DNA of 39,424 nucleotides from Euzebyales bacterium. Lineage in GTDB: Bacteria > Actinomycetota > Nitriliruptoria > Euzebyales > JAHELV01. Both the position numbers and the translations under genes were made by a program. The notes under the pieces were generated by a model. It worked only from the letters and a program-made list of their open reading frames with translations. It was not told where the DNA came from and made no database searches. Positions within the stretch are counted from its first letter, which is position 1. Every line of letters starts with the position of its first letter. The stretch covers positions 1 through 39,424 of the forward strand of contig DATHVN010000185.1 in NCBI GenBank assembly GCA_035461305.1, in the 5' to 3' direction. Below are positions 1 through 39,424 of the stretch, piece after piece.

Positions 1-4
1 GACC

Positions 5-949
5 TTGCTGGAGGGACTGGAGCAGGTCCTCCGGTTCTTCCACGGGATCACCGCGCCCCTGCCGGTGCTAGGCGCCGCCTCCTGGGGATGGGCGATCATC
101 CTGCTCACGATCGCCGTGCGCCTCGTCCTCCTGCCGCTGGCGGTGAAGCAGACAAACTCGATGCGGGCGATGCAGCACCTTCAGCCCGAGATCAAGAAGC
201 TGCAGGCCAAGCACAAGGTCGATCGGGGCCTGATGCGCAGCAACCCGGAGAAGTACAAAGAGGCGCGGCAGAAGCAGCAAGAGGCCGTGATGGCGCTGTA
301 CAAGGAGCACAACGTCAACCCGGCGTCGAGCTGCCTGCCGCTCGTCGCCCAGATGCCGATCTTCATCGCGCTGTTCAGCATGCTGCGCAGCCCGGACATC
401 ATCCCGGAACTCGTCAAGGCACCGTTCCCGATCGATGCCACCCTGCAGATGCCGGCCAACCAGGCGGGCATCATCGCGATCGGGATGCTGCTCGCGATGG
501 GCGTCACGACCTTCGTGCAGCAGAAGCAGATGATGGGGCGTCAGGCGGTCGCCGCCGACGACCAGCAGATGCAGCAGCAGAAGATGATGCTGTACATCAT
601 GCCGGTCTTTCTGGTGTTCCTGGGGTTCAACCTGCCGGTCGGTGTGCTCGTCTACTGGGTCACCACCAACCTGCTGCAGATGGCGCAGCAGTGGTACATG
701 CTCCGTGAGGTCGACCACGAGGCCTCCGGTGGCGGCAGGAGCACGTCGTCCGGATCAGGCTCCACGAGGGGAACGAAACGGTCCGGTGGCTCGAAGCCGA
801 CGACCAGAAGGCCGACGACCGGGAAGCCGCCAACGTCGAAGGGGAAGGGCGGCACGGGTCGCAGCGGCAGCCAGGGCAACGGCCACAAGCCGGGCGGCCC
901 GGGTCGGCTCGGTCGCAAGAACGACGAGACGAGGGACAAGCGACGATGA
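5..949 (+). CDS. yidC: Membrane protein insertase YidC/Oxa1 family
   Basis: Inserts and folds membrane proteins, alone or with SecYEG. The 314-residue product has the five-helix core of the Gram-positive type. A conserved Arg (R39) lies in the first core helix, where the family keeps the charge of its hydrophilic groove. It is followed by the family signatures LQPEIKKLQ and LYKEHNVNP and by the helix CLPLVAQMPIFIALF. The last 85 residues are a Gly/Ser/Arg/Lys-rich basic tail, a ribosome-binding type extension. The start given is a TTG only 4 bases from the window edge, so the true start may lie upstream and the gene may be slightly truncated. The stop overlaps the jag ATG (ATGA), which implies translational coupling. 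Confidence 0.93.
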   Translation: MLEGLEQVLRFFHGITAPLPVLGAASWGWAIILLTIAVRLVLLPLAVKQTNSMRAMQHLQPEIKKLQAKHKVDRGLMRSNPEKYKEARQKQQEAVMALYKEHNVNPASSCLPLVAQMPIFIALFSMLRSPDIIPELVKAPFPIDATLQMPANQAGIIAIGMLLAMGVTTFVQQKQMMGRQAVAADDQQMQQQKMMLYIMPVFLVFLGFNLPVGVLVYWVTTNLLQMAQQWYMLREVDHEASGGGRSTSSGSGSTRGTKRSGGSKPTTRRPTTGKPPTSKGKGGTGRSGSQGNGHKPGGPGRLGRKNDETRDKRR

Positions 950-1806
950 CGCGGATGGTTGAGAAGCGTGCGTCCACGGTCGAGGACGCCACGACGGCGG
1001 CGTTGGCGGAGCTTGGGGTCGGCCGGGACGCGGTGAAGGTCGAGGTCCTGAGCGAGGGCAGACGTGGGCTGTTCAGCGGCCGGAGCCGGGCACATGTGCG
1101 CGTGACGGTGCTGGATGCAGCCGCCAACAACGGAGAGACAACGGTGACAGAGACCGCTGTGCAGGACGCCGATGCGTCCGTCGAGGACACGACGGAGCGG
1201 GCCGTTGCCAAGGCTGCCGATGCGCCGGCCCACGAGGAGCCGGTCGTGACGACCGACGACGAGCCGGTCGTGACGACCGACGAGCCGCCCACCGTCACGA
1301 CCGACGAGGCGGACGACGCCGACGCGGATGCGACGAATCGGCTGGCCGAGCTGAACGAGGAGGCGGATCTCGCCGCGGACTTCGTCGAGGGCCTCCTCGA
1401 CATCCTGGAGCTCCCTGGCGACATCGAGATCGAGGTCGACGAGAGCCAGGCCTTCGTGAATGTCGTCGACGTTGGCAGTGGGCTGCTGATCGGCCGCCGC
1501 GGTGCGACCCTCGAGGCGCTGCAGGAGCTGGTCCGTGCCGCGACGCAACGACAGATCGAACGGCGGTCGCACGTTCGCATCGACATCGAGGGGTACCGGC
1601 AGCGGCAGCTCGAGAAGATGAAGGACCGGTGTCGGGACGGGATCGCGCAGGTGCGCGAGACAGGCGAGCCGTTCCGTCTCGAGCCGATGGACGCGTACGA
1701 ACGCAAGATCATGCACGACCTGGTGGCGCGGACCGGTGGTGTCACCTCTGCGAGTGAAGGCACGGAACCCCGCCGACGTGTCGTCGTGTACGCAGAGGAA
1801 GAATGA
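946..1806 (+). CDS. khpB: Jag/KhpB RNA-binding protein (Jag_N, KH, R3H)
   Basis: A cytoplasmic RNA-binding protein that in other bacteria pairs with KhpA and affects cell division and elongation. The 286 residues show a Jag_N domain at about 4-55, containing the signature LSEGRRGLFS. An acidic linker at about 60-140 follows. A type II KH domain at about 145-215 has the loop GRRG at 183-186. The C-terminal R3H domain has R253 and H257 in the Rxxx-H arrangement and ends with a GVTSASEG motif. The linker contains a direct DNA repeat of about 21-24 bp (1237-1281) encoding EPVVTTD units. The ATG overlaps the yidC stop by 4 bases, the usual yidC-jag operon of the origin region. Confidence 0.95.
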   Translation: MTRMVEKRASTVEDATTAALAELGVGRDAVKVEVLSEGRRGLFSGRSRAHVRVTVLDAAANNGETTVTETAVQDADASVEDTTERAVAKAADAPAHEEPVVTTDDEPVVTTDEPPTVTTDEADDADADATNRLAELNEEADLAADFVEGLLDILELPGDIEIEVDESQAFVNVVDVGSGLLIGRRGATLEALQELVRAATQRQIERRSHVRIDIEGYRQRQLEKMKDRCRDGIAQVRETGEPFRLEPMDAYERKIMHDLVARTGGVTSASEGTEPRRRVVVYAEEE

Positions 1807-1936
1807 CAGCGGTGTAGTTCGCGCCCGTACCGTCCGACCGAGCGCCGCCGATCAGTCGTCTGTTGAGCCAGGTCCCGCCGAGGTTGGGGTCCGACGGCGC
1901 CGGTCCTCCAGTCGTTTGCGAAGCCAGGTCCCGCAA

Positions 1937-1952
1937 CGTTTCACGTGAAACA
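1937..1952. promoter_or_regulatory. parS: parS centromere site 1
   Basis: The 14-bp core GTTTCACGTGAAAC at 1938-1951 is a perfect palindrome. It is the known ParB-binding parS sequence, with the consensus terminal A on one side and a C for T on the other. It lies between jag and rsmG. ParB encoded at 3626-4507 is expected to load here and spread to organise the origin. Confidence 0.95.
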
Positions 1953-1965
1953 GGAGGCGCAGACG

Positions 1966-2055
1966 ATGAAACGGCGGGAACTCCCGGCGGGCCTGCAGTG
2001 CCGTGTGGTGACGCGACGGGGGTTCAGACCATCCGGCATCCTCGCGGTGCGGTGA
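1966..2055 (+). CDS. Possible 29-residue leader peptide upstream of rsmG
   Basis: A short open frame starts at ATG 1966. A perfect AGGAGG (1952-1957) lies 8 bases upstream and directly abuts parS site 1. The product would be a basic 29-residue peptide beginning MKRRELPAG and ending ILAVR, with no recognisable domain. It ends 16 bases before the GTG of rsmG, so its translation could be coupled to rsmG. Most of the 264-base jag-rsmG gap is otherwise without a gene. The strong Shine-Dalgarno is the only real evidence; the peptide could be spurious. Confidence 0.3.
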   Translation: MKRRELPAGLQCRVVTRRGFRPSGILAVR

Positions 2056-2071
2056 GCTGAGGCCCAGCACG

Positions 2072-2761
2072 GTGGACTCCGGCAGTCGTCCACGACCGAT
2101 CGAGCCGTCCTGGGCCGCGGAGCTTGCGCGTCTGATCGCGTCCGCCCCCGTCAACCTGGTCTCCCGAGCCGACCGAGGCGACGTCCAAGGGATCCACCTT
2201 GACGAGGCCATCGCTGTCACACGCCACCTGCACGTGCGCGACGGCGACCGATGGATGGATCTCGGGACAGGTGGTGGCCTGCCTGGCCTTGTCCTGGCCG
2301 CGGCGTACCCGCAGACATCGTGGACGCTCGTAGATGCACGTTCGAAGAAGATCGAGCTTGTGCGCCACTTCGCAGATGTGCTCGACCTGCCCAACGTGCA
2401 GGCACTGCACGCAAGGGCGGAGGATCTGGCGGCATCGGGTCACATCGGGATCTACAACGGCGTCGTCAGCCGCGCGGCCGGGTCCCTCGCGGCGACAGTT
2501 GTGCTGGCCCGTCCGTTCATCACCCGCGGCACGGTCATCGCCATCAGGGGACCGCGCGCGAGAGAAGATGTGGACGCATGCGCCACGATCTGTGCTGATC
2601 TCGGCCTTGTGGTCGATGCGGTGGAGGAGATAGGCGGTACGATCCGGCCGACCTGGTTGGTCCGGCTGCGTGGGCAGGGACCGGTGCCGGCGGACTTCCC
2701 CCGAACCCAACGTGCGCTGTTGCGTGCCACCCGTGGAGGATCGAGTGACGGCTCTGCCTGA
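2072..2761 (+). CDS. rsmG: 16S rRNA (guanine-527-N7)-methyltransferase RsmG
   Basis: Methylates N7 of G527 in the 530 loop of 16S rRNA using S-adenosylmethionine; loss gives low-level streptomycin resistance in other bacteria. The 229-residue product has the family segment PVNLVSRAD near the N terminus. The SAM-binding motif DLGTGGGLPGLVLA lies at about 67-80, followed by a VDARSKKIE strand-loop and a VSRAAG motif. The start is GTG, with GAGG at 2059-2062. The length is normal. The 3' end overlaps the start of parA by 17 bases, as expected for the gidB-parA-parB operon. Confidence 0.95.
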   Translation: MDSGSRPRPIEPSWAAELARLIASAPVNLVSRADRGDVQGIHLDEAIAVTRHLHVRDGDRWMDLGTGGGLPGLVLAAAYPQTSWTLVDARSKKIELVRHFADVLDLPNVQALHARAEDLAASGHIGIYNGVVSRAAGSLAATVVLARPFITRGTVIAIRGPRAREDVDACATICADLGLVVDAVEEIGGTIRPTWLVRLRGQGPVPADFPRTQRALLRATRGGSSDGSA

Positions 2762-3629
2762 TGAGGACCGCTGGTACGGCTACTGGCGTGTCGACCAACG
2801 GTTTCACGTGAAACATCCCGACCGCAGCCGCACGACGCCGGCGTCGACCATCGTGGTCGCCAACCAGAAGGGCGGCGTCGGCAAGACGACGACCGCGGTG
2901 AGCGTGGCGTCGGCCCTCGCCCAGCAGTCGGTGCGGGTGCTGCTCGTGGACAGCGATCCACAGGCGAACTGCACATCGGGCGTGGGGATCCGTCTGCGAC
3001 CCGATCAGCCGAGCATCTACGACGTGCTCAGCGACAACCTGCCTGCTGCGAAGGCGATCGAGCAGACCGACATCGCGAACCTCTGGCTGCTGCCATCATC
3101 GATCGACCTCGCAGGCGCTGAGATCGAGTTGGTCAGCGCGCTGAGCCGTGAGCAGCAACTCCGGCGCGCGCTCAATGACGTACGGCACCACTTCGACATC
3201 GTTATCGTCGACTGCCCACCAAGCCTCGGCCTACTGACCATCAATGCCCTGTCGGCCGCCGACGGGGTCGTCGTTCCGATCCAGTGCGAGTACTACGCGC
3301 TCGAAGGCCTGGGTGCACTTACGCGCAACGCCGAGCTGATTCGCCAAACGCTGAACCGTGATCTGAAGATCACCGGGTTCGCGCTGACGATGTATGACGG
3401 TCGGACCAAGCTGTCGCACGAGGTGGCCGAGGAGGTCCGGCGACACTTCGGTGATCTCGTGTTCCAGACGCGAATCCCGCGGTCGGTCCGCCTCGCGGAG
3501 GCACCGTCGTATGGCCAACCGATCACGGTGTTCGATCCCGGATCTCGCGGTGCGGTGGCGTACCATCGCCTCGCCAGTGAGGTGTGGGAGCGGGTGGTGT
3601 CCGCGGAAGCGGCGAGGAGCACCGGATGA
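2745..3629 (+). CDS. parA: Chromosome partitioning ATPase ParA (Soj)
   Basis: A Walker-type ATPase that binds nonspecific DNA and moves the ParB-parS origin complex. The start chosen is GTG 2745, because GGAGGA (2735-2740) lies 4 bases upstream; an in-frame ATG at 2670 deep inside rsmG is less likely. This gives 294 residues. The deviant Walker A motif KGGVGKTT sits at about 42-49, VDSDPQANCT follows, and the Walker B strand contains IVDCPPSLG. The first 30 residues are an extension whose FHVKH segment is simply the translation of the second parS site. The parB ATG overlaps its stop (ATGA). Confidence 0.96.
   Translation: MTALPDEDRWYGYWRVDQRFHVKHPDRSRTTPASTIVVANQKGGVGKTTTAVSVASALAQQSVRVLLVDSDPQANCTSGVGIRLRPDQPSIYDVLSDNLPAAKAIEQTDIANLWLLPSSIDLAGAEIELVSALSREQQLRRALNDVRHHFDIVIVDCPPSLGLLTINALSAADGVVVPIQCEYYALEGLGALTRNAELIRQTLNRDLKITGFALTMYDGRTKLSHEVAEEVRRHFGDLVFQTRIPRSVRLAEAPSYGQPITVFDPGSRGAVAYHRLASEVWERVVSAEAARSTG
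2800..2815. promoter_or_regulatory. parS: parS centromere site 2, inside parA
   Basis: A second perfect GTTTCACGTGAAAC core occupies 2801-2814, inside the 5' coding region of parA, and is read as FHVKH. It lies about 860 bp from site 1. No third copy of the palindrome was found in the window. Confidence 0.95.
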
Positions 3630-4507
3630 GCCGGACCGGCGGACTTGGACGCGGACTCGAGGCGCTGATCCCGACGGCGACGGCCGAGCGGGGCGGACTG
3701 CGGACGATCTCTCTCGACACGATCGAGCCGAATCCACGGCAGCCACGTGAGGGATTCGACCAGCAGGGTCTGGCCGAGCTCGCGCAGTCGCTCCAGACTG
3801 TCGGCCTCCTCCAGCCCATCATCGTACGTGAACGGCCCGAGGGCCGGTACCAGATCATCGCGGGAGAGCGCCGGTTCCGCGCCGCACAGCTGGCCGGCTT
3901 CCGCGAGATCCGCGCCGTCGTGCGCCACACCGATGATGACCAGGTGCTCACCGAGGCCCTGGTCGAGAACATCCACCGCGTCGACCTGAACGCGCTGGAG
4001 GAGGCTGCGGCGTACCAGCAGCTGCTCGACGACTTCGCGTTCACCCACGAGCAGCTTGCCGCGCGGCTGGGCAAGTCCCGCTCGGCCATCACGAACACGA
4101 TCCGCCTGCTCAGCCTCGGCGTCGAGTTGCAGCAGCAGGTCGCGTCCGGTGCGCTCACGCCCGGCCACGCGCGTGCCCTGCTGGCCATCGATGACGCCGC
4201 GATCCAGGGTGAGGTCGCAGACCGCGTCATCGCCGACGGGCTATCGGTGCGCGCGACGGAGCGGCTGATTCGCACACTGGTCGAGCAGCGTGACGCGCCC
4301 GTGCCGACACAGGAGGCCGCGCCGACGCCCTACTTCGGCCTGCAGCAGCGCCTGTCTGACGTCTTCGCCACGAAGGTGCGCATCACGGGGACCGCCAAGC
4401 GGGGCCAGGTCGTGATCGACTTCTCGGGACAAGACGACCTTCAGCGGCTGCTCGGGATGCTCGAGGGTGGGGTGGGCGCCGGTCTGGCGCAGGAACAGCC
4501 GCTGTAG
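3626..4507 (+). CDS. parB: Chromosome partitioning protein ParB (Spo0J)
   Basis: A parS-binding CTPase that loads as a sliding clamp and recruits ParA and SMC. The start is ATG 3626, with GAGGAG at 3614-3619, and not an upstream in-frame ATG at 3584 that lies inside parA; this gives 293 residues. The N-terminal GGLGRGLEALIP motif is the ParA-stimulating segment. The CTP-binding domain carries NPRQPR and GERRFRA. A helix-turn-helix region lies around LAARLGKSRSAITNTIRLL. The C-terminal dimerisation domain ends with a DDLQRLLGML segment. Its stop is 11 bases from the stop of the convergent ddl gene. Confidence 0.96.
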   Translation: MSRTGGLGRGLEALIPTATAERGGLRTISLDTIEPNPRQPREGFDQQGLAELAQSLQTVGLLQPIIVRERPEGRYQIIAGERRFRAAQLAGFREIRAVVRHTDDDQVLTEALVENIHRVDLNALEEAAAYQQLLDDFAFTHEQLAARLGKSRSAITNTIRLLSLGVELQQQVASGALTPGHARALLAIDDAAIQGEVADRVIADGLSVRATERLIRTLVEQRDAPVPTQEAAPTPYFGLQQRLSDVFATKVRITGTAKRGQVVIDFSGQDDLQRLLGMLEGGVGAGLAQEQPL

Positions 4508-4518
4508 CCGCCTGCCGC

Positions 4519-5460
4519 TCAACGTCGGGAACCCGCTCCGCTGGCGCGTGCGAGCTCGATCAGCTGCTCACACAACGCCTCGAACGGCAGGCCTGCGGCA
4601 CGGGCGGCGAGCGGGAGCAGCGATGTCTCCGTCAGGCCAGGACACGTGTCGACCTCGAGGACCCACGGCTGGCCCTGGTCGTCGACCATGAGGTCAGCGC
4701 GCATGACGTGACGGCAGCCCAGGACGTCCCATGCACCGCGTGCTGCCGCGGCGCAGGCCCGTGCGACGTGGGCGTCGAGTCGGGCCGGGACGTGGAACTC
4801 GGTCGCCCCGTGGGTGTAGCGCGCGGCGAAGTCATAGGTGCCCTCCTTGGCATGGATCTCAACAGCAGGCAGCGCCATGCCGTCGACGATCGAGACCGCG
4901 ATCTCGGTGCCCCTGACGACCTGCTCGAGGAGCACCGCCGAGTGGTAGTGGAACGCCGCCATGACCGCAGCGGCGAGGTCCTCCCGGCGCTCGACCCGGC
5001 GGACCCCGAGTGACGCGCCGCCCTGCACCGGCTTGACCATGAGGGGGAAGGCCAGTCGTGATGCGATGCGGTCCAGCGCCTGTCCGGCGCCGTACTCGCG
5101 GACCGCGTCCGTGCTCAGCACGTGCCAGTCGGGGGTGGTGACGCCGTGCCGCCGCAACATGCCCTTGCTGACGCTCTTGTCCCAGGCAAGCGCGGACGAG
5201 GTCGCACGCGACCCCGTATAGGCCAGGTCGAGCAGGTCGAGCAGCCGCTGGATGCTGCCGTCTTCGCCCACCTGGCCGTGGAGGGCCAGGAAGACGACGT
5301 CGATCGGCTGCTCGGTCAGGGTGCCGACGAGGCCGGTGTCGAGATCAAGGGTGATGACGTCGTGCCCACGGTCACGCAACGCCTCGGTGACGCGCTTGCC
5401 GGAGCTCAGGCTGACCTCGCGCTCGAAGCTGGTACCACCCGACAGCACCGCGATCGTCAT
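4519..5460 (-). CDS. ddl: D-alanine--D-alanine ligase (ATP-grasp)
   Basis: Joins two D-alanines for the peptidoglycan stem peptide, using ATP. The 313-residue product has the N-terminal VLSGGTSFEREVSLSSG motif and LHGQVGEDGSIQ. The ATP-grasp core contains PLMVKPVQGGASLGV and ends with the metal-binding segment LEVDTCPGLTETSLLP. The usual motif reads E-x-N-T; here the Asn is Asp, a conservative change at a Mg-ligand position. A GGGGGAG lies 6 bases before the ATG. The start overlaps the stop of the upstream aminotransferase gene by 4 bases, so the two form an operon. This pair sits between parB and the trx/cwlM block, an insertion relative to the mycobacterial order. Confidence 0.92.
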   Translation of the reverse strand: MTIAVLSGGTSFEREVSLSSGKRVTEALRDRGHDVITLDLDTGLVGTLTEQPIDVVFLALHGQVGEDGSIQRLLDLLDLAYTGSRATSSALAWDKSVSKGMLRRHGVTTPDWHVLSTDAVREYGAGQALDRIASRLAFPLMVKPVQGGASLGVRRVERREDLAAAVMAAFHYHSAVLLEQVVRGTEIAVSIVDGMALPAVEIHAKEGTYDFAARYTHGATEFHVPARLDAHVARACAAAARGAWDVLGCRHVMRADLMVDDQGQPWVLEVDTCPGLTETSLLPLAARAAGLPFEALCEQLIELARASGAGSRR

Positions 5461-6719
5461 GAGCGGCTCCCCCAGCCCGCGTGGTCGTACATCGCGGCGC
5501 GCAGCGCGACCTGCTCCCGGACGACGCGCGCGAGCCGGCGGACCCCCTCACGTATCCGTTCGCTGGTCGGGAAGCAGAACGACAGGCGCATCTCGCGCTC
5601 ACCGGAGCCGTCCGCGTAGAACGCGCGGCCTGGGACGTAGGCGACGCGGGCCTGCAGGGCGCTCGGGAGCAGTTCCTTGCTGTCCATGCCATCGGGCAGG
5701 CGCAGCCACACGAAGAACCCGCCTGTGGGCAGGCTCCAGGTGCACATGCCCTCGAGTTGGCGTGCGAGCTCCTCGAGCATCGCGTCACACCGCTCGCGGT
5801 AGAGCTCCCGGAACTTCTCCACCTGTTCGAGCCAGGGCTGCGTGGCCAGCCAGCGCTCCGCGACGTACTGCGTGAGGTTCGACTGGCTGAGGTCTGCGGT
5901 CTCCTTGAGCAGGGTGAGCTTGCGCCTGACCGGCGCCGGTGCGACGGCCCAGCCGATGCGGATGCCCGGCGAGAAGATCTTCGACAGGGTCCCCAGGTAG
6001 ATGACCCGCTCCGGTGCCATCGTGTGCAGGGCTGGCAGCTGCTCGCCCTTGAAGTCCAGCAGGCCGTAGGGGTTGTCCTCCACGAGCAGAAGATCGTGAC
6101 GCTCCGCGCGCTCGATCAGCGCCTCGCGCCGGGTCGCTGACATCGAGACGCCGGCCGGGTTCTGGTGGTTCGGCACCGTGTAGAGGAACTTGGCCGACCG
6201 CCCGGCCGCGGCAAGGGCCGCCATGGTTTCGTCGAGCGCTTCCGGGATGAGGCCGTGCTCGTCCATATTGACGTGGATCACGTGACCTTGATACGCTGAA
6301 AATGCACCTAATGCACCGACATATGCGGGACCTTCCGCCAGCACGATGTCTCCTGGGTTGCAGAACAGCCGACTGAGGAGATCCAGTGCCTGCTGGCCGC
6401 CGTTGGTGACCACGATGTCGTCGGGGTGGGCTTTGACGTGCTCGGCGGCCATGACATCGACGAGCCGCTCCCGGAGCTCGTCGAGTCCCTGTCCGCCACC
6501 GTACTGCAGGGCGGTCGGACCGGCGTCACGCAGGACGGCGGTGGTGACCTCGGTCACGGCGGCGTTGTCCAGCGCCGCGGTGTAGGGCATACCGCCGGCG
6601 AGCGACACGATCTCGGGACGTGTCGCCACGGCGAACAGGGCGCGGATCTCGGACGCCGTCATGCCGCGTGCGCGGCGTGCGTACCGCTCCTGGTACGGGT
6701 CGAGTTGGACCTCGGTCAT
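5457..6719 (-). CDS. PLP-dependent aminotransferase, fold type I (LysN/2-aminoadipate transaminase-like)
   Basis: Expected to transfer an amino group between an amino acid and a 2-oxo acid using pyridoxal phosphate. The 420-residue protein has the N-terminal SLAGGMPYTAALD substrate segment, TNGGQQALDLLSRL, and the PNHQNPAGVSMS loop. LLVEDNPYG supplies the cofactor-binding Asp, and YLGTLSKIFSPGIRIGW contains the Schiff-base Lys. There is no GntR-type DNA-binding domain, so it is not a MocR regulator. GAGG lies 7 bases before the ATG. It forms an operon with ddl. The substrate cannot be read from sequence; aromatic or 2-aminoadipate-type acceptors are known for the family. A D-amino-acid role is not indicated, because D-amino-acid transaminases have a different fold. 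Confidence 0.9.
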   Translation of the reverse strand: MTEVQLDPYQERYARRARGMTASEIRALFAVATRPEIVSLAGGMPYTAALDNAAVTEVTTAVLRDAGPTALQYGGGQGLDELRERLVDVMAAEHVKAHPDDIVVTNGGQQALDLLSRLFCNPGDIVLAEGPAYVGALGAFSAYQGHVIHVNMDEHGLIPEALDETMAALAAAGRSAKFLYTVPNHQNPAGVSMSATRREALIERAERHDLLLVEDNPYGLLDFKGEQLPALHTMAPERVIYLGTLSKIFSPGIRIGWAVAPAPVRRKLTLLKETADLSQSNLTQYVAERWLATQPWLEQVEKFRELYRERCDAMLEELARQLEGMCTWSLPTGGFFVWLRLPDGMDSKELLPSALQARVAYVPGRAFYADGSGEREMRLSFCFPTSERIREGVRRLARVVREQVALRAAMYDHAGWGSRS

Positions 6720-6827
6720 GTGATCGCCTCAGCGCCTCGTGAGCTGTTGGCGATGGAGCTTATCGGGTGAGCCGTCCGTCCGCCGTCCGCCCGCGCCATG
6801 GCCCGGCGCCGTCGCGATGCGTGGAAG

Positions 6828-6833
6828 TACACT
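6828..6833 (+). promoter_or_regulatory. -10 element for the 6891-7660 gene pair
   Basis: A TACACT hexamer lies in the 171-base gap between the divergent aminotransferase gene and the small membrane-protein gene. It is about 57 bases before the GTG at 6891. No clear -35 was seen. This is inferred from sequence only. Confidence 0.4.
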
Positions 6834-6890
6834 GCGCACTGCGACCGTCCTGCCGGCGGACGCGTACGACGAATCCCCAGAGGTGGCCAA

Positions 6891-7040
6891 GTGCGCGAAG
6901 GTCGACCAGTCGACGCGGGCGACGTCGTCGACGTCGGACCGACGCCCGTCACGCGTGCCGTCATCGGTCTGGCCGTGGGGCTGGTCATCGGTGCCCTGTT
7001 GGCACTGCTGCTGCCGCGTGGTGGCTTCCGGCGCCGGTGA
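6891..7040 (+). CDS. Small single-span membrane protein (49 residues)
   Basis: The open frame starts at GTG 6891 with GAGGTGG just upstream. The first 20 residues are polar (GRPVDAGDVVDV). A hydrophobic span follows, about residues 23-42 (AVIGLAVGLVIGALLALLL), then a basic end (RGGFRRR) suggesting the C terminus is cytoplasmic. The TGA overlaps the GTG start of the following acetyltransferase gene (GTGA), strong support that both are translated and coupled. No family was recognised and the function is unknown. It could anchor or regulate a neighbour at the membrane; that is only inference. Confidence 0.6.
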   Translation: MREGRPVDAGDVVDVGPTPVTRAVIGLAVGLVIGALLALLLPRGGFRRR

Positions 7041-7660
7041 GCGACCGCATTCGCCCGCTGACGAGCGAGCTGATCGAGCACCTTCCCGAGCCGTGTCGCA
7101 CGTGCCTGTTCTGGGAGTTGGCCGACGCGCCACGCGGGCCCCAGCCGGACCGCGCCGCCGAGGTCGCCGAGGCCAAGCTGCTGTACCACCGCGCGGTCGA
7201 GCTCGACTGGGGCCCGCCCGGCCTGCTGGTCCGCTCTGACGACCGTACCCTGGCCTTCGCGACATTCGTGCCGGCCGAGCAGGCGCACCGGACACGCCGC
7301 CTCGGGTCCGTGCCCAGCGATGACGCGCTGGTGCTGACCACGATGTGGGTCGATCCTGACGTGCGCGGCACCGGCATCGCGTCCGCCCTGCTGCACCGGG
7401 TGCTCAGGCAGGCCCACGACATGGGTCTGCGCGCGGTCGAGGCGACCGCGATACGCGGCGGCGACGGTCCGTGCCTGCTGCCCGAGGCGTTCCTGCTGGC
7501 GAACGGCTTCGTCGTCCACCACCAGCACGTCCGGCACCCACTGCTGCGCCTCGACCTGCGCCAGACTGTCCGCTGGCAGGACGCGATCGAGCAAGCACTG
7601 AGGGGCGTGCGCATCGTGCTGGGTCGGCGTGACCGGCGGACCGCGCCGTCGGCCTCCTGA
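7037..7660 (+). CDS. GNAT family N-acetyltransferase
   Basis: A probable acetyl-CoA-dependent N-acyltransferase of unknown substrate. The start is GTG 7037, overlapping the stop of the small membrane-protein gene, giving 207 residues. The N-terminal part contains a CRTCLFWE segment. The GNAT core follows, with strand MWVDPDVRGTGIASALLHRVL (pyrophosphate-binding R-G-x-G-x-A loop at about 111-120) and a later VEATAIRGGDG and LLANGFVV region. A GNAT with similar N-terminal Cys pair sits near parB in other actinobacteria, the Rv3916c position in M. tuberculosis by gene order. It converges on the cwlM-like gene with 17 bases between. Confidence 0.82.
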   Translation: MSDRIRPLTSELIEHLPEPCRTCLFWELADAPRGPQPDRAAEVAEAKLLYHRAVELDWGPPGLLVRSDDRTLAFATFVPAEQAHRTRRLGSVPSDDALVLTTMWVDPDVRGTGIASALLHRVLRQAHDMGLRAVEATAIRGGDGPCLLPEAFLLANGFVVHHQHVRHPLLRLDLRQTVRWQDAIEQALRGVRIVLGRRDRRTAPSAS

Positions 7661-7677
7661 GGAGGCGTGAGGGCGCG

Positions 7678-8772
7678 TCAGCCGACGGTAACGGGCAATG
7701 GTGCCACGAAGAAGCGGGCCACACCCGTCAGCAGCGCCTCGGCGATGGTCGCCTGCAACGACGTATCCGTCAGCCGTGCCTCGTCCTCCGGTGAGCTGAG
7801 GAACCCGGGCTCGACGATTACGGCCGGCATCCGGGTCTCGCGCAGGATCGCCCACGTCATCGGATGGACCCGGCAGTCGGGAACCCAGTCGTGTGTCACC
7901 AGCTCGTCGAGCAGCGCGGTCGCCAGCCGCTGCCCCGACTCCGAGACGAACTGCTGGGTGCCGAAGTAGTAGGTGGCGGCTCCGCGGGCCGACGGGTTGC
8001 CAAGCGAGTTCGTGCTGATCGAGATGACCGCGTCGACGTCGAGCTCGTTGGCGAGTCGTGCACGCTCGCTTCCCGAGGGTGACGTGGTCGGCCCGCGTGA
8101 CAGGAACGCGCTGGCACCCGTCGCGTTCAGGCGGGCGGCCAGCTGGCTGGCGATCGCCCAGGTCACGTCCGCCTCCACCGTGCCGGCCGGCCCGGTCGCT
8201 CCGGGATCGGCGGGGCCGCGCGCGGGGTCGATCAGCAACCTGCGGCTGGTCAGGCTCTGCCCGATCCACTCGCGCAGCCGCTCCCGCTGGCGAGCGCGCA
8301 CGCCGGCGCCCGCGCGCTGGTGGTCGCGCCGCAGGCGCCGGAGCTGCTGGACCGTCGCGGGGCCCACCCGGCCGTCGACCGCCAGGCCCATGTTGCGCTG
8401 GAACTCCTCGACGGCCGCCTGGGTCGCACGGCCGAAGATACCGTCCTCGTTGCCGGCATCGAAGCCCAGCTGGTTCAGCCGCAGCTGGAGGTCCACGACG
8501 TCGTCGCCTCGCAGCGGCACGCGCGTCCGCAGCAGCAGGCGGTCACCCAGCGAATAGCCGGCCTCGACGAGGACCCGCCACGTCTCCTGGCTCACGATGC
8601 CGTCCGCAGGCAGGCCGCGCAGGCGCTGAAACTGACGAACGGCCTGTTCGGTCGGCTGATCGAACAAGCCGTTGACAGTCACATCGTGGGTGCGGATCCG
8701 CTGGAGCCGGCGCTGCAAGTCGGCCACCTCCGGACCATCGGCGCCGCGCCGAAGTCGTGAATCTGCGTCCAT
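7678..8772 (-). CDS. cwlM: CwlM-like cytoplasmic pseudo-amidase (two PG-binding domains, Amidase_3)
   Basis: The 364-residue protein has two peptidoglycan-binding type 1 domains (about 10-70 and 85-148) and an Amidase_3 domain (about 178-356). There is no signal peptide. Two of the three zinc ligands of the amidase family are gone: the His of DPGHGG is R185 (DPARGP) and the His of ISIHAN is S253 (ISISTN). The second-shell Glu E200 and the catalytic Glu E321 (VEPGFLS) remain. It is therefore unlikely to cut peptidoglycan. In mycobacteria CwlM is cytoplasmic, is phosphorylated by PknB and activates MurA. The same gene order (trxB-trxA-cwlM) supports a like regulatory role here, which is inference. 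Confidence 0.88.
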   Translation of the reverse strand: MDADSRLRRGADGPEVADLQRRLQRIRTHDVTVNGLFDQPTEQAVRQFQRLRGLPADGIVSQETWRVLVEAGYSLGDRLLLRTRVPLRGDDVVDLQLRLNQLGFDAGNEDGIFGRATQAAVEEFQRNMGLAVDGRVGPATVQQLRRLRRDHQRAGAGVRARQRERLREWIGQSLTSRRLLIDPARGPADPGATGPAGTVEADVTWAIASQLAARLNATGASAFLSRGPTTSPSGSERARLANELDVDAVISISTNSLGNPSARGAATYYFGTQQFVSESGQRLATALLDELVTHDWVPDCRVHPMTWAILRETRMPAVIVEPGFLSSPEDEARLTDTSLQATIAEALLTGVARFFVAPLPVTVG

Positions 8773-8839
8773 CGGACTCGACGTTACCGCCTCGATGGCG
8801 GGCGCGTCGACGTCTGCGGGAACGCACCAGCCCGGCGGG

Positions 8840-9163
8840 TCAGATGAACTCGGAGACCTCGCTCACGAGCTGCGCCTTGCCGCGGGCGCCGACGATGCGC
8901 TTGCGCTCGTCGCCCTCGGCGAAGACCATCAGCGTCGGGATCGACATGACGCGGTAGCGACGCGCGATGTCGGGGTTGTCGTCGACGTTGAGCTTGACGA
9001 CCTTCAAGCTTTCGGCGTGCTCGGCGGCGACCTCGTCGACGATCGGGCTCACCATCCGGCAGGGACCGCACCATTCCGCCCAGAAGTCCACCAGTACCGG
9101 CTTGTTCGAGTGCAGGACCTCGGTGTCCCAGCTGGTATCGGTCACGGCTCTGGTGTTGCTCAA
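8840..9163 (-). CDS. trxA: Thioredoxin
   Basis: A small cytoplasmic dithiol reductant, reduced by the TrxB encoded next to it. The 107-residue product is a complete thioredoxin fold with the redox motif WCGPC at about 32-36. The cis-Pro segment is SIPTLMVF, and DFWAEWCGPC follows the usual VLVDF strand. The start is a TTG at 9163: AAAGG lies 7 bases upstream and no in-frame ATG precedes the domain. An internal GTG (V7) is a weaker alternative. A GGAAT-N18-GTT promoter (9211-9236) precedes it, so it can be transcribed separately from trxB under thiol stress. The cwlM-like gene follows 67 bases downstream. Confidence 0.95.
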   Translation of the reverse strand: MSNTRAVTDTSWDTEVLHSNKPVLVDFWAEWCGPCRMVSPIVDEVAAEHAESLKVVKLNVDDNPDIARRYRVMSIPTLMVFAEGDERKRIVGARGKAQLVSEVSEFI

Positions 9164-9210
9164 TCTTCTGCCTTTCGGTCATCGTGGTGTGCAGATCTCG
9201 CGGTCTGTCC

Positions 9211-9236
9211 AACGGTGTGCCGGGCGAGGATATTCC
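9211..9236 (-). promoter_or_regulatory. SigR/SigH-type promoter of trxA
   Basis: On the minus strand GGAAT (9236-9232) is followed after exactly 18 bases by GTT (9213-9211). This is the known consensus for the SigR (Streptomyces) and SigH (mycobacterial) thiol-stress sigma factors. The predicted transcript starts about 40 bases before the trxA TTG. Confidence 0.75.
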
Positions 9237-9312
9237 TGTTCGCACGTCCCGCACACCGTCGCTGGGTGTTGTCCGATCAGCGCACGGACGTGGCGCGGCG
9301 CCGGCGTGCGCC

Positions 9313-10257
9313 TCACCAGTTGTGTGCGTCGATCCCCAGCCAGTGCTCGGCGTCGATCGCGGCCTTGCAGCCCATGCCGGCGGCCGTGACGGCCTGACGG
9401 TAGGTGTGGTCCACCACATCGCCCGCCGCGAACACCCCCGCTGCGCTGGTGCGCGTGCTCGGCGGATCGACGATGATGTAGCCTTGGTCGTCGAGCTCGA
9501 GCTGACCGGTGAACAGCCCCGTCTCCGGGTCGTGGCCGATCGCGACGAACAGGCCGTCGGTGGGCAGCTCCCTGTTCTCGCCGGTGACGGTGTCGGTCAG
9601 CTCCACCGCGGTCACCTTGTCGTCGCCGCGCACGTCGGTGACGACCGCGTTCCAGATGAAGTCGATCTTGTCGTTCGCGAACGCGCGATCCTGCATCACC
9701 TGGGAGGCGCGGAGCTGGTCGCGGCGGTGGACGACCGTGACCGAGCTGGCGAACTTGGTGAGGAACGTGGCCTCCTCCATCGCGGAGTCACCGCCGCCCA
9801 CGACCACGAGCTTGAGGTCGCGGAAGAAGAAACCGTCGCAGGTTGCGCAGCTCGACACGCCCTTGCCGATCAACCGCTGCTCGTTGGGCAGGTCGAGCCA
9901 GCGGGCCTTCGCCCCTGTCGAGACGATGACGGAACGCGCCCGGTGGGTGTCGCCGCCGACCTTGACATCGAACGGCGACCCGTTGGTGAGGTCGACCTGG
10001 TCGACGTCCTGCGACACGAACGTCGCTCCGAAGCGCTCGGCCTGCTTGCGCATGTCTGCCATGAGGGCCGGGCCCATCACGCCGTCGGGAAAGCCCGGGT
10101 AGTTCTCTACATCGGTGGTCAGCATGAGCTGGCCACCCGCGGCGCGGCCCTCGATCATGAGGGGTTGCAGCGCCGCCCGCGCGGTGTACAGCGCGGCGGT
10201 CAGCCCTGCCGGCCCGGATCCGATGATGATGACGTCGTGCACCACGTCGTCGCTCAT
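9313..10257 (-). CDS. trxB: Thioredoxin reductase (NADPH)
   Basis: An FAD enzyme that passes electrons from NADPH to thioredoxin. The 314-residue product is the normal low-molecular-weight bacterial length. The FAD-binding GSGPAG lies at about 13-18. The redox-active motif CATC is in [14 protein letters not shown], the NADPH motif is [10 protein letters not shown], and the C-terminal FAD contact is [11 protein letters not shown]. It is divergent from the zinc-binding membrane protein gene. It is followed by a 149-base gap and then trxA, and has its own GGAAT-N19-GTT promoter. The trxB-trxA-cwlM order matches Rv3913-Rv3915. Confidence 0.97.
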
Positions 10258-10308
10258 GTCAGTGCTGTCCTGTCAGTGCGTGTGCTGTGGGCATCAACCA
10301 CCCCTGGC

Positions 10309-10335
10309 AACGCGGCGGTCGGTGCAGGATATTCC
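10309..10335 (-). promoter_or_regulatory. SigR/SigH-type promoter of trxB
   Basis: On the minus strand GGAAT (10335-10331) is followed after 19 bases by GTT (10311-10309). The expected start of transcription lies about 45 bases before the trxB ATG. The flanking bases AGGATATTCC are shared with the trxA promoter, so both genes probably answer to the same sigma factor. Confidence 0.65.
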
Positions 10336-10385
10336 GGTCCTCCGTCGGCCTCGGGGGTGCGCGTCGCGACCCCGGGCCGCGCTCC

Positions 10386-10391
10386 TAGACT
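10386..10391 (+). promoter_or_regulatory. -10 element of an apparently leaderless gene
   Basis: TAGACT ends 6 bases before the GTG at 10398. The transcript would begin at or near the start codon, and no Shine-Dalgarno is present. Leaderless mRNAs are common in actinobacteria. Confidence 0.5.
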
Positions 10392-10397
10392 GGTGAC

Positions 10398-10889
10398 GTG
10401 ACCGAGATCGTGCAGACGTGCGTCAACCATCCTGACACCGAGACCAGGATCGCGTGCTCATCGTGCGGCGACCCGATCTGCACGCGCTGCATGCGGACGG
10501 CGGCGGTCGGCCAGAAGTGCCCGCGGTGCGCCAGGTCCCCGCGATCCGCGCGTGCGTTCGGCAAGCCCCAGCACTACGTCCGGGCGGTCGGAGGCGGGCT
10601 GCTGGCCGCCGTGGTCGGCGGCGTCGTCTACGCGCAGCTCGTCGCGACTGTGCGCTTCGGATCCCTGATCCTGGCAGGCGTGCTCGGCTTCCTCATCGGC
10701 CGGGTGGTCAAGTGGGGTGCGCGCGGACAGACCCAGCAGCCGTTCCTTACCATCGCGATGGGGCTCGCCGGGCTCGCCGTGGCGGTCGCGTTCCTGCTCG
10801 GTGCCGGCACGCTGCTGCCGCTGCGCAGCCTTGCGATCCTCGCGTATCCGGTCGCGATCTGGCTGGCCATGCGGGGCCTGCAGAGCTGA
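10398..10889 (+). CDS. B-box-like zinc-binding membrane protein
   Basis: The 163-residue protein has an N-terminal zinc-binding module, with C8, H11, C20, C23, C28, C31, C41 and C44 forming two CxxC-type sites. This is the pattern of the B-box-like modules found in front of actinobacterial rhomboids and other membrane proteins. About four hydrophobic spans follow (roughly 63-82, 88-105, 115-135 and 140-158), with no catalytic motif; no rhomboid GxSG is present. The start is a GTG just after a -10 element. It is divergent from trxB. Function is unknown; the protein resembles widespread actinobacterial hypotheticals. Confidence 0.75.
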   Translation: MTEIVQTCVNHPDTETRIACSSCGDPICTRCMRTAAVGQKCPRCARSPRSARAFGKPQHYVRAVGGGLLAAVVGGVVYAQLVATVRFGSLILAGVLGFLIGRVVKWGARGQTQQPFLTIAMGLAGLAVAVAFLLGAGTLLPLRSLAILAYPVAIWLAMRGLQS

Positions 10890-10969
10890 CGCGCTCGACC
10901 GGCCGTGTCCCGCGGCTCGCCCGGGCACGACCCCACCGACCGCGACCGTGACCCGTCGCCGCGCGTTCG

Positions 10970-11845
10970 CTAGGGCTGCACGGCGATCGTGCGGATCGCG
11001 GCACACGTCCGTGGGTCGAGCAGCACGATCTGTGGGCTCGCACCCCGGACCATGACGGCAAGCGCCACGCGGCCGTCTTCGTCGACCAGGTCGACCGTCG
11101 CGGCCCTGAGCTCGCCCACGCACAGCCGGGCTGTCGGCAACCCGGCCTGATCGCGCAGTAGCCGCTCGCGCGCACGCAGGTTCCCGGGCGGATCGGCGCG
11201 CAACCGCTCCGCACGCGCAGCGATCTCTGCGTCACCCTCGACCCTGGCGACCGCCTGCTCGTCGGTGCGGGTGTCGTCGCCACGTACCGGTTCGCTGGCA
11301 GCGCCCTCGGCGGTCATGGCACCGGCGCCGCCACCAGCGGCGCGACCCGCAGCCTCGTCTGGCGCAGCCGCCTGCGGCTCCTCGGCCCCCGCGCCCGCCT
11401 GGTCCTCGAGCGAGACCTCACCACCCGCGGACTCCTCGGTGCCACCGCTGCCGAGCTGGCCGAGCACGGCGGCCGTGCCCAGCACGGTGACCAGGACGAT
11501 GGCGGCGGCGGTGGCCAGGACCGGCATCGCCCGCACCGACCAGCGACGAGGACGCCGAACCTCGGTCGTCACGTCGTGCTCGTCCGTATCAGGTCCCGCG
11601 CGCTCGGTCTGCAGCCGCTCGCGCAGCCGCGCACGGACATCGGCCGGCGCGGTCACCTCGTCGAGGCGCTGCAGCCGCGCCCGTGTCGCCGCGAGGGCGT
11701 CGAGGCGTGCCGCGAGCGCATCGTCCGAGGCCAGACGGCGCTCGATGCGGGCCGTGGTCACCTCGTCGGTGTCGCCGTCGAGGTAGGCGGCGAGCAGCGC
11801 GCCCTCGTCGCGGGCGTCGGGTCCGGTGGAGCTGTCGTCACGCAT
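10970..11845 (-). CDS. Membrane anti-sigma factor (RsmA-like), partner of the ECF sigma factor
   Basis: Probably holds the ECF sigma factor encoded just upstream inactive at the membrane. The 291 residues show a helical N-terminal region (about 14-85, with LLAAYLDGDTDE). A basic stretch and one membrane span at about 108-129 follow. Beyond it is a long Gly/Ala/Glu-rich extracytoplasmic linker, then a compact C-terminal domain with two Cys (ARLCVGEL and PRTCAAI). The zinc-binding HxxxCxxC of the ZAS family is absent, so it is not an RsrA-type redox sensor. Only 6 bases separate it from the sigma gene. Position matches Rv3912 (rsmA). The two extracytoplasmic Cys could form a disulfide. Confidence 0.8.
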   Translation of the reverse strand: MRDDSSTGPDARDEGALLAAYLDGDTDEVTTARIERRLASDDALAARLDALAATRARLQRLDEVTAPADVRARLRERLQTERAGPDTDEHDVTTEVRRPRRWSVRAMPVLATAAAIVLVTVLGTAAVLGQLGSGGTEESAGGEVSLEDQAGAGAEEPQAAAPDEAAGRAAGGGAGAMTAEGAASEPVRGDDTRTDEQAVARVEGDAEIAARAERLRADPPGNLRARERLLRDQAGLPTARLCVGELRAATVDLVDEDGRVALAVMVRGASPQIVLLDPRTCAAIRTIAVQP

Positions 11846-11851
11846 TGGCAG

Positions 11852-12442
11852 TCAGTCCTGCACAGTTGGAGGGTGATCGACGTCCCGTTGGTTCCGAACG
11901 GGTTCAAGAAGTTCGGCGAGGCGCGCGTGACCGCGGTGCACGCGCGACTTGGCGGTGCCGACAGCGACCTCCTGCGCGTGCGCGATGTCCGCATAGCTGG
12001 CGCCGACGACGTCGCGCAGCAGGACGGCATGGCGCTGGTCGGGATCAAGCTCTCCCAGTGCGTCCAGCAGATCCGGGCGCAGCTCCGCCGCGGCGAGGCG
12101 GTCGACGGTCGCCTGGTCGGAACCCTCCGGGCGCGTGCCTCCACGGTCGTCGTCCAGCGGCACGGTGCGCGGCTGCCGCGCGCGACGTCGGGCCAGGTCG
12201 TGGCACGCGTTCATGGTCACCCTGTACAGCCAGGTGGACAGCGCGGCGCGTCCGCGGAAGCTCGCCAGCCCGCGGTGGCACGCCAGGAAGGCGGCCTGGA
12301 ATGCGTCCTCCGCGTCGTGGGGGTCGCGGAAGTAGCGCAGGCAGATCGCATAGACGTGGTCGGCGTGACGGTCGACGATCGCGTCGAACGCCGCATCGTC
12401 GCCCGCCAGCGCGCGGGCGACGAGCTCGTGGTCGGCCGTCAT
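11852..12442 (-). CDS. sigM: ECF-family RNA polymerase sigma factor (SigM-like)
   Basis: Directs RNA polymerase to stress or cell-envelope promoters. The 196-residue product has region 2 at about 22-92, with the -10 recognition helix DAFQAAFLACHRGL and STWLYRVTMNACHDLARR. Region 4 at about 127-180 holds the HTH SYADIAHAQEVAVGTAKSRVHRG in two parts. It has no extra C-terminal domain. Its anti-sigma gene follows immediately. Gene order next to murJ, the kinase and trxB is that of SigM in M. tuberculosis, which gives the symbol; sequence alone shows only an ECF factor. No good Shine-Dalgarno was seen before the ATG. Confidence 0.88.
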   Translation of the reverse strand: MTADHELVARALAGDDAAFDAIVDRHADHVYAICLRYFRDPHDAEDAFQAAFLACHRGLASFRGRAALSTWLYRVTMNACHDLARRRARQPRTVPLDDDRGGTRPEGSDQATVDRLAAAELRPDLLDALGELDPDQRHAVLLRDVVGASYADIAHAQEVAVGTAKSRVHRGHARLAELLEPVRNQRDVDHPPTVQD

Positions 12443-12626
12443 GGTCTGGGGTCCGTCTCACAGGTCCACCCGGGATTCGGCTCTGTCTGCGTCCCGGTTC
12501 GCGTCGTTGCGACTCGCACACGTGCAACCCGGGCATGCGGCGCTCGCCGCGCCCTGCGAGCTGAGCGCAGCTCCACCCTCGGTGCACGACCGGATCGCAG
12601 GACAGACCCCTACCGGCCGCCGCTCC

Positions 12627-14228
12627 TCACGAGCGGATCCCCTCGATCGAGACCTCGGAGAACGCGGCGCTGTAGCCGCGGTCGTAGTCGACAAGCGGCG
12701 CGATGAGCCAGATCATCAGGTACCGCGTCTCGATCTGCTCCTTCTCGAACGTGATCACGGGCCGCCTGTCGGAGCGGCGCACGGAGCCGACGGTGCGCCA
12801 CTCGTCGGGCGCTGCCGTCCTGTCGTCGGACACCCGGATGTCGTAGCTGATGCCGGGGCTGGGTGTCTCGAGCGTCAGCGCGGTCGGCTGGACCTTCTCG
12901 CCGAGGTCGATGATGATGCCCAGCCCGTCCTTGAGGTTGCCGAAGTCGGGTGAGCTGTAGGAGTCGGTGCGCCAGCGCGTCTCGGGGTCGCGGTCCATCA
13001 TGTCGCCGAGCAGGTCGTCGTGCTCGGTCGGTGGCAGGCCCTCGGGGTCGACGGTCGACAGGTCCTGGATCGCCAGCTGCTGTGGTGCGACCGCCGCCGG
13101 GGTCGCCTCGTTGCCACTCACGATCAGCGAGGGCACGCCGCGGATCTCGAACACGCCGGTCGCCACGCCGACGGCGATCAGCAGCGCCGACACCACCAGC
13201 AGACCCAGCGCTGACGCGAGCCACCGACCCTCGCTGCGCAGGAACGACCGGCTGTTGATGGGCTGCGAGACGTACGCGGCCTCGTCGGCGTCCGGGAGCG
13301 TCTCGCCCCGCACGAGCATCTGGGTCGTCTCGGTCAGGACTTCGTCGTCGCGTGCCCACGGCTCGAGTGCCTCGGCGAACGCGCGGCAGTTCGGATGGCG
13401 GTCCGACGGGTCGCGGGCGAGCGCCCGCATGACGACGTCGTCGAGCTCCTTGGGCATGTCGGCACGCAGCGCACGCAGCGGCAGCGGCTCGTGGTCCAGC
13501 CGTTGTGCGGCGATCGCCACCGTCGACGAGGCGGAGAACGGCTGCTGGCCGCTCAGCGCCTCGTAGAGGACGCAGCCCAGGGAGTACTGGTCGGCGCGGC
13601 CGTCCACGGGCCTGTCCTCGACCTGCTCCGGCGCCACGTAGGCGGCCGTGCCGAGCACCATGCCGGTCTTGGTGAGCTCGCTGCGGGAGTGCTCGACCTT
13701 GACGATGCCGAAGTCGCCCATCTTCACCGCGCCCTCCTGCCCCAGCAGGATGTTGGCGGGCTTCACGTCGCGGTGGACCAGGCCCCGCTCGTGGGCGAAG
13801 TCGAGGGCGAAGGCGACGCGCATGCCGACGCTGGCGGCGAGGCCCGGGTCGAGCCGGCCGTACTGCACCATGACCTCGCGCAGGGTCACCCCCTGGACGA
13901 ACTCCATGACGAGGTAGACCCAGTCGCCGTCGCGTCCCGTGTCGTAGATGCCGACGATCCCCGGGTGGGCGAGCTTGGCCGCCGCGACCGCCTCGCGCCG
14001 GAAACGCTCGCGGAAGTCGCGGTCGTTCGACAGGTGCTTGTGCAGGAGCTTGACCGCGACGGTGCGCGCCAGCTTCTCGTCGTGTGCCCGCCACACGGTG
14101 GCCATGCCACCGATCGCGATGCGTTCCTCGAGCAGGTAGCGGTCGCTGAGCACCCTCGGTGGGAGCGAGGGGTCAGGCTCCGGACCTCCACCGGTGAGGA
14201 CACCGGTGCGCTCGACGTCGTCGCTCAT
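12627..14228 (-). CDS. Membrane Ser/Thr protein kinase with discoidin-like ectodomain
   Basis: The 533-residue protein starts at ATG 14228 (MSDDVERTG). An N-terminal kinase domain spans about 30-292. It has a glycine loop (GGMATVW), ATP-binding K60 (VAVK), catalytic H152-R153-D154 and N159, the D172-F173-G174 metal site and APE at 199-201, so it looks catalytically complete. A juxtamembrane region follows, then one membrane span at about 338-360. The outside part, about 385-533, has a jelly-roll, F5/8 type C-like pattern ([25 protein letters not shown]). The same domains, with an inactive kinase, form the C-terminal half of MviN (Rv3910) in M. tuberculosis. Here they are a separate gene next to murJ. 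Targets may include MurJ or the CwlM-like protein, which is inference. Confidence 0.9.
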
Positions 14229-14389
14229 GTCACCGCACGTACCTGACGTGCGGGCGACGGGCCGGGCTCCAGGGGGTCGTGGAACGCACCGCCCCTGAGT
14301 GGTTCGGGCCTCGACCCTTGCTGAACGCCCGACTCCATTCGGTTGCTCACTCCAGAACGCCGGACCCGTGAGGGCTGAACCAGTGACCG

Positions 14390-14417
14390 AGTGTACTTCG
14401 CCCCTCAGCGGTGCAAA
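14390..14417 (-). promoter_or_regulatory. Candidate promoter for the kinase gene
   Basis: On the minus strand TACACT (14395-14390) is preceded, after 16 bases, by TTTGCA (14417-14412). It would give a leader of about 155 bases before the kinase ATG. This is a plausible vegetative promoter, but seen from sequence only. Confidence 0.35.
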
Positions 14418-14665
14418 GACCGTCCTGGTCTGCGCGACCCCGTTCGTCCCGTGCGACCAGCACCTGCGCGGCGATGCGCCGGAGCGATCTGCCGTCGCCC
14501 TGGGTCGCGTCGGTGGGTCACAGCCCGGTCGGGTCGAGCGGCGCGCGCTGGGTGATGAACGACCGCGCTGACGTCGAAGGCCATGAGGGTGAGGAGGACG
14601 ATGAAGATCCTCATGCGCGCGGCGATGGTGAGCCGTGCGGCGCCCCGCTCGCTCGCGAGGTTCAT
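14405..14665 (-). CDS. Hypothetical small protein between murJ and the kinase gene
   Basis: The 548 bases between murJ and the kinase gene hold one open frame with some support. The start is ATG 14665 with GGAG 6 bases upstream, giving 86 residues. There is a single hydrophobic stretch (RIFIVLLTLMAFDVSAVV, about residues 18-35), preceded by basic residues, and then a long Arg/His/Pro-rich tail with no recognisable domain. The tail looks like noise of GC-rich DNA, so the frame may be spurious or a decayed membrane protein. Nothing else was seen in the gap apart from a kinase promoter. Confidence 0.3.
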   Translation of the reverse strand: MNLASERGAARLTIAARMRIFIVLLTLMAFDVSAVVHHPARAARPDRAVTHRRDPGRRQIAPAHRRAGAGRTGRTGSRRPGRSLHR

Positions 14666-14776
14666 GGTCGACTCCACACGCGGTCCGTGGGATGGTGGAG
14701 CGCCTGTCGGCCGTGTGGGCGGGCGCCTCAGCGCAGGCGCATGGGCCGGGGCGGCGAGCCGTCCCACCGGTGCCGG

Positions 14777-16474
14777 TCAGCGGCGCAGCACCCGCCCCAG
14801 CTGCGCGATCTCGGGCAGGCGCAGCGCGGTTGCGACGGCCACGTAGGTCAGACCGACCGCGGCAGCGGTCAGCAGGAGCAGCACGAGCAGTGGCTGTGCT
14901 CCGAGAACGACGCGCACGACGATGCCGGCGATCGCCGCCGTCGTGCCCGCGGTGCCGGTGCGGAGCATCCAACCGCCGCCGACCCTCACGCGGATGTCGG
15001 CGACGCGCGCGAGGTGACGGCGGAGCAGGCCGTACTCCAGCCAGGACGTCATGCCCGCCGCGAGCGTGAGCCCCACCGCGCCGAGCCGCAGGAACGTGGT
15101 CTGGTCGGTCGCCCGCGCGTCGATCGGCAGCGGGGCGAAGGCCGGCAGCGACCCTCGCACGACGACGCCGGCATTGGTCAGCGCGAGACGGTCGAACTGG
15201 AGCATCAGTACCGCGCCGAGCGCCGCAGCTACCACGACGCGGACGATGGCGTACCGGGTGGGCGACCTCGTGTCGCCGGCCGCGTAGAGCGCCGATTGGA
15301 GCAGGCGTGACGACGTGTTCGACAGGAGGCCCACCGTGGAGCCCAGCAGCACGAGCCAGACCTGCTGCGCGGCGAGCGGCGTCAGGACGGTGGCGTAGAC
15401 CAGGTCGCCGAGCACGACGAATGCGGCGATCGTCGGTATCACGTAGAACGCGATGCGGGCGAGCATCGGGTGCAGCCGCCCTGCGACCCTCCCATTCTCG
15501 GCCTCCTGCAGGGACGACAGGGCGGGCAGCTCCGAGGCCGCCACGCTCATCCCGAACAGGCTGACCGGCAGCAGCGCGAGCCGTGTCGCGTACTCGACGG
15601 CGGCTACGGCGCCGGCGGCCAGCAGGCTCGCAAGCGCGATGTCGACGTAGATCATCAGTTGCACGACACCGCGCCCGGTCACGACCGGCCAGAACGACCG
15701 CAGGGTTCTGCGGACCCCGGAGCGGCTCGTGTCCAGCGAGATCCGCAGAGCGGGGTTGGAGCGCACGACGGCAGGGACCTGGACGGCGAACTGCAGCAGG
15801 CCACCGACGAGCGCACCCCAGGCCAGCGCGATCGCCAGCTGCGCCAGCTCGGCGTCGGACGCCTCCGTCGAGGCGATGCCGCCATCGAGCAGGACAGCGG
15901 CGGCGGCGACGAGGACGGCGATCTGGGTGACGTTCCAGATCACCGGCGCCACGTAGGACAGAAAGAACCTGCGGTGGCTGTTGAGCACGCCGAGGCACCA
16001 CGCCGACAGCACCAGGAACCCGACGCCGGGGAACAGGATCCGGGTCAGGGTGACCGTGAGCTCCAGACGCTGGCCGGTGAAGCCGATGGCGACGAGACGC
16101 GTGATCGGCTCCGCCAACGCGACACCCAGCAGCGCGAGGAGACCGGTCAACGCCGTCAGCAGACCCGCGATCGCGCCGGCGACGAGACCGGCCTCCTCGT
16201 AGCGGCGCTGCGCGAGCAGGCGGCTGTAGACCGGGATGAACGAGGCTGACAGCACCCCTTCACCCAGAAGGTTCTGGAGCAGGTTCGGGATGCGCATCGC
16301 GGCCTGCAACGCGTCGGCGACCGGGCTGACGCCGAAGTACCTGGCGACCGCGGCGGTGCGCGCGAGCCCGCTCACCCGCGACAGGAGGATGCCGGCGGCG
16401 ACGAGTGCAGAGTTCCGCGAGGAACTGGGATCGTCCGGGAGCTCGGTCTCGAGGGTGTGCTCTGGACGGTTCAC
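14777..16474 (-). CDS. murJ: Lipid II flippase MurJ (MviN family)
   Basis: Moves lipid II across the membrane for peptidoglycan synthesis. The start chosen is GTG 16474 (VNRPEHTLE), giving 565 residues; no strong Shine-Dalgarno is visible and the long in-frame extension upstream has no MurJ features. The MOP-fold N terminus is clear: LLSRVSGLARTAAVARYFG, then ADALQAAMRIPNLLQNLLGEG and FIPVYSRLL. About 14 membrane spans follow, and the product ends shortly after the last span. The cytoplasmic pseudokinase and outer domain carried by mycobacterial MviN are absent. They are replaced by the separate kinase gene downstream. The divergent cca gene is the usual actinobacterial neighbour. Confidence 0.93.
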   Translation of the reverse strand: MNRPEHTLETELPDDPSSSRNSALVAAGILLSRVSGLARTAAVARYFGVSPVADALQAAMRIPNLLQNLLGEGVLSASFIPVYSRLLAQRRYEEAGLVAGAIAGLLTALTGLLALLGVALAEPITRLVAIGFTGQRLELTVTLTRILFPGVGFLVLSAWCLGVLNSHRRFFLSYVAPVIWNVTQIAVLVAAAAVLLDGGIASTEASDAELAQLAIALAWGALVGGLLQFAVQVPAVVRSNPALRISLDTSRSGVRRTLRSFWPVVTGRGVVQLMIYVDIALASLLAAGAVAAVEYATRLALLPVSLFGMSVAASELPALSSLQEAENGRVAGRLHPMLARIAFYVIPTIAAFVVLGDLVYATVLTPLAAQQVWLVLLGSTVGLLSNTSSRLLQSALYAAGDTRSPTRYAIVRVVVAAALGAVLMLQFDRLALTNAGVVVRGSLPAFAPLPIDARATDQTTFLRLGAVGLTLAAGMTSWLEYGLLRRHLARVADIRVRVGGGWMLRTGTAGTTAAIAGIVVRVVLGAQPLLVLLLLTAAAVGLTYVAVATALRLPEIAQLGRVLRR

Positions 16475-17220
16475 GCGCGAAGACCGGTGGCGGTGGGGCT
16501 GTGGGACAGCACGTCGCTCGTCGGGGGTGTGAAGTGAGGTCGGACGGACATGTCGGCCAAGGATAATTCGGCCGCGACAACCCCTCCGGTAGCCGGTACA
16601 TGGCCGACGACACACAGCGACCGTGACCGACGGCGTGAGGGACCATTCTGCCGGAGCTGAACGACCACCTGTGACTGACGCCAAGTGGTGCGGGTCGGCC
16701 CCGCACCCTGAAGGCGGGCCGCGTACATCAGGGGTGTCGGGCGCACTCCAAGGGGGGTGGAGGCGTTGCCCGCCTGACGCCGGCCGGCGGCGTTCCTCGC
16801 GGAGATCCTGTCCCACAACCAGCGTGAGGCCCACGAACGCGGCAGGTAGGCCCACTTCGCGTACGCGGTCGCCGGGCTGGGGCGGGCGAGAGCGCTTCGG
16901 ATGTCGGCGCTGCACACCACCGATGCCGCGCAGGCCGACAAGACCGATTTGCTGCCGGACGCCATCGCGGAGGGCGGGTACTCCGGCATGCAGAGTTCGA
17001 CCAGCACCGGCTCCAGCTGTACCAAGACGGCGTCGACTGTGGAGGCCGCCCTCGACGCGGCGTCGAGCCCTCACGACTTCAGCGTCATGATGCACGGCGT
17101 CCCCCGCGCTCCCGCGTCCGCGCGCTCTCCACCGCGGGCTGACGAGACACCCGGGGGGTGCCGCCCGCGATCCCGACGTCGGCCGCGCTCCTCGTCGTCG
17201 GGCGCCGCACCGCCGCGCAC
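16475..17220. other. murJ-cca spacer with one coding-like, unrecognised stretch
   Basis: This 746-base divergent gap has no complete gene I can support. From about 16797 to 17110 the plus strand reads as a protein-like frame with high GC in third codon positions (AFLAEILSHNQREAHERGR, a TAG stop, then AHFAYAVAGLGRARALRMS and a Ser/Thr/Ala-rich part). It could be the remnant of a lost gene, or a short gene from ATG 16901 that would run into cca. No family was recognised. The murJ-proximal part holds presumably the murJ promoter, but no clear element was seen. Confidence 0.35.
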
Positions 17221-17226
17221 TAGCAT
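17221..17226 (+). promoter_or_regulatory. -10 element of cca, apparently leaderless
   Basis: TAGCAT ends 9 bases before the ATG at 17236. There is no Shine-Dalgarno, so the transcript probably begins at or next to the start codon. Confidence 0.5.
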
Positions 17227-17235
17227 GGCCCGACG

Positions 17236-18648
17236 ATGCCCGACACCGACATCCAGCAGCGTCAGCTCGCTGAGCTCGTCGCGATCTACCCCGCGGCCGA
17301 CGAGCTCGCCGAACGCTTCGCCGCGGCCGGCCACGAGCTGTACCTCGTGGGCGGCACCGTGCGGGACACGCTGCTGCACGGGCGCGCCGACGGCGACCTG
17401 GACCTGGCGACCACGGCGCGCCCGGCCGAGACGGAGCGCCTGCTGCAGGGCTGGGTGGATCACCTGTGGCTGACCGGCGCGCGGTTCGGCACGGTCAGCG
17501 CGACGAGGGGCGACGACACGTTCGAGGTGACGACGCTGCGGTCCGACCGCTACGAGCCGGGATCGCGACACCCGGACGTGTCGTTCGGCGACGACATCGA
17601 GACGGACCTGTCTCGCCGAGACTTCACGTGCAACGCCATGGCCGTGGACCTGCGGCGGCGCGCGTTCGTCGATCCGTTCGGTGGACTCGCCGACCTGCAC
17701 CGGCGTGTGCTGCGTACGCCGCTGCCCGCCGAGACCAGCTTCGGCGACGACCCCCTGCGCATGGTCCGCCTGGCACGGTTCGCCGCGGTGCTCGACGCCG
17801 TGGTCGATGACGACGCACGACGGGCGGCGACGACCATGGCGGGCGAGCTGGCGATCATCAGCCGCGAGCGCATCCGCGTTGAGCTCAGCAAGCTGATCGT
17901 CGCGCCGGCCGTTACCCGTGGGCTGGACCTGCTGTGCGACACGGGGCTGGCCGACCAGTTTCTGCCGGAGCTGCCGGCGCTGAAGATGCAGCGCGATCCG
18001 GCGCACCACCACAAGGACGTCTACGTCCACACGCTGGCGGTCGTGGAGGGCTGCCCCGCCGACGACCTGGTCCTGCGGCTCGCCGGCCTGCTGCACGACA
18101 TCGGTAAGCCCGCGACCCGTCGCTTCGAGTCGGGGGGCCGGGTCACCTTCCATCACCACGAGGTGGTGGGTGCGCGCATGGCCCGTGCGCGACTGACCGA
18201 GCTGCGCTACCCGAAGAAGGTGGTCGAGCAGGTCGCGCAGCTGGTGGCGCTCCACCTGCGGTTCCACGGCTACCGCGACCAGGGCTGGACCGACTCGGCG
18301 GTGCGCCGGTACGTGCGGGATGCGGGGACGCCCGAGCAACTCCGGCGCCTGAACCTGCTGACCCGTGCCGACGTGACGACGCAGAACCAGCGCAGGACCC
18401 GAGCGCTGCAGCGGGCGATGGACGAGCTCGAGGAGCGGATCGAGCAGCTCCAGCGCGAGGAGGAGCTCGCAGCGATCCGGCCGCCGTTGGACGGCCACCA
18501 GATCATGGAGCATCTCGGCATCGGCCCCGGCCCCAAGGTGGGGCGGGCCTACCGCCACCTACTGGAGGCCCGCATCGCCGACGGGCCGATGACGGCCGAC
18601 GAGGGCTACGCGCTGCTCGACGCGTGGGCTGCCGAGCAGGAGGACTGA
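17236..18648 (+). CDS. cca: CCA-adding tRNA nucleotidyltransferase (class II, with HD domain)
   Basis: Adds or repairs the 3' CCA of tRNAs. The 470-residue product begins with the nucleotidyltransferase head: LYLVGGTVRDTLLHGRADGD, with the catalytic DxD in GDLDLAT (about 53-59), then RRDFTCNAMAVD and the nucleotide-selecting DPLRMVRLARFAA helix. An HD domain follows around DIVH-like LAGLLHDIGKPATR (about 275-290) and FHHHEVVGARMA. The C-terminal region carries a coiled segment ELEERIEQLQREEELAA and PPLDGHQIMEHLGIGPGP. Length and order match PcnA (Rv3907c) of M. tuberculosis. The ATG follows a -10 element with no ribosome-binding site. Confidence 0.95.
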   Translation: MPDTDIQQRQLAELVAIYPAADELAERFAAAGHELYLVGGTVRDTLLHGRADGDLDLATTARPAETERLLQGWVDHLWLTGARFGTVSATRGDDTFEVTTLRSDRYEPGSRHPDVSFGDDIETDLSRRDFTCNAMAVDLRRRAFVDPFGGLADLHRRVLRTPLPAETSFGDDPLRMVRLARFAAVLDAVVDDDARRAATTMAGELAIISRERIRVELSKLIVAPAVTRGLDLLCDTGLADQFLPELPALKMQRDPAHHHKDVYVHTLAVVEGCPADDLVLRLAGLLHDIGKPATRRFESGGRVTFHHHEVVGARMARARLTELRYPKKVVEQVAQLVALHLRFHGYRDQGWTDSAVRRYVRDAGTPEQLRRLNLLTRADVTTQNQRRTRALQRAMDELEERIEQLQREEELAAIRPPLDGHQIMEHLGIGPGPKVGRAYRHLLEARIADGPMTADEGYALLDAWAAEQED

Positions 18649-18649
18649 C

Positions 18650-19290
18650 CCGTTCCCGGCGTGGACCGCGTGGCCCGCGGTTGAGCGGAAGGCGGTCTGG
18701 ACCAGCTGCTCGCCCGGCGTCGGCTGCGGCGCGCCGAGGAGGTAGCCCTGCCCGAAGGCGATCGTCCAGCGCGCGCAGCTGTCGAGCTGCTCGGCGGTCT
18801 CGACGCTCTCGGCGATCAGGCAGGCACCCCCGTCCGCCACGCGAAGTGCTGGAGGCCGGCGACCAGCGCCCGGCGCACTGGGTCGGTGGCGATGCCGTCG
18901 ACCCACCTGCGGCCCAGCTTCGTGAACGGCGGCCGGAGGGCGAGCACACGGGTGAGACCGGCGTAGCCGGACCCGGCGTCGTCGACCGACAACAGCCGCA
19001 CCGTTGAGCCCAGTGCGTCGACGGCCTGACGGACCCGCGGGTAGTCATCGATCCAGTCGGATCTCGCGAGGATGTCGCCGCCGATCAGTATCCACGGCGC
19101 GTCGTTGCCGCGGAGGGCGAGCGGGATGATCGTGCCGTCGCCGATGATCGCGTACACCCCGACACCGTCGTGGCCCGGCAGCTGGGCGAGGCGTGAGCAG
19201 ACCAGGTCGAGGTCTCCGACGGCGAGTGCGACGGCCGGCCGCGCGTCAGCGCGCTGAGGATCTGGTTGCGCTCCCACATGCGGTCGCCCG
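18650..19290 (-). pseudogene. Truncated, frameshifted EAL-domain (c-di-GMP phosphodiesterase) remnant
   Basis: Three minus-strand frames join into one degraded protein. A start-like MWERNQILSALT lies at about 19279. A long part around 19240-18830 contains VDDAGSGYAGLTRVLALRP and DGIATDPVRRALVAGLQHFA. A last part around 18835-18680 contains LIAESVETAEQL and FGQGYLLGAPQP. These match the second half of an EAL domain (DDFGTGYSSL, VAEGVET, GQGYLFGRP in the family). The break between the last two frames lies in a run of five G. The EAL signature itself is missing and the usual KxD reads KLGRR. A non-functional remnant is most likely; an error in the G run would restore only one junction. Confidence 0.7.
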
Positions 19291-19315
19291 GGATGCTCGG
19301 CCACCCGGCGTGGTG

Positions 19316-21454
19316 TCAGCCGCGGGCCGCGCGGATCGCGGCGACCACGTCGTCGACCGCCGTGCCCTGCGTCAGCGCCTCGAGCGTGAGCGGCACGGGG
19401 CCGTCGGGGCCCGGTGTGGCCAGCGGCAGCCGCCAGTTGGGGTACTGGTCGACGGTGCCGGGCACGTTCGGCTGCCGCGGATCGCCGACCCCGTCCCACA
19501 GCGCCGCGGCCACCAGCGCCGATGGCGTCGAGGCCAGGAAGCGGTGCATCGCGACCACCCTCGCACGGACGTCCGTGGCGTCGTCCGCCAGGACGTCGTG
19601 CGCGCGGAACAGCGCCAGCATCGAGGCCTTGTCGTCGGCAAGGCGTCGCTGGGCGTCCGCGAGCGGCTCGGACAGCAGCCCCAGCTCGTGTCGGACACGC
19701 AGCGCGGATCCGTCCCACCATCCGGTCGCCGTCGGCAGGTCGTGTGTGGTCACCGACGCCAACGCCGACCTGGGGTACCGGGCGGCGTCGCGGCGCCCGT
19801 GGGTCGTCGTGTCGTCGCCCTCGAACCACAGCACCGCGCTGCCGGCGACCCCGCGGCGGCGCAGTAGCCCCCGGATGCGGTCGTCGACCGTGCCCAGGTC
19901 CTCGCCGATCACGATCGCTCCTGCGCGGTGGGCCTCGAGCACGAGCACCGCGAACAGCTCGTCGGCGGGATAGCCGACGTAGGTGCCCTCGACCGGTCCG
20001 GTGTCCTCGGGGATCCAGAACAGTCGGGAGAACCCGAGGATGTGATCAATGCGGAGCCCGCCGCCGACCGCGAGCGACGCCGACAGCACCTCTCGCTGCG
20101 TGCGATATCCTGCGGCGCGCATCGCACCTGGCAGCGGGGGCGGCTGACCCCAGTCCTGGCCCTGGTGGTTGAAGGCGTCCGGCGGGGCGCCGACGCGCAT
20201 GGACCTGGCGAACTCGTCGGGCAGTGACCACACGTCGGCACCACCCGGCGCGACCCCCACGGCCAGGTCGTGCACGATGCCGATGTCCATGCCGGCGGCC
20301 GTCGCGCGGTCCTGAGCGTCCCGCAGCTGGCGGGCGCACAGCAGCTGCAGCCAGGCATGGAACCCCACGACGCCGTCGTGCTCGCCGGCCCACGCCGCGA
20401 CGGCGTCGGACCGCGGGTCGCGGAGTGGGTCCGGCCAGGTGGTGAACGGGATGCCGAGCTCCTCGGCGAGGGCACAGAACGTGGCGAAGCGCTGCAGCGC
20501 CGGCCCGCCGTCGGCACGGAACGCCGCGAGCTCACGGCGTTGGTCGTCGGCGCGTCGCTCGTACAGCAGCCAGAGCGCCTCCCGCTTCGCCTGCCACACG
20601 GCGTCGCGGTCGATCCGTTCGGCGTCGGCCGCCAGGGGGGCGGGCAGGTCTTCCCATCGCCGCCGCGTGGTGGCGTCGAGCGCGTCGTAGCCTGCGACGT
20701 CGGTGACGCGCAGGTAGCAGGGATCGGCGAAGCGGCGGCTCGTCGGTGAATACGGCGAGGCCTCCCGGGGCAGCACCGGCGCGGCGGCGTGGACCGGGTT
20801 GATCAGCAGGAGGTCGGCGCCGTCGCCTCCCGCCCACTCGGCGAGCAGCGCGAGGTCCGCGAACTCGCCCTGTCCCCAGCCGGCGGCGGAGCGCACCGCG
20901 TAGGCCTGCAGCATCCACCCCCACCGGCGCCCGACCGTGATCGCCGGCGCGCGGTCGGGCGCCACGATGACCGTGCAGGCGTCCTCGTCGCCCGCAGTCG
21001 CCACCATCAGGCGGTGGTAGCCCAGCGGCAGATCGGCAGGCAGCTCCACGGTTCCCCGCCGTCGACGGCCGCTGCCGGTCTCGGCGACCCCGCCCCACAC
21101 CGGCGCACCCACCGACCGCTCGGTGCCGTCCTCGAGCGTGAGCGTCAGATCCGGCTCCACGTCGACCGGTGCGCTGACGGTCACCGTGGGCCGGCTCGGC
21201 TCGCCCACATCACCGCCGCGCCACACCACGGCCACCGGCTCCACCGGGCACGTCCAGCCGCGCCGCCGCAGTGCCCGCAGGGAACGGGCGATGGCGGCTT
21301 TGTCGTCGCAGTCGTGTCCCAGGGTGGTCAGCACCGCCCGCAGAGTGCTGTCGGGCGGCCGCTGGGCCGCGCCCGACGCCTCGTAGGCATCTGCGACGCC
21401 GGCAGCCCGAGCGAGGCGGCGCAGCGCCCGTTGCTCGGGGTCGGGTGGTGCCAC
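19316..21454 (-). CDS. malQ: 4-alpha-glucanotransferase (amylomaltase, GH77)
   Basis: Transfers maltodextrin segments between glucans in maltose and glycogen use. The start chosen is GTG 21454, because GAGGAG lies 8 bases upstream; this gives 712 residues, the long actinobacterial form. An N-terminal beta-rich region (about 1-180) precedes the GH77 barrel. The barrel shows SPYSPTSRRFADPCYLRV, the nucleophile Asp in LRIDHILGFSRLFWIPE, the acid/base Glu in GEDLGTVDDRI, and the stabilising Asp in TTHDLPTATGWW. It also keeps AFNHQGQDWGQPP. It stands alone between the EAL remnant and sodN, so no operon partner suggests its regulation. Confidence 0.93.
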   Translation of the reverse strand: MAPPDPEQRALRRLARAAGVADAYEASGAAQRPPDSTLRAVLTTLGHDCDDKAAIARSLRALRRRGWTCPVEPVAVVWRGGDVGEPSRPTVTVSAPVDVEPDLTLTLEDGTERSVGAPVWGGVAETGSGRRRRGTVELPADLPLGYHRLMVATAGDEDACTVIVAPDRAPAITVGRRWGWMLQAYAVRSAAGWGQGEFADLALLAEWAGGDGADLLLINPVHAAAPVLPREASPYSPTSRRFADPCYLRVTDVAGYDALDATTRRRWEDLPAPLAADAERIDRDAVWQAKREALWLLYERRADDQRRELAAFRADGGPALQRFATFCALAEELGIPFTTWPDPLRDPRSDAVAAWAGEHDGVVGFHAWLQLLCARQLRDAQDRATAAGMDIGIVHDLAVGVAPGGADVWSLPDEFARSMRVGAPPDAFNHQGQDWGQPPPLPGAMRAAGYRTQREVLSASLAVGGGLRIDHILGFSRLFWIPEDTGPVEGTYVGYPADELFAVLVLEAHRAGAIVIGEDLGTVDDRIRGLLRRRGVAGSAVLWFEGDDTTTHGRRDAARYPRSALASVTTHDLPTATGWWDGSALRVRHELGLLSEPLADAQRRLADDKASMLALFRAHDVLADDATDVRARVVAMHRFLASTPSALVAAALWDGVGDPRQPNVPGTVDQYPNWRLPLATPGPDGPVPLTLEALTQGTAVDDVVAAIRAARG

Positions 21455-21579
21455 GATCCGTGCTCCTCGGGTCGTCCTGCGGCGGGCGCGCGGCCGGAGA
21501 CGGCGTCGCTCGCGTACGTGCCCGGACATGGCGACGGGCCCCGCCCGTGACGGGACCCGTCGGTCGTGCGCGCGGTGGG

Positions 21580-22062
21580 TCAGCCGGGACGCCCGTTGAC
21601 GCGCGTCTCCTCCAGCCCGCCGGTCTTCTTCCACATGTCGTCGATCTCGTCGATCAGATCGAGCAGCTTCTGGCCCTCGGCCGGGTCGTTGCTCCGCTTC
21701 ACCTGCGAGCACTGCTTGAGCGCGCGCCAGAACGTGTCCTGCAGGTTCGGGAACTGGTCGAGGTGCTCCGGCTTGAAGCGATCACTGAACAGCACCGAGA
21801 TGTGGTGCTTCGCCAGCTCCGCGCGCTCCTCCTTGACGATCACGCAGCGCTGGCGGAACAGCTCGTCGTCCGAGTCCTGGAACTTCTGGGCGATCTTGTA
21901 GCAGGACTCCGCCTCGATGCGCGCCTGCTCGGGGTCGTAGATGCCGCAGGGGATGTCGCAGTGCGCGTGCACCGTGGTCGGCGCCGCGACCCGGTCGAGC
22001 ATCGTGAGCAGTCGGGTGATGTCCGTGTGACGTGACCTACCGCTGTAGCTACTTGAGGTCAT
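21580..22062 (-). CDS. sodN: Nickel superoxide dismutase precursor
   Basis: Converts superoxide to oxygen and hydrogen peroxide using Ni. The 160-residue precursor has the nickel hook HCDIPCGIYDP at 34-44, where H34 becomes the new N terminus and C35 and C39 bind Ni. A propeptide of 33 residues precedes it; Streptomyces propeptides are about 14, so this one is long. The four-helix bundle part holds EAESCYKIAQKF and ELAKHHISVLFSDRFKP. AAGGAG lies 10 bases before ATG 22062; an internal Met (M21) is a weaker alternative. The maturation protease gene sodX is divergent, 65 bases away. Ni-dependent control by a Nur-like regulator is known in Streptomyces, but no box was identified. Confidence 0.96.
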   Translation of the reverse strand: MTSSSYSGRSRHTDITRLLTMLDRVAAPTTVHAHCDIPCGIYDPEQARIEAESCYKIAQKFQDSDDELFRQRCVIVKEERAELAKHHISVLFSDRFKPEHLDQFPNLQDTFWRALKQCSQVKRSNDPAEGQKLLDLIDEIDDMWKKTGGLEETRVNGRPG

Positions 22063-22115
22063 GAGTTCGATACTCCTTGATGCATTCGGTGACGCAGGGG
22101 GATCGTTCGAGGTCG

Positions 22116-22121
22116 TAGTGT
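22116..22121 (+). promoter_or_regulatory. -10 element of sodX, apparently leaderless
   Basis: TAGTGT ends 6 bases before the GTG at 22128 and no ribosome-binding site is present. It lies in the 65-base divergent gap shared with sodN, so both promoters overlap and could be regulated together. Confidence 0.4.
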
Positions 22122-22127
22122 GTCCCT

Positions 22128-22550
22128 GTGCTCCGTCCGCTAACCATCACGCTGGGGGCCGCCGCCGTCCTGTGGGCCCGCCGTGGTGGCCTGCGCCACG
22201 TCATCGTGACCGGGTCGAGCATGCATCCGACGCTGTGCGCCGGTGACCGGCTGCTGCTCGTGGCCGCTCCAGGCCGGCCACGCCCCGGTCAACTGGCGCT
22301 CGCGCACGATCCGCGGTCGCACGACCGTGAGCTGCTCAAGCGGGTGCACGCCGTCGCCTCCGACGGGATCGACCTGCGTGGCGACAACACGGCCGCCAGC
22401 GCCGACAGCCGGGTCTTCGGGCCCGTGCCTGCCCGCATGGTCCGGACGTACGTCGTGTGGCGGTATGCACCAGCCAACCGCGCCGGACGCGTGCCCGGGC
22501 GCGGGCTCAGTTGGTCGCGTGCTCCCGCAGATCCACCGCGAAGTCACTGA
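22128..22550 (+). CDS. sodX: Ni-superoxide dismutase maturation protease SodX (S26 family)
   Basis: Removes the SodN propeptide to expose the Ni-binding His. The 140-residue product resembles a small signal-peptidase-like enzyme. The catalytic Ser is S31 in TGSSMHPTL, and the general-base Lys is K71 in [29 protein letters not shown] box completes the S26 pattern. A short hydrophobic stretch lies near the N terminus. It is divergent from sodN, which fixes the role. Its last 44 bases overlap the 3' end of the convergent ino1 gene; the overlapped residues ([12 protein letters not shown]) show no motif. Confidence 0.9.
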
Positions 22551-23637
22551 CCGGACGGGCGATGAACTCCTCGACCATACGGTGGCACACGTCGTCGGTG
22601 AACTGTGCCGGCGGCGACTTCATGAAGTAGCTCGACGGGCCGAGGAGCGGCCCGCCAAGGCCACGGTCGGTTGCCAGCCGCGCGCAGCGGACGGCGTCGA
22701 TGACGACACCAGCGGAGTTGGGCGAGTCCCACACCTCGAGCTTGACCTCGACGCTGATCGGGACGTCGCCGAAGTTCCGGCCCTCCATCCGGATGTAGGC
22801 CCACTTGCGGTCCTCGAGCCACGGCACATGGTCGCTGGGCCCGATGTGGATGTTCTCGCGACCGATGGGCGCGTCGAGCTGGCTCGTGACAGACTGCGTC
22901 TTGGAGACCTTCTTCGACGTCAGCCGCTTGCGCTCCAACATGTTCATGAAGTCCATGTTGCCGCCGAAGTTCAGCTGGTATGTGCGGTCGATCGCAGCAC
23001 CGCGGTCCTCGAACAGGCGGGCCAGCATGCGGTGGGTGATCGTCGCGCCCACCTGCGACTTGATGTCGTCGCCGATGATCGGCACGCCGGCGGCGACGAA
23101 CCGCTCGGCCCATGCCGGGTCGCTGGCGATGAACACCGGGAGGCAGTTGACGAACGCCACGCCGGCGGCCAACGCCTGCTCGGCGTAGTAGCGCGCGGCC
23201 TGCTCGGAGCCGACCGGCAGGTAGCACACGAGCACGTCGGCCCGCGCCTCGTGGAGGACTTCGGCGACGTCGACCGGCGGCGCGTCGCTCTCCTCGCTCG
23301 TCTCGCGGTAGTACTCGCCGAACCCGTCGAGCGTCGGGCCGCGCTGGACCTCGACACCGACCGGCGGGACCTCGGCGAACTGGATCGTGTTGTTGGGCGG
23401 CGCGACGATCGCCTCGGCCAGGTCGCGTCCGACCTTCTTGGCGTCGACGTCGAAGGCTGCGACGAACTCGATGTCGCCGACGTGGTAGCCGCCGAGGTCG
23501 ACGTGCATCAGTCCCGGCACGTCATCGCCGGGCTGCGCGTCCGCGTAGTAGTGCACACCCTGCACCAGCGAGCTGGCGCAGTTCCCGACGCCGACGACGG
23601 CGACGCGGATCGGTGTTGCTGACCGGTGTGTACCCAT
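22507..23637 (-). CDS. ino1: Inositol-3-phosphate synthase
   Basis: Converts glucose 6-phosphate to 1L-myo-inositol 3-phosphate, the entry to phosphatidylinositol and mycothiol. The 376-residue actinobacterial short form has the NAD-binding [14 protein letters not shown] near the N terminus. It also carries the family segments [23 protein letters not shown] and [11 protein letters not shown], and [10 protein letters not shown] near the catalytic Lys residues. AGGAG lies 8 bases before ATG 23637. The padR gene is directly upstream, as in M. tuberculosis (Rv0046c-Rv0047c). A perfect 11-bp inverted repeat in the 51-base gap may be a PadR site or a hairpin that tunes ino1. Confidence 0.97.
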
Positions 23638-23651
23638 GACGTGTACTCCTT

Positions 23652-23678
23652 GCGATCGGCGCCGTCCGCGCCGATCGC
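23652..23678. promoter_or_regulatory. 11-bp perfect inverted repeat between padR and ino1
   Basis: GCGATCGGCGC (23652-23662) and GCGCCGATCGC (23668-23678) are exact complements with 5 bases between. It lies just upstream of the ino1 ribosome-binding site. The half-site GCGCCGAT is the one repeated in the padR promoter, so it may be a regulator site; as RNA it could also form a hairpin. Confidence 0.55.
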
Positions 23679-23688
23679 TGGTCGATGT

Positions 23689-24333
23689 TCAGGCCTGAGG
23701 GTCCTGCCTGTGGACGAGCGACGAGGGGGATTCGGGCGGGTCGCGCGGTGGTTCGTCCGACCGGACGGGGTCGACTGGCGTGTCGTGGCCGTCGCCGCGT
23801 TCCTCTGCGATGCGGGTGCGCTCGGCGGAGATGAGCTCGTCGAGCCAGGCGATGTCGGCGTTGATGCCGTTCACGCCGTGACGCATGAGCGCGATCGTGT
23901 AGGTGTCGGCGCGGAGCCGCGTGGCGCGGCGCAACGCGCGTTCGGCCTGCTCGAGTCGTTCGTGGAGGTAGGACCGCCGGCGCTCCAGCAGGCGGAGTCG
24001 AATCTCGGGGCGCAGGTAGGTGAAGAAGGCCAGGCGGAGGGAGAACTTCTCCTCCTCGAGCTCCTGGGCGTCGAGCTCGCCGAGGAGCTCGAGGAAGTCA
24101 GCCTCGCCGGCGGCGGTGATGCGGTACTCCTGTTTGCGACGCGGCCGTTCGTCGGCGGCGTCTCCAGGGACCTTCTCGACCACGCCACGCCGCTCCAGCT
24201 TCTTGAGCGTCGGGTACAAGGAGCCGAACGACACCGTCCAGAACAGCCCGAGCTTCTGCGCGAGCTGCTTGCGCAGCTCGTAGCCATGCATCGGCCGCTC
24301 CTTGAGCAGCCCCAGGATGGCAAGCTCGAGCAC
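23689..24333 (-). CDS. PadR-family transcriptional regulator
   Basis: A winged-helix repressor of probable ino1 control. The start chosen is GTG 24333, giving 214 residues, because AAGGA then lies 7 bases upstream; a GTG two codons earlier (24339) would leave only one base. The N-terminal PadR domain, about 1-78, shows LELAILGLLKERPMHGYEL, the recognition helix around SFGSLYPTLKKLERRG and the wing KQEYRITAAGE. A Vir-C-like helical dimerisation part (about 90-180) carries a coiled coil rich in Arg and Glu, followed by a disordered Asp/Pro tail. Neighbouring sites with TATCG/CGATA arms suggest autoregulation and control of ino1. Confidence 0.9.
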   Translation of the reverse strand: MLELAILGLLKERPMHGYELRKQLAQKLGLFWTVSFGSLYPTLKKLERRGVVEKVPGDAADERPRRKQEYRITAAGEADFLELLGELDAQELEEEKFSLRLAFFTYLRPEIRLRLLERRRSYLHERLEQAERALRRATRLRADTYTIALMRHGVNGINADIAWLDELISAERTRIAEERGDGHDTPVDPVRSDEPPRDPPESPSSLVHRQDPQA

Positions 24334-24403
24334 GGGCACGTCCTTGGGTGGTCGTAGGGTTCGTGGGTCAACGTGGTGCTGAACCGTTGTCGACGCGCAA
24401 GTC

Positions 24404-24429
24404 TATCGCGCCGATGTATCGCGCCGATA
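24404..24429. promoter_or_regulatory. Tandem 13-bp operator-like repeats upstream of padR
   Basis: Two adjacent copies of TATCGCGCCGATG/A occupy 24404-24416 and 24417-24429. The second is a dyad with arms TATCG and CGATA around CGC; the first has one mismatch. They lie about 70-95 bases upstream of the padR start. Confidence 0.55.
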
Positions 24430-24528
24430 TGTTTCTGGCGCTGTCCCTGATCCGATGGCCAGGCGCCGCCGGGGGCTGTGACACCCATGTCGACCCTGTG
24501 CGGTGGCGCCTACACTTGGCCGAGGCCC

Positions 24529-24930
24529 ATGCAGAGCTCAACCGACTACCAGATGGCCAAGCGCGCGCTGGTCCGCCAGGTGTCGCAGGGCGCCGTCGCC
24601 GTGCAGGACGTGTGCGACGCGCATCCCGAGCTGCTCCGCGCGGCGCGCAACATCGGCACGCCGAGCGACCGGCAGTGCCCGATCTGCGAGCTCGCGGACC
24701 GGCGCGCCCGGGTGCCGGCCGACGACAGCACGTCGCTGCGCCTCGTCACCTACGTGTTCGGCAGCGAGCTGCGCCGTAAGTCGGGTGCGCCGGTGTGGAC
24801 CCGCCAGGAGCTGGCCGACCTGGCTGCCGACCACGACTCGTTCACCGCGTACACCGTCGAGTGTTGCCTGGTGTGCGGCTGGAACCACCTGCACGAGAGC
24901 GTGCTCATGGGACAGGCGCACCAGGACTGA
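24529..24930 (+). CDS. DUF5318 family protein
   Basis: The 133-residue product belongs to the actinobacterial DUF5318 family by pattern. It has DVCDAHPELLRAARNIG, a CPIC pair (C50, C53), YVFGSELRRKSG and a C-terminal CCLVCGWNHLHES, so one zinc site with C112/C113 and C116 is likely. The start is ATG 24529, with TACACT at 24511-24516 and weak GAGG just before it; an in-frame ATG at 24478 is less likely. M. tuberculosis Rv0049 has this family next to PonA1, and the same order is seen here. Function is unknown. Confidence 0.85.
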   Translation: MQSSTDYQMAKRALVRQVSQGAVAVQDVCDAHPELLRAARNIGTPSDRQCPICELADRRARVPADDSTSLRLVTYVFGSELRRKSGAPVWTRQELADLAADHDSFTAYTVECCLVCGWNHLHESVLMGQAHQD

Positions 24931-24934
24931 CCGG

Positions 24935-24969
24935 CGACCAGCCCGTGGTCGGGTGTTACACGATCGTGT
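24935..24969. promoter_or_regulatory. Hairpin and 12-bp palindrome before the PBP gene
   Basis: Right after the DUF5318 stop, CGACCA (24935-24940) and TGGTCG (24946-24951) form a 6-bp stem with a 5-base loop. ACACGATCGTGT (24958-24969) is a perfect palindrome 38 bases before the PBP ATG. The hairpin could be a weak terminator and the palindrome an operator; both are inferences. Confidence 0.4.
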
Positions 24970-25006
24970 CATGCGGCCAGCCCGGGCGATGGCACACTCG
25001 TTGCTC

Positions 25007-27298
25007 ATGGAAACCCCGCACTCCCCGCGGACTCCGGCGATCACGCGTGCCCAGCCGACGCGGACCCCTCCCCGGCCGCGTGAGTGGACGCCTGCCCACC
25101 AGCCCGTTCGCGTCCGGCGTCGACGTCGCCGGCCGTGGTTCCGGCGTCCCACCTTCTGGCTGGGTGCGCTGCTGGTGGTGCTGCTGGCAGCCGTGACCGT
25201 CGCTGGCGCCGTGGCGTATGCGGTTGCCACCGTGCCGCTGCCCACCGAGCTGGACACGTCACCGACGGTAGTCCTCGACGCGCGCGGCAAGAAGATCGGC
25301 GAGCTGTACGCCGAGACGGCGCGCGAGGACGTGGAGCTCGACCGTGTGCCGGAGCACACGCGACAGGCCGTGCTCGCGGCGGAGGACGCCGGGTTCTACG
25401 ACCACCCGGGGGTCAGCATCCCGGGCATCGTCCGTGCGGCCATCCGCAACGTGCGTTCCGGCGAGGTTCGCCAGGGGGGCTCGACGATCAGCCAGCAGTA
25501 CGTCAAGACCGTCACGGGTGAGACCGAACGGACGGCGATGCGCAAGGCCCGCGAGGCCGTGCTGGCGATGAAGCTCGAGCGTGAGGTCTCGAAGGACCAG
25601 ATCCTCGAGTGGTACCTCAACACCATCTACTTCGGCCGCGGGGCCTACGGCATCCAGGCGGCGTCACGCGCCTACTTCGACAAGAACGTCGGCAAGCTGA
25701 CCGTGGGCGAGTCGGCGCTGCTGGCCGGCATGATCCCGGCACCATCGGCGACGGATCCGGTCGACAACCCCGAGCGGGCCACAGAGCGCTACACGTACGT
25801 GATCGACCAGATGCTGGCCCAGGGGTGGATCGACGACCAGCGGGCCCGGAAGCTGCGGGCCAACCAGCCGGAGGTCACACCCAGGGCCAGGCGGGTCGCG
25901 GGCACGGCGCCGTTCTTCATGGACATGGTCGAGCGGGAGCTCTCGGACCGCGTCGGTGACCAGGCCTACCGCGGGCTCACGGTGACCACCACGCTCAACC
26001 TGCGGATGCAGAAGGCCGCCGAGAAGATCTACGACCGGCGGTTCGACGAGCTCCGCGAGGACCTCCGTGCCACGGCCGGTGAGGACGTCACGGTGCCGAC
26101 CGGCGCGATGGTGTCGCTCGATCCGGACAACGGCGCCGTGCGGGCGCTGGTCGGTGGGCGCAACTACAACCGCGACCAGTACAACCTGGCGATCGGCGGT
26201 CCGCAACGCCTCGGCCGCCAGCCCGGCTCGACCTTCAAGCCGCTGGCACTGGCGGCATGGATCGCCGACGGCAAGTCACCGGAGAGCCGGTTCGACGCGC
26301 CGTCCACGATCACGTTCGGTCCAGAGGAGAGTGGCGACCCGGACGGGTGGGAGGTCTCCAACTACGGCGGTGCCGCCTACGGATCGATGACGCTGCGTGA
26401 GGCGACCTGGAGCTCGGTCAACACTGTGTACGCCCAGGTCGCGATCGAGGTCGGCGCGAGAAGGCTCGCGAACCTCGGCGAGCAGGCCGGGATCACCTCC
26501 CAACTCGAGCCGAACCCGTCGATCGTGCTGGGGGCCGAGGAGGTCACGCCGCTCGACCTGGCATCGGCCTACAACACGCTTGCCTCCGGCGGGGTCGCGC
26601 GCTCGCCACGGACGATCGCGAAGGTCGAACGCGACGGGGAGGTGGTGTTCGATCCACGCAGCCAGCGGCGGCGGGTGCTCGACAAGGATGTCGCGTGGAC
26701 CACGGTCGACGTCCTGCGCGGCGTGATCGACCAGGGCACCGGCGTCGCCGCACAGATCGACCGCCCCGTGGCCGGCAAGACCGGTACGACGCAGAACGCC
26801 GCGGACGCGTGGTTCGCGGGCTTCACCCCGGACCTGACGACCGTGACGTGGATGGGGTACCGCGACTCCAACGAACCGATGGTCGGCGCACCCACTGGCG
26901 GTGGGTTCCCCGCGGAGCTGTGGGGCGAGTACATGCGCGAGGCGCTCAAGTTCACCGAGCCCCACGACTTCCCGGAACCGTCGGTCGACTTCGAGATCGT
27001 CGGTGAGACGGCCCCGGCGCCGACGACGGACGTGGCACCCGCCCCCGAGGACGACCCGGCCGACGAGCCGCTGCCGGCGGAGCCGGCGCCCGCACCCGAG
27101 CCCTCGCAGCCGCCGGCCGAACCGCCACCGCCTCCGCCGGAGGAGGAGGCTCCGCCGGAGGAGGAGGCTCCGCCGGAGCAGGACCCGCCACCCGAGGAGC
27201 CGGCCGACCCACAGCCGCCGGACGACCAGCCCGTGCAGGACCCGGATCAGGTCCAGCCGGACCGGCGGGGGCCGCCCGATGAGGGTCCGCAGCGCTGA
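25007..27298 (+). CDS. ponA: Class A penicillin-binding protein (PonA-like)
   Basis: Polymerises and cross-links peptidoglycan outside the membrane. With ATG 25007 the product is 763 residues; in-frame ATGs at 24971 and 24989 are alternatives and none has a good ribosome-binding site. A basic cytoplasmic tail and one span (about 50-73) lead to the GT51 domain (about 95-275), with E126-D127 in AEDAGFYDHPG, GGSTISQQ and EWYLNTIYFGRGAYGIQAA. The transpeptidase shows the catalytic S408 in STFK, SVN at 470-472 and KTGTT at 591-595. The last 90 residues are an acidic Pro/Glu tail with an 18-bp repeat coding PPEEEA. Neighbours ino1, padR and DUF5318 match Rv0046c-Rv0050. Confidence 0.96.
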   Translation: METPHSPRTPAITRAQPTRTPPRPREWTPAHQPVRVRRRRRRPWFRRPTFWLGALLVVLLAAVTVAGAVAYAVATVPLPTELDTSPTVVLDARGKKIGELYAETAREDVELDRVPEHTRQAVLAAEDAGFYDHPGVSIPGIVRAAIRNVRSGEVRQGGSTISQQYVKTVTGETERTAMRKAREAVLAMKLEREVSKDQILEWYLNTIYFGRGAYGIQAASRAYFDKNVGKLTVGESALLAGMIPAPSATDPVDNPERATERYTYVIDQMLAQGWIDDQRARKLRANQPEVTPRARRVAGTAPFFMDMVERELSDRVGDQAYRGLTVTTTLNLRMQKAAEKIYDRRFDELREDLRATAGEDVTVPTGAMVSLDPDNGAVRALVGGRNYNRDQYNLAIGGPQRLGRQPGSTFKPLALAAWIADGKSPESRFDAPSTITFGPEESGDPDGWEVSNYGGAAYGSMTLREATWSSVNTVYAQVAIEVGARRLANLGEQAGITSQLEPNPSIVLGAEEVTPLDLASAYNTLASGGVARSPRTIAKVERDGEVVFDPRSQRRRVLDKDVAWTTVDVLRGVIDQGTGVAAQIDRPVAGKTGTTQNAADAWFAGFTPDLTTVTWMGYRDSNEPMVGAPTGGGFPAELWGEYMREALKFTEPHDFPEPSVDFEIVGETAPAPTTDVAPAPEDDPADEPLPAEPAPAPEPSQPPAEPPPPPPEEEAPPEEEAPPEQDPPPEEPADPQPPDDQPVQDPDQVQPDRRGPPDEGPQR

Positions 27299-27325
27299 CC
27301 CGTGATCGGCCCGGCGGACCCGACC

Positions 27326-27778
27326 TCAGATCGTCAGGCCCTCCGTCTGGACCGTGGCACCGGCGGCCGTGACGACGGTCAGCTTGATCGCGCCCGGCGT
27401 CACGTCGTCGAAGGTGAAGCGCCCGAGCACGTCGGCCTCCGTCGTGCGCACGGCGTCGCCCTGGTGCAGCTCGATCGAGGCCGCCTGCGCGGGGACCAGC
27501 TGGCCGATGACGATCCGCACCCGCTCGGAGACGACCTCGACCTCGATCTCGAGACCCGGCGCGCGGAACGTCACCTGGCGGGACGCCTCGGCGGAGCGCA
27601 CCGCCACGGGCGTCGTCTCGGTCGCGGAGTCGTACACCAGCTCCGCCAGCTCGGCATCGACGCCGTGCCAGGTGAACGCCTCCCGTGCGTTGGCGATCAC
27701 GTGAGCCGGTGGTGCGTCGACCACCTCGAGCACGCGCCGTAGAGCGTCGAGGAGCTCGCGCTCGTCGTGGTCAGTCAC
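27326..27778 (-). CDS. Hypothetical protein paired with an ECF sigma factor
   Basis: The 150-residue product has a helical N-terminal part (ELLDALRRVLEVVDAPP, AHVIANAREAFTWHGVDAELAELVYDS) followed by a beta-rich half. The latter carries LEIEVEVVSERVRIVIGQL and TTEADVLGRFTFDDV, resembling a carboxypeptidase-regulatory-like fold. Its start overlaps the stop of the sigma gene by 8 bases, so it is translated with it. Similar proteins sit behind ECF factors in other actinobacteria. A direct role in sigma control is likely but unproven, and no membrane span is present. It converges on the PBP gene with 27 bases between. Confidence 0.7.
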   Translation of the reverse strand: MTDHDERELLDALRRVLEVVDAPPAHVIANAREAFTWHGVDAELAELVYDSATETTPVAVRSAEASRQVTFRAPGLEIEVEVVSERVRIVIGQLVPAQAASIELHQGDAVRTTEADVLGRFTFDDVTPGAIKLTVVTAAGATVQTEGLTI

Positions 27779-28337
27779 TGGTGTGCGCTCCCGTCTCGGT
27801 GGGACTGTCGATCAGCCGTCGGAGGCGATCGAGGCAACGGGCCCGCGTCGGTCCGATGCTACCGACCGGGCGGCCGATGATCTCCGAGATCGTGGCGTAG
27901 TCCAGGCGCGGCTCGGCGCACAGCAGCCGCAGAAGCTGTTGGCACCGGTGGGACAGGCCTGCGAACCCGCGGTACACGGTCCGCAGCAGCTCCTCGTCGA
28001 GGAGCAACTCGTCTGGCTGCGGCGAGGTGCGGTCCGGCGCACCGGCGACCGCCTCGGACGGCTGCTGCCGACGCTGGCCACGCAGCACCCGGAGTGCCTC
28101 GCGGCGGGTCGTCGTCGCGAGCCATCCCGCCAGTCGCTCGGGATCGCGGATCCGTTCGCTGTGCTCGACGAGGCGCAGCCACACCGTCTGGCTGACATCG
28201 TTCGCCGTCGCGTCGTCCAGTCCGAACGACCGGGCCACCGACCACACGAGACGCGTGTAGCGGTCGACGAGTTGGTCCCATGCCTGTCGCTCACCTGCCG
28301 CTGCGCGTTGCAGCAACTGCCCCACGTCACTGACCAT
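27771..28337 (-). CDS. ECF-family RNA polymerase sigma factor
   Basis: The start chosen is ATG 28337 (MVSDVGQLL), giving 188 residues; no Shine-Dalgarno precedes it. Region 2 spans about 10-80: WDQLVDRYTRLVWSVARSFG, then DVSQTVWLRLVEHSERI and LAGWLATTTRREALRVLR. Region 4 (about 120-180) contains LSHRCQQLLRLL and the HTH DYATISEIIGRPVGSIGPTR. There is no membrane anti-sigma gene. The overlapping 150-residue protein is the only partner. This differs from the SigM-like factor at 11852, which has an anti-sigma. The group of ECF factors with a small soluble partner is known in Actinobacteria, but the regulon is unknown. Confidence 0.85.
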   Translation of the reverse strand: MVSDVGQLLQRAAAGERQAWDQLVDRYTRLVWSVARSFGLDDATANDVSQTVWLRLVEHSERIRDPERLAGWLATTTRREALRVLRGQRRQQPSEAVAGAPDRTSPQPDELLLDEELLRTVYRGFAGLSHRCQQLLRLLCAEPRLDYATISEIIGRPVGSIGPTRARCLDRLRRLIDSPTETGAHTSD

Positions 28338-28490
28338 ATGTGCGGATTGTAGGCAGCGCTCAGGCGGGCCGATCGGTGTCAGGGTGGAAATCATCGCAAA
28401 GACGAGCGCCGCAGGTCCCCGGTGATACATCGGCAGGCCCAAAAAGGCTCCGTAGTGGACCAGCACATGTCGGCGGCGGTGGATGTGGGA

Positions 28491-28520
28491 CGCGACGTCC
28501 CGATCGTTCCGGACGTCGCG
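28491..28520 (-). terminator. Probable terminator after qcrB
   Basis: CGCGACGTCC (28491-28500) and GGACGTCGCG (28511-28520) are exact complements around a 10-base loop. It starts 16 bases after the qcrB stop on the minus strand. There is no U-rich tract, as is common in GC-rich actinobacteria, so it may act as a terminator or a 3' stabilising hairpin. Confidence 0.55.
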
Positions 28521-28535
28521 CCGACGCGCCCTGCG

Positions 28536-29897
28536 TCAGGCCGCGATGTAGCGCTGCTGGTCCTCCGCCTCGGACGTTGGAACGACGAGGCCACGGTGTC
28601 GCAGGCGGCGGCGCGAGTAGCGCGCGATGCCGACGGCGAGCACAACCGGCACCACGATCACTGCGACCCGGAAGAACCAGGTCATGGCCTCGATCGGGAT
28701 GCCGAACATCCGCGACAGGATGTCGTTGGTCGCTGCGGCCGCGAGGATCAGCAGTCCGCTGAACACCCCCAGCATCACCGCGGCGCGCAGCGGGATCTCC
28801 AACGGGTTCTGCAGCACGTGCCACTCGCCCTCGAGCCCGTACACGCGCTTCTCGATGAACGGATAGGCCGCGAGGAAGGTGAAGATCAGGCCGGGCAGGA
28901 CCACGCCGGCGACGAACGGACCTGAGATGACGAAGCTCCCGATGACGCCGAACTCGATGGGCGGGAAGATCCGCAGGGCGCCCTCGAGCCAGAACAGGAA
29001 CCAGTCGGGCTGCGCGTTGTTGCCGACCTCCCCGGGCACGTAGGGGCCGAGCAGCGAGACGTCACTCCACGGGATCAGCACGGCGGCGGCGGCCAGCAGG
29101 CCACCGGTCCACAGGAACAGCGTGGCGCTCTCGGCGAACTGCAGCGGCCACAACGGCTTGCCGAGCACGAGCGTGTGGCCGTCGATGCCCATCCGGGGGA
29201 ACTGAGTGTGCTTCTGGCGGTACACGATGAACAGGTGGAGGCCGACGGTGCCCAGAAGTGCCGCGGGCAGCACCATCACGTGGAGCACGAAGAACCGCGG
29301 GATCACGTCGCCGGTCGGGAACGCGCCGCCGAAGATCCAGAACGCCGCGCGGTCGCCGATCAGCGGCAGCGACAGCAGCTCGGAGTAGGCGATCCGGATG
29401 CCGGTGCCGGCCAGCGAGTCGTACGGCAGCGAGTAGCCGGTGAAGCCCGCGCCGAACGCGAGCGTCAGCAGGCCGATGCCGACGAAGTAGTTGACCTCTC
29501 GCGGCTTGCGGAACGCGCCGGTCAGCATCACCCGTAGCATGTGCAGCACGACGGTGGCGATGAACAGGTGGGATGCGCCCCGGTGCAGGCGGCGGAACAG
29601 CAGGCCGCCGTTGACGTCGCTGGACAGCCGCACGATGGACTCGAACGCGGCCGGCAGGGTCCGGCCGGCGAAGACCGGGTTGCTGCCGACGTAGGTGACG
29701 GCCTCGACGTTCGGCCGGTAGAAGAACGTCAGGAAGGTGCCGGTCAGCACGAGGATGACCAGGGAGAACGCAGCCACCTCGCCGAGCAGGAACGACCAGT
29801 TGCTCGGGAACACCTTGTTGGCGGCGGTCCGGGCATCGGTCCTGAGGTGCAGCCGTTCGTCGAGCTGGTCGAACAGCTTGCCGAACAGCGGCGTCAT
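28536..29897 (-). CDS. qcrB: Cytochrome b subunit of the bcc complex
   Basis: The quinol-oxidising membrane subunit of the actinobacterial cytochrome bcc complex. ATG 29897 has GGAGGG 5 bases upstream, giving 453 residues. About eight or nine spans are visible. Heme-region His residues appear in RRLHRGASHLFIATVVLHMLR and in the partner span FFVLHVMVLPAALLGTVGLHLF. The Qo-site motif is PPIEF in LRIFPPIEFG. It is shorter than the mycobacterial QcrB of about 550 residues, mainly at the C terminus after the last span. It is the last gene of the qcrC-qcrA-qcrB operon, 62 bases after qcrA. Confidence 0.95.
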   Translation of the reverse strand: MTPLFGKLFDQLDERLHLRTDARTAANKVFPSNWSFLLGEVAAFSLVILVLTGTFLTFFYRPNVEAVTYVGSNPVFAGRTLPAAFESIVRLSSDVNGGLLFRRLHRGASHLFIATVVLHMLRVMLTGAFRKPREVNYFVGIGLLTLAFGAGFTGYSLPYDSLAGTGIRIAYSELLSLPLIGDRAAFWIFGGAFPTGDVIPRFFVLHVMVLPAALLGTVGLHLFIVYRQKHTQFPRMGIDGHTLVLGKPLWPLQFAESATLFLWTGGLLAAAAVLIPWSDVSLLGPYVPGEVGNNAQPDWFLFWLEGALRIFPPIEFGVIGSFVISGPFVAGVVLPGLIFTFLAAYPFIEKRVYGLEGEWHVLQNPLEIPLRAAVMLGVFSGLLILAAAATNDILSRMFGIPIEAMTWFFRVAVIVVPVVLAVGIARYSRRRLRHRGLVVPTSEAEDQQRYIAA

Positions 29898-29959
29898 CGC
29901 GACCCTCCCGACCTGCCTGCGTACCTGACCATCAGCCTGGCGGCCTCCACAGTAGTGCC

Positions 29960-30832
29960 CTACCCGTACGCCGGTCCGACCTGCTCGGTGAAGTCGCCCA
30001 GCGCGATCAGGAAGCTCTCCGAGTCGACGCCGAGCGGCAGCTGTGGAAGCGCTCGGGCCGTCGGGCCGAACGTCGGGATGGCACCGCGCACGGCGTCGAA
30101 CGTCGACTGGTGGCACGGGCAGAACAGGGCGTTGTCCTGCTCGCGGAACAGCCCCACAGGACAGCCGGCGTGGGTGCAGACCTTCGAGTAGGCCACCAGC
30201 TCGCCGTTGACGACCCACTCCAGGTTGGTCGGCTGGCGGAACCTGGCGTCCGCGACGCGCACGAGGATCACCGCCGAGATCTCGTTGTTGATCGACCCCT
30301 CGGGCCACACCGTCGCCACACCGCCGGCGGTGACGTTGTCGGCGCTGATGGGTTCGCCGTCGGTCGTGACCAGCCGGGTGCCGCGGCGCCAGTCGGTACG
30401 CTTCAACGCGTCGCCCGGCGCAGGACCCAGTGACGGAACCGGCGCCAGCAGGCTGATCCCGAAGACGCCACCAGCGCCGATCAGCGCGTTGCGCAGCACC
30501 GACCGCCGCTCGAGGGGGGCGATGGCCGCGACCGGCTCGTGGTCGGTGTCCTCCCCCTCCGGGTGACGGGGCTCGACGGCCTCGATGTCGGGGAACAGGT
30601 CACTGAAGTAGCGGCGGACGCCGAAGCCGAGCGCGAGCAGGCCGAGGGCCAGCGCCGTGCCGTACACGGCGATCGACGTCTCGAGCGCGAGCCCGACCGC
30701 GAACCCGACACCGCCCAGCGCGGCGATGATCGCGCTGCCGATCACCAGCGCGTCGTTGGCCTGGCTGGGCGGCGGCGTGTCCTCGCTGACGACCCGCAGG
30801 TTCGGCCTGGTCGGCTCGCGATCGTCGGTCAT
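29960..30832 (-). CDS. qcrA: Rieske iron-sulfur subunit of the bcc complex
   Basis: Carries electrons from quinol to the QcrC hemes. The 290-residue product has three spans near the N terminus (about 29-50, 54-72 and 116-133), the actinobacterial type. The Rieske cluster is bound by CTHAGC (219-224) and CPCH (238-241), followed by QSTFDAVRG. An acidic loop (about 80-105) separates spans two and three. The ATG is at 30832. Its upstream gap to qcrC contains the 36-bp tandem repeats. The QcrB gene follows it. Confidence 0.97.
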   Translation of the reverse strand: MTDDREPTRPNLRVVSEDTPPPSQANDALVIGSAIIAALGGVGFAVGLALETSIAVYGTALALGLLALGFGVRRYFSDLFPDIEAVEPRHPEGEDTDHEPVAAIAPLERRSVLRNALIGAGGVFGISLLAPVPSLGPAPGDALKRTDWRRGTRLVTTDGEPISADNVTAGGVATVWPEGSINNEISAVILVRVADARFRQPTNLEWVVNGELVAYSKVCTHAGCPVGLFREQDNALFCPCHQSTFDAVRGAIPTFGPTARALPQLPLGVDSESFLIALGDFTEQVGPAYG

Positions 30833-30834
30833 GA

Positions 30835-30940
30835 TGTGTGTCTACCGCTGGCGCTGCGTGAGGCGCGGGGTGTGTGTCTACCGCTGGCGCTGCGTGAGGC
30901 ACGGGATGTGCGCCTACCGCCAGCGTCGCTGAGTCGCTCG
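30835..30940. repeat. 36-bp tandem repeat between qcrC and qcrA
   Basis: Unit 1 is 30835-30870 and unit 2 is 30871-30906; they differ at two bases. A third, degenerate copy covers about 30907-30940. Each contains CTACCGCTGGCGCTGCGTGA. The third has CGCCAGCG, the complement of CGCTGGCG in unit 2, so the RNA could fold between them. It lies in the 175-base qcrC-qcrA gap, inside the presumed operon mRNA, where no gene is seen. Confidence 0.85.
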
Positions 30941-31007
30941 GCTGACGCCCCCCGTCTGACGGCCGAGGGTGTGGGCCTGCCGTCGTGGCTGGTCGGGGCA
31001 CTCGTGC

Positions 31008-31910
31008 TCACGCCTGCTCCGTGGTATCGGCTGAACGCACTGAGGTGACGCGCTGCTCGTCGTGCTCGCCGGGTTCGGCGTCGCTGCCAGGGTCGGGGAA
31101 CCACGTCGGCTTGGACGAGATCCAGAACAACGACAGGATCATCGCCACCGCCATCAGCGCCACGAACCCGGAGGCGAACACGGGATTGAGCTCGACCAGC
31201 CCCAGCGGCGTGCCCGGCTCGCTGCTGACCTCCTCGAGGAAGGCGCCGATGTCGGCGGCTTCCTCGTCCGGGATGATGTCCTCGCCGAACGCGGGCATCT
31301 GGAAGGGGCCGAGCCTGATCGCTTCGGCGATCGTCGTCGTGTCGTACATGTTGACCGCCGGCGTCCATGCGCCGCCACCGGCCACGCCGCCGGCTCCGGT
31401 TGACCCGTGGCATGCTGCGCAGTTGGCCGCGTACACGGCCTGGCCAGCACCGGCGTCGCCCTCCGGCAGCTCGGTGACGTCGGCCAGGTCGTTGGTGAGG
31501 TCGAACTCCTCGGTCACGTAGGCGACGATCGCCATGCGTTGTGCGTCGTCGAACGCCACCGCGCGCGGCTGGTTGTCGTACGGGTCCCCGGCGGGGGGCA
31601 TACGACCGGTGCGCAGCACCAGATCGACGTAGGACGCAGTGACCTCCGGGCGCCCGGACAGGGCCGGTGCGTTGCGATCGGTGCCGGGCACCGTCGCGCC
31701 GCCGCCGTCGGAGGCGTGGCACTGGGCGCAGGCCTGCGCGTAGAGCTGACCGCCGAGGTCGACGTCGCCCGTGAGGGGCTCCGCCTCCTGGGCGGCGACG
31801 TCGTCGGCCACCCACCACATGGCGACGCCGAGACAGCCGAGGAGCAGTGTGAGCCAGCCGAGGATGTTGCGGACCGATCGAGCAGAGCGTGCACCCATCG
31901 CCCACTGCAT
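31008..31910 (-). CDS. qcrC: Diheme cytochrome c subunit of the bcc complex
   Basis: Passes electrons from the Rieske centre to the oxidase, outside the membrane. The 300-residue product has an N-terminal anchor (about 17-37). Two covalent heme sites follow, C61-A-Q-C-H65 and C164-A-A-C-H168, and a C-terminal span at about 246-264. Two Met-containing loops (GRMPPAG and FQMPAFGED) may give the axial ligands. ATG 31910 is used; ATG 31898 has a somewhat better upstream AAAGGA, so the start is uncertain. Unlike in mycobacteria, the cytochrome oxidase gene ctaE is not directly upstream: a divergent GNAT gene lies there. Confidence 0.95.
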   Translation of the reverse strand: MQWAMGARSARSVRNILGWLTLLLGCLGVAMWWVADDVAAQEAEPLTGDVDLGGQLYAQACAQCHASDGGGATVPGTDRNAPALSGRPEVTASYVDLVLRTGRMPPAGDPYDNQPRAVAFDDAQRMAIVAYVTEEFDLTNDLADVTELPEGDAGAGQAVYAANCAACHGSTGAGGVAGGGAWTPAVNMYDTTTIAEAIRLGPFQMPAFGEDIIPDEEAADIGAFLEEVSSEPGTPLGLVELNPVFASGFVALMAVAMILSLFWISSKPTWFPDPGSDAEPGEHDEQRVTSVRSADTTEQA

Positions 31911-32095
31911 CCTTTGTCCGTCAGAGCCCTGTCTACCAGGGTTCGCTCCCCCACGCAGGAGCGCGCAGGAAGGACGATATGGTTCTCACTGGCGGAGCCG
32001 GTCAACCAGCGTACGAGGAAACCGGGCCCGCGACGTTGCTGCGACACGCGCATGGCGACGATACAACGAGCTGACCGTCGATCAAGGGGCCGGCC

Positions 32096-32653
32096 GTGAC
32101 CGACCAGGAGCTGACCATCCGTGAGGCGCGCGACGATGAGCTCGACATCGTCGCGTCGCTCGTCGTCGATGCCTACAGCGAGTTCGCTGCGCGCATGGCG
32201 CCGGACGCGTGGTCGTCCTTCGCGCAGGACATCGCCAACGTGCGCGGGCGGACGATCGACGCCCAGGTGATCGTCGCGGTCCGCGGTGACCGCATCGTCG
32301 GCACCGTCACGCGCTACCCGGAGTGGCGTGGCGCCCAGCAGGACGCGTCGGCCGTGCGCGTGCTCGCCGTCCCGCCCGACGAGCGGGGCACCGGCGTGGG
32401 CCGGGCTCTCATGGAGCACTGCATCGCGCTGACTCGCGACGAAGGCAAGGACCGCCTGGTGCTGGCGGTCTCGCAGGAGATGGAGGAAGCACGCGACCTC
32501 TACGACCGCCTCGGGTTCCAGCGTGACCCCGGCCTGGATCACGAGCCGGCCCCGGGGGTGCGCTCGACGGGTTACTCGCTCTGGCTGCGGGAGCCGTCGT
32601 CGACGGACTCGTCGAACGGCGCGCCGGACGGTCAGGTCCGCGACCGGTCCTGA
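32096..32653 (+). CDS. GNAT family N-acetyltransferase
   Basis: The 185-residue product begins at GTG 32096 with AAGGGG 6 bases upstream. The GNAT core is clear: LTIREARDDELDIVASLVV, then the acetyl-CoA-binding strand-loop VLAVPPDERGTGVGRALMEH and the C-terminal YDRLGFQRDPG. The substrate is unknown. It is divergent from qcrC, in a 185-base gap. Its 3' end overlaps the end of the convergent AlaX gene by 22 bases. Confidence 0.88.
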   Translation: MTDQELTIREARDDELDIVASLVVDAYSEFAARMAPDAWSSFAQDIANVRGRTIDAQVIVAVRGDRIVGTVTRYPEWRGAQQDASAVRVLAVPPDERGTGVGRALMEHCIALTRDEGKDRLVLAVSQEMEEARDLYDRLGFQRDPGLDHEPAPGVRSTGYSLWLREPSSTDSSNGAPDGQVRDRS

Positions 32654-33405
32654 GCCGCCGACCGGTCCCGTACGGCGATCCGCACGCGCTTGTTGGCGCG
32701 TCCCTTCGACTGCGTACCAGTCACATCCACCGCGCCGACGTCGGCCGTTGTGGCGACGTGTGTGCCACCGTCGGCCTGACGGTCCAGGCCGACGATGTCG
32801 ATGACGCGCAGGGGATCGATGGCCGCCGGGATCAGGTTCGCCTTCGTGCGGATCAGCGCGGGATCGGTGTCGGCGTCGGCGCGGTCCACGAACTCCACGG
32901 CGATGGCGCGGGCTCGCGCGATCTCCTGGTTGATCCGCTGCTCAAGCCGGCGGCCGAGCTCGGCCGACATCTCCGGCAGTTCGAAGTCCAGCCGCCCGGT
33001 GCCCGGCTCCATGTTGCCGCCGGTCACCGCGACGGCGAAGTCGTGCCAGATCACGCCGCACAGGATGTGCAGAGCGGTGTGGGTGCGCATCAGCAGGTGT
33101 CGGCGCTCCCAGTCGATGCGGCCCTCGACCGCGGCGCCGGGATCCGGAAGTGGCTGGTCGGCCGCGATCGCGTGCCAGATCCGCCCGGCCACCCGGCGTG
33201 TGCGGGCGACGTCAGCGGCGCCGTCGTGCCACCGCAGCCTGCCGATGTCGTGGGGCTGGCCGCCGCCGCCCGGATAGAAGGCGGTGCGGTCCAGCGCGAC
33301 GAGCCGCTGGTCGGCATCGACCGCGGCCACGCTCGCCTCGAACGTCTGCACGTAGGCGTCGGTGGCGAACAGTTCGTCGGTCGGTGCGGTGGCGCCTGCG
33401 GTCAT
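32632..33405 (-). CDS. alaX: AlaX-type alanyl-tRNA editing protein with altered zinc site
   Basis: Free-standing homologue of the alanyl-tRNA synthetase editing domain; it removes Ser or Gly from mischarged tRNA-Ala. The 257-residue protein has an N-terminal beta domain with RTAFYPGGGGQPHD, then the zinc motif H109-TAL-H113 and a C-terminal ADGGTHV. In the family the last motif is CGGTHV: here the Cys zinc ligand is D212, while H216 remains. The Asp could still bind zinc, or the activity may be altered. Next to it is a GNAT gene whose end it overlaps. Confidence 0.88.
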   Translation of the reverse strand: MTAGATAPTDELFATDAYVQTFEASVAAVDADQRLVALDRTAFYPGGGGQPHDIGRLRWHDGAADVARTRRVAGRIWHAIAADQPLPDPGAAVEGRIDWERRHLLMRTHTALHILCGVIWHDFAVAVTGGNMEPGTGRLDFELPEMSAELGRRLEQRINQEIARARAIAVEFVDRADADTDPALIRTKANLIPAAIDPLRVIDIVGLDRQADGGTHVATTADVGAVDVTGTQSKGRANKRVRIAVRDRSAAQDRSRT

Positions 33406-33481
33406 GCGGGCAGCGTAGCGTTCTCAGCGAGGCGTCGGGCGGCTCGGGCGGCGGCAGCGGCGACCGACTCCGCCGCGCATG

Positions 33482-34345
33482 TCACTGCAGCGGGTTGCGC
33501 CCCGGCGCCGAGTCGGTCAGGTCGCTGATCTCAGGCCACGACAGGGCGATCTCCTCGACCGATGGCACGTGGTCGAACTGCACACCCCGGGCCTGCATGT
33601 ACGCGATGCGGGCGTAGTGGCCGCCACTGGCGAGCGTGATCACGCCCGTGTCGCTGCACTCCTCGGACGCGAGGTGCACGACGACCGGCGACACATACGC
33701 CGGGTCCAGGTGGAGCCGTGCGTCGTCGGGGATGACGTCGGAGGTCATGCGCGTGTCCGCCAGCGGTGCGACCGCGTTGGCGGTGATGTTGTAGCGGGCG
33801 CCCTCGACGGCGAGGGTGTTGATCAGCCCGACCATGCCCATCTTCGCGGCGCCGTAGTTCGCCTGCCCGAAGTTGCCGAACAGGCCCGATGTCGAGGTCG
33901 TCACGATGACCCGCCCGAACTGCTGCTCACGCATGTGGGGCCACGCCGCGCGCGTCACGCTGAACGCGCCGTACAGATGGACCCGTAGCACAGCGTCCCA
34001 CTGCTCCGCGGTCATCTTGTGGAAGGACTTGTCACGCAGGATGCCGGCATTGTTGACGACGGCGTCGACCTGCCCGAACGCGTTGAGGGCCGTGGCGACC
34101 ACGCGCTTGCCGCCCTCCACGGTGGCGACGTTGTCGTAGTTGGCGACGGCCTCGCCGCCCGCGTCGGTGATCTCGCACACCACGCCGTCGGCCATCTCGG
34201 AGCCGAAGCCAGAGCCGTCGCGTTTGCCGCCCAGATCGTTCACGACCACACGGGCGCCTTCGCGGGCGAACAGCAACGCGTGCTGGCGTCCCAGTCCGCC
34301 GCCTGCACCCGTGATGACGACGACCCTGCCTTTGACTCCAGCCAT
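33482..34345 (-). CDS. Short-chain dehydrogenase/reductase (HSD17B4/FabG-like)
   Basis: A probable NAD(P)-dependent 3-hydroxyacyl-CoA-type dehydrogenase. The 287-residue product has the cofactor motif TGAGGGLGRQHAL and VVNDLGG, an NNAG motif (98-101), the catalytic S151-T-S153 region and Y164xxxK168. The VNDLGG and GSGFGSEMADGVV insertion and the length fit the dehydrogenase domain of peroxisomal multifunctional enzyme type 2, a group found in actinobacterial fatty-acid and sterol catabolism. Its upstream gap has dyads that could bind a TetR-like repressor. The substrate is not determined. Confidence 0.9.
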   Translation of the reverse strand: MAGVKGRVVVITGAGGGLGRQHALLFAREGARVVVNDLGGKRDGSGFGSEMADGVVCEITDAGGEAVANYDNVATVEGGKRVVATALNAFGQVDAVVNNAGILRDKSFHKMTAEQWDAVLRVHLYGAFSVTRAAWPHMREQQFGRVIVTTSTSGLFGNFGQANYGAAKMGMVGLINTLAVEGARYNITANAVAPLADTRMTSDVIPDDARLHLDPAYVSPVVVHLASEECSDTGVITLASGGHYARIAYMQARGVQFDHVPSVEEIALSWPEISDLTDSAPGRNPLQ

Positions 34346-34367
34346 GTGCGCCCCCGATCTCTGGGTT

Positions 34368-34426
34368 ACTTGCTGAGCGAGTGCTAGGCAAACAAAGCAA
34401 GTTTAGCGGAGGTTACGGTACTATGC
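34368..34426. promoter_or_regulatory. Dyads in the divergent promoter region of the dehydrogenase
   Basis: ACTTGCT (about 34368) and AGCAAGT (about 34396) are complements separated by 21 bases, with GAGTGCTAGGCAA between. A second dyad, TACGG and CCGTA around seven bases, lies near 34412-34428. They are candidate repressor sites for the dehydrogenase gene. No regulator gene is adjacent. Confidence 0.35.
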
Positions 34427-34544
34427 CGTACCGATGTCGCGACACCACCAGGCGGCCGGTGCTGCCCCGGCCGTATGGCGGTGTCGGTCCCACTCTTCTC
34501 CATCCGTGCGTGTCGGCTACGCACGCCGGGGCGCTGGCCGGCCC

Positions 34545-34550
34545 TAGACT
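34545..34550 (+). promoter_or_regulatory. -10 element upstream of the 34639 gene
   Basis: TAGACT lies 10 bases before ATG 34561 and about 89 bases before GTG 34639. If the mRNA is leaderless, translation would begin at 34561. No clear -35 was seen. Confidence 0.35.
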
Positions 34551-34638
34551 CCCGTGGCACATGCGCCTCCGCGCGCGTGCGACAGGGAGGATGCGCGGTC
34601 AATGCCTGCGCAACAGCGGCGACGCCTTGGGGGCGGCG

Positions 34639-35190
34639 GTGCGGGACGACGAGCTTCACGTGTTCCTCGGTGACGCGCGTGCCCAGGCCGCGGTCGACAT
34701 GCGCCGCCAGCGCCGCTGGCTGGTCCGGCAGCTCGACGAGGATCGGACCTTCGAGGACGTCTGCGCCCGCGCCATGCGTGAGGGCGCTCCGGTCGACGTG
34801 CTGGTGGCGAGTGGTCGGAGCCACCGTGGGCGCGTCCTCGCTGCGCACAGCGGCCTCGTCGCCGTCGCCGTCGCCGATGGCGGCACGGTATACATCACAG
34901 GGGCGGCCGTCGTCGGCGTCCGCGTCCGCCCGGATGCGACCGCCGCGGATCACCCGCCGGAGACGGTCCCCGGCCACGCGCCGACGACCGCCCCGTCCGC
35001 AGCCGTGGGCGCAACGTTCAGCGACGTCGCGCGCGAGCTCGCCGACGGTCAAGCCTTGGTCGGGGTCGGCACCGTCGACGGTCGGCTGCACCGGGGGCGC
35101 ATCAACGGCGTCGGTCGCGACGTGCTGCGCCTCGACGACGGGATGCACCTTCGCCTGGACATGGTGACCGAGGTGATCGCGGTCACATGA
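34639..35190 (+). CDS. Hypothetical protein beside the Tad-like cluster
   Basis: The start is uncertain. GTG 34639 (183 residues) has weak GGGG upstream; ATG 34561 (leaderless) and ATG 34591 are also in frame. A helical N-terminal part is predicted (QAAVDMRRQRRWLVRQLDEDRTFEDVCARAM). Two similar beta-rich modules follow: VDVLVASGRSHRGRVLAAHSG and ALVGVGTVDGRLHRGRINGVG. Each module has a G-R-x-H-R-G-R motif, so it may be an internal duplication, perhaps RNA-binding or Sm-like. I do not recognise the family. It converges on the HTH gene with 2 bases between. Confidence 0.65.
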   Translation: MRDDELHVFLGDARAQAAVDMRRQRRWLVRQLDEDRTFEDVCARAMREGAPVDVLVASGRSHRGRVLAAHSGLVAVAVADGGTVYITGAAVVGVRVRPDATAADHPPETVPGHAPTTAPSAAVGATFSDVARELADGQALVGVGTVDGRLHRGRINGVGRDVLRLDDGMHLRLDMVTEVIAVT

Positions 35191-35192
35191 GG

Positions 35193-35426
35193 TCAGTCGA
35201 CGTTGGACCGCGCAGGGTCGGGATACAGGTGCTCGAGGGATCCGGGCACGATGCGGCTGCGTTCGATGAACGCGTTGACATCGCGTTCCTGCAGACGGAT
35301 GACGCGCCCGAACTTGTAGGCCGCGATCTCGCCCTCGTCGATCAGGCGGTACAGCGTTCGCGGGGTGATGCCCAGATGGCGGGCCGCCGCCGCCGTGCTA
35401 AGCCAGGTGATTTCTTGTTGCGCCAT
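35193..35426 (-). CDS. BldC-like helix-turn-helix protein (MerR/excisionase fold)
   Basis: The 77-residue protein is little more than a winged HTH: WLSTAAAARHLGITPRTLYR, then IDEGEIAAYKFGRVIRL and DVNAFIERSRI. This is the excisionase/BldC type that controls development in Streptomyces. Start ATG 35426 follows a TATCAT -10-like element, with no ribosome-binding site, so it may be leaderless. It lies between the hypothetical gene and the divergent TadZ/Ssd-like gene and may regulate them. An excisionase role is unlikely, since no integrase or phage gene is nearby. Confidence 0.85.
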   Translation of the reverse strand: MAQQEITWLSTAAAARHLGITPRTLYRLIDEGEIAAYKFGRVIRLQERDVNAFIERSRIVPGSLEHLYPDPARSNVD

Positions 35427-35489
35427 CGCCCGCCATGATACACCGGGGGCCCCGAATTGCACCGCGATGTAGACAACGGTAAGGGTCTG

Positions 35490-36785
35490 ATGCGACAGCG
35501 ACAGACCCTGCTCGGGTTGGTCAGCCGCACCGCCTCGTGGCCGCAACGGCTCGAGGCGTGGTCGACGTCCGCTGCGGTCCCGTTCACCGTCTCCTACTGC
35601 CAGTCCGTCGCCCACCTGCGCGCACGCCTCGAGGAGGGCAGCGCGCACCAGGGCGTCCTGCTCGACGGCGACCTGTCCTTCGTCGATCGCGACCTGCTGA
35701 CCGACGTCATGAGCGCCGGTGGCGTTGCCGTCGTGATCGAGGGCCCTCGCCGCAGACGGCCGTGGGACACACTGGGCGCGGCGGCCGCCCTGCCCGCGGA
35801 CTTCGACCAGCGCCAACTGCTCGACGCGCTACGCGGCGTCCTCGAGCCCGCAGTGCCGGCACGTCTCGAGCACCCGTTGGCGCCGGTCGTGGCCGTCACG
35901 GGACCCGGAGGGACTGGTGCCAGCGTCAGCGCGATCGCGCTGTCGCAGGGCCTGGCGGCAGCGCGCAGGCGCGTGCTCCTGGCGGACTGCTGCCTGCACG
36001 CTGAGCAGGCCATGCTGCACAACGCATATGGCTCGCAGCCTGACATCGTCGACCTCGTCGAGCTGCACGCCGAACGCACGCCGGAGCAGCGCGAGATGCG
36101 CCAGCTTGCCGTCGGCGTCGTCGAACGCGGGTACTACCTGCTGCCGGGCATCGCCCGCGCCCGCCACTGGTCCCGCATCAGGGGCGGATCGCTCGAGGCG
36201 GCGCTGCAATCGGTCCGGGCCGCGTTCGACGTCGTGGTTGCCGACGTCGACGCCGACGTCGAAGGCGAGGCGCAGGGCGGCTCGATAGAGGTCGAGGAGC
36301 GCAACGTCCTGGCGCGGACGGTCCTGGCCCGGGCCGCGGCGGTCATGGTCGTCGGCCAGCCCACGATGAAGGGTGTCTACGCCATGGTCCGCGTGCTGGT
36401 GGAGCTCCTCGAGTTGGGTATCGCCGGCGACCGGGTGCTGCCGGTCATCAACCAGGCGGTGGCGGACAGGACGGTTCGCGCCGATCTGAGCCGCGCCGTG
36501 CGCCACCTGCTGGACGGCGCCGCGGCGGGCGGCGGGGTGCCGTCCGCGGCCGCCGTGGGGCCGGCGCTCTTCGCGCCGCCCGTGTCCCTCGAGGAGCACC
36601 TGCGCGAGCGCGACGCGCTGGATGACGCATGGCCGGCCCTGCTCGCCGGCGCCGTCACCGCGGTGCTCGACCGGGCCCCTGCGGCACCTCGGCCCTACGG
36701 GCCACCCGAGCCCGTTGCGGCGGGATCACTGGGTCATTGGCGCAACGGACCAGGTGCGGACGACCCCACGGGCGCCACCCCGTGA
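35490..36785 (+). CDS. TadZ/CpaE/Ssd-like MinD-family protein with degenerate P-loop
   Basis: The start chosen is ATG 35490, because AAGGG lies 5 bases upstream; it gives 431 residues. An N-terminal receiver-like part (about 1-120: VSYCQSVAHLRARLEEGSAHQ, GVLLDGDLSF) is followed by a MinD/ParA fold. The P-loop reads GPGGTGAS (138-145): Pro replaces the first Lys and Ala the ATP-binding Lys of KGGVGKT, so ATP use is doubtful. LLADCCLHAEQAM and FDVVVADVDAD retain the fold. Such proteins place Flp pilus machines (TadZ) or act in septum site choice (Ssd). The TadA motor that normally follows is missing. Two TadB/TadC-like genes follow instead. Confidence 0.8.
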   Translation: MRQRQTLLGLVSRTASWPQRLEAWSTSAAVPFTVSYCQSVAHLRARLEEGSAHQGVLLDGDLSFVDRDLLTDVMSAGGVAVVIEGPRRRRPWDTLGAAAALPADFDQRQLLDALRGVLEPAVPARLEHPLAPVVAVTGPGGTGASVSAIALSQGLAAARRRVLLADCCLHAEQAMLHNAYGSQPDIVDLVELHAERTPEQREMRQLAVGVVERGYYLLPGIARARHWSRIRGGSLEAALQSVRAAFDVVVADVDADVEGEAQGGSIEVEERNVLARTVLARAAAVMVVGQPTMKGVYAMVRVLVELLELGIAGDRVLPVINQAVADRTVRADLSRAVRHLLDGAAAGGGVPSAAAVGPALFAPPVSLEEHLRERDALDDAWPALLAGAVTAVLDRAPAAPRPYGPPEPVAAGSLGHWRNGPGADDPTGATP

Positions 36786-36801
36786 CGGTCGGGGCTCCGG
36801 C

Positions 36802-37428
36802 ATGATCGCACTCCTCGCGCTGGTGGTCGTCGGCGTCGTGGCGATCACCGACCACCGCCGTCGCACGGGCCCGGTGGCGCCGACCCTGTGGCTGTGGCTG
36901 CTCGCCGAGGTCGAGTCGCACGTCGACGGGACGGCGGTCGATCCCTGTGACGTCGTGGTCGGCGTGTGCCTCCACGGTCCGCCGCCGGTCCGGTGCGCCG
37001 CCGAGGACGCGGTCCGGGCCCATGGCGGTGCGCCACGCGCCGTGCTGCTCGGCGGGCTCTGCGACCGTCTCGCGACCGCTCCGGGCGACAGGTTGTGCGC
37101 GACCGCCGCCGCGGCTGCCGCCGGCGGGGTCGATCCGGCGGCGGCCCTCGCACGGCTGCGGGTCGGCGAGGTTGCGTCAGCCGACGCCACATGCAGGGCG
37201 CGCGGCACGCTGCGCCTCGGCACCGCAGCGTGTTGGCTGCTGTTGAGTCCGCTGGGACTGGTCGGCTCGGGCGTCATCACCGGTGGCGCGGCGTGGGTCG
37301 TCGCGGCTGGTGCCGTCGCCGCGTGGTGGGCCGGTAGTGCGTGGGTCCGCGCCGCCGTGGCCGACGCACGCGTGCTCACGGGCTCGTCGGTCCACGCGCT
37401 CCTCAGCGCCGGGTCCGCGGCGACGTGA
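36802..37428 (+). CDS. TadB-like membrane protein (T2SSF-related)
   Basis: The 208-residue product starts at ATG 36802, 16 bases after the TadZ/Ssd-like stop, with GGGG upstream. A first span is at about 2-16. A central region (about 50-135) contains GVDPAAALARLRVGEVASADAT, resembling the Ala-rich helical module of the GspF/TadB family. Two spans follow at about 138-157 and 162-183. It is shorter than typical TadB (about 280-320). Assignment rests on position and weak pattern, so a TadB-like role is inference. The next gene starts 2 bases after its stop. Confidence 0.55.
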   Translation: MIALLALVVVGVVAITDHRRRTGPVAPTLWLWLLAEVESHVDGTAVDPCDVVVGVCLHGPPPVRCAAEDAVRAHGGAPRAVLLGGLCDRLATAPGDRLCATAAAAAAGGVDPAAALARLRVGEVASADATCRARGTLRLGTAACWLLLSPLGLVGSGVITGGAAWVVAAGAVAAWWAGSAWVRAAVADARVLTGSSVHALLSAGSAAT

Positions 37429-37429
37429 C

Positions 37430-38002
37430 GTGACGCCGCGACGCCCGACGGGCCTGGCCGGGCGGCTCGCGCCGCACGTGCCGCGGCGCTACGACCCGGG
37501 CATCTACGCCTGGTGGCCGCGGCGAGCGGGACGCTGGCCAGGCGTGCGCCGGCGCGTCCTTCCCGGCGGCTGCGGTTCCGCGGTCACGCGTGGCCGACGG
37601 CGCACCGCGCAGCTGGCGCCGATCGTCGAGCGCCTCGCGATGCTGCTCGTCGTCGGCCACGACCTGCGCGCCGCCGTGGAGCACGTGGTCGGCACGGGCC
37701 GTGGGCCGGTCGTAGGTGAGCTCGGACCGATCGCGGCCCAGCTGGCTCGCGGCGTGCCCGCTGCCACGGCCGTGCGGTCGTGGGCGCGGTGGGCGTCCTG
37801 CCCGCACGTCGCGCAGCTCGCCGCCGACCTGCGTGGCTGCGCTGGCGTCGTCGACGCCGCGGACGTGCTCGAGCGGCACGCCCGCCTTCTCCGTCGCCAG
37901 GTGCTCCGCGACCAGCTGCTCACGTTGCGCCAGCGGACCGCCGCCGTCTGGCTCGCGGCCATGGTCACCTGCGTGACGACGGCGGCCGTCGTCGCGACGT
38001 AG
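37430..38002 (+). CDS. TadC-like protein (T2SSF domain)
   Basis: The start is GTG 37430, giving 190 residues. Residues about 60-165 fit a type II secretion F domain: LAPIVERLAMLLVVGHDLRAA (amphipathic helix), then GPVVGELGPIAAQLARGVPAA, AVRSWARW and VLERHARLLRRQVLRDQLL. One span at about 171-189 ends the protein; typical TadC has more spans after the domain. The N-terminal 45 residues are basic. It follows the TadB-like gene with 1 base between, so the three genes form one operon. The inner-membrane platform of a Flp pilus is the nearest known role, but the motor and pilin are absent here. Confidence 0.65.
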   Translation: MTPRRPTGLAGRLAPHVPRRYDPGIYAWWPRRAGRWPGVRRRVLPGGCGSAVTRGRRRTAQLAPIVERLAMLLVVGHDLRAAVEHVVGTGRGPVVGELGPIAAQLARGVPAATAVRSWARWASCPHVAQLAADLRGCAGVVDAADVLERHARLLRRQVLRDQLLTLRQRTAAVWLAAMVTCVTTAAVVAT

Positions 38003-38023
38003 CCCGTTCCGTGGCCGCGGGCG

Positions 38024-38029
38024 TACGAT
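38024..38029 (+). promoter_or_regulatory. -10 element of the dehydrogenase gene
   Basis: TACGAT lies 88 bases before the ATG of the Leu/Val-type dehydrogenase gene, in the 115-base gap after the TadC-like gene. No clear -35 was seen. Confidence 0.35.
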
Positions 38030-38117
38030 CGGCGCAACGCCCCGGGCGGCGATCCCGGCCGCGGCGGTGACCATCGCCGGACGCGATCCGCCCGGCGGCG
38101 AGACGAGGAGCACCATC

Positions 38118-39191
38118 ATGGACGGTCCGTTCGCAAAGTTCGACGGCCACGAACAGGTCGTGTTCGGCAGTGACGCCGAGACTGGCCTGCGCGCCATCAT
38201 CGCAATCCACTCGACGGCCCTGGGACCCAGCCTCGGCGGCACTCGCTTCTACCCCTATCCCGACGAGACGGCAGCGCTGATCGACGTGCTGCGCCTCGCG
38301 AAGGCTATGGCCTACAAGGCCGCCGTAGCCGGCCTGGACCTCGGTGGCGGCAAGGCCGTCATCATCGGCGATCCGGCGCGCGACAAGTCCGAGGCGCTGC
38401 TGCGTGCCTACGGCCGGCTGGTGGAGTCGCTCAACGGCAGGTACGTGACGGCCTGCGACGTCGGCACCTACCCGGCTGACATGGCGATCGTCCGGCGCGA
38501 GACGAGGTGGGCCACGGGTGCCGATCCGGTCGAGGGCGGCTCCGGCGACTCCGGGGTGCTGACCGCCCACGGCACCTTCGAGGGTCTCCAGGCATGCGTC
38601 GAGGAGCTGTGGGGGTCGCCATCCCTGCGGGGCCGGCACGTCGCCATGCAGGGTGTAGGCAAGGTCGGGCGGCGGCTTGCCGCGTCGATCCACGAGGTGG
38701 GTGGCAGGGTGACGGTGGCCGACACGGACGACGACGCGACGACGTGGTGTGCAGAGCACCTCGGCGCCGAGGTCGTCAGCGTCGACAAGATCCACGCTGT
38801 CGACGCCGACGTGTTCAGCCCCAACGCGCTCGGTGCCGTTCTCAACGACGAGACGATCCCCGAGCTGCAGTGCAGCGTCGTGGCCGGTGCCGCCAACAAC
38901 CAGCTCGCGGAGCCACGTCACGCCGACGCCTTGGCAGACGCGGGCGTGCTGTACGCGCCTGACTACGTGATCAACGCCGGTGGCGTGATCCAGGTGGCCG
39001 ACGAGCTGCGTCCGGGTGGCTACTCAGAGCAACGCGCGCGGGCGCGCGTCCGCCAGATCGGCCCCCGGCTGCGGGAGATCTTCGCGATCGCCCGTGCCCA
39101 GAGCATCACGACCGCGGCGGCGGCGGATCACTATGCCGAGCAGCGCATGGCCGACCTCGGCCGTCTGCGCCGCTTCTGGCTGCGCGACTGA
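38118..39191 (+). CDS. Leucine/valine dehydrogenase family protein
   Basis: Oxidatively deaminates a branched-chain amino acid with NAD. ATG 38118 has GAGGAG 7 bases upstream, giving 357 residues, normal for Leu/Val dehydrogenases. The substrate-binding segment GPSLGGTRFYPYPDE and the catalytic Lys region KAMAYKAAVAGLDLGGGKAV (K67 and K79) are present. The Rossmann motif GVGKVG is at 179-184, and FSPNALGAVLND and AGAANNQL follow. Choice among Leu, Val or Phe cannot be made from sequence. It could supply branched 2-oxo acids for branched-chain fatty acids. It is not obviously linked to its Tad-like neighbours. Confidence 0.92.
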   Translation: MDGPFAKFDGHEQVVFGSDAETGLRAIIAIHSTALGPSLGGTRFYPYPDETAALIDVLRLAKAMAYKAAVAGLDLGGGKAVIIGDPARDKSEALLRAYGRLVESLNGRYVTACDVGTYPADMAIVRRETRWATGADPVEGGSGDSGVLTAHGTFEGLQACVEELWGSPSLRGRHVAMQGVGKVGRRLAASIHEVGGRVTVADTDDDATTWCAEHLGAEVVSVDKIHAVDADVFSPNALGAVLNDETIPELQCSVVAGAANNQLAEPRHADALADAGVLYAPDYVINAGGVIQVADELRPGGYSEQRARARVRQIGPRLREIFAIARAQSITTAAAADHYAEQRMADLGRLRRFWLRD

Positions 39192-39264
39192 CGAGACGGA
39201 CGCGCTCGTCCGAGGATCCCGGGTGCGGACAACGCCTCTGTCTCCCGGTCCAGCGACAGATCTA

Positions 39265-39280
39265 GAGCGTGTCTCCCGAA
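39265..39280. repeat. Probable IS terminal inverted repeat
   Basis: GAGCGTGTCTCCCGAA lies just outside the transposase stop, next to the bases TCTAG, which contain a CTAG or TA target-site type. Its partner would be beyond the window, so the repeat cannot be confirmed here. Confidence 0.45.
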
Positions 39281-39424
39281 TCACTTGGGGGCCCAGGTGA
39301 GCAGGACGGCAAGCAGGATGCCGCCGCGGTAGTTGGTGGCGGTCTTGTCGTAGCGGGTGGCGATGCCGCGCCACTGTTTGAGCTTGTTCCAGTCGCGCTC
39401 GACGGTGTTGCGTCGCCGGTAGGC
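39281..39424 (-). mobile_element. IS5-like insertion sequence, 3' end of the transposase gene (partial)
   Basis: The last 47 residues of a DDE transposase read off the minus strand and run off the window. They contain YRRRNTVERDWNKLKQWRG, with the catalytic Glu in the NTVERDW motif, and GIATRYDKTATNYRG, typical of the IS5/IS427-type family. Only the C-terminal part is seen, so the element cannot be named or judged intact. It is inserted about 90 bases after the dehydrogenase gene. Confidence 0.85.

Follow-up and report, generated by a model that had tools for sequence, protein, structure and literature searches.

Beside murJ in a Euzebyales genome, a separate receptor kinase gene with intact motifs as the predicted counterpart of the C-terminal half of mycobacterial MviN

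The window analyzed here, a stretch of 39,424 nucleotides from a Euzebyales bacterium, carries next to murJ a separate kinase gene that, on the basis of homology, domain order, and synteny, corresponds to the C-terminal half of mycobacterial MviN. It appears to represent an already known device for cell-wall control in its ancestral form. Our main reading, to which we assign a probability of roughly 55%, is that it represents an ancestral-state counterpart of MviN: a receptor that would sense glycans, mark itself, recruit FhaA, and tune lipid II export. What the MviN pseudokinase and its outer domain do remains under debate, and an intact counterpart whose outer domain and docking-like segment resemble those of MviN opens the ancestral function to direct tests. 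The features discussed below are collected in Table 1.

Table 1. Positions of the kinase gene, its domains, and its neighbors in the window.
Feature	Position	Strand	Details or basis
pcnA (CCA-adding / poly A polymerase family)	17236..18648	plus	Upstream border of the conserved cluster
murJ, predicted lipid II flippase	16474->14777	minus	565 aa, GTG start
Non-coding gap, murJ to kinase gene	14250..14700	none	GC by codon position; stops
Separate transmembrane Ser/Thr kinase gene (predicted)	14228->12627	minus	533 aa, ATG start
Kinase domain, residues 33-278	13395..14132	minus	PF00069, 5.5e-48; orthologue alignment
Start of cytoplasmic juxtamembrane segment, about residues 288-317, LTETTQML	13278..13367	minus	T-x-x-[ILVM] motif
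Single membrane span, residues 337-355	13164..13220	minus	Hydropathy scan
Outer domain, residues 385-533	12630..13076	minus	Modeled F5/8C-CBM32 jelly roll; predicted MviN outer-domain homologue
ECF sigma factor, position of M. tuberculosis sigM	11852..12442	minus	Part of the conserved cluster
Probable anti-sigma factor (Rv3912 position)	10970..11845	minus	291 aa; inferred
trxB, thioredoxin reductase	9313..10257	minus	Part of the conserved cluster
trxA, thioredoxin	8840..9163	minus	Part of the conserved cluster
cwlM-like gene	7678..8772	minus	Domain matches: two PG_binding_1 + Amidase_3

Profile scores identify the murJ product as the predicted lipid II flippase: it reached 245.7 bits against TIGR01695, above the equivalog cut-off of 235.55, and 235 bits against PF03023 (cut-off 27.4). 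A hydropathy scan outlined the membrane region, with the 14 helices not resolved one by one, and the protein terminates in RLPEIAQLGRVLRR, shortly past the last membrane helix. The flippase had been described from the sequence alone as ending after its membrane spans, and indeed no kinase-like extension follows the membrane region in the 565-residue frame. The murJ and kinase genes form two coding blocks in different reading frames, as judged by GC content at each codon position, and are separated by a gap of ~550 bp in which coding signal is absent from ~14,700 to 14,250. Three congeneric genomes likewise contain murJ and the kinase as two separate genes; together with the non-coding gap, this rules out an assembly error or frameshift that split a fused gene and confirms the two-gene arrangement proposed earlier. 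Both genes are located on the minus strand, which is our sole addition to the earlier description of the pair.

The product of the downstream gene is, by its sequence, a membrane-spanning Hanks-type receptor kinase with intact motifs: in addition to the PF00069 match, it possesses a glycine loop (residues 36-47), K60, E79, HRD (152-154), N159, DFG (172-174), and APE (199-201). K60, HRD, and DFG occupy exactly the positions given in the sequence-only reading, which had also placed one membrane span in this protein. Together with E79 and N159, these residues are invariant across 28 orthologues of the window's class, while the full motif set is invariant or nearly so. Phosphotransfer is therefore predicted from the intact motifs, and the retention of every catalytic residue in 28/28 class orthologues implies selection for catalysis. 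The same retention argues against an improbable alternative in which catalysis is secondary and the protein, like MviN, serves mainly as a scaffold for docking that PknB phosphorylates in trans; that alternative draws on the repeated loss of catalysis with the gene kept, and on the docking-like Thr retained in intact and dead forms alike.

Single-sequence searches with the outer domain produced only weak F5/8C matches and no significant match in the PDB. An alignment of 24 outer-domain sequences matched NedA-like, F5/8C, and AftD carbohydrate-binding families, and its profile weakly matched CBM32-type domains in the PDB. An AlphaFold2 model of the domain (mean pLDDT 94.8) retrieved CBM32 modules in Foldseek (E about 1e-7, probability 1.00). 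By this model, the outer domain is an F5/8C-CBM32 jelly roll, in agreement with the discoidin-like ectodomain proposed in the sequence-only reading. It shares this fold and a D-x-D-x-x-T-x-W motif with CBM32 and F5/8C modules, but differs from them as the ectodomain of a receptor kinase and in its PF22633 score of 20.4 bits, below the curated gathering score of 27.8. The outer-domain profile also recovered the fused mycobacterial C-terminus (e.g., E 3e-22 in genome G076), and a direct hhalign comparison of residues 385-533 with the MviN outer domain gave P 99.8 and E 1.7e-30 over 141 columns. This match had been anticipated from the sequence, and at the profile level it supports homology of the two outer domains.

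The pseudokinase part of the fused protein chosen for comparison has its matches in PDB entries 3OTV, 3OUK, 3OUN, and 3UQC (E about 1e-118), which represent the pseudokinase of M. tuberculosis MviN; the mycobacterial counterpart is thus MviN itself. MviN (Rv3910) and the window share the domain series (MurJ, kinase-like, outer domain), the homologous outer domain, and the gene neighborhood (pcnA .. murJ - kinase-like - outer domain - sigM - trxB - trxA - cwlM); a docking-like juxtamembrane Thr is putatively shared as well. They differ in that the window has two genes and MviN is one, so that the outer domain and synteny of a fused MviN are found here and its single reading frame is not. The kinase is not dead either: a motif comparison upheld the contrast between an intact kinase in the window, with all catalytic residues, and MviN, which lost the Lys, the HRD Asp, and the DFG Asp. 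The long linker between MurJ and the kinase-like domain of MviN is absent in the window.

PknB is the closest PDB sequence to the kinase domain, related genomes contain many kinase matches, and other kinases with this outer domain are located elsewhere in genomes, all of which would suit an ordinary PknB-type paralogue lying near murJ by chance. We regard this explanation as highly implausible and rejected the paralogue assignment: the window kinase scored 358.4 bits against NF033483 (cut-off 450), matched it on residues 24-302 only, contains no PASTA domain, and falls outside the main PknB clade. A PASTA-bearing PknB was present in all 25 genomes tested, and that of the window's genome (G000:C208) is separate from the locus kinase. 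In the kinase tree, 20 of the 22 PASTA-PknBs, among them the one from the window's genome, were separated from the locus kinases; one further PknB (from f11) grouped among the class locus kinases, and the deep split between the two sets received moderate support (87/52 to 89/87). Trees did not place the window kinase in the PknB clade. Phylum-wide synteny and homology to the MviN C-terminus also contradict a common PknB-type kinase without a link to murJ gene order, one of the two outcomes named as refuting the sequence-only reading; the other, the absence of a structural match to the MviN outer domain, was not borne out either. The kinase resembles the PASTA kinases PknB and Stk1 in its Hanks-type, PknB-like kinase domain, one span, putative outer sensor, and cell-wall context, but carries a CBM32-like outer domain where they have PASTA repeats and belongs to a separate clade.

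In M. tuberculosis MviN, Thr947 is phosphorylated by PknB, after which FhaA binds (PMC10166564, PMC6180346). The T-x-x-[ILVM] segment of the window kinase aligned with DRTEL[IV] of the MviN PDB chain. Judging by the numbering, Thr947 would be the Thr of DRTEL[IV] after the pseudokinase; this Thr is residue 960 of the open frame at the mycobacterial locus L334, which has N-terminal extra residues. A T-x-x-[ILVM] motif just after the kinase domain was found in 27 of 40 split orthologues against 11.0 expected from segment shuffling, a test that ignores the relatedness of the orthologues. The FhaA family is present in the window's genome and in all 20 other genomes tested; in the window's genome, FhaA is encoded on the same contig as PknB and its FHA domain contains GR..SRRHA..NG. 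The juxtamembrane Thr is thus a candidate FhaA docking site. FhaA itself has been proposed both as an inhibitor and as a promoter of wall synthesis (PMC11898655).

The synteny pcnA..murJ-[kinase]-sigM-trxB-trxA-cwlM is conserved phylum-wide. The fused mycobacterial loci L141 and L334 contain the fused gene, a sigma factor gene, trxB, trxA, and cwlM; the gene order of M. tuberculosis Rv3907c-Rv3915 is the same as that of the window. This cluster includes the kinase gene in 20 class loci and in about 25 loci of the same type from other families. Of the 20 class loci, 11 lack murJ in the cluster but retain the kinase next to sigM or the trx genes; MurJ is encoded elsewhere in the genomes checked (e.g., L202). 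In congeners, the kinase-sigM spacing is about 20 bp and the kinase-murJ distance 200-740 bp. The earlier suggestion that the kinase acts on the flippase is therefore not supported; the loss of murJ and the tight sigM spacing favor an output other than MurJ. We consider it possible, if rather unlikely, that the main output is the cluster's own SigM/anti-sigma pair and redox genes, which would make the kinase an envelope-stress sensor and murJ a mere neighbor. The spacing and the sigM or trx neighbors kept where murJ left the locus fit this alternative, as does the probable anti-sigma factor encoded immediately after sigM, a 291-residue protein whose N-terminus is cytoplasmic, which has a single apparent membrane span, and for which a Pfam search returned no match. 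On the other hand, many families also have murJ next to the kinase, fusion made this arrangement permanent on at least two occasions, and no sigM-kinase fusion was seen in the surveyed loci.

The CwlM-like protein is probably a pseudo-amidase as in mycobacteria, with the zinc-ligand histidines replaced (DPARG versus DPGHG and SISTN versus SIHLN in others), and therefore probably a regulator too. It lacks the mycobacterial C-terminal tail, which is phosphorylated in CwlM, so the CwlM switch here cannot be identical; the CwlM-binding linker of mycobacterial MurJ is also absent in the window's MurJ. Both absences count against our main reading.

Under our main reading, the ancestral-state MviN counterpart, the CBM32-like outer domain would bind an envelope glycan or glycopolymer; the wall-fragment sensing suggested from the sequence alone is not itself supported by the results. 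Glycan binding would control dimerization and autophosphorylation of the kinase, including the juxtamembrane Thr in the T-x-x-hydrophobic motif. The phospho-Thr would then recruit FhaA, and the kinase-FhaA complex, together with the CwlM-like pseudo-amidase, might tune lipid II export and wall synthesis. In mycobacteria, the docking Thr would have been kept and PknB would write the mark in place of the dead MviN kinase.

Orthologues of mviN that lack the extension are frequently followed by a gene for a "protein kinase family protein" (PMC10166564, S6 Fig), and a separate kinase beside a short mviN is thus already in print (PMC10166564). The separate kinase of the Streptomyces type (PMC10166564, S6 Fig) and that of the window share their position downstream of murJ and their outer domain, but the kinase is dead in Streptomyces and the other Actinomycetes-type genomes checked and intact in the window. 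A literature search, mostly without subscription papers, retrieved nothing that says which locus kinases are intact or that describes intermediates or fusions elsewhere. Relative to the literature found, the new observation is an intact kinase in the window's class and several families against a dead one in Actinomycetes-type genomes.

The survey of actinobacteria proposed in the sequence-only reading revealed both fused and split forms, the latter, with a separate kinase gene, being widespread in the phylum. A contig profile search with the kinase alignment returned PknB-type kinases almost exclusively, and the genomes it named were used to reach the loci. The locus kinase was intact in all members of the window's class and also in families f6, f27, and f43, one f44 genome, and Ferrithrix (Acidimicrobiia); the kinase of family f40 has HGD. 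The catalytic Asp was lost (HRN, HGS, or HGN) in f17 and two f44 genomes, intermediates that kept the Lys and the DFG Asp and combined the altered motif with DFS or DFA. Dead, mostly separate kinases were found in Streptomyces, Streptosporangium, Nonomuraea, Amycolatopsis, Kutzneria, Paractinoplanes, Cellulomonas, Terrabacter, Phycicoccus, and others, and dead, fused ones in Mycobacterium, Nocardia, Rhodococcus, Williamsia, and Corynebacterium. No named Actinomycetes-type genome with a recognizable kinase domain, and none of the fused forms surveyed, has kept the catalytic residues. The survey thus outlines a graded series from a live kinase through a half-dead one to a dead scaffold and a fused scaffold. 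Intact and degraded f44 members grouped together in a supported clade of the kinase tree (99/91); a repeated loss of catalysis is therefore probable.

By parsimony, the intact kinase encoded by its own gene appears to be the ancestral state, and the dead kinase fused to MurJ a derived one. The description of the gene pair as a "split version" of MviN consequently stands as to the relationship, supported by the outer domain and synteny, but has the direction backwards. From the survey and trees, we infer that Actinomycetes-type lineages lost the catalytic residues of the kinase, which was later fused to MurJ. We tentatively extend this to a history in which the MviN checkpoint began as a self-marking, glycan-sensing receptor kinase, the state seen in the window, and the kinase then died in the Actinomycetes-type lineages, PknB took over the writing of the FHA-docking mark, and fusion of the dead receptor to MurJ occurred more than once.

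The MviN extension was stated to occur only in arabinogalactan bearers (PMC10166564). This restriction was not upheld, as the survey reveals fused forms beyond the mycolata: in Propionicimonas and Micropruina (Propionibacteriaceae), MurJ, pseudokinase, and outer domain are encoded in one frame. Their outer domains clustered apart (99/94) from a group of mycolata and Pseudonocardiaceae (100/100), which also includes the split forms of Amycolatopsis, Kutzneria, and Halopolyspora. The outer-domain tree alone is poorly resolved and we claim no order of its deep splits; the separate groups with split members nevertheless point to at least two fusions to MurJ, one in the mycolata and one in the Propionibacteriaceae.

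Frames that join MurJ to the outer domain, the jelly roll homologous to that of mycobacterial MviN, occur outside the mycolata in Propionicimonas, Micropruina and Actinomyces, and contradict the published confinement of the mviN extension to arabinogalactan bearers (PMC10166564). In the Actinomyces frame, a kinase-like domain was not recognised.

Fused MurJ frames and two genes of the window's genome
Feature	Location	Strand	Content
L325 (Propionicimonas)	2919-6353	+	one frame: MurJ, pseudokinase, outer domain
L323 (Micropruina)	3-5897	+	one frame: MurJ, pseudokinase, outer domain
L327 (Actinomyces)	4074-7223	-	one frame: MurJ, outer domain
L003 (window's genome)	G000:C155:13700-15025	-	second MurJ-family gene
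CwlM-like protein	window 7678-8772	-	Amidase_3

The same outer domain is borne by intact kinases encoded outside the murJ-sigM cluster (loci L190, L192-L196, L198, L199, L203, L121, L125, L132, L134, L138-L140, L146, L149 and L150), and is therefore a more general kinase ectodomain in the phylum. Four locus kinases (L120 and L126 of family f44, L127 and L128 of family f17) are half-degraded: the catalytic Asp is replaced, giving HGN, HGS or HRN, and DFG reads DFA or DFS, with the Lys and the DFG Asp retained. They are possibly ATP-binding pseudokinases.

At L042-L048, L050-L053, L122, L129 and L151-L153, a kinase-(sigM)-trxB cluster is present and murJ is missing; in those genomes that were checked, murJ was found elsewhere. 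The MurJ-family product of L003 resembles the general TIGR01695 model more closely than the window MurJ does, and the two share only ~31% identity across 290 residues.

The CwlM-like protein (DPARGPADPG, SISTNS) shares with mycobacterial CwlM the loss of the Amidase_3 zinc-ligand histidines, whereas family f6 and some other relatives retain DPGHGG. The C-terminal tail of the mycobacterial protein is absent from it.

Follow-up and report, generated by a model that had tools for sequence, protein, structure and literature searches.

The window, a stretch of 39,424 nucleotides from the genome of a Euzebyales bacterium, carries a short tad-like operon next to a divergently transcribed regulator gene. 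From left to right, the genes encode an SDR dehydrogenase (33482..34345, minus strand), a two-module protein of 183 aa ("up"; 34639..35190, plus strand), an HTH_17/excisionase-family DNA-binding protein of 77 aa (35193..35426, minus strand), and then, all on the plus strand, a TadZ/CpaE-like protein of the MinD/ParA superfamily (35490..36785, 431 aa) and short forms of TadB (36802..37428, 208 aa) and TadC (37430..38002, 190 aa), designated mini-TadB and mini-TadC. A Glu/Leu dehydrogenase-like gene on the plus strand comes after mini-tadC. The SDR gene lies outside the system and serves as an anchor for the site, as a relative (G005) has it in the same place beside its full Tad locus. The near-gapless packing of the three tad-like genes, pointed out in the preliminary description, was confirmed: tadZ and mini-tadB are separated by 16 bp and mini-tadB and mini-tadC by 1 bp, and the operon is equally tight in all four known genomes of the family (G000-G003). 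In the sister genomes, tadZ and mini-tadB overlap by 4 bp in three, and mini-tadB and mini-tadC overlap by 4 bp in two. All five genes from the two-module protein to mini-TadC are genuine coding sequences. GC3 exceeds GC2 in the operon genes of the window genome and of its sisters, and is well above it in mini-tadB and mini-tadC. The two-module protein, reported earlier as unrecognised, indeed matched no Pfam or NCBIfam model; it is a fast-evolving protein (43-48% identity within the genus) that keeps its place beside the HTH gene and is detectable there in several relatives.

The HTH protein, called BldC-like in the preliminary description, matched Pfam HTH_17 (E=1.2e-14) and TIGR01764 of the excisionase family. 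The 63 bp between the HTH gene and tadZ (35427..35489), a predicted divergent promoter/operator region, are conserved in the four family genomes; the 20 bp beside the HTH start are identical, and the region contains the conserved motif TTGCAY..ATGTAnACnACGG. In the relatives, cpaB is found in the place of this region.

TadZ gave only weak MinD/ParA matches in the domain-model searches. It is 45% identical to the TadZ of full loci and lies in the same position, and it was therefore assigned as their ortholog. The TadZ proteins of the family group in a single clade (100/100), whose stem measures 1.32 changes per column and which sits inside that of the class (100/98). When class-invariant residues were defined across 12 relatives, 48 of the 74 in TadZ were kept in all four family genomes. 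The "dead P-loop" of the preliminary description is real in that GPGGTGAS contains no lysine, but the same feature is common to all 12 full-locus orthologs. The lysine-less P-loop is thus ancestral to the TadZ family and not specific to the reduced locus, and a lysine loss confined to this lineage was rejected on the same ground. TadZ is portrayed in the literature as a hub that acts early at the cell pole and whose Walker A motif is atypical (PMC6668835).

The TadB-like and TadC-like identities proposed earlier for the two membrane proteins were borne out by hhalign against the orthologous full-length proteins, in which mini-TadB matched TadB and not TadC (97.5%, E=7e-12), and mini-TadC matched TadC and not TadB (97.6%, E=3e-12). 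The profile comparison also rejected the alternative that mini-TadB is an unrelated membrane protein; taken by itself, mini-TadB gave nothing firm in Pfam, NCBIfam or Foldseek, and mini-TadC gave a weak T2SSF match (PF00482, E=9e-4). The relatives have a TadB of ~294-319 aa and a TadC of ~301 aa, and the alignment showed that both mini-proteins have lost the N-terminal membrane segments. AlphaFold2 models were built from alignments of three sequences each. The mini-TadC model is a six-helix F-domain (pLDDT ~87) plus one C-terminal membrane helix, with Foldseek matches to SpoIIIAB, EpsF, PilC and OutF at a probability of 1.00 and TM(target) of 0.69-0.78, though at no E-value below 0.001. The mini-TadB model is a similar helical bundle, whose best F-domain match was SpoIIIAB (probability 0.72). 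Structure prediction, which had been proposed as a check on whether an F-domain fold is present at all, therefore indicated that the fold survives, clearly in mini-TadC and moderately in mini-TadB. Most of the invariant residues are lost, with 10 of 84 kept in all four genomes for mini-TadB and 15 of 83 for mini-TadC. Two F-domain glycines that are invariant in relatives are kept in mini-TadC of all four genomes, and the first F-domain glycine of mini-TadB is lost in three of the four. In the described system, TadB and TadC form one platform that touches CpaF via the F-domain tips, and two conserved glycines are placed at this contact (PMC11300603); the glycines of mini-TadC are probably the same pair.

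The ancestral locus type at the window site, designated W, was deduced from relatives within the order and the class, in which the divergent HTH gene is followed by cpaB-tadZ-tadA-tadB-tadC-flp-tadE-tadE'-tadF. The reduced operon, with only tadZ, mini-tadB and mini-tadC, is arranged alike in all four family genomes, an agreement beyond chance, so that the gene-order comparison suggested at the outset showed a conserved three-gene operon without tadA. A literature search, incomplete in its coverage, found no described case of such an operon. Because tadZ/mini-tadB and mini-tadB/mini-tadC abut or overlap and the next gene begins only ~0.1-0.15 kb after mini-tadC, no remnants of cpaB, tadA, flp, tadE, tadE' or tadF are present in the four loci, and nothing within them showed similarity to a Flp pilin or to TadE/F. 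The genes on the left-hand side (DUF5318-like, PBP, GNAT and SDR) have the same order in G005, and therefore the reduced and the full locus occupy the same chromosomal site. Misassembly was ruled out by the agreement of four separate genomes, and horizontal gain of a partial locus is disfavoured by synteny with G005's full locus and by the position of TadZ within the class clade. In G030, where tadA carries an insert, a search for duplicated flanks of this insert found none. The reduction of the locus and its maintenance in the family are well supported.

Other Tad genes are present elsewhere in the window genome. A search with PF00437 found two ATPases only, on contigs C157 and C96. The C157 ATPase belongs to a TadZ-TadA-TadB/C locus adjoining a DEAH-type helicase, which we take to resemble the helicase/secretion neighbourhood of mycobacteria. 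The second belongs to a complete Tad locus, designated X, which begins on C96 and continues on C236 and comprises cpaB, tadZ (245 aa), tadA, tadB, tadC, a gene for a pilin-like protein of 63 aa and a tadF-like gene; for the copies of X in G001 and G002, the gene finder also listed tadE genes and a LysM-type protein. A prepilin peptidase (PF01478) was matched on C89, outside the window locus. The preliminary statement that tadA, flp, tadE/F and the peptidase are missing thus holds for the locus but not for the genome, which has tadA twice, a pilin and a prepilin peptidase. The recommended genome search for TadA, Flp and CpaB recovered two tadA genes, one pilin and the cpaB of X; the W-type TadA is absent from G000-G003, the best identity being 39%. 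The TadAs still present in the family share only 33-39% identity with the lost W-type. In each of the six other genomes with tadZ that were searched for it, a W-type TadA was found, either complete or in pieces; the W-type TadAs outside the family are 69-85% identical. A tadA-flp locus able to complement the window genes had been named beforehand as a finding that would speak against a reduced, reused system. This was borne out in part: X is a complete locus with tadA and a pilin, but it has its own cpaB, tadZ, tadB and tadC, and can therefore do without the window genes.

The HTH gene and TadZ are closely linked beyond the family. Orthologs of the window TadZ were found in 34 of 61 related genomes, and the HTH gene is present in 34/34 of these and in 0/27 of the others, which have neither (Fisher p=6e-18, a value that ignores kinship). 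In a phylum-wide set of 396 genomes, the HTH gene is found in 31 of the 32 genomes with TadZ; the only exception is G303, where the contig ends 523 bp from TadZ. The reverse case, an HTH gene with no TadZ at the threshold, occurs in five genomes, and a divergent Tad locus adjoins the HTH gene in two of them (G134 and G355). G035 has both genes, each on a contig of its own, and no Tad genes flank its HTH gene. The co-occurrence is mostly that of a co-inherited linked block, with the two genes unlinked only in G035 and perhaps in G045. Two distant genomes, G403 and G359, have HTH-TadZ loci with no adjacent tadA.

To estimate selection, dN/dS was calculated as the ratio of dN and dS by the Nei-Gojobori method between the four family genomes, the higher values being uncertain owing to codon bias. 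The ratio was ~0.03 for the HTH gene (95-97% identity within the genus), ~0.13 for the SDR, ~0.15 for the dehydrogenase, ~0.24-0.37 for tadZ, roughly 0.35-0.6 for the two-module protein, ~0.5-0.65 for mini-tadC and ~0.5-1.0 for mini-tadB, near 1 in pairs with G003; the pN/pS confidence intervals of several mini-tadB pairs include 1. TadZ is under clear purifying selection and the HTH protein under very strong selection, and mini-tadB and mini-tadC are strongly relaxed yet open in all four genomes. Among relatives, TadB and TadC are more conserved (mean identity 62%) than TadZ (54%), and within the genus the order is reversed (TadZ 66%, TadB 37%, TadC 42%), as expected if contact with the motor was lost and TadZ became the constrained part. 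The pattern fits a shift in constraint after the loss, followed by renewed constraint on TadZ. All 12 reading frames (three genes in four genomes) are open, and in a neutral simulation with substitutions only, mini-tadB and mini-tadC stayed open in all four lineages in 0 of 2000 runs at each of three divergences. Neither the frame loss nor the absence of purifying selection that marks a pseudogene was found, with mini-tadB close to neutral in some pairs.

The maintenance of an intact reduced set suggests a job that does not need a pilus. We give about an even chance to an explanation in which an HTH-linked TadZ scaffold has been retained, together with vestigial membrane partners, for a pilus-independent role. 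A complete Tad locus would have been reduced once, before the four family genomes diverged, leaving the TadZ scaffold, its divergent HTH_17 partner and the truncated TadB and TadC. TadZ, a MinD/ParA-like localisation hub with no catalytic lysine, would sit at a cell site, with the mini F-domain proteins as its membrane anchors; these may have preserved a membrane helix along with the helical F-domain, yet would no longer drive pilin assembly. Working with no pilus motor, the system might place another complex, or feed envelope or site information to the HTH regulator. Against this explanation, TadZ elsewhere is a known pilus-assembly hub, and a pilus-independent role departs from that function; the near-neutral dN/dS of mini-tadB in pairs with G003 also suits a slow decay of this gene. 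A wider proposal, which we hold tentatively and consider possible but doubtful, is that HTH_17-linked TadZ belongs to a separable device made up of TadZ and the HTH protein, with CpaB or membrane anchors as optional parts. The device would position or sense something in the cell and pass this on to gene regulation, and it would persist after loss of the pilus in several lineages of Actinomycetota, namely this family and perhaps G403 and G359.

It is unlikely, in our estimate, that TadZ, mini-TadB and mini-TadC instead act in trans with the tadA of X or of the C157 locus. The genome does supply tadA, a pilin and a prepilin peptidase from elsewhere, mini-TadC has kept the glycines that may mark a CpaF contact (PMC11300603), and a cpaB-tadZ operon outside the tad cluster is known from Micrococcus luteus (PMC8467076). 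However, X encodes a full set of its own partners, the C157 locus likewise has its own TadZ-like and TadB/C genes, mini-TadB has lost most TadB-invariant residues together with, in three of four genomes, the first glycine, and the available TadAs are only distantly similar to the lost W-type. Quite unlikely, too, is a slowly decaying relic, in which the three genes have been drifting since the loss of the pilus, with tadZ decaying last. The truncation of mini-TadB and mini-TadC, their high dN/dS with several intervals including 1, and the long stem of TadZ would all be consistent with such decay; on the other hand, the open frames, the outcome of the simulation for mini-tadB and mini-tadC alone, the excess of GC3 over GC2 in these genes, the dN/dS of ~0.3 for tadZ, and the persistence of short gaps or overlaps and of a conserved promoter region argue against it. 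The preliminary description had left open a reused reduced system or a relic: the reduction is real, and motor-less reuse is the better reading, with placement at a cell pole or division site as a possible role and a simple relic being disfavoured by the intact frames, the constraint on tadZ and the promoter region.

Compared with an actinobacterial Tad/Flp (type IVc) locus, the family locus shares the orthologous site and tadZ, tadB and tadC beside a divergent HTH gene, but it has no cpaB, motor ATPase, pilin or tadE/E'/F, and the TadB and TadC platform with F-domains by which such systems are recognised is present in truncated form. SpoIIIAB of sporulating Firmicutes, the best fold match of mini-TadC, is also a short F-domain protein; it works beside the ATPase SpoIIIAA, whereas no cognate ATPase remains for mini-TadB and mini-TadC. 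Ssd of Mycobacterium tuberculosis is, like the window TadZ, an actinobacterial TadZ/CpaE-like, MinD-related protein, but it presumably belongs to the helicase-neighbourhood type of locus, which is found here on C157, and the window TadZ is of a different type. Ssd (Rv3660c) is described as a septum site determining protein (PMC3095998), and in another study tadZ heads the list of M. tuberculosis genes for Flp assembly (PMC9531140). The M. luteus locus has an HTH_17 gene transcribed divergently from an operon of cpaB, tadZ and a PAS kinase gene; mutations at this locus alter com expression and transformation, deletion of cpaB lowered transformation 10^4-fold, and the HTH gene could not be deleted (PMC8467076). 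The likeness, drawn from protein family and arrangement, is an excisionase-family HTH_17 gene divergent from a tadZ operon apart from tadA; unlike the window locus, that of M. luteus keeps cpaB, has a PAS kinase in place of tadB/C, and is accompanied by a functional tad cluster elsewhere.

In Tad research, TadZ is regarded as an accessory to building the pilus, and a lineage whose locus has neither motor nor pilin separates the role of TadZ itself from the pilus. The reduced family is also a natural experiment on what F-domain proteins retain after the loss of TadA. The phylum-wide pairing of TadZ with a small DNA-binding protein, which agrees with the M. luteus mutant data, offers a lead on the control of Tad genes in some Actinomycetota.

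In G030, a stretch of inserted DNA some 36.5 kb long (G030:C6:346496-383011; L041, L145 and L146) interrupts the motor gene tadA of the W-type Tad locus, which lies at the window's site in relatives, and phage-like DNA-metabolism genes are located in the tadA-proximal part of this insert. A duplication was looked for in the insert flanks and was not found. In G018, about 31 kb separates tadZ from the W-type tadA, and the genes following tadZ are metabolic and unrelated (L038, G018:C20). The HTH gene (window 35193-35426, reverse strand) and TadZ (window 35490-36785) also have counterparts without an adjoining tadA in G403 (L166), where a kinase-like gene comes next, and in G359 (L157), where cpaB precedes. 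These two loci are possibly independent motor-less cases.

A PhoH-like ATPase gene often adjoins the HTH gene in distant Actinomycetota (L156, L160, L162, L164 and L173); TadZ was not detected near this pair in L162 and L164. The protein encoded at window 34639-35190 is fast-evolving and keeps a conserved place adjoining HTH. It consists of two mutually similar modules, which by eye look like small beta-barrels, and no family match was obtained for it.

The second, complete Tad locus of the source genome G000, the X-type, spans contigs C96 and C236, which overlap inside tadB, and an assembly break falls in this locus. The helicase-neighbourhood Tad locus on G000:C157 encodes a 270-aa protein (L003, reverse strand 10373-11185), in which a TadE/TadG-like N-terminal segment is probably fused to an M23-peptidase-like domain, as read from its sequence. 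A ribosomal rpsF-ssb gene block was observed near the W-type locus in G005 (L040 18482-19001) and near the X-type locus in G002 (L141 1-1504).

The whole genomes of G001 and G002, which share the reduced operon with G000 and G003, contain PilB/PilT-like ATPases, and these ATPases were not found in the whole genomes of G000 and G003. Therefore, type IVa pili appear to vary within the genus.
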